From: Neomicrococcus aestuarii
GTDB lineage: Bacteria; Actinomycetota; Actinomycetes; Actinomycetales; Micrococcaceae
DNA length: 64,000 nt
Direction of reading: 5' to 3'
NCBI RefSeq assembly: GCF_014201135.1
Contig: NZ_JACHDR010000001.1
Span: 186,001 to 250,000, forward strand
This document shows positions 1 to 64,000 of the stretch, piece by piece. The translations under genes were made by a program, and so were the position numbers. The notes beneath the pieces were generated by a model that was not told the origin of the DNA, did not search any database, and worked only from the letters and a program-made list of their open reading frames with translations. The number at the start of each line of letters is the position of its first letter. Position 1 is the stretch's first letter.

Positions 1-838
1 AGTACTGGCGGACGGACAAGCCGTGTGATCGCACGATGACGGGGTAGACCACAAAGAGAACCAGCGCCAGACCAACGTAGATGGCCACCACGAACTTGGC
101 GAGGGAACCCATGGTGTCCCAGCCGTAGGTTGCCACGGCGTTACCGATCAAACCAACGGTGCCAATCGGTGCAATGCGGATGATCCACCACAGCACCTTC
201 TGGATGATGGCAAGGATTGAGCGGCTAAAGGAAATGAATGGCTCGGCAGCGGCGCCTACCTTGAGGGCGGCTACACCGATGGCGATGGCGATCACGAGGA
301 TCTGCAGGACGTCAAAGGAAACAGAGGTCGTCACGGCGCCCGTTTCGGCTACCTTGCTGGAAGCAGAGAGGCCCAAGAAGTTCACGGGGATGAGGCCCTG
401 CAGGAAGCCCCACCAAGAGCCAGTCTTACCGGTGTAATCGGAAGGAGCGGCCTGGCCGGTTCCCACGCCTGGCTGGAACACCAACCCCAAGGTGATGCCA
501 ATCAGTACGGCGATGAAGGCCGTGATGCAGAACCACAAGAGCGTCTTCCACGCCAAGCGAGCAGCGTTCGTTACTTGTGCAAGGTTCGCGATGGACGCTA
601 CGACGGCGAAGAACACCAGCGGAACCACGGCGGCCTTCAAGAGGCTGACATAGCTGGAACCGATGACCTGAAGGGTCACTCCAAGGGCGTTCGGGGTTTC
701 AGCGGTGTGGCCGGTCTGCTTAGCCCAGAGTCCCAGAAGGAGTCCAAGCGCAAGCGCGGCAATGATTTGGGGCCCGAAGGACGTCATCCACTGTGGTAGA
801 CGGCGCCGTGGGGCGGTGGTGGCGGCAGGATTAGTCAT
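1..838 (-). CDS. Dicarboxylate/amino acid:cation symporter (DAACS family), C-terminus cut by window edge
   Basis: The reading frame starts at the ATG whose complement is at 836-838 and runs open to the window edge, giving about 279 residues. Read from the sequence, the protein has a short basic N-terminus (APRRRLPQWM) followed by several long hydrophobic segments: IIAALALGLLLGLWA near residue 25, SLLKAAVVPLVFFAVVASIANL near 65-90 and FCITAFIAVLIGITLGLVF near 105. The segment 'LLKAAVVPLVFFAVV' is typical of the GltP/DctA sodium- or proton-coupled dicarboxylate/glutamate symporters. The substrate-binding C-terminal half (HP1, TM7, HP2) lies outside the window, so glutamate and C4-dicarboxylate cannot be told apart. 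No clear Shine-Dalgarno sequence precedes the start. Confidence 0.85.
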   Translation of the reverse strand, partial: MTNPAATTAPRRRLPQWMTSFGPQIIAALALGLLLGLWAKQTGHTAETPNALGVTLQVIGSSYVSLLKAAVVPLVFFAVVASIANLAQVTNAARLAWKTLLWFCITAFIAVLIGITLGLVFQPGVGTGQAAPSDYTGKTGSWWGFLQGLIPVNFLGLSASSKVAETGAVTTSVSFDVLQILVIAIAIGVAALKVGAAAEPFISFSRSILAIIQKVLWWIIRIAPIGTVGLIGNAVATYGWDTMGSLAKFVVAIYVGLALVLFVVYPVIVRSHGLSVRQY

Positions 839-890
839 CCCAAAAGTGTGGGTCGCACTATCCCGCCGACCAACCCCATGTTGCGAAATA

Positions 891-2567
891 TTACGCGACT
901 GTGACTTCGGTCAAGGCGAACTTCAAGGTATCCAGTCCCACGGATCCTAGCGCGAGTGCTTCACGGTGGAATTTCTTGAGATCGAAAGCAGCTCCTTCGC
1001 TTAGCTTGACCTCATCCCGGAGATCGTTCCAGAGACGCTCACCAATCTTGTAGGCAGGCGCCTGACCAGCCCATCCCAAGTAGCGATTGAACTCGAAATC
1101 CAGCTGGCCGGGGGAGGTGTCCAGATTCTTCTTCAAGAATTCATAGCCCGCTTCCGGAGTCCAGACGCCGGAACCCCACCGTTCCGGGATTTCTAGTTCG
1201 CAGTGGACGCCAAGATCGAACACCACGCGCGCGGCCCTCATGCGCTGCGCATCGAGCATGCCTAGGTAATCGCCCAGGTCATCAAGGTAGCCAAGTTCTT
1301 GCATGAGCCGCTCGGCATATAAAGCCCAGCCTTCACCGTGGCCAGAAACCCAAATGAAGTTTCGACGCACGGAGTTCAGGGTTTCCTTGAGGTAAACGGC
1401 CGTGCCAATCTGCAAGTGGTGACCGGGGACGCCCTCGTGGTAGACCGTGCTGGTTTCTGACCACGTGAGGAACGTGTCTTCACCGGCGGGTACGGACCAC
1501 CACATCTGACCCGGGCGAGAGAAATCGTCGCTGGGTCCGGTGTAGTAAATGCCGCCCTCTTGCGTTGGCGCAATCATGCATTCGAGTTTGCGAACCGGTT
1601 CTGGAATATCAAAGTGTTGCTCACCCAACGCCGCTACGGCGGCATCGGACTTCTCCTGCATCCACGCCTTTAAAGCATCAGTGCCGTGCAGGACGCGCGA
1701 GGAGTCTGCATTGAGAAGTGCTTTGGCTTCCTCGATGGTGGCGCCAGGCTTGATGGCGTTGGCAACTCGTTCTTGCTCGGCAATGATTCGGTCCAGCTCG
1801 GCAACGCCCCAGGCGTAGGTTTCGTCGATGTCGATGGACGTTCCCAAGAACTCGCGGCTGGCAAGAAGGTAGCGTTCACGGCCGAAGGCATCCTTCTCCG
1901 GCGCAAGCGGTAGAAGCTCGGTCCGCAAGAACCCGGCAAACTGCTCGTACCCCGACTTTGCAGCTTCGGCACTTGCTTGGAGGCCGTCCGTGCGGAAAAT
2001 TTGGGGTGCGCTCGCCACTAGATCATCGAAGAAACCGCCAGCCTTGGTATAGTCCGCGATCTGCCCTAGGACAATGTCCACTTGGCGGCGGGCTGCAATT
2101 TTGCCGTCGCTTGCGCTTTTCTTGTACGACGCCGCAGCTTGGCTCAGTGCCTCAGGGATATTTTCGAGGCGCCCGGCAATGTGATCCCAGTCCTCGGCTG
2201 TGGCGGTGGGCATGAGATCCAGGACGGCGCGAATGTTCTGCGGAGCAGACGCAATGTTGTTCAGTGGCGTCCAGCCGGAATCGATGTTTTCAATCCATAG
2301 GCTCAGGCGTTCGTGAACGGCGTGCTGCGTGACCTGATCAATCGAGTCAACCGGAGTTGCTCCCATGATTTCGTCGAGAGCGCGTTGCATGAGATCCCGC
2401 ACTTGACGCTGGCCCTCGGGAGAACGGTCCTCATAGGCTTCTTCAAAACCTGGTAGCCCTAGCGATGCGCCGAATTCGGGGGACAGCTTCAGGTATTCAG
2501 CGAAGAACTTTTCGCAAGCTTCGTCGATAGCACTAGGTGCTCGTGTGATGGGCGTCTCAAGAGTCAT
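891..2567 (-). CDS. DUF885 family protein (predicted metal-dependent peptidase-like), 558 aa
   Basis: A full-length cytoplasmic protein of the DUF885 family. The signature HEGVPGHH is present around residue 385, followed by GEGWALYAERL near residue 420. HExxxGHH-type motifs and the Glu of the second motif suggest a zinc-dependent hydrolase of peptidase type, but no activity is established for this actinobacterial group. There is no signal peptide. The gene stands alone, convergent with nothing on its left and 60 bp downstream of the acyl-CoA carboxylase epsilon gene on the same strand. One copy of the dispersed GCGTCGTCGTAC-like motif lies in its coding sequence as the variant GCGGCGTCGTAC. 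Family assignment is confident; substrate is unknown. Confidence 0.85.
   Translation of the reverse strand: MTLETPITRAPSAIDEACEKFFAEYLKLSPEFGASLGLPGFEEAYEDRSPEGQRQVRDLMQRALDEIMGATPVDSIDQVTQHAVHERLSLWIENIDSGWTPLNNIASAPQNIRAVLDLMPTATAEDWDHIAGRLENIPEALSQAAASYKKSASDGKIAARRQVDIVLGQIADYTKAGGFFDDLVASAPQIFRTDGLQASAEAAKSGYEQFAGFLRTELLPLAPEKDAFGRERYLLASREFLGTSIDIDETYAWGVAELDRIIAEQERVANAIKPGATIEEAKALLNADSSRVLHGTDALKAWMQEKSDAAVAALGEQHFDIPEPVRKLECMIAPTQEGGIYYTGPSDDFSRPGQMWWSVPAGEDTFLTWSETSTVYHEGVPGHHLQIGTAVYLKETLNSVRRNFIWVSGHGEGWALYAERLMQELGYLDDLGDYLGMLDAQRMRAARVVFDLGVHCELEIPERWGSGVWTPEAGYEFLKKNLDTSPGQLDFEFNRYLGWAGQAPAYKIGERLWNDLRDEVKLSEGAAFDLKKFHREALALGSVGLDTLKFALTEVTVA
2124..2145 (-). repeat. Dispersed motif copy (variant), in DUF885 gene
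   Basis: On the minus strand this reads AAGC-T-GCGGCGTCGTAC, one base (G for T) different from the core 12-mer described in the findings. Here it encodes QAAASY within the DUF885 protein. Confidence 0.35.
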
Positions 2568-2627
2568 GAGACAACCCTACAACTTGAAATATATGTTGAA
2601 TAGTCGGGCCGGAGGCCCGCAGCAGTG

Positions 2628-2885
2628 TTAGCGGTTCCCTCGCCAGATGGTCGGCAACTGCATGAAATGCCGACCTCGCTTGATGGCCTCGCGCACCAAA
2701 TCGTTACGCGTGAGAGACTCTTCCGGCTCCTCGGTGGAGGCTGTTGCGACCATCAGGCAAGCGGTCAGCGCCGCAAGTTCTTCAGCGGTCGGTTCTCCCG
2801 AGACCACCTTGAACAGCGGTTTCTCAACCTCTTCGGCTTCGCCTTCCCACGAGCGGGAGGAGCGAGTATTTGGCGCCAGACTCAT
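2628..2885 (-). CDS. accE: Acyl-CoA carboxylase epsilon subunit, 85 aa
   Basis: A small acidic protein with the actinobacterial epsilon-subunit signature: [16 protein letters not shown] at about residues 27-42 and a C-terminal tryptophan followed by basic residues (WRGNR). In this family the subunit stabilises the alpha-beta complex of acetyl/propionyl-CoA carboxylase. The start overlaps the last bases of the beta-subunit gene by 4 nt, so the two are translationally coupled. The family is poorly conserved outside the VVSGEPT motif; its position directly after the beta subunit supports the call. Confidence 0.88.
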
Positions 2886-4513
2886 AGCGGAATGTTTCCG
2901 TGCTTCTTGGCAGGGTTGGAGACGTGCTTATCGCGTAGTGCGCGAAGGCCGCGCACTACTTGTAGGCGCGTATCTTGTGGCGCAATCACGGCGTCCAGGT
3001 AACCCAGTTCAGCTGCCTGGTACGGGTTCAAGAGCTCGGCTTCGTAGCCTTCGATGATCTCCGTGCGGCGCGCTTCGACGTCTCCACCGTTAGCTTCCAC
3101 GGCGGCCAAATCGCGGCGGTACAGAATGTTGACCGCTCCCTGAGCGCCCATGACGCCAATTTGCGCGGTGGGCCACGCGAAGTTCAGGTCTGCGCCGAGC
3201 TTCTTGGAGCCCATCACAATGTAGGCACCGCCGTAGGCTTTGCGCGTGATGATGGTGATCTTCGGGACAGTCGCTTCAGCGTAGGCGTAGAGAAGCTTGG
3301 CGCCGCGACGAATAATGCCTTGGAACTCCTGGTCCGTGCCGGGCAAGAAGCCAGGTACATCAACAAGGGTCAGGATGGGGATGTTGAAAGCGTCGCAGTT
3401 GCGGACAAAGCGCGCTGCTTTCTCCGAGGCGGCAATGTCGAGGGTCCCGGCGAACTGCATGGGCTGGTTGGCCACGATTCCAATGGGGCGGCCCTCAACG
3501 CGAGCGTATCCAATCAGCACGTTCGGCGCGTACAGGGACTGCATCTCCAAGAAGTGGCCGTCGTCCACGATCGCCTCGATGACGGCGCGCATGTCATAGG
3601 GCTGATTCGCGGAGTCAGGGATGAGCGTGTCCAGCGCTTCATCAATATCCGTGATTTCCAGGTTCTCCTCGAAGCCTTCCATGGGCGTGGGGGAGAGGTT
3701 GCTGGATGGCAGGAAGTCCAGGAGCTCCTTGACGAACTCGATGGCGTCTTCTTCGTCGGTTGCCAAGTAGGTGGAGGTACCGGTGACCGCGTTGTGCTGG
3801 CGGGCTCCGCCGAGGGTTTCCATGTCCACTTCTTCGCCGGTGACGGTCTTGATGACGTCCGGGCCGGTGATGAACATGTGGCTGGTCTTGTCTACCATCA
3901 CCACGTAATCCGTGAGGGCGGGGGAGTAGGCGGCGCCGCCGGCGCAGGGGCCCATGATGAGCGAAATCTGAGGGATGACTCCCGAGGAATGAACGTTGTT
4001 GCGGAAAATATCCGCGAACATGGCTAGCGATGCCACGCCTTCTTGAATGCGAGCGCCACCGCCGTCATTGATACCAATGACCGGGCACGCGTTGCGAAGC
4101 GCAAATTCCTGCACCTTGACGATCTTCTCGCCGTTAACCTGGCTGAGCGAACCGCCGTACACGGTGAAGTCCTGTGAGTACACCGCTACAAGACGGCCAT
4201 CGATGGTTCCGTACCCGGAGACCACGCCATCTCCCAGCGGTCGCTTCTTGTCCATGCCGAAAGCCGAGGTGCGGTGCACGGCCAGGGCATCGAATTCAAC
4301 GAAGGAGTTCTCATCCAGCAACAAGTCGATGCGCTCACGGGCGGTGTGCTTGCCGCGATCATGCTGCTTGGCTACCGCGGCTTGGCCTGAGGGGAGTTGT
4401 GACTCAGTCTCTCGGCGACGGAAATCCGCGATTTTGCCGGCGGTAGTGGTGAGGTCGATGCTGGGGGCGTTGCTGGCGCCGGCGTCGCGGGCATTCGCAG
4501 CTGGAGCGGTCAT
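2882..4513 (-). CDS. accD: Acyl-CoA carboxylase beta (carboxyltransferase) subunit, 543 aa
   Basis: Carboxyltransferase component that moves CO2 from carboxybiotin to acetyl- or propionyl-CoA to make malonyl- or methylmalonyl-CoA. Family motifs are visible: GGGARIQEG near residue 150, [17 protein letters not shown] near 190, and [14 protein letters not shown] near 430. The C-terminus ends KKHGNIPL, the usual end of AccD5/PccB-type subunits. Its length is normal. The epsilon subunit follows with a 4-nt overlap, and biotin ligase lies 1 kb away on the other strand, so the two ends of this locus are functionally linked. The biotin-carrying alpha subunit is not in the window. Acetyl- versus propionyl-CoA preference cannot be read from sequence by eye. 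Confidence 0.93.
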
Positions 4514-4668
4514 AAGTAGGGTTCTCCCATCATCGATTCACCAAATGCCGGTTCGCGTCATGGCGTTGTAGAGATTGCACAACAGGATCCGGCAACTTGG
4601 CTAGTCTAGTGAGCATTTTGCGGACAACGTTCGTATGAAACCTACAAAGTGCAACATTGATCCAAAAT

Positions 4669-4692
4669 TTTTGTTACTCACCAGTAACAAAA
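4669..4692. promoter_or_regulatory. Palindromic operator candidate upstream of the SDR gene
   Basis: The arms TTTTGTTACT (4669-4678) and AGTAACAAAA (4683-4692) form a perfect 10-bp inverted repeat around CACC. A possible -10 box, TATTCT (4708-4713), ends 6 nt before the ATG at 4720, so the transcript may be leaderless. The palindrome then overlaps the expected -35 position, as a repressor site would. Its size and symmetry fit a TetR-family dimer, but no regulator gene is nearby. It lies in the 206-bp gap shared with the divergent carboxylase operon. Confidence 0.55.
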
Positions 4693-4719
4693 TGTGTTCT
4701 GGCGCACTATTCTGTCTGT

Positions 4720-5556
4720 ATGACTACCGAGCCAATCAGCCTACGGAACCGAACCATCCTCATGAGCGGCGGCAGCCGCGGCATTGGCCTCGCCATTGCT
4801 TTGCGCGCCGCAGCAGACGGGGCAAACCTCGTGTTGCTGGCGAAGACTGCCCAGGCTCACGACAAGCTCGAGGGAACCATCTTCACGGCCCAAGCGCAGA
4901 TCGAGGAGGCGGGCGGCAAGGCGCTCGCAGTGGTGGGTGATGTTCGAAATGACGACGACGTCGCTTCCGCTGTTGCACAGGCCGTTGAAACCTTCGGCGG
5001 CATTGACATAGTCCTCAACAACGCTTCCGCTATTGACCTCAGCAAGACGCCGGACTTGTCCATGAAGAAGTTCGATCTCATGTTGGATATCAACGCTCGA
5101 GGTTCCTTCCTGATGGCCAAGTCTGCGCTTCCGCATCTCTTGGAATCGGACCACGCACACATCCTGACGTTGTCCCCGCCTATCAACTTGGACCCGCGCT
5201 GGGCGGGACTCCACGTGGGCTACACCATGTCCAAGTACGCAATGAGCCTCGTGACCTTGGGCCTTGCCGAAGAACTCAAAGGCGCCGGAGTGGGCGTCAA
5301 CTCCTTGTGGCCAGCAACGCTCATTGATACAGCAGCCATCCGGGCTATGCCTCACGGTGACAAGCTCGCAGCTCAAGGCCGGACTGCGGCGATTGTCGCG
5401 GACGCGGCTCACGCCATCCTGACCAGCAACCCACGCGAACTCACTGGCCAATTCTTGGTGGACCAGGACATCCTTGCGCAAAAAGGCCACTCTGACCTGA
5501 GCAAATACGCTGTCACTCCCGGCAACACGGATCTCCTTCCCGATATCTTCCTCTAG
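4720..5556 (+). CDS. Short-chain dehydrogenase/reductase, HSDL2-like, 278 aa
   Basis: NAD(P)-dependent short-chain dehydrogenase. The nucleotide-binding glycine motif appears as SGGSRGIG (residues about 15-22), followed by NNASA near 95 and the catalytic YTMSK near 170. The stretch LSPPINL before the active-site Tyr is the form seen in HSDL2-type proteins, which are linked to fatty acyl metabolism, although this one lacks the C-terminal SCP2 domain. An upstream ATG in frame exists at 4657, but it lies before the palindrome; the ATG at 4720 places the Rossmann motif at the usual distance from the N-terminus. It is divergent from the acyl-CoA carboxylase genes. The substrate is not known. Confidence 0.85.
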   Translation: MTTEPISLRNRTILMSGGSRGIGLAIALRAAADGANLVLLAKTAQAHDKLEGTIFTAQAQIEEAGGKALAVVGDVRNDDDVASAVAQAVETFGGIDIVLNNASAIDLSKTPDLSMKKFDLMLDINARGSFLMAKSALPHLLESDHAHILTLSPPINLDPRWAGLHVGYTMSKYAMSLVTLGLAEELKGAGVGVNSLWPATLIDTAAIRAMPHGDKLAAQGRTAAIVADAAHAILTSNPRELTGQFLVDQDILAQKGHSDLSKYAVTPGNTDLLPDIFL

Positions 5557-5590
5557 ACCGGAACGGTCAGGATCTCGATAAGATCAAGGC

Positions 5591-6403
5591 ATGATGCTGG
5601 ACTCGTGCCCTTCAACGAACGCCTATATTGGCGAGCAATTCCGAGCCCACCCAGAACAGTGGAACACGCTGGACTGGGTGGCCACCGCGGATCAGACCGC
5701 CGGCACGGGCCGGTTAGGTCGCGAATGGGTGGCGCCTCGCGGTACCAGCCTCGCGCTCAGCGTTTTCTTCCGAGTAGACCAACCCGGCGAAATCCCATCC
5801 AGTGAGGCAACGTGGCTCTCGGTCCTCTGCGCACTGGCGCTTACGCGCACTCTGGAGGAACTCGGGGCTGACGAACGCGCGGCGCGCTTGAAATGGCCCA
5901 ATGATGTCCTCGTCAACGGTAAAAAGATCGCCGGCATCCTCGCTCAATTCCATTCTGTTCTTCTCCCTCTTCACCCCGGCGCAACTGCAGGGACTGAGCG
6001 AGAGACGAGCAGCGGCGTCGGAGTGGGAATCGGAACCAATATCTCGATGACGCAAGATCAGCTCCCCGTCCGCACCGCCACTAGCCTGGCGTTAGAGGGC
6101 ATCGAAGCGAGCATCGATCAAGTCCGCGAAGTCTTCCTGAAGAACATTCGCGAAGCCTTCCAAACGTTCAAGCAGGGAAACTACCAACCCGCCGCCTGGT
6201 TGCGCGATGCCGTGAAGAACAAACTGAGCTCTCTAAATATGGACGTTCGCGCAGAACTACCCAACGGTCGGCACGTCTACGGTCAATGTGTGGACCTTGA
6301 TAATCAGGGAGCGCTCATTATTGAATCCGCGGACGGACAAAGGCACACCATCAGCGCCGGCGACATTATTCACTTGCGCCGGTCAGACGGGGCCTACGCC
6401 TAA
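5591..6403 (+). CDS. birA: Biotin--[acetyl-CoA-carboxylase] ligase, 270 aa
   Basis: Attaches biotin to the carrier domain of acyl-CoA carboxylases through biotinyl-AMP. The protein begins directly with the catalytic domain (DSCPSTNAYI), so it is the monofunctional type without an N-terminal DNA-binding domain. Visible motifs are AGTGRLGREW at about residues 37-46 (biotinyl-AMP loop) and KWPNDVLVNGKKIAGIL near 105. A small C-terminal SH3-like domain follows (VDLDNQGALII). An in-frame stop lies 9 nt upstream of the ATG, which fixes the start. It sits 34 nt after the SDR gene on the same strand and close to the carboxylase genes it serves. Confidence 0.92.
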   Translation: MMLDSCPSTNAYIGEQFRAHPEQWNTLDWVATADQTAGTGRLGREWVAPRGTSLALSVFFRVDQPGEIPSSEATWLSVLCALALTRTLEELGADERAARLKWPNDVLVNGKKIAGILAQFHSVLLPLHPGATAGTERETSSGVGVGIGTNISMTQDQLPVRTATSLALEGIEASIDQVREVFLKNIREAFQTFKQGNYQPAAWLRDAVKNKLSSLNMDVRAELPNGRHVYGQCVDLDNQGALIIESADGQRHTISAGDIIHLRRSDGAYA

Positions 6404-6473
6404 GAGGCGGCTCTAGAGTTTCTCTCAGGATCTGCTGTCAAAATAAGAGCTGGTCACACAGGAAGGATGCAGC

Positions 6474-6989
6474 GTGCGAGTTCGATTACGAGACAACGAA
6501 CGAGTGGTTGTCCGTACCCGACCGCACCTTCGCGCCATCCTGTGGCCCGTGGTCCGGCTCATGCTCTTGATTCTGGTCACGAGCATCGGAGCTGGCTTTT
6601 TGAACCGCCAACACAACGAGCCACTAGCCACCATCGCTCCGGTACTGCAATGGATTGTGATCGGCATCGGCGCTCTGCTGGCCTTGAGTTACGGGCTCTT
6701 GCCGATTATCCGCTGGCTGTCCACTTCCGTTGTCCTCACCACGCAACGTGTGATTGTGCATCGCCAAGGCAAGGATCGCGAAGTACCGTTAGAGAATGTT
6801 TTCGGAGTTGACCTGCGCCAGTCAATGGCTCAGAAAATCAATCGCTCCGGAACGTTGATCCTTCGAACAGCCCAAGGAAACGGCATTATTTACAATGTTC
6901 CTGCAGTGCAAACGGTCGCTGACCTCGTCGTGGAATATCGCGACGCCCTTGCGCCGCGCATGGTTTCAACAGATCGGTGGGCCCTGTGA
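6474..6989 (+). CDS. PH domain-containing membrane protein (bPH2), 171 aa
   Basis: The protein has a basic start (RVRLRDNERVVVRTRPHLR), two hydrophobic segments (about residues 22-44 and 58-80), then a bacterial PH-like domain containing TTQRVIVHRQG and EVPLENVFGVDL. This is the bPH2 arrangement, a membrane anchor with a cytoplasmic PH-like fold; its ligand is unknown. The start is a GTG with AGGAAGGA six bases upstream. It overlaps the cyclase gene by 4 nt (GTGA), so the two proteins are probably made together. Confidence 0.8.
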   Translation: MRVRLRDNERVVVRTRPHLRAILWPVVRLMLLILVTSIGAGFLNRQHNEPLATIAPVLQWIVIGIGALLALSYGLLPIIRWLSTSVVLTTQRVIVHRQGKDREVPLENVFGVDLRQSMAQKINRSGTLILRTAQGNGIIYNVPAVQTVADLVVEYRDALAPRMVSTDRWAL

Positions 6990-8137
6990 CGATTGATCAT
7001 CCAGAAATCCTGCCGTCAGAAGACGCCGCACAAACCCAAGCGGCCGTTGACTCGGCTCCCATTGTGGTGGGTACCCCCACGGTGAATAGCAAAGAGCCGA
7101 GCGACCGCGAAGCTACCAAAAGCCTTGAACGGCGACTGCTCGGTGGTCCGCGTACGCTCAAGCGACGCGAGGTTGCTGCTGGGGCTGGTATCTCCTTGCT
7201 GTCCGCCAAGAAATTATGGCGCGCCCTGGGATTTCCCAACCTCACCGATGATGAGGTGGCGTTCACCGAGCGGGACCTCGAAGCGATCCTGACGATCGTG
7301 GAAAACGTGCGCGAGGGCTACCTGTCAGAAGAGACGGCAATCTCCATCACGCGCTCCATCGGCCAGATGACGGACCGCATGGTCATTTGGCAGATCGAAG
7401 CCCTCGTGGAAGATCTAGTCCAAAACAAAAAGCTCACGGACCGCGAAGCGCGTGAACAAGTTCTCAAGATTCTGCCCACACTCATTGAGCCGATGGAAAG
7501 CGTGCTCTTGTACGCATGGCGGCGCCAAATGAACTCCGCCATCCAGCGCCAAGTGCTCCGCGTGGAATCTGGTCTCAAGGCCTCCGCGGAAGGTCGCACC
7601 GGCGAAGAGGACGACGCTCCGCTGCCGTTGGCCCGCGCCGTGGGCTTCGCGGATCTGGTCTCCTACACGTCTCTGTCTCGCCGCATGAACGAACGAACCT
7701 TGGCGCAACTGGTGCAGCGTTTCGAACAGAAGAGCGCCGAGATCATTGCCGTGGGCGGTGGCCGCTTGGTCAAGACCATCGGCGACGAAGTGCTGTTCGT
7801 GGCCGAAACCCCGCAGGCCGGAGCGGAAATTTCGCTCGCGCTCGCAGAAGAATTCCGCGCCGATGACTTCTTGCCGGATGCGCGCGTCTCACTGGTGTGG
7901 GGCCGCGTGCTGTCCCGTTTGGGCGACATTTATGGACCCACCGTCAATCTCGCCGCACGCCTCACCGCGCTCTCGGAGCCGGGCAAGGTGTACTGCGATG
8001 CGTTGACCGCGTCCACTCTCTCGGGCGACAAGCGCTACATCGTGGAACGGCAGCAAAGTCATGAGGTGCGCGGCTTCGGCGAAATCACACCGTACATTCT
8101 TGCTCGCGGCGAGGGCGAGGGCCTGTCGCTGGATTAG
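6986..8137 (+). CDS. Class III adenylate cyclase with N-terminal regulatory domain, 383 aa
   Basis: Predicted to make cAMP. The N-terminal half (LLGGPRTLKRREVAAGAGIS onward, residues about 45-190) resembles the helical autoinhibitory domain of the pH-sensing mycobacterial cyclase Rv1264. The C-terminal half is a class III catalytic domain: metal Asp in VGFADLVSY, second metal Asp with the adenine-selecting Lys in VKTIGDEVLFV, and GDIYGPTVNLAARL, which supplies the adenine Asp plus the transition-state Asn and Arg. All catalytic positions therefore look intact. I chose the GTG at 6986 because it overlaps the preceding stop in the usual GTGA way; a GTG 9 nt earlier is the alternative. It has no membrane segment. 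Confidence 0.88.
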   Translation: MTIDHPEILPSEDAAQTQAAVDSAPIVVGTPTVNSKEPSDREATKSLERRLLGGPRTLKRREVAAGAGISLLSAKKLWRALGFPNLTDDEVAFTERDLEAILTIVENVREGYLSEETAISITRSIGQMTDRMVIWQIEALVEDLVQNKKLTDREAREQVLKILPTLIEPMESVLLYAWRRQMNSAIQRQVLRVESGLKASAEGRTGEEDDAPLPLARAVGFADLVSYTSLSRRMNERTLAQLVQRFEQKSAEIIAVGGGRLVKTIGDEVLFVAETPQAGAEISLALAEEFRADDFLPDARVSLVWGRVLSRLGDIYGPTVNLAARLTALSEPGKVYCDALTASTLSGDKRYIVERQQSHEVRGFGEITPYILARGEGEGLSLD

Positions 8138-8233
8138 CGATGGACTCACCCAGGACTAGGGGCAATTTATTTTTGGATAGTGTGCAAAATGAGTCGCAAT
8201 GTCTGAAAAGATGGGGAGGTGCCTCGAGAAGCT

Positions 8234-12635
<4,402 letters not shown>

Positions 12636-12677
12636 AATTGACCATAATCATCCAACCGTCTCGAAATCGGGAGATTC

Positions 12678-12974
12678 ATGTCTGCCATTAGCCGTGATGA
12701 CGTAGCCCACTTGGCTCGTCTTGCGCACCTGGAAATGTCCGAAGCTGAGCTGGAAACCATGGCGAGCGAACTTGCTGTCATTGTGGACTCGATCGCCGTA
12801 GTCAGCGAAGCCGCTGGCGATGACGTTCCTGCCACAAGCCACCCGATCCCGCTCACGAACGTCTTCCGCGAAGACGTGGTGGGTCAAACGCTGACCCAAG
12901 AAGAGGCTTTGCTGAACGCGCCGGATTCTGAAGACGGACGTTTCAAGGTGCCGGCAATTTTGGATGGGGAGTAA
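12678..12974 (+). CDS. gatC: Asp-tRNA(Asn)/Glu-tRNA(Gln) amidotransferase subunit C, 98 aa
   Basis: Small scaffold subunit that clamps GatA and GatB. The N-terminus [19 protein letters not shown] and the C-terminal LRED-like region ([22 protein letters not shown]) are characteristic. First gene of gatCAB; a ribosome site CGGGAG precedes the ATG. GatCAB converts misacylated Glu-tRNA(Gln), and Asp-tRNA(Asn) where that occurs, to the correct amide. Confidence 0.95.
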
Positions 12975-12978
12975 GAAT

Positions 12979-14523
12979 TTGGACATCATTCGTATGAGCG
13001 CCGCGGAACTTGCCGCGGCCCTGCAGGCTGGAACCGTTACGTCGGTGGAAGCCGTTCAAGCACATCTGGACCGCATTGCTGCGGTTGATCCGGGCGATAA
13101 CGGCGTGCACGCGTACCTGCACGTCAACGCTGAAGAAGCGCTGGCCGTTGCAGCGGAAGTTGACGCTTTGCGCGCCGCTGGCGAAACCTTGCACCCCTTG
13201 GCCGGCGTCCCAATTGCTATTAAGGACCTGATTGTCACGAAGGGTCAGCCCACCACGGCTGGCTCCAAGATGCTTGAGGGCTGGATGTCGCCGTACGACG
13301 CCACGGTGATTGAAAAGATTCGCGAGGCGAAGCTTCCGATGCTGGGTAAGACCAACTTGGACGAGTTCGCGATGGGTTCCTCCACCGAGCACTCCGCGTA
13401 TGGAAATACGCGCAACCCGTGGGATCTGGGACGCATCCCGGGCGGATCCGGCGGCGGTTCGGCAGCAGCAGTTGCTGCCTTCGAAGCACCTCTAGCGCTC
13501 GGAACCGATACGGGTGGGTCTATCCGTCAGCCCGGTGCAGTCACCGGCACGGTGGGCTCCAAGCCCACCTACGGCGGAGTATCCCGCTACGGAGCCATCG
13601 CCATGGCATCCTCGTTGGACCAAATTGGCCCAGTAACCCGCACCGTTATGGACGCGGCGTTGCTTCATGAGCTCATTGGTGGCCATGATCCTAAGGACTC
13701 GACGTCCTTGAACGAGCCAGTTCCAGCCCTCGTTGCAGCAGCCGAGCAAGGTGCTGCGGGGGACTTGAGCGGAATGCGCATCGGTGTGATTCGCGAGCTT
13801 CAGGGCGACGGGTATGAGCCTGGCGTTCAGCAGCGTTTCGACGAAGCTCTCGAACTTCTTCGCGGCGCTGGCGCTTCCATTGTTGAAGTGTCCTGCCCTA
13901 ACCTGCAATACGCACTGGCTGCCTACTACCTGATCATGCCGTCCGAGGTTTCTTCCAACCTCGCGAAGTTCGACGGTGTCCGTTACGGCAAGCGTGTTGT
14001 TCCTACCGAGGGACCCGTGACCATCGAGCGCGTCATGGGATCCACCCGTGCAGCGAACTTCGGTGACGAAGTCAAGCGACGTATCATCTTGGGCACCTAC
14101 GCTCTGTCTGCCGGATACTACGACGCCTACTACGGCTCCGCCCAGAAGGTTCGTACGCTCATCCAGCGCGACTTCGAGGCGGCCTTCGCCGAGGCAGACG
14201 TTTTGATTTCTCCAACGTCTCCGACCGTTGCGTTCGAATTCGGCGCTAAGTCGGATGACCCGTTGGCGATGTACTTGAACGACGTTGCCACGATCCCCGC
14301 GAACATGGCCGGCATCCCGGGTATCTCCGTTCCTGGCGGTCTGTCCGAAGGATTGCCGGTGGGTATTCAGTTCTTGGCTCCAGCGCACGAGGACGCACGC
14401 ATGTACCGTGCGGGCGCCGCGTTGGAAGCTCTCTTGGAAAAGCAGTGGGGCGGGCCGTTGCTGGCTCAGGCTCCAGATATTGAAGCTGCCATCGCAGCTG
14501 CGGGACAGGGTGAGGTGGCCTAA
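12979..14523 (+). CDS. gatA: Aspartyl/glutamyl-tRNA amidotransferase subunit A, 514 aa
   Basis: Glutaminase subunit of GatCAB. The amidase-signature catalytic triad is visible: Lys in [10 protein letters not shown], cis-Ser in [13 protein letters not shown], and nucleophile Ser in [12 protein letters not shown]. Start choice: a TTG at 12979 has GGGGAG 7 nt upstream and gives [14 protein letters not shown], as in relatives; an ATG at 12964 would overlap gatC by 11 nt and use no ribosome site, and an ATG at 12994 is also possible. It follows gatC by 4 nt and is directly followed by gatB with no gap. Confidence 0.95.
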
Positions 14524-16035
14524 GTGTCGACGACCGAAGAACTTGTAGATTTCGACGTAGCACTCGAAAAGTATGATCCGGTGCTGGGTTTTGAAGTTCA
14601 CGTTGAGCTCAACACCAAGACCAAGATGTTCTCTGACGCACCGAATGCCTTCGGCGATGTGCCCAACACGAACGTCACTCCGGTTGATCTTGGCCTGCCG
14701 GGCGTCTTGCCCGTAGTCAACAAGACCGCGGTGGAGTACTCGATCCTCATTGGATTGGCCCTGAACTGCAAGATTGCCGAATCCTGCCGTTTCGCGCGCA
14801 AGAACTACTTCTACCCGGACACCCCGAAGAACTTCCAGACCTCTCAGTACGATGAACCGATCGCTTACGACGGTTACATCGACATTGAGCTGGAAGACGG
14901 CGAAGTGTTCCGCGTGGAAATCGAGCGCGCTCACATGGAAGAAGACGCCGGAAAGCTGACCCACATGGGTGGCAGCACCGGACGCATCCAAGGCGCCGAG
15001 TTCTCCTTGGTGGACTACAACCGTGCCGGTGTTCCGCTCGTGGAGATCGTGACGAAGCCAATCGTGGGCGCTGGTAAGCGTGCTCCTGAACTGGCTCGCG
15101 CGTACGTCGGTGCCATCCGTGAAATCGTCAAGAACCTCAACGTTTCTGACGCCAAGATGGAACGCGGCAACGTGCGTTGCGATGCCAACGTCTCCTTGAT
15201 GCTCAAGGGCGCCGACAAGTTCGGCACCCGCTCAGAGACCAAGAACGTGAACTCTTTGCGCGCTGTGGAGCACGCTGTTCACTTCGAGATTGAGCGTCAC
15301 GCGGCTGTTCTTGAGTCCGGTCAGAAGGTTGTTCAGGAGACCCGTCACTGGCACGAGGACACTCGTACCACCACGTCAGGGCGCCCGAAGTCAGATGCCG
15401 ACGATTACCGCTACTTCCCGGAACCTGATCTGGTTCCTGTGGTGACCACGCCGGAATGGATCGAAGAGCTTCGTGCTCGTTTGCCGGAACCTCCTGCCGA
15501 GCGTCGCAAGCGCTTGAAAGCCGAATGGGGCTACTCGGACGCCGAGTTCCGTGACGTGGTCAACGCCGGAATGACGGACCTGATCACCGACACCATCGCA
15601 GCCGGCGCAACCCCAGCGGTTGCTCGTAAGTGGTGGATGGGTGTGGTGTCCGGTCTGGCGAAGACCCAGGATGTTGACGCAGCAGATCTTGGTGTAACGC
15701 CTGCAACTATCGTTGAACTTCAGGGGCTGATTGACTCCAAGAAGATCAACGACAAGATCGCCCGTCAGGTTCTCGACTTCGTCTTAGCCGGAGAGGGCAC
15801 CCCAGCCGAGGTTGTTGAAAAGCGCAACCTCGCTGTGGTGAATGACGACTCCGCATTGGGCGCTGCAATTGATGAAGCGATGGCCCAAATGCCTGACGTG
15901 GTCGCCAAGATTCAGTCCGGCAAGGTTCAAGCTATCGGCGCGCTTATCGGCCCTGTCATGAAGGCTACCCGAGGCCAAGCCGACGCTGCTCGCGTGCGCG
16001 AGATTGTGCTCGAGAAGCTCGGTGTCGAGGGCTAA
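14524..16035 (+). CDS. gatB: Aspartyl/glutamyl-tRNA amidotransferase subunit B, 503 aa
   Basis: Kinase/transamidase subunit of GatCAB, which phosphorylates the misacylated tRNA and amidates it. Family hallmarks are FEVHVELNTKTKMFSDAPN near the N-terminus, DYNRAGVPLVEIVT near 165, DADDYRYFPEPDL near 290, and a C-terminal YqeY-like tRNA-binding helical domain (KIQSGKVQAIGALIGPVMKA). The start is a GTG immediately after the gatA stop. Length is normal. A strong bidirectional terminator lies 20 bp after the stop. Confidence 0.96.
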   Translation: MSTTEELVDFDVALEKYDPVLGFEVHVELNTKTKMFSDAPNAFGDVPNTNVTPVDLGLPGVLPVVNKTAVEYSILIGLALNCKIAESCRFARKNYFYPDTPKNFQTSQYDEPIAYDGYIDIELEDGEVFRVEIERAHMEEDAGKLTHMGGSTGRIQGAEFSLVDYNRAGVPLVEIVTKPIVGAGKRAPELARAYVGAIREIVKNLNVSDAKMERGNVRCDANVSLMLKGADKFGTRSETKNVNSLRAVEHAVHFEIERHAAVLESGQKVVQETRHWHEDTRTTTSGRPKSDADDYRYFPEPDLVPVVTTPEWIEELRARLPEPPAERRKRLKAEWGYSDAEFRDVVNAGMTDLITDTIAAGATPAVARKWWMGVVSGLAKTQDVDAADLGVTPATIVELQGLIDSKKINDKIARQVLDFVLAGEGTPAEVVEKRNLAVVNDDSALGAAIDEAMAQMPDVVAKIQSGKVQAIGALIGPVMKATRGQADAARVREIVLEKLGVEG

Positions 16036-16054
16036 ATAGACCAGCGATAGTGTC

Positions 16055-16101
16055 AAGAAAGGCGCGACCTCTTCCAAATTGGAACGGGTCGCGCCTTTCT
16101 T
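16055..16101. terminator. Bidirectional terminator between gatB and kbl
   Basis: The arms AAGAAAGGCGCGACC (16055-16069) and GGTCGCGCCTTTCTT (16087-16101) are perfectly complementary over 15 nt with a 17-nt loop. A/T ends on both sides suit the convergent gatB and kbl transcripts. Confidence 0.9.
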
Positions 16102-16108
16102 GCTGGAA

Positions 16109-17347
16109 TTATCTAGTTTGCTTCAGAAAGCGGTCTTCAACAGCCTGTCTGGCCGTAACAAACGCACGGACGCATTGGTCAATCTCCTGTAGAGAATGTC
16201 CGGCAGATAGTTGCACTCGTATCCGTGCCGCGTCTCGCGGCACAACGGGGTAGCTGAAAGCTGTCACGAAGACGCCGAGCTTGAGCATTTCATCGGCAAC
16301 GGCCGAAGCCTTATGGGCGTCGCCGAACATCACGGGGACGATGGCGTGTTCACCCGGCAAGAGTTCGAATCCTGCCTGTGTCATGGCTGATCGAAAATTC
16401 GCGGCAATGCGGAAGAGTTTTTCCCGCAACTCTCCTGATGCTTTGACGATGTTGAGTGCCTCGCGCGTCGCCTGCACAATGGCCGGTGCCAAAGAATTAG
16501 AGAAGAGGTAAGGCCGTGCTCGCTGTCGAAGTAGTTCGACAATTTCCGCACGCCCAGACACGTATCCTCCGGATGCGCCGCCTAGAGCTTTGCCGAAGGT
16601 TCCCGTGTAGATGTCTACACGCTCGCTCACTCCTAGATGTTCGGGGATTCCGGCACCGGTTGGACCCATGAATCCGACAGCATGAGAATCATCAACCATG
16701 ACCAATGCCCCGAATTCGTCGGCAAGATCGCAAATTTCGCGAAGGGGTGCGATGAATCCATCCATCGAGAACACGCCGTCCGTGACGATTACCGCTCGAC
16801 GCGGGCCAGTACCGTCGTTCAGCGTTTGCGCTGCCTCCAACTGTGCCCGTAAATCGGCCATATCTTGGTTTGCATAGCGGAAACGGTTCGCCTTGGACAG
16901 GCGAATTCCGTCGATGATGGAGGCGTGGTTAAGTGCATCGGAAATGATGGCATCTTCAGGGCCAAAAAGTGTTTCAAATACTCCGCCGTTCGCGTCAAAG
17001 CACGAGGAGAACAAGATGGTTGCTTCGGTACCCAGGAATTCTGAAACCTCGGATTCGAGCGCCAAATGAATGTCTTGTGTTCCGCAGATAAAACGAACTG
17101 ACGCCATGCCGAAGCCGTGTTCGTCAAGGCCCGCGTGGGCCGCGGCAATCAGGCGGGGATCGTTGGCTAGACCCAAATAGTTGTTGGCGCAAAAGTTCAG
17201 TACGGGCGCCGCAGGGGATCCGATGGAGCCGGCCTGGATAGAGGAATCCTGTGGGGAGTCAATATGCCGCTCGATCTTATAGAGGCCAGCTTCCCTGATG
17301 CCGAATATTTCCTCGGCGATGCTTGAAATTATTGACTCTTTGCCCAC
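16109..17347 (-). CDS. kbl: Glycine C-acetyltransferase (2-amino-3-ketobutyrate CoA ligase), 412 aa
   Basis: PLP enzyme that cleaves 2-amino-3-ketobutyrate with CoA to glycine and acetyl-CoA. Motifs: [17 protein letters not shown] near residue 52, [32 protein letters not shown] near 215 (PLP-contacting Asp and His), and the Schiff-base lysine in [14 protein letters not shown] near 250. It lies 2 nt after tdh on the same strand, so the two enzymes of threonine catabolism are co-transcribed and probably translationally coupled. Confidence 0.95.
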
Positions 17348-17349
17348 GG

Positions 17350-18393
17350 TTAGGACCTCCAGTCGATGAGGACTTTTCCGCCTCGACCAGTGGTAGCTGT
17401 ATCAAAAGCGGTTTCCCATTGGGACGCTGGGAAGACGCCTGTAACAATGCTTGCGATGTTGGTGCGAAGTATGGCGTTGGACTCCAGCATGGCGCTCATG
17501 GCGTACCAAGTTTCAAACATCTCACGGCCATAGATGCCCCTGAGTGTCAGCATGTGCGTGACAACCTTTTGCCAGTCGAAGACGGCGGGTTCACTCGGCA
17601 ATCCAAGGAGGGCGATACGGCCGCCGTGGTTCATGTTCTCGATCATTTCCCGAAGAGCAGTAGAGCGACCGGACATTTCAAGTCCTACGTCAAAGCCTTC
17701 AACCATCCTCAATTGTTTCTGAGCTTCCTTAACTCGGTGCTCGGCCACGTTGACTGCAAGGTCCGCGCCCATTTTGCGAGCCAGGGACAAGCGCTCCTCT
17801 GAGACATCAGTGATGGCAATCTTTCGGGCACCTGCATGGCGAGCAACGGCCACGGCCATCAGTCCGATGGGGCCGGCACCTGTGATCAGGACGTCCTCTC
17901 CTACGAGAGGGAAGGAAAGCGCGGTGTGAACGGCATTCCCGAGTGGATCGAAAATGGCGCCGAGTTCGGGAGTGATGTTCTCATCTCTATGAACCCAGAC
18001 ATTGGCTTCTGGAATCACCACGTATTCGGCAAACGCACCATTGCGCTGGACTCCGACAGAAGAGGTGTTGATGCACATGTGTTTGCGGCCAGCTCGGCAG
18101 TTGCGACACATCCCGCACATCACGTGACCTTCTCCTGAAACCCGATCCCCGACCCGAACGTGGGTCGCTAACTCGCCCACCTCCACAACCTCGCCATAAA
18201 ACTCGTGGCCCGGAATCAGGGGAGTGGCAATCAAGTCTTGAGCTGCGGCGTCGTAGTTAAGGATGTGAATGTCCGTGCCGCAAATGCCGGACGTGTGGAC
18301 TCTAATTTTGACGTCATGCGGGCCGGTTTGCGGCTCCGGGACGTCAGTCAGCTCTAAGCCGGGTCGCGGCAGAGCTTTGAGAAGGGCTTTCAT
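17350..18393 (-). CDS. tdh: L-threonine 3-dehydrogenase, 347 aa
   Basis: Zinc-dependent medium-chain dehydrogenase oxidising threonine to 2-amino-3-ketobutyrate with NAD. Features in order: catalytic zinc Cys in [11 protein letters not shown] (near residue 38), GHEFYGEV (zinc His-Glu), four structural cysteines in [15 protein letters not shown], and the Rossmann glycine motif in [20 protein letters not shown]. It is the first gene of the tdh-kbl pair. The 163-bp gap to the divergent secreted-protein gene holds the promoters of both. Confidence 0.94.
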
Positions 18394-18460
18394 TCACCTA
18401 TCCCACCACTCGTAATCGTACGGTGCAAGCTGCATCACAACACGCCGTGATAACGCCGTT

Positions 18461-18489
18461 TTGATTCTTAGTTGTAACGTTGTTATTCT
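18461..18489 (+). promoter_or_regulatory. Candidate sigma-70-type promoter for the secreted protein gene
   Basis: TTGATT (18461-18466) and TATTCT (18484-18489) are spaced 17 nt apart, a good housekeeping match for this genome, and would leave a leader of about 60 nt before the ATG at 18557. The assignment rests on sequence match alone. Confidence 0.45.
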
Positions 18490-18556
18490 CATGTTGTGCT
18501 TGAGCGTTGCTCGAAGCAACTTACTCACCGTTCACACAATTTTCGAGAAGAATCCC

Positions 18557-19408
18557 ATGACTGAAATCACCACGCGCCCTACTATTTCGCGCCGAAAAAT
18601 CGCCCAATCAATGGCGTGGACTGTTCCCGTCATTGCCCTCGCTGGAGCGGCGCCTGCAATGGCTGCGTCTCGGCTGAGTGGGTGTGCCACGTTGAAGTGG
18701 ACAGACACAACACTTTCTGGAACTCAGGGAACGAGCGGAATCCGAACTGGAAGCATCACCCTTCCTGAGGGATCGCTTGTGACCGTTAGGGTGACGCAGC
18801 ATCGGATCGGCGGGCAGCCGGGCCGCGACATCAACTCGGGAAAAGCCGCGCCGACTTCAATTTATGGTGACTTCAGTGCAACGGCGGCTGGGGCTCAGCA
18901 AGCGTGGGCGAACGGCGTTACAAGCAACCAGAGTTCGCTCTACGTGGTTGCAGCAGGAAGCAGTTCGTCAGTGCTCACCTTGAATCAAGGAACGTCAACG
19001 TCGGCGAATGGAACCACCCGCGGTCAAGAGACGCTTACGTTCTCCTTTGAGTCAAGTACTGGCAAGGTTCTTACGCCAACATCGATTACCTTCAACGCGT
19101 ATGACGTGACTAGTCAGCTCACCAATATGAACAATGCCGCCTACTACACGGATTCACTGAGCTTCTCTGGAGCGACGGCAACCTACGGGACGGCGGTAGG
19201 AGCCCCGTCTATTTACGAGGCGTTACCAGGAAGCTTGTCATCATTAGGGACGAAAACCTCAACCAGCGCGGGCAATTATATTCCGGTGACGCTTACGCCG
19301 ACATCCGCTACGCCAATCATCACGTATATCAACGCTAGTACAACTCCACTGGTTCCAAGCAGCAACTACCAATATGTAGGAATTGGTGATCTCAAGGTTT
19401 GCTTCTAG
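18557..19408 (+). CDS. Secreted protein of unknown function with Tat-type signal peptide, 283 aa
   Basis: I do not recognise a functional family. The N-terminus has a twin-arginine motif (SRRKIAQS, Arg12-Arg13), a hydrophobic core (WTVPVIALAGAAPA) and a likely cleavage site after AMA near residue 36. The mature part is Ser/Thr/Gly rich with beta-strand character, one early cysteine (LSGC) and one near the C-terminal end (KVCF), which could form a disulfide. Such proteins in Micrococcaceae are surface or secreted. The start at 18557 was chosen because it puts the twin arginines at the usual distance; an earlier in-frame start at 18461 lies on the promoter. It is divergent from tdh. Confidence 0.75.
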   Translation: MTEITTRPTISRRKIAQSMAWTVPVIALAGAAPAMAASRLSGCATLKWTDTTLSGTQGTSGIRTGSITLPEGSLVTVRVTQHRIGGQPGRDINSGKAAPTSIYGDFSATAAGAQQAWANGVTSNQSSLYVVAAGSSSSVLTLNQGTSTSANGTTRGQETLTFSFESSTGKVLTPTSITFNAYDVTSQLTNMNNAAYYTDSLSFSGATATYGTAVGAPSIYEALPGSLSSLGTKTSTSAGNYIPVTLTPTSATPIITYINASTTPLVPSSNYQYVGIGDLKVCF

Positions 19409-19420
19409 GAGCACAAAGTG

Positions 19421-19456
19421 TCGGCGCGGCGCCTAAACCCCCAGGCGTTGCGCCGA
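19421..19456 (+). terminator. Hairpin after the secreted protein gene
   Basis: TCGGCGC-GG-CGCCT and AGGCG-TT-GCGCCGA pair around a 7-8-nt C-rich loop with one 2-nt internal mismatch, 12 nt after the stop codon. No long T run follows, so the terminator call is moderate. Confidence 0.55.
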
Positions 19457-19526
19457 TATTCAGTTCAAATGACAAATGCACTGATAGGTGGCTACTAGAT
19501 CATGTGGTCGGCTCTGACGCGCCCCT

Positions 19527-20440
19527 TTATCTATAGCGTGCCTTCAACGCGTCACGGGGGAAGGCTTCGATCAAACCGTCGACGAGACTTTCGATTTGGA
19601 CCGGCTGTTCCCACGAAGCGATAAGGTTGTCAGTCGATCGTATGGCTACGTCGATCGACATTGAACGGGCTTCGATGCCGAAGGCGGAATAGTAGTCATG
19701 GAACTTATAACCTGCGCCTTCGACGGCACTACTAATTGGTGTCCAGATATTGGGGACGCCCAATGCGTCTGAGCACACCAATCCGTGGAGACTCGACGAA
19801 ACGATGAATTGACTCGCAGCAATTTGCACTAAGACCAATCGGGGATCAGCTGCGGGGTCGATAATTTGAATGTCTGGGGATTTTCCTCGGAACTCGTTGA
19901 GCTTGTCGGAATATTTTTCGCGAATGTGTGGTATGATACCTACACGATATCGCTTCTGGACTGATTGAAGGCTGGGGTACATTCGACTGACCAGAAGCCC
20001 GGGGTCTCCGAGTGGTATAGGCGAATCGCTGAGATGTTGGAGTCGCGCTCGCGTAAGAGCTCCCCGAACAGCGCACGGCGTCACTGCTGTTCCGCTCCAG
20101 GCCGGACCATCTTGGATATATCCGGATCCCAGATGTATGGATTTGTCCGATTTCGATACTTCTCGAATGTGTCAAGGACCTAACCAACGGCCGTAAGGTC
20201 TGCGCCTGCATAGTGTGCTTCCCTTACTGGCGCGCCCAATACAAAACTAGTGATGAGTGGGCTTAGAGCATCTCCAAAGTTTCGTCCGCTGTAATAACCC
20301 AGATGCACAGTTTGATGCCGTAGACCGTGTGGCACTTGGGACTTAGCCAGCATCAATGCACTGCGAATTTTCCATCGTGTCGCAGTAGAAATGGGGAGGC
20401 GTCGAGGTCTTATAGATTTAATCCTAGTCGGAGGAGCCAA
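19527..20440 (-). pseudogene. Polysaccharide pyruvyl transferase family pseudogene (stop codon plus 1-nt deletion)
   Basis: Reading from the ATG at 20438-20440, the frame gives a pyruvyl-transferase N-terminal half containing GYYSGRNFGDALSPLI, then meets a TAG at 20180-20182 after LTAVG. Past that stop the same frame continues sensibly (VLDTFEKYRNRTNPYIW) until 20128-20130. There, adding one G to the GGG run would restore the family sequence (WGSGYIQDG, then CAVRGALTRARL, GDPGLLVSR, YRVGIIPH and SSLHGLVCSDALGVPN). Two lesions, one a homopolymer length change, break a gene of about 305 codons. A sequencing error could explain the frameshift but not easily the stop. It would have decorated surface glycans with pyruvate ketals. 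The 205 bp upstream, to the next gene, show nothing else I can identify. Confidence 0.82.
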
Positions 20441-20645
20441 TGTTCCTGATCATGAAGATCCTGGTCGGTCTGGCAACATGATTCCCCGATCGGGGAATCG
20501 CGTTTTCGTTGGATTGAGGACTGGGGCATTGGCCGCGCTGACAAGTTCTAACTAACTTTCTGACTACCGATTATAATCTGGCTTGACAGATCAACTCTTC
20601 AAAACTGCCAGAAAATCAAGTTGAACTTGCTTGCTGAATATTTGC

Positions 20646-21506
20646 TTACCTGTGACCCCACAATTGCGGCTTCAAACGGTTATCGATCCGCAGATGAGTG
20701 TTGTATTTTAGACAAAGGGGCTCAAACACTTGCGACCCGATTCGTGTCCAAGGAACCGGGTACCCGTCCGTTGTTCCGTATGCGTCCCCTGGAAATTGTT
20801 CCAAGAGGTCTTGATAGTAGCTGACCCGCCTGTTCACTTCGTGAAACCAATCGTGAGTCAGCGGAGTGTTCGAACGCACTAGCTTGCCGCTAAATCCAAT
20901 GAGACGTGAATAATTTCGATGGATATCTCGAGCAAGCTCGCCTGGAAAGTATGTTGCCTCACTAACGCGTGGTAGCCGATAGCCTGCAATCCAAGCATCC
21001 GTTTCCTTCTCAAATGCTTCGAATGAATCCCTCCATGGAACTGGATGCTTTTTGATACCGGTAAAGCCCCCACCATGATGATGCATGAGGTATGCGTGGA
21101 TGTAATCAGATTGGTGGACTGCCGACAATAGTCTGAAGGCTGGGTGTAGGGGCGATCCCTCAACGATGAAAGTATCGAGATTCTGATAAGTAACTAGTTG
21201 CACGTCTAAGTCGCTATTCTGCGCCAGGATCGACTCATAACAAGAACGCCTATTATCCGACATTTCCTGTTCCCCGAACCATGCGCACCAAATGCGATGA
21301 GGGAACCCGCTCTTCACAGATGGGTCGTGGGTACTAGGGAGTGCCGTGAAATCCAGTGGGTAATTGCTGGCATCAAATTGGAAGTCGACGAACTTGCTCC
21401 GCAATCTATACCCGGTGTCGCGAAGCTCTTCTGCCAGGAATTTGGCTTTTTTCTTTCCGAGGAATAATTGATGCTTAATTTTTTTGATATTTGCGATGGC
21501 AGTCAT
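20646..21506 (-). CDS. Capsular polysaccharide / OCH1-like sugar glycosyltransferase, 286 aa
   Basis: It resembles glycosyltransferases with the sugar-binding DXD-containing fold (capsular polysaccharide synthesis type). Visible are PHRIWCAWFGEQEMS near residue 70, YESILAQNSDLDVQLVTY, SAVHQSDYIHAYLMHHHGGG near 145, and a C-terminal TRIGSQVFEPLCLKYN. In the family HGGG is usually followed by a D-x-D (for example YSDIK); here it reads GGGFTGIKK, so the metal-binding Asp seems to be missing or shifted. Part of the low-GC glycan island. No signal peptide or membrane segment. The acceptor is unknown. Confidence 0.7.
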   Translation of the reverse strand: MTAIANIKKIKHQLFLGKKKAKFLAEELRDTGYRLRSKFVDFQFDASNYPLDFTALPSTHDPSVKSGFPHRIWCAWFGEQEMSDNRRSCYESILAQNSDLDVQLVTYQNLDTFIVEGSPLHPAFRLLSAVHQSDYIHAYLMHHHGGGFTGIKKHPVPWRDSFEAFEKETDAWIAGYRLPRVSEATYFPGELARDIHRNYSRLIGFSGKLVRSNTPLTHDWFHEVNRRVSYYQDLLEQFPGDAYGTTDGYPVPWTRIGSQVFEPLCLKYNTHLRIDNRLKPQLWGHR

Positions 21507-21885
21507 AGAAATTAGATCTCCTCAGTGACAATGGGAACGCACTGCATTCGAATTTTAGTGGGTTTTATTAGGACTTGATGTGGAGGGCCCCACCATAAAG
21601 CGTAGGCCTGGTAACCACACTTGGGCCATTGTTTAGCGCTTAAAATGCTAGCGGGGTGAGCCGCACTGGTCTTTTGTGAGTTGCTCTGTGCCGTAGCACA
21701 GGAAGCTGAAACGCCTGAGAGACAAGAACAAATTCGAGGAACCGAACTTTCGACGGTGGCGATGATCATGCGGTAGCGAATGAGCCACAATGGTCTAGCT
21801 GAAGAAATGAACGTGAGTCTTCGTGGACCGTATGAGCACCTGAGGACAGCGATAACATTCCATAGTTGTCAGAACCAGCAAACAT
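21507..21885. other. 379-bp non-coding stretch in the glycan island
   Basis: No recognisable gene, RNA or repeat. An open frame on the minus strand (21512-21790) has no ribosome site and no family resemblance. A short inverted repeat, GTGC...GCAC near 21690-21706, is too weak to interpret. It may hold debris of a lost gene. Confidence 0.4.
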
Positions 21886-23142
21886 TTATGAACCGGACCG
21901 CTTCTGGTGCGCACGAAGTCGTCTAACGGCTGACTTAGACGTGTCGAACGGCGCCCGAGCGGCGTATTGCCAGTATATAAGGCGACGTTGAGAAGCTACT
22001 GCATTGCGGGCCGACGCCCAAGTCTTGATGGAGACTTCTAATTCCTTGACCATTCCCATGGATCGTTGTTTCAATTTTTCCGAATCTATTCGTGCGGACG
22101 AAATAGTTCCAAGAGACAAGGACTGCTGGACTGCGTCTGCAAGCTTTCTCGCCGAAACCCCGGCCGGCATGGTCGGATCCCAGTCGGCAGAATAGATTTC
22201 GGTCTTTGGTCTTTGCAAGCTCACCCGCGGAACATTGTAGGACGCCGCAACAATGCGCACGTGCAGGGAATGACCAATCACCAGCCGTGACTCAGCGATC
22301 AGTTGCACAATTTGTCGGGGATGACGGTCATGCGAGACAAGAACATCGATCCCTTCCAAGGCTGCCCGCATGCGTTCTGCGATGATGCTTAAGTTTTCAA
22401 GGCTGTCATGACCCGGCGAAACGCCAGCAGCGAACAAGATTACAGTGCGCAATCCGTGTGCTGCAGCCACTCGCGCAGCTTCAATCAGCCCAAGCGTGGT
22501 GGTTTCGAACCCTTGTTCATGGATGAACTCATCGGAGATCTGAACGGCCACTTGATCTTTCGCGGCCTTACCCAACTCTGGCCATGCCAATGAAATAGCA
22601 TGTATCGTATCTGGAGCGAGGCTCGCGCGAACTCCCCATTTGTGAGCTAATGCTAGCGATGGACGGTCGCGGACCGTGATTCCTTGGGAGCCTTTTAGCG
22701 CCTGATGTAGACGACGGCCGTGGGGAATTCTTAAGCTACCAGACGGCCAGATTCCCACGGAGCTCGCAAACACAGGAGTATCTCTGTTGAGCTTAGAATT
22801 TCGCACTTCGGGTACATATGGCAGGCCGGAGGGGTCAATACTGGCAATTTCCGGAACCCCGTTCATCAGCTGGGCTGCGCGTGCCATGGAGATCGGAACG
22901 GAAGCTCCTCCGGCCAGTACGAGTGCATCAAATCTCGTTGCTAACAAAGAGCTATCAAAATCTTTAATCGACAATCCCAAGAGCGCTTCTGTGTCGGCTG
23001 GAAATCTACTCAAGAGCCGAACCTGCAGGTCGTTTCCCCACGCGTCATTGAGTAACATCGGATACAGTAAGTCGCCGAAGTTGTCACGCTCAAATGCGCC
23101 CGTGAGCCCAATAATCAAGGGCAAATCAGTCTTAAGGATCAT
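21886..23142 (-). CDS. Polysaccharide pyruvyl transferase family protein, 418 aa
   Basis: Intact member of the family broken at 19.5-20.4 kb. Motifs: GLTGAFERDNFGDLLYPMLL at the N-terminus, ALVLAGGASVPIS near 90, VFASSVGIWPSG near 130, GITVRDRPSLALAHKWGV near 160, and a C-terminal LIAESRLVIGHSLHVRIVAASYNVPRV. The family transfers pyruvate from PEP to sugars of surface polymers, or is a degenerate relative of such enzymes. It has no signal peptide. An ORF-start ATG lies after a short AT-rich gap to the next glycosyltransferase, which runs in the same direction. Confidence 0.8.
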   Translation of the reverse strand: MILKTDLPLIIGLTGAFERDNFGDLLYPMLLNDAWGNDLQVRLLSRFPADTEALLGLSIKDFDSSLLATRFDALVLAGGASVPISMARAAQLMNGVPEIASIDPSGLPYVPEVRNSKLNRDTPVFASSVGIWPSGSLRIPHGRRLHQALKGSQGITVRDRPSLALAHKWGVRASLAPDTIHAISLAWPELGKAAKDQVAVQISDEFIHEQGFETTTLGLIEAARVAAAHGLRTVILFAAGVSPGHDSLENLSIIAERMRAALEGIDVLVSHDRHPRQIVQLIAESRLVIGHSLHVRIVAASYNVPRVSLQRPKTEIYSADWDPTMPAGVSARKLADAVQQSLSLGTISSARIDSEKLKQRSMGMVKELEVSIKTWASARNAVASQRRLIYWQYAARAPFDTSKSAVRRLRAHQKRSGS

Positions 23143-23208
23143 GCTACACAGTATAGGTGCGCAACTATGTATGAATCTAAGTAAATTATCGAAATGCGAT
23201 TAGAAACT

Positions 23209-23907
23209 TTAGCTCCGGACTCTATCCAAATACTCCACGGCCCGATGCCACCAACGGGTTCGATAGAGAGGAAGCAGGACGTGCCGAGCTATTCGCAGAG
23301 ACTCTTCTCGAGTCGCACTAAATTCAGGCGAACCGGAAGTGACGCTCATTTCAGTCTCAAATTTCGTATTCACCAAAACAGCGTTTGGCCTTCGTTGCAT
23401 TAGAAATAGCCAGTCGTCACCGCCCCAGATTTTCATCTGCTCAGGAATTTCCCAGTAATCGGTTCGTCTCAGGGCCATGAACGTCCCGTATCGACCTTTG
23501 AAGCTGCGAAATGGCGCAATGCGATGTCCAATCTTTCCTTGCTTAGGGTATCCAAAACAGCTTTCTGCCGGACCAGCCATGGAAAAACGACCTCGATGTA
23601 GGATTCGAGCACACTCATCAAATACTTCGGGACCGAAAAGCACATCGTCGTTAACGATTGCTAAGAATTCCGATTTGGCCTCGCGTGCACCAAGGTTCCA
23701 GGCCGGGTTCACGAAGATATTCTCGGTTTGTTGTAGGACTCTCATTTTCGGAGATGACCAATCAAGCGGTATAGGCGCATTGTTAATAACAAGGACTTCT
23801 TCTACAAGTGGATGACTTGCACTTCGCTCAACAACCTCGCGCAGAAGATGGGACCTTTGTAGCGTGGGAATGACTACTGAGAACTTTCCCGCAAACTGAC
23901 TGCTCAT
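23209..23907 (-). CDS. Family 2-like glycosyltransferase, 232 aa
   Basis: GT-A fold glycosyltransferase. The N-terminus FSVVIPTLQRS is typical, the DXD-type motif is IVNDDV near residue 90, and IWGGDDWLF near 165 is a probable acceptor/catalytic segment. It has a close paralogue at 36372-37094, sharing the blocks ENIFVNPAWNLGAREA, IWGGDDWLFL and SGSPEF. It sits with pyruvyl transferases, suggesting surface polymer synthesis. No membrane segment. Function is inferred from fold and neighbours only. Confidence 0.8.
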   Translation of the reverse strand: MSSQFAGKFSVVIPTLQRSHLLREVVERSASHPLVEEVLVINNAPIPLDWSSPKMRVLQQTENIFVNPAWNLGAREAKSEFLAIVNDDVLFGPEVFDECARILHRGRFSMAGPAESCFGYPKQGKIGHRIAPFRSFKGRYGTFMALRRTDYWEIPEQMKIWGGDDWLFLMQRRPNAVLVNTKFETEMSVTSGSPEFSATREESLRIARHVLLPLYRTRWWHRAVEYLDRVRS

Positions 23908-24334
23908 AATTCCATCCTATTTGCGGCTCCATCAATGCCACACATCACCGTAATATTCAGCGGTGAAACCGCGGGAAGGATTCCGGCAGGGATTTTCGTG
24001 TTTGCGACAAAAGCGGCGGAGTTGAAACTATGTCTAATCTCAGAAACGCGAATCACGATGCTACTACCCAGGGGATTGTTCGAAGTACTGTCCGGTCCAG
24101 TTTAGTTGCCTCGGTGCCAATTCGATCGAATCAGGTCGGTATCTGGTCAACGTCTGCACTTTGAACTTATCTTCGGCTCATACTTCAAATCATTCTCTGG
24201 CTACTGCTCAGGTTACGCGTGAAATACACGAGTACATACGTAAGTGCTCATTGGTTCAGGTAAATGTGATTACGGTAATTTGAATCTAAACGGACAAATT
24301 TAGCTATAGATGCATCAATAGCGAGCTGAAAGGT
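23908..24334. other. 427-bp non-coding stretch in the glycan island
   Basis: Divergent spacer between a minus-strand glycosyltransferase and the plus-strand glycosyltransferase pseudogene. It is A/T-richer than the core genome. A 44-codon frame at about 24031 has no family resemblance. I see no RNA gene, repeat or clear operator. Confidence 0.4.
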
Positions 24335-25237
24335 GTGAGCGCTGACAATATTAACATTTCCGTTGTCATTCCGGCCCGCCATGCTGCAGGTACGCTGGGC
24401 GCGCAACTGCGTGCGCTTCCTAGGCAGAAGGTAACAGTCATCTGGGAAGTGATTGTGGTCAGCAATAATTCCACAGGTAGAACGCAACAATTGGTTTCAG
24501 CCTGGGTACGACATTAGCCAGTTCCTCTGCGCGTCGTTGAGGCGAACGAAAAGCGTGGCTCTGCGTACGTGCGTAACGCTGGCGTGACTAAGGCGAAGGG
24601 TGATGTGATTGCTTTCTGCGACGCGGACGACCAAGTGGGAGTCGGCTGGCTACAAGCGGCCTGAGATGCGCTGAACTTGGATTTGGACTTCGTTACCGGC
24701 TTCGTGCACGGATATTCGGCTCAACCCTCGGTTGCAGAGTACACACAAGTAATCCGGGAAACGAACACAGCGAAAATTCCAGTTCCAAATTGCAACTGCG
24801 CCTTTATCAGGGAGGCTTTTCTGTATATCGGCGGTTTCGATGAGTCCTTCGCCAAGTATGGACGTGAAGATAGCGAACTTTCTATTAGAGCTCGGCTTGC
24901 TGGCCTTCGAATAATCTTCTACCCTCCCATGCAGGTGAAGTTCTCACCGACAGAAAAGACATTGGTGCTCTCTCGAAAATTATTGCAATCCGGATAGGCC
25001 GACGTCCGCAGGTGGGCGAGACATCCCGAAGTTTTCCCAGGCTAAATGAATCTGTCTCTGGTAACTCATCAATTTACGAGCTGGGTTACTGGAGCCGTGA
25101 AAAACCCGGCTCTGATAAAGAATCGACAATACGTTCGACAAGGGCTCACGAGCTTCGGAAACCTCGTCGGCGTTCTCAAAGGAAAACGAAATGGCTGGGG
25201 GAGCCCAGAACTCATTCCCCCAGCCGACCGCAAATAG
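24335..25237 (+). pseudogene. Family 2 glycosyltransferase pseudogene with four in-frame stops
   Basis: One continuous reading frame of about 300 codons is interrupted by TAG (24515-24517), TGA (24662-24664), TAG (24995-24997) and TAA (25043-25045), with no frameshift. The translation between stops is clearly a GT2 enzyme: ISVVIPARHAAGTLGAQLRALP, EVIVVSNNST, RGSAYVRNAGV, DVIAFCDADDQV (the DXD), NCAFIREAFLYIGGFDE and REDSELSIRARLAGLR. All three stop codons occur, so recoding or suppression is not a good explanation; it is a decaying gene. It ends 3 bp before the convergent hutH stop. Confidence 0.85.
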
Positions 25238-25240
25238 TCA

Positions 25241-26770
25241 CTACCGCGCCAGCAGTGCCCCGCTCTTCACCAGCTGCGTAACGGCTTCAATCTCTGGCGA
25301 GATGTAGCGGTCTGGACCTGGTCCTTCCACTACGGATCGCACAATGCGGCGAGTGGCGGTGATGGACGGCGAAGATTGCGAAGAGTCAAGGCCTCCGTCG
25401 CGCATATCCAAACCACGAGCAGCCGTCAGAATCTCGATGGCCAGGACGCGCTCGGCGCCATCGATCGCCTTGCGGAGTTTGAGTCCCGCGGCCCAACCCA
25501 TGGACACATGGTCTTCCTGCATCGCGGAAGATGGGATGGAATCAACAGACGCAGGCACGGCGAGGCGCTTGAGTTCAGAGACGATTCCAGCTGCGGTGTA
25601 CTGGGCGATCATGTGACCGGAGTCCACTCCTGGATCGTCGGCAAGGAATGGGTTCAGCCCATGGGAGCGGGCCTTATCCAAGAAGCGGTCCGTGCGGCGC
25701 TCGGACATGGACGCGAGGTCAGCAACGGCGATGGCCAAAAAGTCCAACACATATCCAACAGGAGCGCCGTGGAAGTTGCCGTTGGACTCCACGCGGCCGT
25801 CGGTGGTGACTACTGGGTTGTCGATTGCGGAACCGAATTCTGCGGTCGCCACGGACTGTGCGTGCGCCAATGTGGAGCGCACGGCTCCGTGAACTTGAGG
25901 CGCGCATCGTAAGGAATACGCATCCTGAACGCGCGTAAATGAGTGTTCGCCGTTCTTGACGGACTCGATCAAGGCAGAGCCTGCCAGGTGACCGGTGATG
26001 GCGGCGGCTGATTCGGCCTGCCCAAACTGTGGGCGCAAGGCGTGCAGATCGGCGGCGAAAACCGCGTCCGTTCCCAAGAGGCCTTCAACGCTCATGGCCG
26101 CAGCTAAGTCTGCAATGGCAATGAGTCGCTCAATGTCAATGGAGGCCATCGCAAGCATGCCGAGCATGCCGTCCGTGCCGTTGATGAGGGCCAAGCCCTC
26201 CTTCTCGGCAAGTTCAACAGGTTCAATACCTGCGGCAGCCAAAGCCTCGGCGGCTGGCATCGATACGCCCGAAGCGTCCCGCACGGTTCCTTCACCCATG
26301 ACAGCCAGGGCGCAGTGTGACAAGGGCGCCAGGTCGCCGGAACAACCCAGCGATCCATACTCGCCGACCACGGGCGTGATTCCGGCGTTCAACAGCGCCG
26401 CGTACGTCTCTGCAACCACCGGACGCACACCGGTTCGGCCTGTCACCATGGTGTGCAAACGATTCAGCATGAGACCGCGAATCACCTCGCGGTCCACTTC
26501 AGCACCGCTCGACGCCGCATGCGAACGAATCAACGAACGCTGCAACTGCGCGCGCATCGGAACCGGAATATGGACGGTTGCAAGGGCGCCGAAACCAGTG
26601 GAAACGCCATAGTGAGGACGCTCGTCATTGATCAAAGCATCGATCACCGCGCGCGACTGCTCCATCGACGCGAGAGCCTCCGGAGAGAGCTCAATCGGTC
26701 GATTCTCGCGCGCAACCTGCTGCAGTTCGAGAGCGGTCAGCGGCGCGGGGGAGATCAGTAGCGTTTCCAT
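25241..26770 (-). CDS. hutH: Histidine ammonia-lyase, 509 aa
   Basis: Deaminates histidine to urocanate, the first step of histidine use as carbon and nitrogen source. It has YGVSTGFG (Tyr54) near the active site and the MIO cofactor loop GSLGCSGDLAPLSH, with Cys143-Ser144-Gly145 in place of the common Ala-Ser-Gly; the CSG form is familiar in actinobacterial HutH. Also NGTDGM near 195 and SIPSSAMQEDHVSMG near 410. Length is normal. It lies on the opposite strand from hutU-hutF-hutI and follows the substrate-binding lipoprotein gene by 101 bp. Confidence 0.95.
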   Translation of the reverse strand: METLLISPAPLTALELQQVARENRPIELSPEALASMEQSRAVIDALINDERPHYGVSTGFGALATVHIPVPMRAQLQRSLIRSHAASSGAEVDREVIRGLMLNRLHTMVTGRTGVRPVVAETYAALLNAGITPVVGEYGSLGCSGDLAPLSHCALAVMGEGTVRDASGVSMPAAEALAAAGIEPVELAEKEGLALINGTDGMLGMLAMASIDIERLIAIADLAAAMSVEGLLGTDAVFAADLHALRPQFGQAESAAAITGHLAGSALIESVKNGEHSFTRVQDAYSLRCAPQVHGAVRSTLAHAQSVATAEFGSAIDNPVVTTDGRVESNGNFHGAPVGYVLDFLAIAVADLASMSERRTDRFLDKARSHGLNPFLADDPGVDSGHMIAQYTAAGIVSELKRLAVPASVDSIPSSAMQEDHVSMGWAAGLKLRKAIDGAERVLAIEILTAARGLDMRDGGLDSSQSSPSITATRRIVRSVVEGPGPDRYISPEIEAVTQLVKSGALLAR

Positions 26771-26823
26771 AATTCTTTCGTTCGGAAGGCGAGTGCAGCG
26801 CGACGCTGCGGGAGGAGTGGGGG

Positions 26824-26872
26824 TGAGCTGCGGCGTCGTACCGCTAAATAGTACGACGCCGCCTGCTTGCGT
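26824..26872. terminator. Hairpin built from two inverted copies of the dispersed motif
   Basis: The arms GCGGCGTCGTAC (26830-26841) and GTACGACGCCGC (26851-26862) are perfect complements with a 9-nt loop. It lies just after the lipoprotein stop codon and before hutH, so it can act as an intercistronic terminator or mRNA-stabilising hairpin. The right arm extends to ACGCAAGC-AG-GCGGCGTCGTAC on the minus strand, and the left arm reads GAGC-T-GCGGCGTCGTAC on the plus strand. Both are therefore copies of the dispersed motif. Confidence 0.65.
26851..26872 (-). repeat. Dispersed motif copy abutting the lipoprotein stop codon
   Basis: The minus strand reads ACGCAAGC-AG-GCGGCGTCGTAC, matching the long form of the motif except for a single G-for-T in the core. 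Intergenic. Confidence 0.5.
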
Positions 26873-27888
26873 TAGCTTTCAGCTAGCAGTCCGCTGATGT
26901 CGGGTGCCTGGGAAATGACCCCGAACTCTTGGGCCGCAGCCGCGAGGGTGGTCAGGGCCTCTTGATTGACCTTTTCGTTCCACTTGGACATGACAACCTT
27001 CTCGGCGAGCTCGGGGGTGAGCTTCGCGTAATCCTGAATGATTTCGCGGAAGGCATCCTCGTTGGCGTTCGCATACGCGAAGGCCTCGGTGAGTGCCGCG
27101 CGGAACATACCGATCACGTCGGCCTTTTCCGTGAGGGTCTGCTCCGAAGTGAAGAAGAACGCGGAATCGAAGTTCTCCGCCATGTCCGTCATGGGGCTCG
27201 CTACAACCTTGCCGCCGGCTTCAAGAATCTGAGTGCGGAAAGGCTCGGTGGTCCAGGCTGCATCCACGTCACCGCGGTCAAGGGCGGCTGGCATCTGCGG
27301 GTAGGGGAGCTCCACGAAGCTGAGCTTCGACGGATCGCCGCCTGCCTTCTTGACCGAGCTGCGGATGGTGATCTCAGCGAAGTTGTTGAGCGCGTTGACG
27401 GCGATCTTCTTGCCTTCAAGATCCTTGGGGGCAGTGATTCCGGCGGCAGGCTTCGCGGCCACCTCGGTGACATCCGCGCCAGGCTTGTTCGTGGAACTCG
27501 AACCGTTGTGGATGACCTTGATGGGCAAGCCCTTGTCCTTGGCGATGAGCAAGGACACCACGTTGGAGTAGCCAATCACGTAGTCGCCCGTGGTGACTGC
27601 CGGAAGGATGGCTGCGCCACTTTCCGCGATCTGGATGTCCAGTTCAAGGCCGTGCTTTTCGAAGAAGCCTTGCTTCTGTCCCAAGTAGATGGGAGCCACG
27701 TCGGTGATCGGCAGGACGCCGATGGTGATCTTGGTGAGCGTTCCGCCAGCGCCGGAGCTGGAGCTAGCGCCGCTGCTGGACGCGGATGGAGAGCCTTGAC
27801 CGCAAGCTGAGAGCGCAAGCGCTCCTGCTGCTGAGAGGGCGATGGCGCCGAAAGTGCGGCGTGTAACTGCTGAGTTGAGCGAGTTCAT
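26872..27888 (-). CDS. ABC transporter substrate-binding lipoprotein, NMT1/SsuA-like, 338 aa
   Basis: Extracytoplasmic binding protein. The signal has a twin-arginine (TRRTF, Arg10-Arg11) and a lipobox LSAC with Cys29; a Ser/Ala/Gly linker follows. The mature domain is NMT1/THI5-like: ITIGVLPITDVAPIYLGQKQGFFEKHGL, then GYSNVVSLLIAKDKGLPIKVI, and LDRGDVDAAWTTEPF near 210. This group binds small organic ligands such as nitrate, sulfonates, or pyrimidine or other thiamine precursors. No permease or ATPase gene is adjacent. The gene sits between hutH and the divergent IclR regulator, so a hut-linked ligand (histidine, urocanate or related) is a fair guess but unproven. Confidence 0.85.
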   Translation of the reverse strand: MNSLNSAVTRRTFGAIALSAAGALALSACGQGSPSASSSGASSSSGAGGTLTKITIGVLPITDVAPIYLGQKQGFFEKHGLELDIQIAESGAAILPAVTTGDYVIGYSNVVSLLIAKDKGLPIKVIHNGSSSTNKPGADVTEVAAKPAAGITAPKDLEGKKIAVNALNNFAEITIRSSVKKAGGDPSKLSFVELPYPQMPAALDRGDVDAAWTTEPFRTQILEAGGKVVASPMTDMAENFDSAFFFTSEQTLTEKADVIGMFRAALTEAFAYANANEDAFREIIQDYAKLTPELAEKVVMSKWNEKVNQEALTTLAAAAQEFGVISQAPDISGLLAES

Positions 27889-27930
27889 GAGGTCCTCTCC
27901 TGATGACGTGTTTCACACCATAAAATGTGT

Positions 27931-27947
27931 GTGTCACTAAATGACAC
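27931..27947. promoter_or_regulatory. Inverted repeat in the hut divergent promoter region
   Basis: GTGTCA-CTAAA-TGACAC is a perfect 6-bp-arm inverted repeat, preceded by a looser CACAC...GTGTG pair (27914-27933). Both lie between the lipoprotein gene and the IclR gene. A second palindrome, ATCACCGGTGAT, lies at 28028-28039, just before the IclR start. These are the obvious candidates for IclR binding. Confidence 0.5.
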
Positions 27948-28055
27948 CCTATTCAAAAGCTCCCGTCAAGCATTTTTTGAAAAACTCTTGCCGCACAGTG
28001 AAATTCGTGTTTTATTAGATGCAATGAATCACCGGTGATGACAGCAGGAGGAAAC

Positions 28056-28709
28056 GTGGCAGAAGAAAAGGCAGACGCCACCACCCGGGCGGCAGATCGA
28101 GTACTTGATCTGTTGCGAGTGGTCTGTGAATCTTCGGACGGAATTCGCTTAGCGGATGCCGCCAAAGCCACGGAACTTTCGGCGTCAACGGCCTTGCGAT
28201 TGCTCCGCACTCTCGAGGCTAAAGGATTTGTCACCCGCCGGGAAGAGAAGGGCGAATATCGCCCAGGCTTCCGGATGGTGCAACTCGGCGTTTCCGCACT
28301 GAGCCACGAGTCCCTCGTGGAAACCTGCCGGCCCATCATGCGGGACGTCGTAGCTTCCACCGGCGAATCCTGCTACCTCTCCATTCGGGCGGATGCAGAA
28401 ACCGGGCTCTACCTTGCGATTGAAGAGGGCACGCAATCGGTCCGCCACATCAACTGGGTAGGACGACGTTTCCCCTTAGCCGGTGCGGCCTCCGGGGAGG
28501 TTCTCAGGAACGAAATTCCTGCCAACGAATACGCCATGGAGTCCAACTTTGTGGAAGAAGACGTCACCGCCATCGCAGCTCCAGTAGTAATCGGAGGCGC
28601 CGTCGTAGCCTCCCTCTCCGTAGTAGCCCCTAGCTACCGCACCAACAAGACCACCGCGAAACTCCATGGCGAAGCGCTGGTGCGAGCCGCGGCCTCACTG
28701 AATTCCTAG
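28056..28709 (+). CDS. IclR-family transcriptional regulator of the hut region, 217 aa
   Basis: An N-terminal winged helix ([12 protein letters not shown], then [28 protein letters not shown], residues about 10-62) is followed by the IclR ligand-binding domain ([56 protein letters not shown]). The GTG at 28056 has AGGAGG four bases upstream; an in-frame GTG 21 nt earlier has none. Divergent from the lipoprotein-hutH unit and upstream of hutU on the same strand, it is placed to control both. The likely effector is a pathway metabolite such as urocanate, by analogy only. Confidence 0.9.
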
Positions 28710-28804
28710 CTTTACCTGATCCAAAGTTCCACCCCGGCGATCTCGCCAGGCAGTTTTCCTCTATTTCCGCTCCTACGCTGAGCTCCTTGATTGAAAGGCC
28801 CACC

Positions 28805-30517
28805 ATGGCACGTCATCAGTCCTTTACACAGCACGATCCGTCCCGCGAGATCCGCTCACCGCGCGGCACCGAGCTTTCCGCCAAGTCCTGGCAGACCGAG
28901 GCGCCGATGCGCATGCTGATGAATAACCTTGACCCCGAGGTTGCCGAGCGCCCCGAGGACCTTGTGGTCTACGGCGGAACCGGTCGTGCAGCGCGTTCTT
29001 GGGAATCCTTCGACGCGATCATCGCTTCCCTCAAAGACCTGGAAGCGGACGAGACCCTCTTGGTGCAGTCCGGAAAGCCCGTGGGTATCTTCCGCACCAA
29101 CGAGTGGGCTCCTCGCGTGCTGATCGCGAACTCCAACCTGGTGGGCGACTGGGCGAACTGGGAGTACTTCCGCAAGCTCGAGGCCGATGAGCTCATGATG
29201 TACGGCCAAATGACGGCCGGTTCGTGGATTTATATCGGTACGCAGGGCATCCTCCAAGGCACCTACGAGACCTTCGCCGCCATTGGCCGCAAGCGCTACA
29301 ACGGAACGCTGGCCGGAACGCTGACCTTGACCGGTGGTTGCGGTGGCATGGGCGGCGCGCAGCCGCTTGCGGTCACCTTGAACGGTGGCGCGGTGTTGAT
29401 TGTTGACGTGTCGGAGGAGAGATTACGACGACGCCTGTCCAAGCGTTACCTCGACGACGTTGAGTTGGATCTCGATGCCGCTCTTGAAAAAGTCATGAGC
29501 GCTAAGGCCGAAAAGCGCGCCCTCTCCGTGGGCTACGTGGGCAACGCAGCCGAAGTCTTCCCGGAGCTCTTGCGCCGCCAACAGGCCGGTGAAATCGCGA
29601 TCGATATCGTCACCGATCAGACCTCGGCACACGATCCGCTGTCCTACCTGCCAGTGGAATTCACCATTGACCAGTGGGACGCCGAAGCAAAGGCCGATCC
29701 CGTGGGATTCACCAAGAAGGCTCAAGCAGCCATGGCACGCCACGTAGAAGCGATGGTGGGATTCCAGGAAATTGGTGCCGAAGTCTTCGATTACGGAAAC
29801 TCCATCCGCGACGAAGCCCGCAAGGGTGGACTCGAAAACGCCTTCTCTTTCCCCGGATTCGTGCCGGCCTACATCCGCCCGTTGTTCTGCGAAGGACTCG
29901 GCCCGTTCCGTTGGGTTGCGCTGTCCGGAGACCCAGAGGATATCCGCGTCACGGACGAAGCCATCAAGGAACTCTTCCCAGAGAACAAGCACTTGCACCG
30001 TTGGATCGACGCCGCGAGCGAGTTCGTTGAATTCGAAGGCCTCCCGGCACGCATCTGCTGGCTCGGCTACGGCGAACGCGACAAGGCCGGCTTGCTCTTC
30101 AACCAGCTTGTTGCCGAAGGCAAGGTCAAGGCGCCGATTGTGATCGGCCGCGACCACTTGGACTCCGGCTCCGTGGCATCTCCATACCGCGAAACCGAAG
30201 CCATGGCAGATGGTTCAGACGCGATTGCCGACTGGCCACTTCTGAACGCCCTGACCGCAGCCTCCTCCGGTGCCACGTGGGTCTCGATCCACCACGGCGG
30301 CGGTGTAGGCATTGGACGTTCCATCCACGCAGGCCAGGTATCCGTTGCAGACGGCACCGAGCTTGCCGCAGCCAAGCTCAAGGCCTTGTTGACCAACGAT
30401 CCAGGCATGGGCGTAATCCGCCACGTGGACGCCGGCTACAACCGAGCCGTTGATGTTGCCCGCGAACGCGGCGTCAAGGTTCCCATGATCGATAACCGAG
30501 TAGCCACGGATGACTAA
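28805..30517 (+). CDS. hutU: Urocanate hydratase, 570 aa
   Basis: Converts urocanate to 4-imidazolone-5-propionate using tightly bound NAD. Family features are visible: [28 protein letters not shown] near the N-terminus (shown in part), the glycine-rich [22 protein letters not shown] near 170-190 that binds [12 protein letters not shown] with the catalytic-region Cys further on ([17 protein letters not shown]), and [17 protein letters not shown] chose the ATG at 28805 with AAAGG 7 nt upstream; a TTG 18 nt earlier is also in frame. First gene of the plus-strand hut operon. Confidence 0.96.
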
Positions 30518-31805
30518 GAACGTCGCCCAGCTCATGGGCGATCTCGAATCCATCGGCCGCGATCCGCTTCGCGGCGGTTACTCGCGGCCGGGATTCGGGA
30601 CCCACGAGCTCAGGCTGCTCGAGTGGTTCGTGGCCGAGGCTGAGTCTCGGGGACTCGACATCGAACGCGACCGCAACGGCATCACGTGGGCCTGGTGGGA
30701 CCTGCCGGAATCAGCCGCCAGTTCTGCCGCAGACTCCGATGACAAGCCGAACCGTGCCCACGCGATCGCTACCGGATCTCATCTGGATTCGGTACCGGGT
30801 GGTGGCGCCTTCGACGGGCCGCTGGGCGTCGCGTCAGCGCTCGCCAGTCTGGATCAGCTGCAAGAACAAGAGCGAAACGGGACCTTACGTCGCACTAAGC
30901 CCCTGGTCATCGCTGTCTTCCCGGAGGAAGAGGGATCCCGTTTCGGTGTCGCATGCCTCGGCTCGCGGCTCATCACAGGTGCTATCACGCCACAGCGCGC
31001 GCTAGCACTCACTGACCGGGACGGCAGCTCATTTGCGGACGCTGCTCGTGCCGTGGGATTGAACCCAGAGCACATGGGTGCCGACCCCGCACGCCTTTCT
31101 GGACTCGATGCATTCCTTGAGTTGCATGTTGAGCAGGGCAAGTTCCTCGGTAAGGATCCCCTGGGGCCGGCCGTCGCCGTCGCAAGCTCGATCCTGGGCC
31201 ATGGACGCTGGCGCTTCAGCTTCGCAGGGCAGGGCAACCACGCCGGCACCACGCTCATGGCGGACCGTCACGATCCCATGATCGCCGCAGCAGCATTCGT
31301 GGTGGCCGTGCGGGACGAGGTTTCTGCCGAGTCTGGGGCGCGCGGAACTGTGGGCCGACTCGAACCGATCCCGGGTGGCACGAACGTGGTCGCATCTCGC
31401 GTGGATGTGTGGCTGGATGTTAGGCATCCGGATGATGTCGTGACCGCTGGTCTGGTGGAGCGGTTGCATCACCGTGCGACGGCTCTCGCTGCTGCTGAGG
31501 GTTGCACCGTAACGATGTCCGAGGAATCGATGACGGGAACGGTGAACTTCGACGGCGAATTAGCGCGCGGACTACTCAATTCCGTGGAGCGCGTAGCCCC
31601 GGGTGCGCAGTTACTTCCCTCCGGTGCAGGGCACGACGCCGGAATTCTTGCGTCCGCCGTTCCCACCGGCATGATCTTCACACGCAACCCGACGGGCATC
31701 TCCCATGCCCCTGAAGAATACGTGGAAGACGCCGACGCCCAGCACGGCGTGAAAGCACTGACCCTTGCTTTGGCTGATCTACTGACCGAGGAACCACAGA
31801 ACTGA
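30510..31805 (+). CDS. M20-family amidohydrolase (allantoate/N-carbamoyl-amino-acid hydrolase type) in the hut operon, 431 aa
   Basis: Metal-dependent amidohydrolase of the hydantoinase/carbamoylase group. Metal-ligand motifs are present: [19 protein letters not shown] near residue 88 (His and bridging Asp), EEEGSRFG near 135 (catalytic and metal Glu), ELHVEQG near 200, and GAGHDAG near 375. It overlaps the hutU 3' end by 8 nt and is followed by hutF 2 nt later. Known members act on allantoate or N-carbamoyl amino acids. HutF produces N-formylglutamate, and no classic HutG is present, so this enzyme may be the deformylase. That last point is inference from context. Confidence 0.82.
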
Positions 31806-31807
31806 CC

Positions 31808-33064
31808 ATGTCTTCTTCATCCCGATTAGTTCAAGTACCAGGATTGGTGAACGCCCACTCGCACGCGTTCCACCGCGTTCTGCGTGGGCGAACTCATGAG
31901 CGTAGCGAAACCAGCGTCACTTACTCAACGGATAACTTCTGGACGTGGCGCACCCAAATGTACGCGGCGGCGTCGTATTTAAGCCCGGAAGCCTACGAGC
32001 AACTCGCAACCGCCGTTTTCGCCGAAATGGTGACGTGCGGGTGGACCGCGGTGGGGGAGTTCCACTACGTGCACCGTGGGCAGACCGCCGGGACGCTGAG
32101 CGAACCGCTTGCGATGGAACGCGCGCTCATCAACGCCGCGGTCGCTGCCGGAATTCGACTCACGCTCCTGGACACGTGCTACCTGCAAGGCGGACTGTCC
32201 GCGGCAGGTGAAGCGATTCCGCTCAACGAAGTGCAGTCGCGGTTCTCGGACGGCAGCGCTGAGGGGTGGCTGAAACGGTGGAATGCGCTTCACGACGTGA
32301 TAGCCGAGATCAACTCGCCGCTGGTGACTCTTGGGGCCGCCGTACACTCGGTGCGGGCAGTGCCGAAGATCGAACTTGAACGGATCGGTGCTGAACTGCC
32401 TGCCGGCACGGTGTTGCACGCGCACGTATCCGAGCAACCCGCCGAGAACGAAGCCTGCCTCGCGGCCTACGGCGTGACGCCTACCGAGCTGTTGTCCTTT
32501 TCTGGCCTGTTAGGGCCCAACTTCAGTGCCGTGCATGCAACGCACCTGACGCCCCATGACATTGAGCTACTCGGTTCGAGCGGCTCAACCATCGTCATGT
32601 GTCCTTCTACCGAAGCGGATCTTGCGGACGGAATTGGTCCTGCACGCGCGCTCGCGGATGCCGGAGCAACCATCGCTCTCGGAACGGATCAGCACGCGTC
32701 GATCGATCCGTATTTGGAGATGCGCGCCCTTGAACACGGGGAACGTTTGTCTACCGGTCAGCGGGGCCGATTCCAACCTGCCGAGCTTTTAGACGCTGCT
32801 GTTTCTGGTGGCGCACGGAGCCTTGGACTGGCTAGCCCTGCCACGGATTCCACCGACCTCGATGACTACCTCATGGTGGATTGCGAATCGATGCGCACGT
32901 TCGGATCGCGCGTCTCTCAGCTTCCACTGACGGCCACCGCCGCCGACGTGCAGCAAGTGGTTATCAACCAACGCGTGGTCGCGGAAAATGGTGTCCACGC
33001 CCAACTCGGTAGCGTTGAAGAACTCTACTGCGCCTTCATGGCCGAACACCCGGAGTTTCAATGA
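31808..33064 (+). CDS. hutF: Formimidoylglutamate deiminase, 418 aa
   Basis: Amidohydrolase-superfamily enzyme converting N-formimidoyl-L-glutamate to N-formyl-L-glutamate and ammonia. The N-terminus has the metal motif VPGLVNAHSHAFHRVLRGRT. HutF-type features are FWTWRTQMYAAASYLSPEAY, a metal His within VLHAHVSEQPAE near 200, HATHLTPHD near 240, and the conserved GTDQHASIDPYLEMRALEHGE near 295 (Asp ligand). It lies 2 nt after the M20 hydrolase and overlaps hutI by 4 nt. Its presence shows the two-step (formylglutamate) branch of the pathway rather than direct HutG cleavage. Confidence 0.93.
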   Translation: MSSSSRLVQVPGLVNAHSHAFHRVLRGRTHERSETSVTYSTDNFWTWRTQMYAAASYLSPEAYEQLATAVFAEMVTCGWTAVGEFHYVHRGQTAGTLSEPLAMERALINAAVAAGIRLTLLDTCYLQGGLSAAGEAIPLNEVQSRFSDGSAEGWLKRWNALHDVIAEINSPLVTLGAAVHSVRAVPKIELERIGAELPAGTVLHAHVSEQPAENEACLAAYGVTPTELLSFSGLLGPNFSAVHATHLTPHDIELLGSSGSTIVMCPSTEADLADGIGPARALADAGATIALGTDQHASIDPYLEMRALEHGERLSTGQRGRFQPAELLDAAVSGGARSLGLASPATDSTDLDDYLMVDCESMRTFGSRVSQLPLTATAADVQQVVINQRVVAENGVHAQLGSVEELYCAFMAEHPEFQ

Positions 33065-34281
33065 GCCTGCTCATCACCAACATCGCTGAACTACGCACCA
33101 TCGACTCCGAAGACACCGTTATACGCGATGCGGCCCTCGTTGTTGAGGGAGAACGAATTGCGTGGGTAGGCGCGGCCGCTGACGCACCGGCTGCCGACGA
33201 TATCGTTGACGCCGGAGGCAGAACCGTACTACCTGGCTGGGTGGATTCGCACTCGCACATGGTGTTCGCCGGGGACCGCTCGGCAGAATTCGAAGCGCGC
33301 ATGGCGGGGGAGAAGTACGCCGCCGGTGGCATTCGCGGCACCACCGAAGCCACCCGCGCGGTGGGCGATTACGATCTCACGCGTTTGTTGTTGGGCCGTT
33401 GTGCGGAAGCCGCTGCTGGCGGAACCACCACGCTGGAAACCAAGACCGGCTACGGCCTGACCGTGGATGAAGAAGCCCGCCACGCGCGCCTCGCCTCTAC
33501 CATCGCGGACACCGTCACCTACCTAGGAGCGCACGTGGTCCCCGCAGGATGGGACGCCGACGAGTACACGCGCCTCGTAACCGGCCCGATGCTTGATGCC
33601 GTTAGGCCGTACGTGGAATGGATCGATGTCTTCTGCGAAACCGGTGCGTTCAATCGCGAGCAATCATTAGCGGTGCTCGAAGCAGGCAAGGCAGCGGGAC
33701 TAGGTCTTCGCGTCCACGGAAATCAGCTGGGCGAAGGCCCCGGTGTCCGCCTTGCCGTGGAGCTCGGCGCCGCGAGCGTGGATCACGTCAACCACTTGAG
33801 CGCTCATGACTTTGCCGCGCTCGCAGATTCATGGAGCGGCTACTCTGTTTCGGACGCTTCAAACCCGACTTCTCCAGCCGCGTCCGTGCGGGGAACTGTC
33901 GCAACCGTTCTTCCGGCCTGCGACCTCTCCACTCGAGAACCGCTGGCTCCAGCACGGGAACTTTTGGACGCCGGGGTAGTGGTGGCCATTGCAAGTAACT
34001 GCAATCCCGGTACGAGCTTCACGTCATCGGTGAATTACTGCGTGACCACGGCTGTTTTGCAGATGCGTCTCACCGTGGCCGAAGCTCTTCGTGCGGCAAC
34101 GCATTCGGGCGCAATCGCACTCGGAGTCGAGCGCGAGACCGGCTCCATTGAAGTAGGAAAGTTCGCCGACCTGCATGTCCTCAACGCGCCCTCAGCGGTG
34201 CACTTGGCCTACCGGCCAGGCATGCCATTGACCTACCAAACGTGGAAGCGCGGGCAGATGGTCCACGGACCGCGTGCATAG
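33061..34281 (+). CDS. hutI: Imidazolonepropionase, 406 aa
   Basis: Opens the imidazolone ring to N-formimidoylglutamate. Amidohydrolase metal motif WVDSHSHMVFAGDRSAEFEARM near residue 60-80 (shown for its HxH), TLETKTGYGLTVDEE near 135, LRVHGNQLGEG near 220, DHVNHL near 240, and SNCNPGT near 310 (usual SDxNPG with the Asp replaced by Asn here as read: IASNCNPGTSF). Length fits the family. Last gene of the plus-strand hut operon, translationally coupled to hutF. Confidence 0.93.
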   Translation: MSLLITNIAELRTIDSEDTVIRDAALVVEGERIAWVGAAADAPAADDIVDAGGRTVLPGWVDSHSHMVFAGDRSAEFEARMAGEKYAAGGIRGTTEATRAVGDYDLTRLLLGRCAEAAAGGTTTLETKTGYGLTVDEEARHARLASTIADTVTYLGAHVVPAGWDADEYTRLVTGPMLDAVRPYVEWIDVFCETGAFNREQSLAVLEAGKAAGLGLRVHGNQLGEGPGVRLAVELGAASVDHVNHLSAHDFAALADSWSGYSVSDASNPTSPAASVRGTVATVLPACDLSTREPLAPARELLDAGVVVAIASNCNPGTSFTSSVNYCVTTAVLQMRLTVAEALRAATHSGAIALGVERETGSIEVGKFADLHVLNAPSAVHLAYRPGMPLTYQTWKRGQMVHGPRA

Positions 34282-34295
34282 GCGAGTCCCTGAAA

Positions 34296-34892
34296 TTAGG
34301 CCGAACGCTTAACGTTCACGCCCGCAGCACCGAACCCGCGCGCGAGTAGCTTGGCAGAATCTTCGGCGGACACGCCTGCTACGAGATCCTCAAGAACTGT
34401 CACAGCGTTGAACTTAGGCTCCGCGCTCGCGGCAAGATCGAACGCAGTGGCGCGCACGCAATGATCCGTAGCGATGCCCACAACGTCAATCTCGGTCACC
34501 CCAAAATCGGCGAGCACCACCGCTAGCGTCAGCGGATTACCGGGCTCCGTACCAGCGGGAACGGCCCACATAGCCGAGTAGCCGTCGTCGTACTGACCCT
34601 TGTGAAAATGGCGCAAAGGCACCTCCATAAGCCGCAGCGCCTTCTTCAATGGTTCTACCAATTCGGCGCCGGGAGTACCCGCAACGCAATGCACCGGCCA
34701 GCGCGTGAAATGCTCCCCGGGCTCAATATGCCAGTCCTGACTGGTAGCGATCACCGCGTACTCGTCAGCACGGTTCGCTAGGAAATCGGCGATCCCACCC
34801 GCTGCCGCATTTCCACCGGTTACGCCCAACGCGCCGCCTTCGACGAAGTCATTCTGGACATCCACAATCACAAGTGCCTTAGTTGCCGTCAT
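34296..34892 (-). CDS. pncA: Nicotinamidase / isochorismatase-family amidohydrolase, 198 aa
   Basis: Hydrolyses nicotinamide to nicotinate for NAD salvage (pyrazinamidase in mycobacteria). Catalytic features: Asp in IVDVQNDFVEGGALG (N-terminus), metal-binding DWH in TSQDWHIEPGEHF, Lys in FHKGQYDDGYSA, and the nucleophile Cys in GIATDHCVRATA. The ATG at 34892 has AGGA 8 nt upstream; an in-frame start 30 nt earlier does not. It converges with hutI 14 bp away and is divergent from tpx across a 56-bp gap. Confidence 0.92.
   Translation of the reverse strand: MTATKALVIVDVQNDFVEGGALGVTGGNAAAGGIADFLANRADEYAVIATSQDWHIEPGEHFTRWPVHCVAGTPGAELVEPLKKALRLMEVPLRHFHKGQYDDGYSAMWAVPAGTEPGNPLTLAVVLADFGVTEIDVVGIATDHCVRATAFDLAASAEPKFNAVTVLEDLVAGVSAEDSAKLLARGFGAAGVNVKRSA
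34573..34593 (+). repeat. Dispersed motif copy (weak), in pncA
   Basis: Reads AGTAGC-CGTCGTCGTAC, which lacks the leading G of the core 12-mer. It encodes QYDDG on the minus strand. Confidence 0.25.
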
Positions 34893-34948
34893 TTCATCAT
34901 CCTGCCACTTCTCAGCGCGCACGTCAGGAGTCGTGGTAGTAAAGAGGT

Positions 34949-35446
34949 ATGGCTACAGTTAAATTCCGCGGAACACCCGCAAACACCGTTGGCGACCTCC
35001 CTACCGTTGGCGAGAACTCACCCACCTTTGAACTAACCGGCGCCGACCTCGGCACCATCTCCTCCGAAGACCTCCGCGGCAAGCGCGTGGTTCTCAACAT
35101 CTTCCCGTCCATCGACACCGGCGTCTGCGCCGCCTCGGTGCGTAAGTTCAACGAGATCGCCGCTGGCCTCGAGAACACCACCGTGGTCACCGTCTCCGAA
35201 GACCTTCCCTTCGCTTTGGGCCGCTTCTGTGGTGCTGAAGGTATTGAGAACGTTGTGCCTACGTCCTCGTTCCGCTCGTCGTTCGGTGAAGACTTCGGTG
35301 TGACGCTCGTGGACACCGCAATGGAGGGACTCTTGTCCCGCTCCGTCGTGGTCCTTGATGAAGACGGCAAGGTCATTCACTCTGAGCTGGTTCCCCAGAT
35401 TTCCTCAGAACCTGATTACGACGCCGCCCTCGCAGCTCTGAGCTAA
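34949..35446 (+). CDS. tpx: Thiol peroxidase, 165 aa
   Basis: Atypical two-cysteine peroxiredoxin that reduces peroxides with thioredoxin. The peroxidatic cysteine is Cys60 in [15 protein letters not shown] and the resolving cysteine is Cys94 in GRFCGAEG, the same spacing as in E. coli Tpx. Thioredoxin-fold start ([11 protein letters not shown]) and usual length. Cytoplasmic. A separate transcription unit, divergent from pncA. Confidence 0.95.
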
Positions 35447-35472
35447 GTCCTGCGTTGCGTTTGACTGACCCC

Positions 35473-36300
35473 ATGCATCCACGTGTTTCTTCCGAGGATG
35501 TGTGGGGTTTGTCGTCTCTTGCAGGGCCCTCCTCGGAGGGTTCTTCGCGGGCACTGCTAAGGCGAGTACTGATCTGGGAAATTCTGATTGTCCTGGCGCT
35601 CTCGCTGGGCAAATCCGGCGTGTATGCCGTCGTGAATCTTCTTGATAAAGCCACACGGGCGCCGTTGGGCTCTCAGACCACGTCGCTGAATAATTCTTTG
35701 AACAGCCGCGAGATCTTTGATCTGACCTACCAGATCTTAGATATCTTCTTCACCCTGGTGCCTGTGGTGCTGGTGCTGTTCTTGCTGTTTATGTCCCTGA
35801 GAGTGTCGCCGTTCCGCTTGCTGGGGTTCGATTTTGCACACTGGAAGCTTGACTTGTTGTGGGGCTTCTTGTTATTTCTGACGATGGGGTTGGGAACTCT
35901 TGGCGTCTATGCCGCCGGACGGGCATTGGGTGTTACCACCGCGATTGTCCCTTCTGCTTTGGACGAGTATTGGTGGACCGTTCCGGTTCTCTTGCTCTCC
36001 GCTGGTCGTCATGCGGTACTTGAAGAAGTGGTGATTGTTGGCTGGTTCTTTGACCGGCTGCGCCGTTTGGCGTGGGGGCCCGTAGCCGTCATTCTGGTGA
36101 GCGCGCTGGTTCGCGGTTCCTACCACCTATACCAAGGGATAGGGCCGTTCGTTGGCAACTTCGCGATGGGGCTGGTGTTTGGCGCGTTCTACCTGAAGTA
36201 CCGCCGCGTGATGCCGCTCGTCTATGCGCACTTCTTGCTCGATGCCGTCGGGTTCGTCGGCTTCGCACTGCTTGGCCCGGCGATCGGGTTTGGGACGTAG
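35473..36300 (+). CDS. CPBP-family intramembrane protease-like protein, 275 aa
   Basis: Multi-pass membrane protein of the CPBP (Abi/CAAX-protease) family with about six to seven hydrophobic segments. The motifs are HAVLEEVVIVGWFF (motif 1, EE), RGSYHLYQG (motif 2 His) and YAHFLLDAVG (motif 3, HxxxD). The usual motif 1 is EExxxR; here Val and Gly follow the Glu pair and no Arg is present at the expected place, so protease activity is uncertain. Two starts are possible (TTG at 35455, ATG at 35473), neither with a clear ribosome site. It follows tpx on the same strand. Confidence 0.78.
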   Translation: MHPRVSSEDVWGLSSLAGPSSEGSSRALLRRVLIWEILIVLALSLGKSGVYAVVNLLDKATRAPLGSQTTSLNNSLNSREIFDLTYQILDIFFTLVPVVLVLFLLFMSLRVSPFRLLGFDFAHWKLDLLWGFLLFLTMGLGTLGVYAAGRALGVTTAIVPSALDEYWWTVPVLLLSAGRHAVLEEVVIVGWFFDRLRRLAWGPVAVILVSALVRGSYHLYQGIGPFVGNFAMGLVFGAFYLKYRRVMPLVYAHFLLDAVGFVGFALLGPAIGFGT

Positions 36301-36371
36301 ACCTGGGTCTCGCGGGGTATGTGATTGTTCGGTGATGGCTCCGTGGGACAAAGACGGCCCACCCTAACTGG

Positions 36372-37094
36372 CTATTTGCCCAAGCTAGCCCTAAATCTGC
36401 GAAGAGATCCTACGATCCGCGTCGGGCGGTGCCACCATTTCTTGCCGACGATTGATCCTAGATGATGATTGGTAATTCGAAGTTCTTCCATCCGCATCCG
36501 TTGGAATTCGGGTGAACCGCTTGTAATGCTCATATCTGTCTCGAATTTGGTATTTCGAAGAACTGCGTTGGGACGACTTTGGGAGAGGAATAGCCAATCG
36601 TCGCCGCCCCAAATCTTCATGGGGTCAGGAACGGGAACGTATGCATTTCGTCGCATTGCCATGAATGTGCCAAAACCAATCGCCACATGCTCATACGTCG
36701 CCAAACGGTGCGTTATCTTAGCCGTCGACTTCTGATTGATGATGGAACCGTCGATTCCGATCATCCCATATAGGCCTCTGTCTAAGATCTTGGCGCAGTA
36801 GTCGAAAATTTCGTCATCAAAGCGAACATCGTCGTTGACAATAGCAAGGTACTTTCCTTGCGCTTCTCTTGCGCCCAAGTTCCAGGCGGGGTTCACGAAA
36901 ATGTTCTCGTCCTGTTGTAAGACGCGTACTTTGGGCGACTCCCAGAACAATGGCGTCGATGAGTTGTTAATAACTAGAATCTCAAGAACTAGTGGATGCT
37001 TAGCGCACTGATTCACTATCGCGCGCAGATCTCCAGAGCGTTGCAAAGTCGGGATAATGACAGAAAAGACTTCTAAGCCCACGCTATTATTCAC
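36372..37094 (-). CDS. Family 2-like glycosyltransferase, paralogue of the one at 23.2 kb, 240 aa
   Basis: GT-A glycosyltransferase with FSVIIPTLQRS at the N-terminus, IVNDDV (DXD-like) near 95 and IWGGDDWLFL near 170. It shares long blocks with the gene at 23209-23907 (ENIFVNPAWNLGAREA, NTKFET, SGSPEF), so the two arose by duplication or came from the same source. It stands alone between unrelated genes and is A/T-richer than its neighbours. It is convergent with the CPBP gene 71 bp away. Acceptor and donor are unknown. Confidence 0.8.
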   Translation of the reverse strand: MNNSVGLEVFSVIIPTLQRSGDLRAIVNQCAKHPLVLEILVINNSSTPLFWESPKVRVLQQDENIFVNPAWNLGAREAQGKYLAIVNDDVRFDDEIFDYCAKILDRGLYGMIGIDGSIINQKSTAKITHRLATYEHVAIGFGTFMAMRRNAYVPVPDPMKIWGGDDWLFLSQSRPNAVLRNTKFETDMSITSGSPEFQRMRMEELRITNHHLGSIVGKKWWHRPTRIVGSLRRFRASLGK

Positions 37095-37188
37095 ATTTGG
37101 ATTCTATTTATGGATACTTCAGGAAGAGCTTTTGTGACAGAAAACCGTCCCACAAATGACATCGTGAAGTACTTGGGACCGTGGCCCA

Positions 37189-37830
37189 CTAAAGCGTGAC
37201 CGTACCCTTAGGCGTCTCAAACTCCACGGACAGAATGCCCGGAGCGCCGGAAGGCGCCACAAACTCCACGGTGACTTCTTCCACCACATCGTCGGCCGGC
37301 AAATCAAGCCATTCGCGTACGCGCGAAGCGGAGCCTGCAATGGTGATGCGGTCGATGCTGCCCACGGCTTCGAGCGCCCCAGACGGGTGCAGCTCCTTGG
37401 TGCTTTCGTCCCAACGGAGAAGGTAAGGAACCTGCGGATCAGCGATCACGTCATTGATGCCGATCTGCTGCCACAAGAGTTCACGGCCGTCAGGGAAGCG
37501 ACGGTTGCCGGGGACGGAGCCGCGGCCGAGGCGTTCCTCGAAAGGTGCCAAATCATCGACGGCGATGACCCAGCTCATCCATCCGCCGCCCATTTCGGAG
37601 CGAGCGCGAACGGCCTGACCGAAAGGCGCCTTCAAAGAAGACGGGTGGTCCAAGACCTCAACGACTTCGAGGTACTGGCTGTTCTTCAACGGGAAGATCA
37701 CATTGCGCGTGCCGAATCGCGGGTGAACACCGCCTTTGACGAACTCGAGTCCTAGCGCCTCGGAAATCCGGTTGGCGGTCTTCTCAAGTCCGTCAGGGCC
37801 ACATGCATAGGAAACGTGATCAAGTCTCAT
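37189..37830 (-). CDS. VOC/glyoxalase-like domain protein, 213 aa
   Basis: Contains the N-terminal pattern MRLDHVSYACGPDGLEKTAN typical of glyoxalase-like (VOC superfamily) proteins of unknown function, followed by HPRFGTRNVIFPLKN and YLEVVEVLDHP. A His and Glu at these positions could bind metal. The start at 37830 places DHVSYA at the usual distance; a start 33 nt earlier has a poor context. Cytoplasmic. It is divergent from the SAM-IV/metY unit. Substrate unknown. Confidence 0.8.
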   Translation of the reverse strand: MRLDHVSYACGPDGLEKTANRISEALGLEFVKGGVHPRFGTRNVIFPLKNSQYLEVVEVLDHPSSLKAPFGQAVRARSEMGGGWMSWVIAVDDLAPFEERLGRGSVPGNRRFPDGRELLWQQIGINDVIADPQVPYLLRWDESTKELHPSGALEAVGSIDRITIAGSASRVREWLDLPADDVVEEVTVEFVAPSGAPGILSVEFETPKGTVTL

Positions 37831-37993
37831 TGCTCCATCTTGGCACTTACAGAATTGAGGCACGAATTAGGGTGGCCTAAGTTACATCGTGATGTGAAGT
37901 GACGAAAGATTGGAGGCCCAAAATTCGTTGAGCAGTATGAAGCAATATTGGCTCTGGCTTGAAAAGCCTCGATCCACCAGTGAAAATGAACTA

Positions 37994-38106
37994 GGTCATG
38001 AGTGCCAGCAGATAGCCCCGGCTTGCTGGCCGGCAACCCTCCAACCGCGGTGGGGTGCCCCGGGTGAAGACCAGGCCCTGCACGAAGTGTGCAGGACAAA
38101 CGCGGT
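37994..38106 (+). ncRNA. SAM-IV riboswitch upstream of metYX
   Basis: The leader contains the conserved SAM-IV blocks GGTCATGAGTGCCAGC, CCCCGGCTTGCTGGCCGG, CAACCCTCC, AACCGCGGTGGGGTGCCCC and GGGTGAAGACC, in order. They are followed by a hairpin (CCTGCAC...GTGCAGG, about 38077-38095) and ACGCGG, which can pair with the CCGCGG loop as the SAM-IV pseudoknot. The class binds S-adenosylmethionine and shuts off methionine synthesis genes. The aptamer ends about 45 nt before the metY start, so the mechanism is probably access to the GAGGAG ribosome site at 38139-38144. Confidence 0.92.
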
Positions 38107-38150
38107 GCAACCATTCATGGGAGCACCCTCAGATTTTTGAGGAGATGGAC

Positions 38151-39515
38151 ATGTCCCAGCAATGGAACTTCGAAACGCTTCAGATTCACGCAGGTCAGAC
38201 GCCCGATCCCAGCACGGGTGCTCGCGCGCTCCCTATTTACCTTTCCACGTCCTTTCAGTTTCCGAGCGCCTCAACGGCGGCCGCCCGGTTTGCACTGCAG
38301 GATCTTGGACCTATCTACACGCGCATTGGCAATCCCACGCAGGACGTGGTGGAGCAGCGCATCGCAGCCCTTGAAGGTGGAGTCGGCGCGCTCTTGCTGG
38401 CGTCCGGTCAAGCAGCCACAACCTTCTCCATCCTGAACTTGGCTGAAGTTGGCGATCACCTCGTTGCGAGCCCGTCTCTCTACGGTGGAACGCAGAACCT
38501 CTTCAAGCATTCGCTCAAGAAGCTTGGCATCGAGGTCACCTTCGTTGAGAACCCGGATGACATCGAATCGTGGAAGCAAGCCGTCAAGCCCAACACCAAG
38601 GCCTTCTTCGCCGAGACCGTCTCCAACCCTCGCCAGGATGTTCTGGACATCCAGAAGGTCGCTGACGTTGCTCACGAAGCTGGCGTCCCGCTGATCGTTG
38701 ACAACACGCTGGCCACACCATTCCTCATCCGTCCTATCGAGCACGGCGCGGACATTGTGGTGCACAGTGCAACCAAGTACTTGGGTGGGCACGGAACCGT
38801 TATTGGTGGCGTCATTGTGGACTCCGGCAACTTCGATTTCGGCAAGGATCCAGAGAAGTATCCGGGATTCAACACCCCTGACGAGTCCTACAACGGCTTG
38901 GTTTTCGCGAGAGACTTGGGCGTCAACGGTGCCCTTGGCGCCAATCTCGCTTACATCCTGAAGGCACGCGTCCAGTTGCTGCGTGACCTCGGCTCCTCGC
39001 TGAGCCCTTTCAACGCCTTCATCATTGAGCAGGGCTTGGAAACGCTGAGCCTGCGCATGGAACGCCACGTTTCGAACGCGCAGCAGGTCGCAGAATTCCT
39101 TGAAAGCCACGAACAGGTAGAAAGCGTCCAGTACGTAGGTCTACCCTCGAGCCCGTGGCACGAGCTTGGAAAGAAGTATGCGCCGAAGGGCTCGGGCGCC
39201 ATCGTGGCGTTCAACATCAAGGGTGGCAAGGACGCAGGCCAGCTCTTCGTTGATTCGCTGGAACTGCACTCCCACGTGGCGAACCTCGGCGACGTTCGAT
39301 CGCTCGTGGTTCACCCCGCTTCCACCACGCACTCCCAGCTCACCGAGGAAGAGCAGCTACAGGCTGGCGTGCACCCGGGATTGGTTCGCTTGTCAGTGGG
39401 AATCGAGAACATCACTGACATCATCAATGACCTCAAGCTCGGCTTCGAGCGCGTCCTGAAGGGTCGCGATCAGGGGATTCAGACAGGCCCAGTGGTTGCA
39501 GGGGAGAGCGCGTGA
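38151..39515 (+). CDS. metY: O-acetylhomoserine sulfhydrylase (aminocarboxypropyltransferase), 454 aa
   Basis: PLP enzyme of the Cys/Met metabolism family that makes homocysteine from O-acetylhomoserine and sulfide. Motifs: [13 protein letters not shown] at the N-terminus, [22 protein letters not shown] near 62, [40 protein letters not shown] near 190, and the PLP lysine in [18 protein letters not shown] near 210. The ATG at 38151 has GAGGAG with 6-nt spacing. It is under the SAM-IV riboswitch and overlaps metX by 4 nt. Confidence 0.95.
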
Positions 39516-40672
39516 CCTTGACGATTAGAGAGATCGACTCGCAAGAGCAGCCCACCCCCGACGGTCACCTCCAATTCGTCGAGGTGGGGGATTACACCTT
39601 CGAAACCGGTGGTTACCTGCCGAACGTCAAGCTTGCGTTCGAGACGTGGGGAACGCTGAATGCGGACGCGTCCAATGCGGTGCTGTTGCTTCACGCGCTC
39701 ACGGGTGACACCCACGTTGCACGCGGCGAGTCGGCTGAACCCGGATGGTGGGATCAGCTCGTAGGCCCTGGCGGGATTGTTGATACCGACCATTACTTTG
39801 TGGTGGCTCCCAACATGATCGGTTCTTGCTACGGATCCACCGGTCCGGCCTCGATCGCTCCGGACGGTCGACCGTGGGGGAGTCGCTTCCCCTTCACCAC
39901 CATTCGCGACTCAGTGAATCTCGAGCTGCGTTTGGCCGAGAAGCTGGGAATCACCAGGTTCCACGCTGTTCTGGGTGGTTCGATGGGTGGCGCGCGAGCT
40001 CTTGAATGGGCTGTCACGGCGCCGGAAAAAGTAAACCACTGCGTCGTCGTTGCGGCATGCGCGAAGTCCACCGCCGAGCAGATCGCTTTCGCTCAGGCTC
40101 AGACGGCCGCGATTCGTTTGGATCCGCAGTACCGTTCCGGGGATTATTACGACGCCGCCAGCTCGCCTTCCGCGGGTCTCGGCATTGCCCGGCGGATTGC
40201 GCACGTGACGTACCGTTCGGAGATGGAGCTTGAGGCGCGCTTTAGCCGTCAGAACCAGCATGAGGAAAACCCGTTCGACGGCGAAACCCTCGCGCACACG
40301 CGGGGTCGTTACGCCGTGGAAAGCTACCTGGACCACCAGGCCAACAAGTTAGTGGATCGCTTCGACGCAAACTCGTATGTGGTATTGACGGAAGCGCTCA
40401 TGAGTCATGACGTTGGACGCTCGCGCGGCGGGGTCGAAGCGGCCCTGACTAGCGCCGATAACGTTCACTTTATGGTGGCTGCTGTGAACTCGGATCGGCT
40501 CTACTGGCCGGCTCAATCGGATGAAATCGTTAACCACGTTTCACACGGCGATGGAGTATTTATTATTGACTCCCCAATCGGGCATGATGGGTTCTTAACG
40601 GATATCCATCAACTCGGGCCGGTGCTCAATGAACAGGTTTTCAGCGCCAGCAAGGCGCCGCAGGGCAACTGA
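39512..40672 (+). CDS. metX: Homoserine O-acetyltransferase, 386 aa
   Basis: Alpha/beta hydrolase-fold enzyme that acetylates homoserine from acetyl-CoA, feeding metY. Features: VLLLHALTGDTHVARG near 65, GGSMGGARALEW with the nucleophile Ser near residue 155, NSDRLYWPAQSDEIV with the Asp region near 330, and GHDGFLTD with the catalytic His near 360. The GTG start overlaps the metY stop (GTGA). Both genes together form the direct sulfhydrylation route to homocysteine. Confidence 0.95.
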   Translation: MTLTIREIDSQEQPTPDGHLQFVEVGDYTFETGGYLPNVKLAFETWGTLNADASNAVLLLHALTGDTHVARGESAEPGWWDQLVGPGGIVDTDHYFVVAPNMIGSCYGSTGPASIAPDGRPWGSRFPFTTIRDSVNLELRLAEKLGITRFHAVLGGSMGGARALEWAVTAPEKVNHCVVVAACAKSTAEQIAFAQAQTAAIRLDPQYRSGDYYDAASSPSAGLGIARRIAHVTYRSEMELEARFSRQNQHEENPFDGETLAHTRGRYAVESYLDHQANKLVDRFDANSYVVLTEALMSHDVGRSRGGVEAALTSADNVHFMVAAVNSDRLYWPAQSDEIVNHVSHGDGVFIIDSPIGHDGFLTDIHQLGPVLNEQVFSASKAPQGN

Positions 40673-41333
40673 CGAAGATTCTTCAAACGAGGGACGCGGC
40701 GGGTTATTACGTGCCTCTGGATTTATAACAGCAACAGTTACCGCGGTGCTGATGTCCGGTTGCGCTAGTGATCAAGGCTCTGTCTCCGTCGGCCCGGGTT
40801 CGGCAGGCGGAAGCTCGGTCTCCCAAGCGCCAAGCACGCCTCAGCCGAGCGCGTCCACACCGGATGTATCCGTGGACCAGTCGCTGGTGGTGACTCATGC
40901 AGGAGCAGTTCTTACTGCCGTTCAGCTGGTCGAGCAAGGTGTTGCAACCGGAGACCGTCTTGACGTGCCCGAAGGCACCGCTGCCTTGGTGGATCTTGGT
41001 GACGATCAGAAGCGCCTGTTTGTCGCTGCGCACGTGAGCGAGCCAGGCGATGACGGAGTCCTATCCACAAAGGACTTCAGCGCTATTTTTCGCTTAGTTC
41101 AGGGCGATTCCATCACGTACTTCGACGGGGATGAGCAACAAGAATTCACTGTCACGTCGAGTGAGCCGGTCGAGAATGAAGGCGTCTTGACGGTTCCCGA
41201 AGCAAGCGCGGAGATGAGCGCGCCGGAATCACAAACCTTGATGCTGATGACGGTGGAATCCGGAGGCGTTGTCTCCGAGGCCGATTATGAAGGCCGCTGG
41301 GTGGTCACGGCAGAATCTGCGCAGGAGGACTAA
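40629..41333 (+). CDS. Putative lipoprotein with a sortase-like domain lacking the catalytic cysteine, 234 aa
   Basis: The N-terminus is basic, then hydrophobic (ASGFITATVTAVLMSGC), with Cys45 as a possible lipid-modified cysteine, and a Ser/Pro/Gly linker to about residue 80. The rest can be laid along class E/F sortases: RLFVAAHVSEPG (their AGHxD, His135 kept), FSAIFRLVQGDSITYF (their FYRLxxLxxGDxIxV), TLMLMTVESGG (their TLxTCGG, with Val209 in place of Cys) and GRWVVTA (their RDNVVVxA). Without the Cys it should not be a transpeptidase. It starts inside the metX 3' end with 44 nt of overlap, and no other start is obvious. The alignment is by eye. Confidence 0.68.
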   Translation: MNRFSAPARRRRATDEDSSNEGRGGLLRASGFITATVTAVLMSGCASDQGSVSVGPGSAGGSSVSQAPSTPQPSASTPDVSVDQSLVVTHAGAVLTAVQLVEQGVATGDRLDVPEGTAALVDLGDDQKRLFVAAHVSEPGDDGVLSTKDFSAIFRLVQGDSITYFDGDEQQEFTVTSSEPVENEGVLTVPEASAEMSAPESQTLMLMTVESGGVVSEADYEGRWVVTAESAQED

Positions 41334-41361
41334 TCTCCGCGCGAAAATCTGGTTTAGACGC

Positions 41362-41502
41362 CTAAAACTTATACGGGTTAGATGCGGTTGATTGGTAATT
41401 CCGGACAAGCGAAACAATCAGGATGGTTGCGGTGGCGACGATGACAACGGCAATAACGGTGATGATCCCTAGGACCCAAATAATGGGCTCAATGCTAAAC
41501 AT
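41362..41502 (-). CDS. Small single-pass membrane protein, 46 aa
   Basis: A short frame with a good ribosome site (GAGG 8 nt before the ATG). The translation begins MFSIEPIIWVLG, continues through one hydrophobic segment of about 22 residues (ITVIAVVIVATATILIVSL) and ends with a short polar tail (NYQSTASNPYKF). The next gene upstream on the same strand also starts with MFG and carries one membrane segment, so the two may be related in arrangement. I recognise no family. Confidence 0.65.
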   Translation of the reverse strand: MFSIEPIIWVLGIITVIAVVIVATATILIVSLVRNYQSTASNPYKF

Positions 41503-41644
41503 GGTGGTTCCTCAAGCAGGGTGTTCGAAGACCCAATCGGGGCTCCTCTAAATCCACTATAGACGTAGTGGAGGGCTAAATCTATATCCGAGGGATAAAA
41601 GAAATCGTGCCGAAACTAGGGAACCGACGCAACCCCGTGTGGAA

Positions 41645-41959
41645 CTAGAGATCGCGCAGAATACGCGAGCGAGCGTCGTCGTACTCCGCAGCCGAAATCG
41701 CTTGAGAATCACGCAAGGCATCCAACTCCGCAAGCCGCTCCTGAGCGGACTTTGGCGCACTATTGCGCAGGTTGTTGCCGAACTGCCCCGCAATGTCAGT
41801 CTGCATTGTGACGGGATCGTAGCCCTGGCGCCGGGCGGCGGAGGCGTTGCGGACCATCACCACAATCACAAAGATGAAGGCAGCAACAACCAGTAAGCTC
41901 ACCAGCCCAAAAATCAGAGGAAACCAGGCTGGGGGTCCAAAGCTGTCTGCTCCAAACAT
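41645..41959 (-). CDS. SHOCT-domain membrane protein, 104 aa
   Basis: N-terminal membrane segment (PLIFGLVSLLVVAAFIFVIVVMV, in part) followed by a cytoplasmic linker (ARRQGYDPVTMQTDIAGQ) and a C-terminal SHOCT domain (RLAELDALRDSQAISAAEYDDARSRIL, seen as ERLAELDALRDSQAI then EYDDARSRIL). SHOCT domains are short oligomerisation modules. The ATG at 41959 has AAGGA 7 nt upstream; longer versions would read into the upstream non-coding region. It carries an exact copy of the dispersed 12-mer at its 3' end. Confidence 0.8.
   Translation of the reverse strand: MFGADSFGPPAWFPLIFGLVSLLVVAAFIFVIVVMVRNASAARRQGYDPVTMQTDIAGQFGNNLRNSAPKSAQERLAELDALRDSQAISAAEYDDARSRILRDL
41663..41684 (+). repeat. Dispersed motif copy, at the 3' end of the SHOCT gene
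   Basis: Reads ACGCGAGC-GA-GCGTCGTCGTAC with the exact 12-mer at 41673-41684. On the coding strand it gives EYDDARSR. Confidence 0.5.
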
Positions 41960-41999
41960 GAGAATTCCTTTGTGTTGTAGGGGGCTGAAGGGATGCCGA

Positions 42000-42857
42000 C
42001 TAGCTGTCGGAAATAGCGTGGCCCGGAGGCATAGCGCCACCGAAAACCGGGCTGGCGGCAGGGCGCTTCGCCGTGATGCCGTCACCGCTGGACTGGTGAC
42101 GAATACGGCGAACCACCCACGGAACCAAGTGCGTGCGCGCCCAGACCAGATCCTCCGTGCGAGCCGTCCGCCAGCTCTTAGCAACAGCGGGCTTAGCCTC
42201 AAACGGCTTGAGCGTATGCTCCACGCCCAAAGAATCAAGGACCATCGCGGCGATGGTGTGGTGGCCCACGGCGGAGAAGTGCAGCCGATCCTCGGCCCAC
42301 ATCTCTGGCTGCTGCAGGTCGCGAAGAGCCCACATGTCGGCCACGATGGCGTCGTGACGCTGGGCTACTGCGCGCAGATTCTCGTTGTAGATCGCCACGC
42401 GACCGCGCACAGATCCCAGCACGGGGGTATTTCCAATATCGGGGCCGGTGAACACCACAATGGTGGCGCCGGAGGTTCCCAAGATGCGGACCATGGCATC
42501 GAATCGTTCGGCGAGCGCGTCGGGATCCGCGCCGCGGCGCAATGAATCATTTCCGCCGGCGCAGATGGTGATGAGGTCCGGCTTGAGTTCGAGTGCGGGG
42601 GCTACTTGCTCGTCCATGATCTGCTGGAGCAAGCGGCCGCGAATGGCCAAGTTGGCGTACGCGAAATCGTCCACGCTCTGACCAAGTTCTTCAGCCACGC
42701 GGTCCGCCCAGCCACGATGTCCACCCGGTGAATTCTCATCAGGATCGCCGATTCCCTCGGTAAAGGAATCTCCGATGGCTACGTAGCGGCGCCAAGGGTG
42801 AGTTTCGGTAGTAAGAGGTACGGGTGGAATGGTGTGCTGAAGAGATACATCGTTCAC
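42000..42857 (-). CDS. SGNH/GDSL-family hydrolase, 285 aa
   Basis: Cytoplasmic esterase-type hydrolase. Block I is RYVAIGDSFTEGIGDP (nucleophile Ser), block II a Gly near RGRLLQ, block III ICAGGNDSLRRG (Asn), and block V AEDRLHFSAVGHH (catalytic Asp and His). These are the four SGNH residues. The start is uncertain: a GTG at 42857 places GDS at the normal distance from the N-terminus, but its ribosome site is weak; longer in-frame forms reach 42956. It is divergent from the esterase gene. Confidence 0.85.
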   Translation of the reverse strand: MNDVSLQHTIPPVPLTTETHPWRRYVAIGDSFTEGIGDPDENSPGGHRGWADRVAEELGQSVDDFAYANLAIRGRLLQQIMDEQVAPALELKPDLITICAGGNDSLRRGADPDALAERFDAMVRILGTSGATIVVFTGPDIGNTPVLGSVRGRVAIYNENLRAVAQRHDAIVADMWALRDLQQPEMWAEDRLHFSAVGHHTIAAMVLDSLGVEHTLKPFEAKPAVAKSWRTARTEDLVWARTHLVPWVVRRIRHQSSGDGITAKRPAASPVFGGAMPPGHAISDS

Positions 42858-42973
42858 GCCTTCATACTTGCACCTATTACGCCGCGTAGGGAAGTGGCAG
42901 AGTTTGCGACCTATACGTGAGAATGGGCACGAAAGCCCGTTAGCACTGTTGCCCACGCGGCAAGAATGGTTGA

Positions 42974-43654
42974 ATGTTCAATATGTCTGAAAACACGCAA
43001 TACGCTGCCGGAAACCTCGGCGAAGATCTTATTGTCCAGTGGTCCAAGCCCGAAGAAGAGCGCGCTGGCACCCCACTGCTGGTGATGTTCCACGGCTACG
43101 GCTCCAACGAAGCTGATCTCATTGGCCTGGCACCACACTTGCCCGAAGAATTCACGATCGCATCCTTGCGTGCCCCCATGCGCGAAGGCATGGGTTACAA
43201 GTGGTTCAGCCTGGTGCACACCCCGGACTACTCGTTTGATCAGGTCAAGAACTCCGTGAACCTCGCACTGAAGTGGCTCGATGAGGTCAAGGCGAATCAC
43301 TCCAAGATTGTGCTCTTCGGCTTCTCGATGGGTATGGCAATGGCCACCTCGCTCCTGCGCCACCGCCCAGACGAGTACGAAGCTGTTATCGGTTGCTCGG
43401 GCTTCGCCATTGACGCCCACGGCGACGACTTCTTCAATGACGCTGCCGTAGCCGAGCGCAAGCCGCCCATGTTCTGGGGCCGCGATCAGCAAGATCCAGT
43501 GATCACCCAGGACAAGGTGGAATACACCAACGAGTGGTCACGCGCTCACGTGGACCTGACCAAGATCAACTACTCCAACATGATGCACTCCATCTCCGCT
43601 CAGGAGATCGCGCACATCAACGAGTACCTGCGCGTGAAAGTACTCTCCGCGTAA
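42974..43654 (+). CDS. Alpha/beta hydrolase, phospholipase/carboxylesterase type, 226 aa
   Basis: Esterase of the carboxylesterase/acyl-protein-thioesterase-like group. Oxyanion-hole region MFHGYGSNEADLIGLAPHL near residue 35-55 (HGxG), nucleophile in FGFSMGMAMATSL near 117, acid in GRDQQDPVIT near 175, and His in NMMHSISAQE near 205, so the triad is complete. Two ATG starts 9 nt apart are equally plausible. No signal peptide. Substrate unknown. Confidence 0.85.
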   Translation: MFNMSENTQYAAGNLGEDLIVQWSKPEEERAGTPLLVMFHGYGSNEADLIGLAPHLPEEFTIASLRAPMREGMGYKWFSLVHTPDYSFDQVKNSVNLALKWLDEVKANHSKIVLFGFSMGMAMATSLLRHRPDEYEAVIGCSGFAIDAHGDDFFNDAAVAERKPPMFWGRDQQDPVITQDKVEYTNEWSRAHVDLTKINYSNMMHSISAQEIAHINEYLRVKVLSA

Positions 43655-43686
43655 GTTTCCCCAGCGCTGACGTGCAAGCCTGAGAG

Positions 43687-43926
43687 TTAGTTGGCTTGCG
43701 CTTCAGACACAACGCGAATTGCGTGGCCGTCGAGTTCCACCACATCACCGTGGCGAACTTGGCGGCCGCGGCGCGTTTCAACCTCGCCATTGACATTGAC
43801 GGCACCGTGCTCGATGAACGCTTTGGCTTCCAGACCGTCCTCGGCGAGGTTAGCAAGCTTGAGCAACTGCCCAAGTCGAATGGATTCGTCGCGAATAAGG
43901 ATGTCATCTGGGTGAGAAGTGCTCAT
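43687..43926 (-). CDS. S4-domain RNA-binding protein, 79 aa
   Basis: Small protein consisting of one S4 domain (IRLGQLLKLANLAEDGLEAKAFIEHGAVNVNGEVETRRG in segments; the core is KAFIEHGAVNVNGE and RRGRQVRHGDVVEL). It resembles the YbcJ/YaaA-type stand-alone S4 proteins that bind structured RNA. The start codon overlaps that of the divergent transporter gene: the 4 bases CATG (43924-43927) contain both starts. Confidence 0.85.
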   Translation of the reverse strand: MSTSHPDDILIRDESIRLGQLLKLANLAEDGLEAKAFIEHGAVNVNGEVETRRGRQVRHGDVVELDGHAIRVVSEAQAN

Positions 43927-44941
43927 GAGTAAGAGTTTAGAAGAAACCACGGGCGCCACTTCGCCACGCGCCTCGCGAGCCACCTCGCAAGGCCCTTCGC
44001 CCGCGTTGCCGCTGGCGTTCGCCGCGTTCGCCGGTGCGCTCATGCCCGTGCAGGGACTCATTGTGGGCCGCGCCGGAACGCACATGGGAAGCGTGCTGTG
44101 GGCGGCAGTGGTATCGCTGGGTACGGCGTTCGTCCTGCTGCTGGTCACGTCGCTGTTTACCGCGAAGGGCCGGCAAGCCTGGGCGCGAGGCGTGACCATC
44201 TGGAAAGAACGCACCATCCCTCGCTACTTCCTGCTCGCCGGCGTGATCGGTGCGTGCTACCTCATGATCATGGCCGCCGCGCTGGACACCATTGGGCTGG
44301 CAATCTTCGCAGTCTGCATCGTCGCCATGCGCACCATTTCCTCCATGGTGATCGACATCAAAGGCTTCAGCCCCGCAGGAAAGCAGCCACTGACGAGGCA
44401 ACGTGCGCTCAGCGCCGCGCTGCTACTAGTCGGGGCCGTCGTGGCTTCCTCCGGTGCCGGCGCCCGCGCCGAAAACTCACCCATGACCTGGGTGGTGCTG
44501 GTGCTCTCGGCCATTATTGGCGCGCTTCTTTCCGTGCAGCAGTCCATGAACGGCCACGCTGGTAAAGCGTACAAATCCACCACCACCGTCACCGCCATCA
44601 ACAACCTCGTGGCCGTCGTGACACTTTTGATTATTGGAGTGATCCTCGCACTTCTTCACGTGCCCGCCGCCTTTGCGCAGCAACCGCCAGAGTGGTGGCA
44701 CTTCCTCGCCGGCCCGCTGGGAATCCTGTTTGTCACCACCGGTATCACCCTGGTCCCGATCCTGGGTTCCTTGCTGACCGGAATCGGCTTGGTCACCGGA
44801 CAGCTGGTGGGATCGCTGCTCCTCGATTACCTCGTAGCGCCCGAACACGTGCAAGTCACCGAAGTGCTGGGAGTGGCAATCACCGTGCTCGCGATCATCG
44901 TGGCATCATTGCCCACGCAGCGCTTTATTAAGCGCCGCTAA
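43925..44941 (+). CDS. DMT-superfamily transporter (YdcZ/DUF606 type), 338 aa
   Basis: Ten hydrophobic segments in two halves, each half starting with a pattern like FAAFAGALMPVQGLIVGRAG and SAIIGALLSVQQSMNGHAG; these are the two DUF606 (YdcZ) repeats fused in one protein. Cytoplasmic membrane; substrate unknown. The ATG at 43925 overlaps the divergent S4 gene's start; a GTG 6 nt upstream is an alternative. The next gene is a paralogue 45 bp downstream, so a pair of transporters or a heteromer is likely. Confidence 0.82.
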   Translation: MSKSLEETTGATSPRASRATSQGPSPALPLAFAAFAGALMPVQGLIVGRAGTHMGSVLWAAVVSLGTAFVLLLVTSLFTAKGRQAWARGVTIWKERTIPRYFLLAGVIGACYLMIMAAALDTIGLAIFAVCIVAMRTISSMVIDIKGFSPAGKQPLTRQRALSAALLLVGAVVASSGAGARAENSPMTWVVLVLSAIIGALLSVQQSMNGHAGKAYKSTTTVTAINNLVAVVTLLIIGVILALLHVPAAFAQQPPEWWHFLAGPLGILFVTTGITLVPILGSLLTGIGLVTGQLVGSLLLDYLVAPEHVQVTEVLGVAITVLAIIVASLPTQRFIKRR

Positions 44942-44986
44942 CTACCAGTAGGCAATTACAGCTAAACAAGAGAAAGCTGATCCGGC

Positions 44987-45967
44987 GTGACCACTGCAGC
45001 TCAAGAGCGTTCCATTCCTACCCCGCTAGGACTTCTGCTCGCCACAGTGGCAGGTATCGCGATGCCCGCTCAGGGCCGCGTCAACGGCGCCCTTGCCGCA
45101 GAGCTCGGTAGCGGCACGCTCGCGGCGCTCGTCAGTTTTACGGTAGGTCTGGTGATCGTGGGCCTCGGCGTCCTCATCTTTCCCAAGAGCCGCTCTTCCA
45201 TCAAGCAGCTGCCCACGTTCCTCAATGAAAAGCGCTTCCCTTGGTGGTACATGCTCGCCGGTGTCATCGGCGCCTACTTTGTGTTGGGTCAGGGCCTGAC
45301 CATCACGCTTTTGGGAGTCGCGCTCTTTACGGTGGCGAACGTAGCGGGTCAAACCATCTCCGGGCTTTTCACGGACGCGATCGGCTTCGGCCCCGGCGGG
45401 AAACGCCCCATCACGGGCATCCGGTTCATTGGTTCATTTCTGGCGATCGTGGGCGTGCTCTGGGCAGTCTGGCCGAAAATCGCGGTGCAAGGAGCCAGCG
45501 GTGACTGGCTGCTCCCGGTGCTTTTCCCGCTCTCCGCAGGTCTGCTCTTCGCCTTCCAGCAAGCCATGAACGGCACCCAAACGCGCTACTACCGCACGCC
45601 GTTACCAGCTACCTTCTTCAACTTTGCCGCAGGAACGCTAGCGCTCGGCGTCGTAGTTCTCATCACGTCCTTCGGCAATCCGCTACCGGGCCACTTCCCA
45701 ACTGAGTGGTGGATGTACCTCGGCGGCGCCTTCGGAAACGTATTCATCGCCACGGGCGCTATCCTGGTCCGCCACATGGGCGTGCTGCTCACTGGCTTGG
45801 GACTCGTCGCCGGCCAGCTGCTAGGCAGCCTAGCCCTGGACTTGTTCGCGCCCGTCCCCGGATCCGTCGTAGATGCGAATACTTTGTGGGGGACCGCCCT
45901 CACGCTCGTGGCCGTGATGATCGCCAGTATTCCGTCCAGCGCGCGCATGCCGTGGGAGAAACGCTAG
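44987..45967 (+). CDS. DMT-superfamily transporter (YdcZ/DUF606 type), second copy, 326 aa
   Basis: Paralogue of the preceding gene with the same two-repeat layout: LATVAGIAMPAQGRVNGALAAELG in the first half (in part) and LFAFQQAMNGTQTRYYRTPLP in the second, with about ten membrane segments. The C-terminal half ends in VRHMGVLLTGLGLVAGQLLGSL. It starts with a GTG and ends 129 bp before glyS. Substrate unknown; co-transcription with its neighbour is likely. Confidence 0.82.
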   Translation: MTTAAQERSIPTPLGLLLATVAGIAMPAQGRVNGALAAELGSGTLAALVSFTVGLVIVGLGVLIFPKSRSSIKQLPTFLNEKRFPWWYMLAGVIGAYFVLGQGLTITLLGVALFTVANVAGQTISGLFTDAIGFGPGGKRPITGIRFIGSFLAIVGVLWAVWPKIAVQGASGDWLLPVLFPLSAGLLFAFQQAMNGTQTRYYRTPLPATFFNFAAGTLALGVVVLITSFGNPLPGHFPTEWWMYLGGAFGNVFIATGAILVRHMGVLLTGLGLVAGQLLGSLALDLFAPVPGSVVDANTLWGTALTLVAVMIASIPSSARMPWEKR

Positions 45968-46096
45968 TCTTAACGGGTGCGCCCAGCTGGCGCACGCTCG
46001 TCCCGTCACCGCATCACCCGGATGCGAACGCCGAGCACAATCAACCGCAGAACGGACCGCATCCAGCGGCCGCGTTACTTTTGGGAGCGTATTTAC

Positions 46097-47485
46097 ATGG
46101 CACCTCAGTCCACCCTCGACCTGGTTATCTCGCTGGCGAAGCGCCGCGGATTCGTCTTCCAGGCCGGTGAGATCTACGGTGGTTCCCGCTCCGCCTGGGA
46201 CTACGGACCACTCGGTACCGAACTCAAAGAGAACATCAAGCGCGAATGGTGGCAGAACTTTGTCCGCGGACGCGAAGACATGGTGGGCCTAGACTCCTCC
46301 ATCATCTTGCCAAAGGCCGTCTGGGAAGCCTCCGGACACGTCGCCACCTTCACGGACCCACTCGTGGAATGCACCAACTGCCACAAGCGTCACCGCCAAG
46401 ATCACCTCATGGAGGCGTTCGAGGCCAAGAAGAAGCGCCCAGCCACGGGCATGGAAGAAATCGTCTGCCCAGACTGTGGCACGCGCGGCGAATGGACCGA
46501 ACCACAGCTGTTCTCCGGCCTCATGAAGACCTACCTCGGCCCCGTGGACAACGAATCCGGCCTGCACTACATGCGCCCGGAAACCGCCCAGGGCATCTTC
46601 GTGAACTTCAACAACGTCCTTACGGTCTCCCGTAAGAAGCCGCCGTTCGGCATCGGCCAGATCGGTAAGTCCTTCCGTAACGAGATCACACCCGGAAACT
46701 TCATCTTCCGCACGCGCGAGTTCGAACAGATGGAAATCGAGTTCTTCACCGCTCCTACCGAAGCTGACGAGTGGTTCAAGCGTTGGGTTGAGGACTGCTG
46801 GAACTGGTTCATCGACTTGGGCATTAACCCAGAGAACATGCGCCGCTTCGACGTCCCTGAGGACGAGCGCGCGCACTACTCCGCCGGCACCATCGACTTC
46901 GAGTACCGCTTTGGCTTCTCCGGAAACGAGTGGGGCGAGCTCATGGGCGTTGCCAACCGCACCGACTATGACCTTTCCAGCCACTCGAAGGCTTCCGGCA
47001 CGGACCTCGCGTTCTTCGACCAGACCTCGGGCGAGCGCTACACCCCGTTCGTGATCGAGCCGTCCTTCGGCTTGACCCGCTCCATGATGGCGTTCCTCGT
47101 GGACGCTTACACCGAGGACGAGGCTCCGAACGCGAAGGGCGGCGTGGACAAGCGCACCGTCTTGAAGTTGGATCCGCGTTTGGCTCCCGTGAAGGCTGCG
47201 GTTTTGCCGTTGTCCCGTAACGAGGATTTGTCCCCGAAGGCGAAGGATTTGGCGGCCCAGTTGCGTAAGCAGTGGAACGTTGATTACGACGACGCTGGCG
47301 CGATCGGCCGCCGTTACCGCCGCCAAGATGAAATTGGTACGCCATTCTGCATCACCGTTGACTTCGACACCCTCGAAGATCAGGCAGTGACCATTCGCGA
47401 GCGTGACACCATGACCCAAGAGCGCGTGTCCTTGGATCAGGTGACGTCCTATCTCGCGGCACGCTTGGTAGGTGGCCAGAAGTAG
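46097..47485 (+). CDS. glyS: Glycyl-tRNA synthetase, 462 aa
   Basis: Class II homodimeric (eukaryote/archaea-like) glycyl-tRNA synthetase. Motifs: [26 protein letters not shown] at the N-terminus (in segments), [15 protein letters not shown] near 155, motif 2 [30 protein letters not shown] near 195-225 (in segments), and motif 3 with [13 protein letters not shown] near 320. C-terminal anticodon-binding domain follows. The ATG at 46097 has GGGAG upstream. A 7-bp hairpin (GTGCGCC...GGCGCAC, 45977-45995) lies in the leader, with no T run. Glycine made by tdh-kbl is its substrate. Confidence 0.95.
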
Positions 47486-48490
47486 GTGAGCATGGATTCC
47501 GCAACACTGCCCGAAGGTTTTACGATTCGTCCGTGGGAAGACGGGGATGACCTGCGCCTCCTTGAGGTGTGGGGCGATCCCACGAGCCCGCAGGCTCACG
47601 AAGACCGCACCATGTTGCGCGCCAACTCGAACGAACCCTGGGCGCGCACTCTTGTAGTCGAGGATCAGGGAATCCCGGTCGCCGCCGGAACCATCTACGC
47701 TTCCTCACTGCACCCGGACCGCAACTGGGTCTACGTGGAAGTCGCTCGCGAGCACCGTCGCCAAGGAATTGGTACGGAACTGATGCGTCAGCTGCGTGCT
47801 GAAGCTGCGTCGTCGTCCTCCACCGAAGTGAAAACCCGCTTCACGTTCGCCGCCGGAACCGGTGAGGACGCGAATCCGGCCGAAGTATTCACGATGGCCA
47901 TGGGGATGGCACCCATCATGCGTTCGCGCCTGGTAGTGGTGGAACCCGAGGCACTGTCCTTGCCGGTGTTCGATGACAACGGGCTCACGCTCGAAGAAAT
48001 CGCGACCGGATCCGTGGAGCTCACGCGTGTGGTGGCGGATTTCTACAACGCGACGCACGCGTGGGATCGTTCCGAGATGACGCTAGGCCGCGCGCAAACC
48101 ATGTTGCTGGGCGATCACACCGGCGCCAAGGGTTGCATTGTTCTTCGCGACAAGCCCAAGGCGCAGGGCGGCCGGATTCTCACGTTCGCCGTGAGCTACG
48201 AGCCCGCTCGCGTGGACGCCCCCGCCGATGTGCTCATTGGGTGGGATCCCGCGCTCGCCGACGTAGATATCCGCGACAGCGTGCGCGGCCTGCTGGCCAT
48301 GCTGGTCCACCAATATCCGGTGCAGGTAGAAGTGGACGATTCCATGGAGCCGCTCTCCGATCTGGTGGATGCGCTCTTGGTAAGCGGATCAGCCACCGTG
48401 ATCGCCGCGACCATTGTGGTAGCCACGGATGCCGGGGAGAACTCCGGTGAGGAAAGCTCCGTTGACGCCTCGGAAGCGGACGCTGACTAG
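47486..48490 (+). CDS. GNAT-family N-acetyltransferase, 334 aa
   Basis: N-terminal GNAT domain: FTIRPWEDGDDLRLLEVWGDP, then WVYVEVAREHRRQGIGTELMRQLRAEAA with the acetyl-CoA loop RRQGIG near residue 92. The second half (RSRLVVVEPEALSLPVFDDNG onward) may be a degenerate second GNAT domain, as in two-domain GNATs of this length. A Glu/Ser/Asp-rich tail ends the protein. It starts at the stop of glyS. The acetyl-CoA loop is intact; acceptor unknown. A dispersed-motif variant sits in EAASSSSTE, a loop in the domain. Confidence 0.8.
   Translation: MSMDSATLPEGFTIRPWEDGDDLRLLEVWGDPTSPQAHEDRTMLRANSNEPWARTLVVEDQGIPVAAGTIYASSLHPDRNWVYVEVAREHRRQGIGTELMRQLRAEAASSSSTEVKTRFTFAAGTGEDANPAEVFTMAMGMAPIMRSRLVVVEPEALSLPVFDDNGLTLEEIATGSVELTRVVADFYNATHAWDRSEMTLGRAQTMLLGDHTGAKGCIVLRDKPKAQGGRILTFAVSYEPARVDAPADVLIGWDPALADVDIRDSVRGLLAMLVHQYPVQVEVDDSMEPLSDLVDALLVSGSATVIAATIVVATDAGENSGEESSVDASEADAD
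47799..47819 (+). repeat. Dispersed motif copy (variant), in the GNAT gene
   Basis: Reads TGAAGC-T-GCGTCGTCGTCC, one base different in the core. It encodes EAASSSS, a serine loop, in a different frame from the copies that encode VVV. Confidence 0.4.
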
Positions 48491-48530
48491 TACCTTCTCA
48501 AGTGGCATCGAGTGATGCCCACGAAACAAC

Positions 48531-48575
48531 GCCCGCCCCGGCTGAGCACTTAGGCTCTAGCCGGGGCGGGCATTT
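48531..48575. terminator. Bidirectional terminator between GNAT and metQ
   Basis: The arms GCCCGCCCCGGCT (48531-48543) and AGCCGGGGCGGGC (48559-48571) are perfect over 13 nt with a 15-nt loop and are followed by ATTTTC. They separate the convergent plus-strand GNAT and minus-strand sulfur operon. Confidence 0.88.
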
Positions 48576-48595
48576 TCGTAGTGGAAACTAACGGT

Positions 48596-49507
48596 TTAGT
48601 TGTCCACCGGCAACAAGAGATCTTTCACGGCTGGATCAGTGCGCAAGTATTCCTGCACGGCGGGATCCTGGAACGCCTTGATGAGGTTCTGAATGTTCTC
48701 GGTGTCCTTGTACTCGGAACCGATGGTCAGCTGGCCGGCGAACTCATCCGGTGCTGGTGGGGCGAAGATCTGCTTGGAGATGTCCACCTTCGCGGAGACG
48801 TAGTACTCGGTGTAACCCACGGCTGCACCCAAGTCAGGCAAGGAGCGGGACTGTGCCGCGAAGTCGAGGAGCTTGAACTTGATGTTCTTCGGGTTCTCGG
48901 CGATGTCCTTCTGGGTGGCTTCCCACTTGTTGATGCCATCCTTGAGGGTGATCAGGCCGGCGCGCTCGAGCAACCAGAGACCCTGAGCCTCATTAGCTGG
49001 ATCCGAGTAGAGCGAGATGGTGGCGCCGTTCGGGATGTCCTCGACGCTCTTGTACTTCTCACTCCAGATGCCAAAGCCCCATCGGAACACGGGGATGGCT
49101 GCTTCTTCCTTGAAATCCGGGTTGGCTTCAAGAACCTGGGCCAGCCAGAGCTTGTGCTGATAGACGGTCGCCGCAACCTCGCCCGTGGAGACCGCGCGGT
49201 TTAGCGTGGTGGAATCGGCGAGACCCTTGAATTCCACCTTGATGCCGTACTTCGGTGCAATTTCCTCGGCAACGTAGTTCACGAGGGCCTGCTCAGCGTG
49301 GTTACCTTCGGCGGTGACGACGGTGAGGGTTGCGCCCGCGATTTCGTTAGGGGACTTGGCGCCTGAGTTTGCACCGAAGGCAATGCCGGCCGCGATCGCC
49401 GCGATAGCGACGACGCCACCCACGGCCCACGGCCACTTCTTTTTCTTGGTGATGGTGAAGCCGTGTTCGCCCGAAGGCTCGGTAGTGCGTTCTTCTGTGA
49501 TGGTCAT
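48596..49507 (-). CDS. MetQ/NlpA-family substrate-binding protein with membrane anchor, 303 aa
   Basis: Binding component of a D/L-methionine-type ABC importer. The mature fold is MetQ-like: LTVVTAEGNHAEQALVNYVAEE, GLADSTTLNRAVSTGEVAATVYQHKLWLAQ (in segments), IPNGATISLYSDPANEAQGLWLLERAGLI. Unusually, it has no lipobox and no cysteine. A basic stretch (ITKKKKWPW) precedes a hydrophobic segment (VGGVVAIAAIAAGIAFG, residues about 30-46), which looks like an uncleaved membrane anchor. Last gene of the sfnG-metNI-metQ operon, 63 nt after metI. Ligand could be methionine or another sulfur compound. Confidence 0.85.
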   Translation of the reverse strand: MTITEERTTEPSGEHGFTITKKKKWPWAVGGVVAIAAIAAGIAFGANSGAKSPNEIAGATLTVVTAEGNHAEQALVNYVAEEIAPKYGIKVEFKGLADSTTLNRAVSTGEVAATVYQHKLWLAQVLEANPDFKEEAAIPVFRWGFGIWSEKYKSVEDIPNGATISLYSDPANEAQGLWLLERAGLITLKDGINKWEATQKDIAENPKNIKFKLLDFAAQSRSLPDLGAAVGYTEYYVSAKVDISKQIFAPPAPDEFAGQLTIGSEYKDTENIQNLIKAFQDPAVQEYLRTDPAVKDLLLPVDN

Positions 49508-49570
49508 GATGTCGCCTTTCAGCGGGAGAGGGGTTGAGAGATACGTACGGTGAAACTTGGGAGGTGGTTA

Positions 49571-50329
49571 TTAGGCGCGACGACGCAAATGCGGCGTGGT
49601 GACCTTCACCAGCCGGTCGCCTACCAACTGGACGGTGGTAACAAGAAGGATCAAGAGGATGACGGTCGCGAGCATGACCGTGTTGTCAAAGCGCTGGTAG
49701 CCGTAGGTCACGGCGACGTAGCCGATTCCACCGGCACCGATGGTTCCTGCGATGGCCGAGTACTCGATCATCGCGATGGTGTTGATGGTCAGGCCGCCCA
49801 TGATCGCCGGCACCGCTTCGCCAAGCTGAGCGGTACGGATGATCTGCAGGGTGGAACCTCCGGACGCTTTCGCAGCCTGGGTGACCGACCGTGGAACATC
49901 GCGCAGCGAGTTCTCCACAATGCGCGCGAAGAACGGGATACCTGCCAGCGTCATGGGAACTACTGCAGCGGCGATGCCGATGTTCGTTCCCGTGATGAAG
50001 CGCGTGAACGGCACGATGGCGGCCATGAGGACCAAGAACGGTAAGGACCGGCCAATGTTGACGATCCAGCTGAGAATTCCGTACACCTTGGGATTCTCAA
50101 ACAGTCCGCCCGGCGCCATGTTGTGAAGACACACGGCGATCGGGGTGCCGATAGCCACCACGAGCACCATCACGATGCCCACCATGGTCAACGTTTCCCC
50201 GAGCGCGGGAAGCAACAGCGCCGGAAGATCCGCAAGCGCCGTGTCAGAGAGCGCGCTCGCAGGCCGAGGGCCTCCGGCGACAACGGAGCCGATGAGAGTG
50301 CTTGGAAGAAGTGATGAAGTTACGCCCAC
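49571..50329 (-). CDS. metI: Methionine-type ABC transporter permease, 252 aa
   Basis: Inner-membrane permease of the MetI type with about five hydrophobic segments. The N-terminal LLLPALGETLTMVGIVMVLV and the cytoplasmic coupling region RDVPRSVTQAAKASGGSTLQIIRTAQLGEAVPAIMGG near 175 (in segments; the EAA-type loop) are typical. It overlaps metN by 10 nt, so the two are coupled. It works with the ATPase metN and the binding protein 63 nt downstream. Confidence 0.9.
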   Translation of the reverse strand: MGVTSSLLPSTLIGSVVAGGPRPASALSDTALADLPALLLPALGETLTMVGIVMVLVVAIGTPIAVCLHNMAPGGLFENPKVYGILSWIVNIGRSLPFLVLMAAIVPFTRFITGTNIGIAAAVVPMTLAGIPFFARIVENSLRDVPRSVTQAAKASGGSTLQIIRTAQLGEAVPAIMGGLTINTIAMIEYSAIAGTIGAGGIGYVAVTYGYQRFDNTVMLATVILLILLVTTVQLVGDRLVKVTTPHLRRRA

Positions 50330-51390
50330 AGCGCGGCCTCCTTCGTGTCCGGAGTTGCAGAGGTAGAGGAGGAGCCGGCGGCTGAGTTCGTCGCGGAGGC
50401 GGCTTCGGCCGACGTCAAGAGCGTCGCCTGCAATCCGTACCTCGCGAACGCCAGCTCCACGGCAACGTCATCGCTGGCAGCAACGCCAACCGTGGCGTTT
50501 CCGGTGCCGACGCCGTCGATGCTCTGGATAGTTGCCGCCAGCAAGGCCACCGGCTCGCCAATATCCGCCGAGACCCGTTGCAACCAGTCGGCGGGAACGG
50601 TGCGCGAATCGTACGTGACCACCCAGGAGCGAGTTCCCAGCAGGGGAGCGGACGGGTTCAGGTTGGGCTGAAGTGCGCGGCCCAGAGCCGAATCGTGATT
50701 CGTCAGCAGATCGACCAGACGCCCCTGCTCCACAATCCTGCCGTGATCAAGACGCGCCGCGGAGTCCGCTACCTGAAGCACGGTGTCCATCTCGTGAGTA
50801 ATGAACACCACCGCCAAGTTCAGATCATCGCGCAGTTCCCGCACCAGCTTGACCACCGAACGGGTGGTCTCAGGATCCAGCCCGGAGGTGGCCTCATCAG
50901 AGAGCAACACGCTGGGTCGCAAGGCCAGAGCGCGGGCAATGCCCACGCGCTGACGTTGTCCGCCGGAAAGTTCGAACGGGTAGTGGTTGGCGCGGTGGGA
51001 CAAGCCCACTCGGTCCAACAGCTCGTCCACGCGAGCCTTAGTTTCGGCTTTCGTGACGCCCAAGTACTCGAGCGGCAACGCAACATTCTCGGCTGCGGTT
51101 TTGCGGGAGAGGAGGCTTGCGGATTGGAACACGGTGCCAATACGACGGCGCGCCACGCGTAGTTTTGCCTCGGACAGACCGGACAGCTCTTCGCCGTTGA
51201 CGATCACGCTGCCGGACGTCGGGCGTTCCAGCAGACTGATGCACTGGGCAAGGGTGCTCTTACCGGCACCCGAAGGGCCCACAACAGCCAGGATTTCGCC
51301 GGAAGCAACCTCAATATCGAGGTTTTCCAGCACCGTCACGGCATCAGGGCCGTGACCATACACTTTCGTGAGTTGGCGCAGACTAATCAT
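50320..51390 (-). CDS. metN: Methionine-type ABC transporter ATP-binding protein, 356 aa
   Basis: Cytoplasmic ATPase. Walker A GPSGAGKST (near residue 40), Q-loop in TVFQSASLLSRKTAAENV, signature LSGGQRQRVGIARAL, Walker B SVLLSDEATSGLD and the switch His in VVFITHEMD are all present. A C-terminal NIL-like domain (WLQRVSADIGEPVALLAATIQ) follows, where methionine feedback is known in E. coli. The ATG at 51390 precedes ISLRQLTKVYG. A Ser/Ala-rich tail of about 25 residues ends the protein. It lies 157 bp after sfnG. Confidence 0.93.
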   Translation of the reverse strand: MISLRQLTKVYGHGPDAVTVLENLDIEVASGEILAVVGPSGAGKSTLAQCISLLERPTSGSVIVNGEELSGLSEAKLRVARRRIGTVFQSASLLSRKTAAENVALPLEYLGVTKAETKARVDELLDRVGLSHRANHYPFELSGGQRQRVGIARALALRPSVLLSDEATSGLDPETTRSVVKLVRELRDDLNLAVVFITHEMDTVLQVADSAARLDHGRIVEQGRLVDLLTNHDSALGRALQPNLNPSAPLLGTRSWVVTYDSRTVPADWLQRVSADIGEPVALLAATIQSIDGVGTGNATVGVAASDDVAVELAFARYGLQATLLTSAEAASATNSAAGSSSTSATPDTKEAALWA

Positions 51391-51461
51391 CAAAAATTTC
51401 TCTCGTTGGAGCCCGATTCTGGGCGCACTGAAGGACAGCGGGAGCTGAGGGTCGCTCGAAA

Positions 51462-51481
51462 ACCGAGCTGCGTCGTCGTAC
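51462..51481 (+). repeat. Dispersed motif copy between sfnG and metN
   Basis: Reads CCGAGC-T-GCGTCGTCGTAC, with the exact 12-mer at 51470-51481, in the 157-bp intergenic gap of the sulfur operon. Confidence 0.55.
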
Positions 51482-51547
51482 AAAGTGGTACTCAACGGCG
51501 CTTGGAGGGCGCTGCGCAAGAATCAGGCAGCGCCCAGATCATCGCGA

Positions 51548-52741
51548 CTAAGCGGAGGCGCCTTCGAGGTTTACGACGGGCAGGAGGCTGGTGTTGAGCT
51601 CGGTGCCGTTCTTGCGGGCCAAGTCAGCCTCGAGTTCGCGCACGATCGGCAGCACGTCGCGACCGAAAGACTCAACCTCTTCCTGGAAGTGCAAATAGCC
51701 GGTGAGAACCAGGTTCACGCCGATCTTCTTGAAGTCCACAATGCGTTCGGCGATCTGTTCCGGAGTGCCAATGAGTTCGCTGCGGAAACCATCGTTGTAC
51801 TGGACAAGATCCTCGAAGCTCGAGTCCTCCCACATGCCCTTGCCGTCCTTCGTGGACTGGCCGGCTTCCTTGACCGCGGATGCGAAGCCCTCAACGGCTG
51901 GGCGGTGCGCCTTCGCGATGATCTCGCGCAAGGTCTCGGTGGCTTCCTTCTCCGTATCGCGAGCGATCACGAAACCGTTGATGCCAAAGCGTGGCTTCTG
52001 CGGTGCCGTGCGCTTGCCGGATTCGGCGGCCGCCACGACGCCTGCGATGTTGTCGCGGAAACCTTCCAGCGAGCGGCCATTGGAGAAGTACCAGTCAGCG
52101 GTGTGGCCGGCGGCAGCCTGAGCCGCGGTGGAGTTTCCGCCGAAGAAGATCTCCGGGTGCGGGCGACCTGGGATATCCAGCGGCGCGGGGGAGAGCGTGA
52201 AGTCCTTGATGTTGTAGTACTTGCCCTCGAAGGAGAAGTCCTTCTCCGTGAGCAGTCCGCGCAGGATGGAGATGAATTCTTCGGTGCGAACGTAGCGCTC
52301 ATCGTGCTCAAGCCACGGAAGACCGAAGTTCGTGAATTCGTCCTTGAGCCAGCCGGACACGATGTTCACGGCGGCGCGGCCGTTGGAAATGTGATCTGCG
52401 GTGATGAGCCACTTGGCGAGCACGCCGGGGTGCCACATGCCGGGGTGAACGGCGGCGATGATCTTGAGGCGTTCGGTGGCGCCGAGGAGGCCGAGCGTGA
52501 AGGCGGTGGCCTCGTGCTGCTTGGCAGCACCGTAGCTCGCGGCGTAGCGGGTCTGGGAGAGCGCGTATTCGAAGCCGACGTTTTCGGCGATGCGCGCGAG
52601 CTTCTTGTTGTATTCGAAGTCCCAGCTGGTGCGCTGTTCGATGGTGGAGATGACTAGTCCACCGGAGACGTTGGGTACCCAGTACGCGAACTTCAGTGGC
52701 GTCTCGAGGTCGGCTACTGGGGTGACATCAACTTGGCTCAT
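51548..52741 (-). CDS. sfnG: FMNH2-dependent monooxygenase, LLM class, dimethylsulfone monooxygenase-like, 397 aa
   Basis: Bacterial luciferase-like flavin monooxygenase that most resembles SfnG, which releases methanesulfinate from dimethylsulfone for sulfur scavenging. Features: FAYWVPNVSGGLVISTIEQRTSWD at the N-terminus (in segments), FEYALSQTRYAASYG, AAVHPGMWHPGVLAKWLITADHISNGRAAVNIVSGWLKDEF near 95-135 (in segments), HPEIFFGGNSTAAQ near 205, and FVIARDTEKEATE. The SAM-I riboswitch lies in its leader, so it responds to methionine status. The related SsuD (alkanesulfonate) family is the main alternative. First gene of the sulfur operon. Confidence 0.85.
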   Translation of the reverse strand: MSQVDVTPVADLETPLKFAYWVPNVSGGLVISTIEQRTSWDFEYNKKLARIAENVGFEYALSQTRYAASYGAAKQHEATAFTLGLLGATERLKIIAAVHPGMWHPGVLAKWLITADHISNGRAAVNIVSGWLKDEFTNFGLPWLEHDERYVRTEEFISILRGLLTEKDFSFEGKYYNIKDFTLSPAPLDIPGRPHPEIFFGGNSTAAQAAAGHTADWYFSNGRSLEGFRDNIAGVVAAAESGKRTAPQKPRFGINGFVIARDTEKEATETLREIIAKAHRPAVEGFASAVKEAGQSTKDGKGMWEDSSFEDLVQYNDGFRSELIGTPEQIAERIVDFKKIGVNLVLTGYLHFQEEVESFGRDVLPIVRELEADLARKNGTELNTSLLPVVNLEGASA

Positions 52742-52746
52742 GTTGT

Positions 52747-52776
52747 GATTCCTTGGGGCAATATTCGTGAGGAATC
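52747..52776 (-). promoter_or_regulatory. Ribosome-site sequestering hairpin upstream of sfnG
   Basis: On the minus strand GATTCCT pairs with AGGAATC (7 bp, 16-nt loop). The second arm contains the AAGGA ribosome site, 8 nt before the sfnG ATG. It is the natural expression platform of the SAM-I riboswitch for translational control. Two further hairpins (GTGCGC...GCGCAC at 52793-52811; GAAAGC-TTGT-GCTTTC at 52818-52833) lie between it and the aptamer. Confidence 0.6.
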
Positions 52777-52829
52777 CCGTACAACGGCGTCAGTGCGCAG
52801 GTAGCGCGCACGTCCATGAAAGCTTGTGC

Positions 52830-52925
52830 TTTCTCCATCGTTTCTGGCGGTAGCACTTATCCGGGTGGGCCGGGAGTTGCTGCGGCGTCATAGAACCAGA
52901 TCTCTCGGCCGCTCGGGATGGTGAA
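52830..52925 (-). ncRNA. SAM-I (S-box) riboswitch upstream of sfnG-metNIQ
   Basis: Read on the minus strand, the conserved S-box blocks are CATCCCGAGCGGCCGAGAGATC (kink-turn side, in part), GGTTCTATGACGCCGCAGCAAC and GTGCTACCGCCAGAAACGATGG. P1 forms from CCATC (52917-52921) and GATGG (52835-52839 region). The S-box class binds S-adenosylmethionine and lowers expression of sulfur and methionine genes. It is a different class from the SAM-IV element before metY. The aptamer end is about 90 nt from the sfnG start. Confidence 0.85.
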
Positions 52926-53014
52926 ACAATTTGACCACATTTCTTGCGATTGTGAAAGCTTGTTCCGGAAATTGTGACGCTGTGTGTTGTGGATCGTAGA
53001 TTATTCGATTTCCA

Positions 53015-53036
53015 GAACGACGACGCTGGCTTGCGT
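53015..53036 (-). repeat. Dispersed motif copy in the sfnG-TM2 intergenic region
   Basis: The minus strand reads ACGCAAGC-CA-GCGTCGTCGTTC. It differs from the long form at the penultimate base and in spacer length. It lies between the SAM-I riboswitch and the terminator hairpins. Confidence 0.5.
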
Positions 53037-53048
53037 TAAAGCGCAAGG

Positions 53049-53088
53049 TGCCGAGAGTGGCCGCACCCCAACTCGGTCACTCTCGGCA
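53049..53088 (-). terminator. Terminator hairpin, distal, after the TM2 gene
   Basis: The arms TGCCGAGAGTG (53049-53059) and CACTCTCGGCA (53078-53088) are perfect over 11 nt with an 18-nt loop. The T tract lies on the right (plus-strand) side, so termination on the minus strand is likely but not certain. Confidence 0.6.
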
Positions 53089-53114
53089 TGGTTTTCTGGC
53101 GTTGAGCCAGTGGT

Positions 53115-53137
53115 GCCGGCGACTCTCACTCGCCGGC
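53115..53137 (-). terminator. Hairpin directly after the TM2 gene stop codon
   Basis: GCCGGCGA (53115-53122) and TCGCCGGC (53130-53137) pair perfectly with a 7-nt loop, 7 bp beyond the stop codon of the minus-strand gene. Confidence 0.55.
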
Positions 53138-53144
53138 GTCGCGG

Positions 53145-54323
53145 TTATTCAGTGGCGAGTGTCCACGATCCGTCCGCCTGGACGATGATCAACGACGGTC
53201 CGGATGACAGGGGTACCGTGCCGGAGTAGTTGCCGATCTCGTTGACCAGCAAGCCCATGTTGAAGAGCTCGTCGTTTTCCTCGAAGACAGCGAAGTTGCC
53301 TTCGCCCCTATGTGTTGCGGTGAGCGTTGCCGAAGAACCTTCGTACAACATCACGGCGTCACCGGAACCCTTCGATGCGAAAGCCTTGGCGTTGCCGAGC
53401 GTTTCGATGCTCAGAGTCCACGGACCGCTCGCTTGAACCTGAAGGCTCTTCACCTCTTGGAACGCGTTTACGCCGAGGGCCGTGGTGCCCTTGTAGGAGC
53501 CGATAGTGTTCACGAGCAGATCGGTGGAATCATTCGCCTCATCCAGTCCGATCACCGCGAAGTTGCCTTCACCGTTGTAGGTTGCCGTCACCATCGCGGT
53601 GGTCACGCCAGCGGGCAACTTGATGACGGTATCGCCCGTGCCTTTCTTGGTGATGGTGGCGAACTCGCCGAACTTTCCGGCGGCCCAGGCGGCGGCACCA
53701 GAGCCTTCGGGCTCCTCGGCCAAAGTTTCTTCAGCAACTGCTTCTTCAGCAACCGTTTCCTCGGCTGCTGTTTCTTCCGCTGCCGGAGTTTCGGTCACGG
53801 TCGTTTCAACGGCAGTTTCCGCAGAAGCCGAGGCCGCATCAGCCGGAGCTGACGACGCGGCCGCAGCAGGCGTCGTCGTACTGGAATCTGAAGCCGAAGA
53901 ACTAAACGAGGACGACGTACCGCCATCAAAGTTCTGCTGGCCGGTGATCATGCCGAACACCACGACGATTGCCGAGACAATCCACGCGACCTTCTTTTGC
54001 TTCTCATAGCCTTCAAGGCGACGACCCGCCTTGTCCCGCGTGGCACCCGCGAGGGTCATGATCAGATCCACGAGGTACCAGATGCCGAGCCCACCGAGGG
54101 TCACGAGCTTGAGAACGCCCGTGCCGATCTTGCCGAGGTAGAAGCGGTCGGCGCCGAAGTAGCCGATCAACAAGGACAAGAGCCACGTGACAAGGAAGGA
54201 CTTGCCAGAAGCCGAAGGATACTGCTGCGGGCCAGCCGCGTAGGGATTAGTCGCGTATGGATTTGGTTGTTCGGCGTAGTCCGGAGAGGAAGCTGCGCCG
54301 GAAGGATACGAAGTGTTAGACAC
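53145..54323 (-). CDS. TM2-domain protein with a long Ala/Glu linker and two extracytoplasmic repeats, 392 aa
   Basis: A Tyr/Pro/Asn-rich N-terminus (NPYATNPYAAGPQQYP) precedes a TM2 domain (LVTWLLSLLIGYFGADRFYLGKIGTGVLKLVTLGGLGIWYLVDLI in segments, residues about 45-90). A third membrane segment is near 112-128. A Ser/Ala/Thr linker follows, then repeats of A-E-E-T/A-V-A (ETAAEETVAEEAVAEETLAEE in part). The C-terminal part holds two copies of a beta-rich repeat, each running G(T/S)GD-V...GEGNFAVxxx-DE...LLVN-IG-Y-GT...GPWTL/GSWTL. I see no known enzyme signature. A copy of the dispersed motif lies in the linker. Confidence 0.78.
   Translation of the reverse strand: MSNTSYPSGAASSPDYAEQPNPYATNPYAAGPQQYPSASGKSFLVTWLLSLLIGYFGADRFYLGKIGTGVLKLVTLGGLGIWYLVDLIMTLAGATRDKAGRRLEGYEKQKKVAWIVSAIVVVFGMITGQQNFDGGTSSSFSSSASDSSTTTPAAAASSAPADAASASAETAVETTVTETPAAEETAAEETVAEEAVAEETLAEEPEGSGAAAWAAGKFGEFATITKKGTGDTVIKLPAGVTTAMVTATYNGEGNFAVIGLDEANDSTDLLVNTIGSYKGTTALGVNAFQEVKSLQVQASGPWTLSIETLGNAKAFASKGSGDAVMLYEGSSATLTATHRGEGNFAVFEENDELFNMGLLVNEIGNYSGTVPLSSGPSLIIVQADGSWTLATE
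53863..53881 (+). repeat. Dispersed motif copy in the TM2 protein linker
   Basis: Reads GCAGC-AG-GCGTCGTCGTAC with the exact 12-mer at 53870-53881. On the coding strand it gives STTTPAAA, inside the low-complexity linker. Confidence 0.5.
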
Positions 54324-54599
54324 CTGTTGCTCCTTAGATTGAGTGGTGAAAAGGGAAGCGTGTTCTCAGAAAACGGAGGCGGCGTTTCCGCTGTCCTGCC
54401 GTGCCCTGAACACCTCTCAAGCATGCGAACGAGCTATGACATTTAGAACTGAGAGTGTGGCTCGGGAGGTCTTTGAGAATCGCGAAACGCCACTTTTGTT
54501 TCACCCACAGGCGGTAGGTGAATGGTAAGTTGCGCCACCTTTTGCCCAGTGCGCCGTGCGTTGATGGTTTGATTTGGTGGTATTTGGGAGAATGGATAG

Positions 54600-55784
54600 G
54601 TGACTTTGACCGCCGATAACTCCGCCAGCACCGCTCGACTCGAGCTTCCACCCCTGAAATTGGGGAAGCTCACTGTTGACGTACCCGTGGTCCTGGCGCC
54701 GATGGCGGGTATTACTAACAAGGCGTACCGCCGGTTGTGCCGCGAATACGGTGGCGGTCTCTACGTGACGGAAATGGTCACGAGTCGCGCGCTCGTGGAA
54801 CGCAACAAGACTTCCTTCCGCATCATCTCCCATGACGATGATGAAAAGGTGCGTTCAGTGCAGCTCTACGGTGTGGATCCCAAAACGGTGGGCGCTGCAG
54901 TGCGCTTGCTGGTGGAGGAGGACCGCGCCGACCATATCGATTTGAACTTCGGCTGTCCGGTCCCCAAGGTGACTCGCAAGGGCGGCGGCTCAGCGCTTCC
55001 CTGGAAGACGGATCTCTTCACGGCCATCATCAAGTCCGCCACGGAAGAGGCCGCCAAGGGTGATATCCCGCTGACCATCAAAATGCGCAAGGGCATCGAC
55101 GAAGACCACTTGACGTATCTGGACGCCGGCAAGATCGCGCGCGATCACGGTGTTGCCGCGGTAGCTTTGCACGGCCGCACCACCAATCAGTTCTACTCGG
55201 GCACCGCAGACTGGAGCGCCATCGCAACACTGCGTGAAGCGTTGCCGGACGTTCCAGTGCTGGGCAACGGCGATATTTGGAGCGCCGAGGATGCTGTGCG
55301 CCTGGTCCGCGAGACCGGCGTCGATGGTGTTGTCATTGGCCGCGGATGCCAAGGACGCCCCTGGCTCTTCGGCGATCTTCAAGCCGCCTTCGAAGGCCGC
55401 GAGGATCGCTTCACGCCAGGTCTTTCCACGGTTGCGGACACGTTCTACCGCCACGCGGAACTTCTGGTGGACTACTTCGAGGACGAACTTCAGGCGCTAC
55501 GCGATATCCGCAAGCACGTGGCCTGGTACTTCAAGGGCTACCAAGTGGGTGGCGATCTACGCGCCGCGCTCGCCACGGTTCCTAGCCTCGAAGTGCTCCG
55601 AGAACTCTTGAGCCAGCTCGACTCGAGCGCGCCTTACCCCGGCAAGGATGCCGAGGGTCCGCGTGGTCGTGCCGGAACGCCAAAGCGCCCAGCACTACCG
55701 GACGGTTGGCTTAATTCACGCGAGTTGGACGAGAACCACCGCGCCATGATCTCGGCCGCCGAGCTCGACGTTTCGGGTGGTTAA
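54600..55784 (+). CDS. dusB: tRNA-dihydrouridine synthase (DusB type), 394 aa
   Basis: FMN enzyme reducing uridines in the tRNA D-loop. Motifs: VVLAPMAGITNKAYRRLCREYGGGLYVTEMV near residue 25-55 (in segments), the catalytic-region NFGCPVPKVTRKGGGSALPWK near 115, LTIKMRKGID, ALHGRTTNQFYSG, NGDIWSAEDA and VVIGRGCQGRPWLFGDL. The C-terminus carries a helical tRNA-binding domain. The start is a GTG. It overlaps dgt by 8 nt. Confidence 0.93.
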   Translation: MTLTADNSASTARLELPPLKLGKLTVDVPVVLAPMAGITNKAYRRLCREYGGGLYVTEMVTSRALVERNKTSFRIISHDDDEKVRSVQLYGVDPKTVGAAVRLLVEEDRADHIDLNFGCPVPKVTRKGGGSALPWKTDLFTAIIKSATEEAAKGDIPLTIKMRKGIDEDHLTYLDAGKIARDHGVAAVALHGRTTNQFYSGTADWSAIATLREALPDVPVLGNGDIWSAEDAVRLVRETGVDGVVIGRGCQGRPWLFGDLQAAFEGREDRFTPGLSTVADTFYRHAELLVDYFEDELQALRDIRKHVAWYFKGYQVGGDLRAALATVPSLEVLRELLSQLDSSAPYPGKDAEGPRGRAGTPKRPALPDGWLNSRELDENHRAMISAAELDVSGG

Positions 55785-57093
55785 TCGCTTGCCAAACAGG
55801 ACTGATGCCCGGGCCATTCCCGGATACACCGCAGCAGATGAAGAGCGTTGGGTAGAAGAACCACCCAAGAAGGCGTACCGCACCTCGTTCGAGCGGGATC
55901 GCGCGCGCATCCTTCACTCGTCGGCGCTTCGACGTTTGGGCGCCAAGACTCAGGTTGTTGCTCCCTACAGTGACGACTTTGTGCGCACCCGCTTGACGCA
56001 CTCCCTCGAAGTGGCACAAGTGGGCCGCGAGCTGGGTCAAGCTCTCGGCTGTGACCCGGACGTAGTGGACGCAGCGTGCCTCTCGCACGACCTCGGCCAC
56101 CCGCCCTTCGGTCACAACGGCGAGACAGCCCTCAACGAACTAGCCGCGGGCATTGGCGGTTTCGAAGGAAATGCCCAAACGCTCCGTCTGCTCACGCGCC
56201 TGGAAACCAAGAAGTTCCGCGCGGATGGACGATCCGCCGGCCTGAACCTCTCCCGCGCGAGCCTGGACGCGGTCTGCAAATACCCGTGGACGCGTCAGGA
56301 CGCGCCGCTGCAAGCAGATGGCCGTCAAACCCGGAAGTTCGGCGTCTACGAAGATGACCTTCCAGTGTTCGACTGGCTGCGCTCCGGCAACGAAAAATAC
56401 TCCGGCGTCCGGTGCATTGAAGCCCAAGTCATGGACCTGGCCGATGACATTTCGTATTCTGTGCACGACGTCGAAGACTCGGTTGTCGCTGGACGCTTCC
56501 AGTTGCGCTGGATTACAGATCCGGACCAGCGTGCTCGCGTTATCGAGTACACGCGCCGTTGGTATTTGCCGGGAGCGGACGACGACGAAATCGACGCCGC
56601 GCTCAAACGCCTCGAAGCAACCCAAGAGTGGGTGCCCGCTGTCAACGGATCTCGCCGGTCCTTGGCCGCGCTGAAAGATATGACCAGCCAGTTCATTGGC
56701 CGCTTCAGCACCGCTGCCCTCGTGGCGACGCGCAAAGAATACGGCGATGAGCCCCTGACGCGCTTCAACGCCCAACTGATTGTGCCTCGGGAAACCGAGT
56801 TTGAGATTGCCGCCATGAAGGGTCTCGCTACCGCGTACGTGATGACCTCGGAAGAGCGTCAACCCATTTACGTGCGCCAGCGCGAAGCACTCGGGGAGCT
56901 CGTAGCGCTCTTGCAAGACACCGGGGATCAATACCTGGAGCCGATGTTCGCCGCGGACTGGAACGAAGCCGACACCGACGAAGCCCGATTGAGAGCGATC
57001 ATCGACCAAGTGGCGTCGTTGACGGATGCGAGCGCCATCGAATGGCACTCCACCCTAGTGCAGGGAAAGAGCTACCGCACTGAACTGTTCTGA
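55777..57093 (+). CDS. dgt: Deoxyguanosinetriphosphate triphosphohydrolase-like protein, 438 aa
   Basis: HD-domain hydrolase that splits dNTPs into deoxynucleoside and triphosphate. The metal site is clear: RTRLTHSLEVAQVGREL near residue 70 (first His) and ACLSHDLGHPPFGHNGE near 105 (HD pair). YSVHDVEDSV near 230 provides the last Asp. An N-terminal KKAYRTSFERDRARILHS is typical of the actinobacterial type. The start is a GTG overlapping the dusB end by 8 nt. Nucleotide preference cannot be read from sequence. Confidence 0.93.
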   Translation: MVNRLPNRTDARAIPGYTAADEERWVEEPPKKAYRTSFERDRARILHSSALRRLGAKTQVVAPYSDDFVRTRLTHSLEVAQVGRELGQALGCDPDVVDAACLSHDLGHPPFGHNGETALNELAAGIGGFEGNAQTLRLLTRLETKKFRADGRSAGLNLSRASLDAVCKYPWTRQDAPLQADGRQTRKFGVYEDDLPVFDWLRSGNEKYSGVRCIEAQVMDLADDISYSVHDVEDSVVAGRFQLRWITDPDQRARVIEYTRRWYLPGADDDEIDAALKRLEATQEWVPAVNGSRRSLAALKDMTSQFIGRFSTAALVATRKEYGDEPLTRFNAQLIVPRETEFEIAAMKGLATAYVMTSEERQPIYVRQREALGELVALLQDTGDQYLEPMFAADWNEADTDEARLRAIIDQVASLTDASAIEWHSTLVQGKSYRTELF

Positions 57094-57165
57094 CGTTTCC
57101 GGCAAAGTCAGAACACATGAGACTGTTGATATCAGAGATAACGAAAGGACACGGGGCCACAAGCC

Positions 57166-59070
57166 ATGGCGGGACTGATCAAGCGTGAAGATATTGATGA
57201 AGTCCGCGCCCGCAGTGACATCAAAGAAGTCATTGAAGGCTACGTCACCCTCCGTTCCGCAGGCATCGGTTCCTTCAAGGGACTATGCCCCTTCCACGAT
57301 GAACGCTCACCTTCGTTCCACGTCCGCCCACAAGTAGGCACGTACCACTGCTTCGGTTGCGGCGAATCCGGAGACGTCATCTCCTTCGTTATGAAGATGG
57401 ACCACACTACGTTCTCCGAAACCGTAGAGCGCCTGGCAGGTCGCTTGGGAATCGAGCTGCATTACGAAGACGGCGGTACCGGTCCCTCAAAGCAAGAAAC
57501 CGGCCGGCGTCAACGCCTGCTGGACGCCCACAAGATTGCCGAAGAATTCTTCCGTGCCCAGCTCCAAGATCGTCGTGCGGTCACCGCTCAACGGTTCCTC
57601 GCCGGTCGCGGCTTTGATCCCGCTGCAGCCGCTCAATTCGGTGTGGGATACGCGCCTCAAGGCTGGGACGCACTTCTGAAGCACCTGACGGGCAAAGGCT
57701 TCACTACCGAGGAACTTCAAGCCACCGGAATGTTCTCCGAAGGCCAGCGCGGAATCTATGACCGCTTCAGGGGTCGACTCATCTGGCCTATTCGAGATCT
57801 CTCCGGTGCCACCATCGGCTTCGGCGCGCGAAAGCTCTTTGACGATGACAAAGGCCCCAAGTACCTCAACACCCCAGAGACTCAGCTCTACAAAAAGAGC
57901 CAAGTCCTGTATGGAGTAGACCTCGCCAAGCGAGCCATCACCAAGAACCGTGAACTCGTGGTGGTGGAAGGCTACACAGACGTCATGGCCTGCCACCTCT
58001 CCGGCATCGACACCGCGGTAGCAACCTGTGGCACTGCCTTCGGAACCGACCACATCAAAATTGTTCGTCGACTGCTTTCCGATGACGGCACCGGCGGCTC
58101 CGTGATTTTCACCTTCGACGGTGATGCCGCCGGCCAAAAAGCCGCCCTCCGCGCGTTCGATGAAGACCAACGCTTCCTGGCCCAAACCTACGTGGCCGTG
58201 GAGCCCAACGGGCTGGACCCGTGCGATCTTCGCCAAGAACGCGGGGCCACCGCCGTTCGGGAACTCATCGATTCCAAACGCCCGCTCTTCGAATTCGCCA
58301 TCAAAGCGAGCCTGAAGAAGTTCGACCTCGACACCGTTGAAGGTCGCGTCAACGCGCTACGCGCGGCAGCGCCTATCGTGGCCGCCATCCGCGATCACGC
58401 GATGCGTCCCGCTTACGCGCGCGAGCTCTCCAGCTGGCTGGGCATGGACCTGAACGAAGTGAACCGAGCAGTCCACCTCGCAAGCCAGCAACCCCGCAAA
58501 CTGAGCGATGCCGCGGACGCAAGCAGCGTCGTCGTACGGGAAGAAAACGAGCCCGCACCCAACCCGGGGGAGGCGCCTCGGCCGTTGCTGGAGAAACCGG
58601 ACGCCCGCGATCCCATGGTGCGCATGGAACGTGAGTCGCTCGAAGTGGTGCTTCAACAGCCTGGGCTCGTGACGGAAGCGCAATGGCATGCGTTCTACGG
58701 ATCGCGATTTGTGGCCCCTGCACACACTGCCATTCATGAGGCGATTCGGACTGCTGCGGCCGCGGGGACTGCCGCGGCGCTCTGGGTAGAAGCCATCCGT
58801 GAGGCTGCTCCAGCGGAACTGCACAACTACGTGTCCGAACTGGCCGTGCAGCCTCTGCCTGCACGCAACGAGGATGCGCTCGCGCGGTACTGCTCGGACA
58901 TCATGTCCCGGCTCCAAGAGCTACAGATTCGCCATCGCAAGGAAGATTTGCTGGGGCGTTTGCAACGTCTTGATCCCACCGCGGACGGCGAGAAATTCAC
59001 GCAGTTGAACCGGGAGCTTTTCGAGCTTGAGCTGGAACGACGAGCCCTCCACGAAACAGATCAGTCCTAG
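57166..59070 (+). CDS. dnaG: DNA primase, 634 aa
   Basis: Makes RNA primers for replication. N-terminal zinc finger FKGLCPFHDERSPSFHV...YHCFGCGESGDVI (Cys-His-Cys-Cys, residues about 38-66), RNA-polymerase domain (GYAPQGWDALLKHL), Toprim motifs LVVVEGYTDVMACH near 265 and FTFDGDAAGQKAALRAFD near 320, and a C-terminal helicase-binding domain. Between the core and the C-terminal domain is a Pro/Glu-rich linker (REENEPAPNPGEAPRP, residues about 457-475) that carries a dispersed-motif copy. Length is normal. Together with ligA it shows this is core chromosome. Confidence 0.96.
   Translation: MAGLIKREDIDEVRARSDIKEVIEGYVTLRSAGIGSFKGLCPFHDERSPSFHVRPQVGTYHCFGCGESGDVISFVMKMDHTTFSETVERLAGRLGIELHYEDGGTGPSKQETGRRQRLLDAHKIAEEFFRAQLQDRRAVTAQRFLAGRGFDPAAAAQFGVGYAPQGWDALLKHLTGKGFTTEELQATGMFSEGQRGIYDRFRGRLIWPIRDLSGATIGFGARKLFDDDKGPKYLNTPETQLYKKSQVLYGVDLAKRAITKNRELVVVEGYTDVMACHLSGIDTAVATCGTAFGTDHIKIVRRLLSDDGTGGSVIFTFDGDAAGQKAALRAFDEDQRFLAQTYVAVEPNGLDPCDLRQERGATAVRELIDSKRPLFEFAIKASLKKFDLDTVEGRVNALRAAAPIVAAIRDHAMRPAYARELSSWLGMDLNEVNRAVHLASQQPRKLSDAADASSVVVREENEPAPNPGEAPRPLLEKPDARDPMVRMERESLEVVLQQPGLVTEAQWHAFYGSRFVAPAHTAIHEAIRTAAAAGTAAALWVEAIREAAPAELHNYVSELAVQPLPARNEDALARYCSDIMSRLQELQIRHRKEDLLGRLQRLDPTADGEKFTQLNRELFELELERRALHETDQS
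58517..58537 (+). repeat. Dispersed motif copy in the dnaG interdomain linker
   Basis: Reads ACGCAAGC-A-GCGTCGTCGTAC, the best match to the long consensus with the exact 12-mer at 58526-58537. It encodes ASSVVVR at residues about 451-457. Confidence 0.6.
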
Positions 59071-59193
59071 AAACGCGGCTGACCACCAGCGATTCATTGT
59101 TCACGAACAATCGCGTGATGGAGGTCATAGGCTGAAAAGAGCCCTCGATTTTTATTCTGGCCCAAAGTTGTTATAGAGTATTCTCTGTTGCTT

Positions 59194-59269
59194 TCCCCCG
59201 TAGCTCAATTGGCAGAGCATTCGACTGTTAATCGAAGGGTTACTGGTTCGAGTCCAGTCGGGGGAGCCA
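59194..59269 (+). tRNA. tRNA-Asn (anticodon GTT)
   Basis: Cloverleaf folds by eye: acceptor TCCCCCG (59194-59200) with CGGGGGA (59259-59265), discriminator G, and encoded CCA (59267-59269). D arm GCTC...GAGC, anticodon stem TTCGA/TCGAA with loop CTGTTAA (anticodon GTT at 59227-59229), T arm ACTGG-TTCGAGT-CCAGT. A terminator follows at once. Confidence 0.97.
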
Positions 59270-59272
59270 ATG

Positions 59273-59307
59273 CCCCGGAGATCCACGGATTTCCGGGGTT
59301 TTTCTTT
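59273..59307 (+). terminator. Terminator after tRNA-Asn; also copy 1 of a 29-nt repeat
   Basis: CCCCGGA (59273-59279) pairs with TCCGGGG (59292-59298) and is followed by TTTTTCTTT. The 29 nt at 59270-59298 match 60423-60451 at 25 positions. Confidence 0.85.
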
Positions 59308-59589
59308 GCCCAAAAACTCGTGTGGCGGACCAACAGATCACCCGCACGTCCGGAATGTTGCGTACACGTCGGCGCTGAACGGACGATCACGCAACTCCAG
59401 CTACGCGTGGATTGGACGACGCAACAATCGCTACGTCACCATGTGTGCGGGTCACGAGCCGTGCGGAGATGAAAGCAGCCAAGTCAACGTCACATTCCTG
59501 AACTTTTTGGGGTTAGCTGACGTACTGCACTTACATAAAGAAGGTTGGGGGATCGCCGGGGCAACCCGACTATCCGAAAGGTCTTCACT

Positions 59590-60291
59590 ATGTCAGTGCT
59601 TGCCAAGACTGGTGCGGCACTCGCCTCACTCGCTGTATTGAGCGCTTCTCTCTTGGGCGCGGGCGTCGCCCACGCGGGTCCGTCCAAGCTCTCACCGGAA
59701 GATGTCAATGATCCCTATGGGCCATCGCGCTCGGGATTTGTTCAGCCGCTCTACGACGATCTTCAGCCCAACTGGGTGGAAGACATGAATTCGGGCCTCT
59801 ACGGAACGGCGGCGTCCAACTGGTTTGATACCAGCTATTGGGGCGAGGGTCCCCACTATTGGTACGCGTCCATGGTGGAGATGAAGCCGCGCAAGGCCGA
59901 CGACACCGGGAAGCAAGACTTCGTGATTGAGGATCGGCGCGTGGAGCATGCCACCTTCAAACTCGACTTCGCGCCAGTCATGAACGCGGTCAACTCGAAG
60001 ACCGCGCTCAACGTCACCACCGGCACCTGCGCGGCACATCCAGAGGCCACGTGCATTTCCATTGTGGACTTCACCTACTGGAGCACGGATGCGTCCTACG
60101 CGGGCTACGCGCAGACGGTGGGAACCAACGCGGTGGAAGTGGCTTTCAACCCACGCGTTTTCACGACGCGACAGTCATGGCGCGGATCCAACGCGAAGAC
60201 CATAGCGCACGAAATCGGCCACGCATTCGGCCTGTCCCACAAGCACAGCCCGTATGGCGTCATGAACTACTACGAATTCGAGACCCTTTAA
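59590..60291 (+). CDS. Secreted matrixin-like zinc metalloprotease, truncated by a stop codon, 233 aa
   Basis: Sec-type signal peptide (SVLAKTGAALASLAVLSASLLGAGVAHA, in part; likely cut after AHA near residue 28). The zinc motif HEIGHAFGLSHKH (HExxHxxGxxH) is near residue 213, followed by a Met-turn YGVMNYY. This is a metzincin of the matrixin type. The ATG at 59590 has AAAGG 8 nt upstream. The frame stops at TAA (60289-60291) right after FETL, but the same frame continues for 38 sense codons, starting SADEYAALERAYG, which resembles the usual matrixin C-terminal helix. The annotated product is therefore probably shortened. The zinc ligands are complete, so activity may remain. Confidence 0.85.
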   Translation: MSVLAKTGAALASLAVLSASLLGAGVAHAGPSKLSPEDVNDPYGPSRSGFVQPLYDDLQPNWVEDMNSGLYGTAASNWFDTSYWGEGPHYWYASMVEMKPRKADDTGKQDFVIEDRRVEHATFKLDFAPVMNAVNSKTALNVTTGTCAAHPEATCISIVDFTYWSTDASYAGYAQTVGTNAVEVAFNPRVFTTRQSWRGSNAKTIAHEIGHAFGLSHKHSPYGVMNYYEFETL

Positions 60292-60408
60292 TCAGCAGAT
60301 GAATATGCGGCTCTCGAGCGAGCGTACGGTGCAGCAGAGGTGAGTGAATCAAAGTCCAGAAAGTCCTACATTCAGGAAGCTTCGGTGGAGTCTGTCCCGC
60401 AGCCCTAA
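60292..60408 (+). other. In-frame C-terminal remnant of the metalloprotease after a stop codon
   Basis: Continuing the protease frame past its TAA gives SADEYAALERAYGAAEVSES and more, ending at TAA 60406-60408. Residues DEYAALERAYG resemble the xxDIxALxxLYG helix that ends matrixin domains, so this looks like former coding sequence. It is part of the 325-bp gap before etfB, which otherwise holds only the hairpin below. Confidence 0.65.
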
Positions 60409-60416
60409 GGTGAACG

Positions 60417-60460
60417 CAGTGAATGCCCCGCAAGTCCACGGATTTCCGGAGCATTCACTG
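60417..60460 (+). repeat. Long hairpin and copy 2 of the tRNA-linked 29-nt repeat
   Basis: CAGTGAATGC (60417-60426) and GCATTCACTG (60451-60460) pair perfectly over 10 nt. The loop and inner arms (60423-60451) match the terminator after tRNA-Asn at 25 of 29 positions. It may serve as the terminator of the protease gene. Confidence 0.6.
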
Positions 60461-60616
60461 TCTGGAACAGGATGAACTGATCCAAGCGGCGCCGCGGAAA
60501 TTCCGACTTTCCGCCAGAATTTGGAAAGATGGATCAAGCTCGCGCATACAAGCCGCGAACACAGGCCTGTCCTCCGCTACATTGGACGTGACCTCTGACT
60601 GTGGAAAGGAGCGACG

Positions 60617-61393
60617 ATGCGCATCGTCGTGCTGGTAAAGAGCGTTCCCGACACGAATGGGGACCGGAAGCTTAATCTCGAAACCGGTCTCACAGACCGC
60701 ACCTCGGGTGATCAAGTGCTAGATGAGATCAATGAGCGCGCCGTTGAAGCCGCGCTGACGATCGCAGCAACGGTGCCGGATTCCACTGTGGAGTTGTTGT
60801 CCGTGGCTCCAGAGGAGGCACTGTCAGTGATCCGTAAAGGTCTGGCCATGGGCGCCGATAGCGCCGTCCAGGTCGTGGATCCCACGCTCGTGGGTGCAGA
60901 TAACACCCTGACCGCCGAGGTTCTTGCCGCGGCTCTGAAGACCAAACCTTTTGACCTCGTGATCACCGGAAACCAGTCCACAGATGGTGCCGGCGGGGTG
61001 GTCCCGTCCATGATTTCAGAACTCCTGGATCTTCCGGCGCTCACGGATCTGGCCTCAGTAGCGCTCGAAGGACAAACAGTCCGTGGCACCCGCGTCACGG
61101 ATACGGCGACGTACACGCTCAGCGCCGAACTCCCAGCACTCGTCGCCGTGACCGAAGCCTTTCCGGAGGGACGATTCCCCAACTTCAAGGGCATCATGGC
61201 GGCCAAAAAGAAGCCGTTTGAGGTCATGTCTCTCAAAGAGCTCGGGATCGATGCGGAAGATTTCAGCGTTCCGCGCGCCATCATGACGGCCGTCTCCGAG
61301 CGCCCGTCGCGTGAGGCCGGCGTGAAAATCGTTGACGAAGGCGATGCCGCGCAGCAGCTCGCCGACTTCTTGATTTCGAACCGACTGGCCTAG
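60617..61393 (+). CDS. etfB: Electron transfer flavoprotein beta subunit, 258 aa
   Basis: AMP-binding subunit of ETF, which takes electrons from acyl-CoA and other dehydrogenases. N-terminal [39 protein letters not shown], and [23 protein letters not shown] near 118-140 (in segments), with [16 protein letters not shown] near the C-terminus. AAGGAG precedes the ATG. It is followed 11 nt later by etfA. Normal length. Partner acyl-CoA dehydrogenases are outside the window. Confidence 0.94.
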
Positions 61394-61404
61394 GAGGACC
61401 TCTC

Positions 61405-62400
61405 ATGACTGAGTTTGCGAAAGAATCCATCCTTGTCCTCGTCGGCACCACGCTGGACGGGCACATTGACGCATCCGTCGCGGAGCTGATGGGTGCCGCA
61501 GCGCAGATCGGCACCCCTGTGGCGGTTCTCCCGCACACCGCCGGAACTACCACCGAAGACGCCGTCCAGCAGCTTGGACAGTTCGGTGCCGCCGCAATCC
61601 TCACCGGCGAGGTGCAGCATCTGCAGGATCCCAACGAACTCGTTGACCTGCTGACGGCTGCAGAGAAACACGTGGCTGCCCAAACAGAACCGGACGCTAT
61701 CCTGGTGGCCCATTCCGCCGAAGGACGTGACGTTGCTGCGCGCTTTGCGGCCAGGCATCGCCGCGGTCTCCTCACGGACGTAGTGGGAGTTGCACGGGAC
61801 GAAGAGGGCATCATTGCCCAACACTCGGCTTTTGGCGGCGCGTACCAAGTAACTGCCGCCGTCACGCTGAACGCCCCGGTCATCACGCTGCGCCGCGGCA
61901 CGGTGGAACACCGTCCACAACCGGCACAGGCAACTCAGGAGAGCCTGACGGTGGAGCGCACGCAGCGTCGTTCGGTCACCATCGAATCGGCTGAGGCGCA
62001 GACTGCAGTCTCCGAACGCCCCGATCTCCGCGGCGCCCAGAAGGTAGTCTCTGGTGGCCGCGGCATGGGTTCTGAGGAGGGCTTCAAGCTCGTAGAACAA
62101 CTCGCCGACGCTTTGGGCGCCGCGGTCGGTGCTTCGCGAGCAGCTGTCGACGCTGGGTTCACGCAACCGTCGTCGCAAGTGGGACAGACCGGCGTGTATG
62201 TTTCGCCGCAGTTGTACGTTGCCTTGGGCATCTCCGGCGCCATTCAGCACCGCGCCGGCATGCAGACCGCCAAGACCATCGTCGCCATCAACCAGGACGC
62301 GGACGCTCCGATCTTCGAGATCGCAGATTTCGGTGTGGTCGGGGACGTTTTCACGGTAGTGCCCGCCCTCATTGACGCTCTCGATGCGCGGAAGAAGTAG
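61405..62400 (+). CDS. etfA: Electron transfer flavoprotein alpha subunit, 331 aa
   Basis: FAD-binding partner of etfB. The conserved C-terminal FAD domain is clear: [39 protein letters not shown] near 212-250 (in segments), then [24 protein letters not shown] and [22 protein letters not shown]. The N-terminal domain is normal. TAGGAGGACC gives a strong ribosome site. The downstream cytochrome b gene starts 5 nt later, so the three genes form one operon. Confidence 0.95.
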
Positions 62401-62405
62401 GCGAA

Positions 62406-63875
62406 ATGACTACTGACACGCCACTGTCCTTGCGCCGCGGCTTGCCGCGCACTCCCGGCGGCGATCCGTGGCCGCCCGCTGTTGCTTCTGCGGCGACCAG
62501 CACGGTTGCGGCAAGTACAAAACCTGAGTACGACGACGCAGCCCCGGCCCTGCAGATTTCCTTACGTCAGGGCTTGCCTCGCGTTGCCGGAGGTCCCGCG
62601 TGGCCGCCGCTGGACGCAACGGCAACTTCGACTCCTGTGGTTCCGGCACCGGCCGAACCGATCGAGGTCAAACAGGAAGTCTCTCAGCCGGTCGTCGCAG
62701 AGCCTGCAGTCGATGAGCCCGTCTTTGCTGAGCCCGCAGTTGCCAAACCACTCGTTTCAGAGCCCGTTGTGGCAGAACCTGCAGTGGCTCAGGCTTCGGT
62801 TGCGGCGCCGGTCGTTGCACCACCGGTGGTAAGCCCGGCGACACCGCAGGTGGAGTCGCGGACGCAAGCTGCGTCGTCGTCCTCGCCGGTAAAGAAGGCA
62901 GAAGCGAACCCAAAGCCGGCAGGCAAACCCGAACCGAAGCAGGCCGAACCGAAGCGATACGGCGCCTACACGCTGAGGCAGTGGATTGGAACCATCGCCG
63001 CGGTCATCGTGGGACTCCAGATTCTGGCGCTTGTGGTGGTGCTCGTGGCACGCGGGCTGATGCAGATCGACGCAGTGCAGAACTTCGTGCAGACGTACCC
63101 GGGGCATTCCGAACTGCCCGAGAGCGCGCCCGTGGGAGTGCCCGCGTGGCTCGCGTGGCAGCACTTCTTGAACATGTTTTTGATGGTGCTGATTATTCGA
63201 TCGGGTCTGCAGGTTCGCCGCGAAACTAAGCCGGCCGCGTACTGGACGCCGAAGGGATCGTCCAAGAAAGTCAGCCTGACCATTTGGCTACACCAGGCGC
63301 TCGATGTGTTGTGGCTGGTGAACGGGCTGATCTTTGTGATTCTGCTGTTCGCCACGGGGCAGTGGATGAAGATTGTGCCCACCAGTTGGGATGTGTTCCC
63401 GAACGCCATCTCCGCAGGGCTTCAGTACGCGACGCTCTACTGGCCCACCGAGAACGGATGGGTGCATTACAACGGGCTTCAGCAACTCACGTACTTTGTC
63501 ACGGTGTTCATCGCTGCGCCGCTGGCTGCGATCACCGGTTTCCGCATGAGCACGCTGTGGCCGGAAAAGAACAAGACGCTCGCGAAGCTCTACCCAGCGG
63601 AGATCGCCCGCAAACTGCATTTCCCCGTCATGATCTACTTCGTCGCGTTCATTGTGGTGCACGTGGCCCTGGTCTTCGCCACGGGTGCACTGAGGAATCT
63701 CAACCACATGTTTGCCGCTCGCGGCTCGGTGGATGCGGCGGCGCTCGCGGGGGATTGGACCGGATTCTGGTTCTTCGTGGGAGCCATGGTGATCATCGCT
63801 GGCGCGTGGATCGTAGCGCGACCCAGTGTGGTGGCGCCGATCGCTCGACTGTTCGGCAAAGTGAGTAGTCGATAA
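62406..63875 (+). CDS. Cytochrome b-type membrane protein with N-terminal proline-rich repeats, 489 aa
   Basis: The first 165 residues are disordered. They carry two copies of an 'LRxGLPRxxGGxxWPP' box (residues about 7-24 and 56-73) and an Ala/Val/Pro/Glu repeat (AEPAVDEPV, AEPAVAKPL and similar). The remainder has five or six membrane segments with histidines suited to heme ligation (WQHFLNMF, WLHQALD, KLHFPVMIYF, FIVVHVALVF), resembling cytochrome b561/b6-type domains. The gene follows etfA by 5 nt. It may pass ETF electrons to the quinone pool, an inference from context. It contains two copies of the dispersed motif. Confidence 0.8.
   Translation: MTTDTPLSLRRGLPRTPGGDPWPPAVASAATSTVAASTKPEYDDAAPALQISLRQGLPRVAGGPAWPPLDATATSTPVVPAPAEPIEVKQEVSQPVVAEPAVDEPVFAEPAVAKPLVSEPVVAEPAVAQASVAAPVVAPPVVSPATPQVESRTQAASSSSPVKKAEANPKPAGKPEPKQAEPKRYGAYTLRQWIGTIAAVIVGLQILALVVVLVARGLMQIDAVQNFVQTYPGHSELPESAPVGVPAWLAWQHFLNMFLMVLIIRSGLQVRRETKPAAYWTPKGSSKKVSLTIWLHQALDVLWLVNGLIFVILLFATGQWMKIVPTSWDVFPNAISAGLQYATLYWPTENGWVHYNGLQQLTYFVTVFIAAPLAAITGFRMSTLWPEKNKTLAKLYPAEIARKLHFPVMIYFVAFIVVHVALVFATGALRNLNHMFAARGSVDAAALAGDWTGFWFFVGAMVIIAGAWIVARPSVVAPIARLFGKVSSR
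62528..62545 (-). repeat. Dispersed motif copy, N-terminal linker of cytochrome b protein
   Basis: The minus strand reads GGGGC-T-GCGTCGTCGTAC with the exact 12-mer at 62528-62539. The gene encodes EYDDAA here (residues about 41-46). Confidence 0.45.
62862..62882 (+). repeat. Dispersed motif copy, second, in cytochrome b protein linker
   Basis: Reads ACGCAAGC-T-GCGTCGTCGTCC, one base off at the penultimate position. It encodes TQAASSSS in the disordered linker, in a different frame from the dnaG and fusion-gene copies. Confidence 0.5.
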
Positions 63876-63888
63876 CGATAACTGCGCA

Positions 63889-63938
63889 AAAGAGCCGGCA
63901 ACCAGATCCTTGTGAGGATGACTGGTTGCCGGCTCTTT
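63889..63938. terminator. Terminator after the etf-cytochrome b operon
   Basis: AAAGAGCCGGCAACCAG (63889-63905) and CTGGTTGCCGGCTCTTT (63922-63938) are perfect over 17 nt with a 16-nt loop, and A/T ends on both sides suggest a bidirectional terminator. Confidence 0.9.
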
Positions 63939-63942
63939 GTGG

Positions 63943-64000
63943 TTACTGGCGGAGAACTACGCCCTGGTAGACCGATCTTTTCGTTCGGGAACGAAGGCTG
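63943..64000 (-). CDS. 3' end of a minus-strand gene at the window edge (tentative)
   Basis: A minus-strand frame ending at TAA (complement of 63943-63945) gives the last residues RSVYQGVVLRQ. It fits a gene running into the bidirectional terminator from the right, but 18 codons are too few to identify anything. Confidence 0.25.
   Translation of the reverse strand, partial: SLRSRTKRSVYQGVVLRQ

Follow-up and report, generated by a model that had tools for sequence, protein, structure and literature searches.

The window, by which we mean the whole stretch of 64,000 nucleotides that was analysed, carries on its minus strand a gene for an NMT1-like (PF09084) substrate-binding lipoprotein and, downstream of it, hutH, which encodes an aromatic amino acid lyase (PF00221), and between the two genes there is a hairpin at 26830-26862 (Table 1). 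Direct reading of the sequence gives a perfect stem (12/12) and a loop of 9 nt, and the arms are head-to-head copies of a 12-base motif, that is, the hairpin is a paired copy of the dispersed motif GCGKCGTCGTAC. On the minus strand it begins 9 bp past the TAA of the lipoprotein gene and leaves 59 bp to the start of hutH (26770), and an earlier note on this DNA, which had described a perfect 12-bp hairpin lying right after a stop codon, was correct on both points. The folding energy is -28.6 kcal/mol on the minus strand (z -6.75) and -27.2 on the plus strand (z -6.29), with none of 200 shuffles as good, and outside the stem, across an unpaired gap, there are three more outer pairs on the minus strand and four on the plus strand.

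Table 1. The hairpin, the genes on either side of it and the other exact motif copies in the window
Feature	Position	Strand	Flanks
hutH, aromatic amino acid lyase (PF00221), downstream of hairpin	25241..26770	-	
Left arm, motif copy GCGGCGTCGTAC	26830..26841	+	gtgagct left, cgctaaat right
Loop CGCTAAATA (TATTTAGCG on minus strand)	26842..26850	.	
Right arm, inverted copy of GCGGCGTCGTAC, reads GTACGACGCCGC	26851..26862	-	acgcaagcag left, tattta right
NMT1-like (PF09084) substrate-binding lipoprotein gene, upstream of hairpin	26872..27888	-	
Exact motif copy GCGGCGTCGTAC	2124..2135	-	
Exact motif copy GCGTCGTCGTAC	8407..8418	-	
Exact motif copy GCGTCGTCGTAC	41673..41684	+	
Exact motif copy GCGTCGTCGTAC	51470..51481	+	
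Exact motif copy GCGTCGTCGTAC	53870..53881	+	
Exact motif copy GCGTCGTCGTAC	58526..58537	+	
Exact motif copy GCGTCGTCGTAC	62528..62539	-	

Next to the hut cluster, at 18400-25200 of the window, are polysaccharide-type genes (pyruvyl transferase PF04230, glycosyl transferase PF00535, and a capsular synthesis match below the cut-off). The codon-based caller finds no gene in this stretch, which looks like a variable island.

The motif is abundant. There are 299 exact copies of GCGKCGTCGTAC in the 2.89-Mb genome to which the window belongs, or about 103 per Mb, and 0 of the reversed control. The window itself has 39 matches at up to two mismatches where 10.4 were expected, and none of 100 shuffles reached 39, which bears out the earlier description of the motif as dispersed. 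A chromosome sample of 404 kb, made up of 17 stretches and the window, contains 54 exact copies and 79 more with one mismatch (133 together, with 14 for the reversed control), and in the samples of this genome, of a congener (G001), of Actinotignum timonense and of three A. timonense relatives the 10-mer that is most over-represented comes from the motif.

The 54 exact copies in the sample are divided into 33 genic and 21 intergenic ones, with intergenic sequence being 12.5% of the total and the density between genes 4.4 times that within genes. The gene calls came from a home-made caller, and a rerun with other choices of start gave 24 intergenic exact copies in place of 21. In 200 synonymous-codon shuffles the mean number of genic exact copies was 2.2 and the maximum 7, so that in this genome the 33 observed are not a matter of codon bias.

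The copies share flanks, roughly AAGC(T/G) ahead of the core and T behind it, with an A-rich tract at a distance of three bases. Agreement over seven flank positions is 4.5 for intergenic exact copies, 3.4 for genic exact copies and 1.6 for random places; the flanks are graded and soft, and not a copied unit. The uptake signal sequence (USS) of Haemophilus influenzae likewise has a core followed by an A/T-rich flank at a fixed distance, similar to the flank measured here. In one stretch three motif copies (L047:4957, 5697 and 7501) lie within about 2.6 kb with near-identical flanks, which suggests a locally duplicated segment.

We also sampled 60 kb of the 60.9-kb contig C2 of the same genome, which looks plasmid-like. 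In these 60 kb about 20 motif copies were expected at up to one mismatch and none was found (the reversed control also being 0), with one intergenic copy of the looser core CGNCGTCGTRC present (expected 0.07). Uptake tags are expected to be missing from plasmids. The plasmid matches of C2 are to Citricoccus, Arthrobacter and Pseudarthrobacter, and an IS110-family transposase region (L036:6691-7570) is 91.6% identical to its counterpart on a plasmid of Pseudarthrobacter defluvii. A phage origin of the motif was rejected, as a search of viral_contigs with the extended motif gave 0 exact matches.

With regard to pairing, the whole genome has a single place with the exact pair of GCGG arms (spacer 3-30) and four places where two copies of the 8-base core CGTCGTAC are inverted to each other (spacer 0-30), and more inverted pairs with mismatches were found in the sampled stretches. 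In the 404 kb there are eight inverted pairs in which the arms stand 6-14 bp apart and one or both of them have no more than one mismatch. The same sample has no tandem pair. All eight are intergenic and each lies past at least one stop codon; the search for other inverted pairs at 3' ends that the earlier note had proposed was thus successful. Chance placement of 33 intergenic copies would give 0.17 pairs. Four of the eight were pre-selected, namely the pair in the window and those in the stretches at 450-470, 530-550 and 1490-1510 kb, which were picked for known exact pairs. Among the other four (L039:2517, L040:1035, L041:19335 and L050:2691) three have both arms within one mismatch, L040:1035 having one arm with two mismatches, and that number was reached in 13 of 20000 simulations. 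Three genic pairs in this genome were left out, L045:4485 (two arms with two mismatches each), L050:16365 (gap 58) and L051:19117 (gap 26).

At the same spot in the congener there is an inverted pair for three of the six pairs compared, the hut pair, L041:6474 and L041:19335. At L039:2517 the congener has a single copy, at L040:9441 only one flank could be matched, and at L040:1035, where the spot crosses the end of the fetched stretch, no pair is listed. Both the arms and the loop of the hut-site pair are changed in the congener, where 11 of 12 bases pair. The fourth base of both arms is G in our genome and T in the congener at the hut pair, and T and G respectively at L041:6474, and with the change made on both arms pairing is retained at these two places; at L041:19335 the arms in the congener are unlike each other at the fourth base. 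More widely, of the 10 genomes in which the 12-mer is present over 30 times 8 have exact-core pairs, as do 5 of the 48 others, and pairs of the reversed control are found in 3 of the 58.

Among 59 genomes counted, GCGKCGTCGTAC has 238 copies in the congener and 0-53 in 57 other relatives. The 16-base form AGCNGCGKCGTCGTAC has 122 copies in the window's genome and 0-4 in each of 395 others from the order, in a draw that did not include the congener. Of nine genic sites that could be aligned between the congeners four are unchanged (control 11%, p 0.013), and conservation of motif sites between them is moderate. A comparison of five intergenic sites (three unchanged, two with one change) was set aside because 67% of the control was also unchanged, probably owing to RNA genes.

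A collection scan for the paired form gave eight stretches from seven organisms. Two stretches are in A. timonense (Actinomycetaceae) and the other matches are in Kribbella, Streptomyces jumonjinensis, Nocardioides, Cellulomonas and two MAGs; counts of the 12-mer against the control in four paired-form organisms are 80/11 (Kribbella), 22/10, 69/6 and 35/1. A. timonense has 136 exact copies with a control of 2, and in 320 kb it has 83 copies at up to one mismatch with a control of 6. The six genomes that come first among its relatives, for which the degree of kinship is not given, include four with 101-137 copies, one with 33 and one with 2. The genome with two motif copies is G422, which has one core pair and is a candidate for loss of the putative receptor or of competence.

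The looser core CGNCGTCGTRC was looked for in twelve sample sets, sampled unevenly at 60-404 kb per genome. Observed and expected intergenic numbers are 29/0.51 in the window's genome, 17/0.40 in the congener, 29/0.39 in A. timonense, 10/0.12 in three of its relatives, 13/0.40 in G456, 11/0.15 in G009, 18/0.36 in G025 and 12/0.75 in G021, so that in 8 of the 12 chromosome sample sets intergenic copies are at 16-83 times the Markov expectation. A ninth set, G010, rests on three copies (3/0.08), and with it variants of the conserved core are present in related lineages in 9 of the 12 sets. No excess is seen in G002 (0/0.18) or G011 (0/0.08), and G038, with 1/0.19 between genes and 14 genic copies where the null maximum is 12, is doubtful and was not counted as a carrier. 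The G021 count for the 12-mer (53) comes in part from high GC, and the case for G021 therefore rests on its intergenic excess.

The differences between lineages sit at the base before the core and at the fourth base of the core. The window's genome, the congener and Actinotignum have GCGT, GCGG or GCGC, G456 has mostly nCGG, G025 mostly and G021 most often CCGC, and G009 has A/T/G-CGC; G009, G021 and G025 are other genera within the window's family. These lineage variants look like dialects of CGNCGTCGTRC. One of the eight stretches sampled from G456, 20 kb long, has a local repeat array in which the palindrome TAAAGGCCTTTA was counted 14 times over the two strands.

We suggest that the motif is a candidate uptake-sequence-like self tag, spread chromosome-wide and with dialects, akin to the DNA uptake sequences (DUS) of Neisseriaceae and the USS of Pasteurellaceae. 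We put the probability of this reading at roughly 55%, which makes it the most likely of those considered, and its main rival is a binding site for an intracellular chromosomal protein. In the mechanism that we infer, naturally competent cells would bind extracellular DNA by a surface receptor with a preference for the motif, putatively a Tad/Flp minor pilin or ComEA, and the bound DNA would be drawn into the cell by way of the Flp pilus and ComEC, to be recombined there. Alleles bearing the motif would be imported more often, and copies would then accumulate over the chromosome in both orientations, settling at permissive spots within and between genes and not on plasmids, and lineages would drift into dialects. 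Where two copies came to lie inverted past a stop codon they would give the mRNA a stable 3' hairpin, which may be kept as a terminator or mRNA end, and the hairpin at hutH would be one such secondary use.

For DUS and USS there are descriptions of genic copies, of inverted pairs among part of the copies and of dialects, and an orientation bias has not been reported (PMC1939737, PMC3630211, PMC12616744). As with those sequences, our motif is over-represented chromosome-wide, has copies both in and between genes and inverted pairs at gene 3' ends, and shows dialects with a conserved core. The likeness to the DUS of Neisseriaceae, as presented in PMC3630211, lies in the short tag in many copies, genic and intergenic, the terminator-linked inverted pairs and the dialects around a fixed core. 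The differences are that the core is CGNCGTCGTRC, whereas that of DUS is CTG, that the phylum is another one, that copies are fewer (103 per Mb in the window's genome, as compared with the 2245-3603 per genome that the same paper gives for some Neisseriaceae), and that the pilus is of the Tad/Flp type, with no ComP known. The USS of Pasteurellaceae is similar in having some inverted pairs, genic copies and no orientation bias reported (PMC1939737, PMC12616744), and differs in sequence and phylum; its receptor is described in PMC12616744 as predicted but not proven. PMC1939737 argues that inverted repeats make up the smaller part of USS and DUS and questions termination as their chief function, and both points apply to our motif as well.

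Competence machinery is also present, although it does not discriminate. The window's genome encodes ComEC (825 aa) and ComEA (SLBB, helix-hairpin-helix), and it has a tad-1-like locus that adjoins prfB, with a Tad-pilin match just below the cut-off, and a tad-2-like locus with TadE and a DUF4244 protein, which by position and size would be Flp-like. In A. timonense ComEC is accompanied by a pair of tad-like loci, one with prfB beside it. Transformation of Micrococcus luteus requires both tad loci (PMC4322843), and a review (PMC6370729) notes comEA and comEC in M. luteus and no comG cluster; a term search of three M. luteus papers gave no mention of an uptake sequence. The Flp-pilus transformation of M. 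luteus, with tad-1, tad-2, comEA and comEC, is thus matched by two tad-like loci and comEC in both our genome and A. timonense, and by comEA in the former. However ComEC is present in all 12 genomes searched, carriers and non-carriers of the motif alike, a T2SSE-family ATPase is present in all 12 genomes of a second set, and in G011, which has two ATPases of this family, the 60 kb sampled are free of the motif. These proteins are too widespread for the machinery to predict the motif.

The rival that survives best, unlikely as we think it, is that the motif is the site of a chromosome-specific intracellular protein, such as a nucleoid-associated, segregation or recombination factor, dispersed and with lineage variants. 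It also predicts spread over the chromosome, absence from the plasmid-like contig and a shared core with variants, but leaves unexplained the inverted pairs past stop codons in the absence of tandem pairs, and also the low counts in sister genera. Sites of the Chi or KOPS type would have a strong orientation bias linked to replication, whereas exact copies genome-wide are 154 forward and 145 reverse (p 0.64), and in the 404-kb sample the numbers are 70/63 at up to one mismatch, or 30/32, 13/14 and 27/17 when the sampled chromosome is divided into three, and 35/19 for exact copies (p 0.04). Orientation in the sample is mixed but not quite even. A strong replication-linked orientation bias is thus excluded and a weak one is not, the position of the replication origin not having been located. 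The weak plus-strand excess beyond 1.7 Mb (14/4 for exact copies, p 0.03; 27/17 at up to one mismatch) leaves some room for an oriented site, but a Chi/KOPS-type site is not favoured.

It is improbable that the motif is a terminator or 3'-end hairpin module and nothing else, with the single copies being decayed or half elements. The position of all eight sampled pairs past a stop codon fits such a module, as do the three pairs between convergent genes that have 3-6 T behind the plus-strand stem and the retention of the hut hairpin in the congener despite changes in both arms. However single copies dominate, with 16 paired arms as against 133 copies at up to one mismatch in the sample, and many copies are genic, on either strand and above the codon-shuffle expectation. 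An intrinsic (Rho-independent) terminator consists of a GC-rich hairpin followed by a T-tract, and there is no T-tract beside the hut hairpin on either of the two strands checked; nor was this hairpin, with its loop of 9 nt, in the list from a terminator scan that covers loops of 3-8 only. A canonical terminator at the hut hairpin is thus not supported, and it is the three convergent-gene pairs that fit one.

REP/BIME elements are dispersed, form hairpins and lie 3' of genes. The earlier note had placed the hut pair among them, with a role in mRNA stability or termination, and spread would be by a RAYT (Y1) protein. The dispersal of the motif, its enrichment between genes and the inverted pairs that form hairpins at 3' ends do resemble such elements, but the unit is not an imperfect palindrome (by inspection the self-complementary part of the 12-mer is GTAC only), 33 of the 54 sampled exact copies are genic and exceed the synonymous-codon null, and the flanks are graded with no copied unit. 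Moreover the RAYT domain Y1_Tnp (PF01797) is found in none of eight genomes, which include those of the window, the congener and A. timonense, with an E. coli control positive. We therefore regard the REP/BIME assignment as largely refuted and very unlikely, and what stands of the earlier interpretation is that two inverted copies of a dispersed motif are paired at the 3' end of a gene, and that there are other such pairs. A functionless codon or oligonucleotide bias, for example from runs of Asp-Asp or Val-Val codons, has in its favour the 3-periodic core and a high-GC background (a coding null of 17.9 in G021, and the Kribbella count of 80 with its control of 11), but can be dismissed given the intergenic excess over the Markov expectation in eight sets and, for the window's genome, the synonymous shuffles, which refute it.

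To return to the uptake-sequence-like self tag, a 2025 paper (PMC12616744) has only Neisseriaceae and Pasteurellaceae known to use such tags, and another from 2025 (PMC12040237) treats sequence-specific uptake by ComP as an outlier among transformable microbes. This last point counts against the self tag, as do the failure of the machinery to predict the motif, the slightly uneven orientation in the sample, the one loose-core copy on C2, the smaller number of copies than in some Neisseriaceae and the moderate conservation of sites between the congeners. Searches of the open-licence literature gave no account of uptake sequences in Actinomycetota or in other Gram-positives. The wider proposal is that of sequence-specific uptake in Gram-positive Actinomycetota, in which a CGNCGTCGTRC dialect family in at least two actinobacterial families would be read by a Tad/Flp competence pilus or by ComEA and reused as paired 3'-end hairpins; we hold this tentatively, at a little short of even odds. 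The Actinomycetota carriers are monoderm cells, unlike the Neisseriaceae.

If the proposal is correct the system would be either convergent with those of DUS and USS or an older trait that has been patchily lost. Self-tagging would then have arisen at least one more time, in cells that lack an outer membrane and have another kind of pilus, or be much older. The motif would also provide a third, independent system for testing why uptake sequences exist, and a practical handle for transforming the Actinomycetota that carry it.
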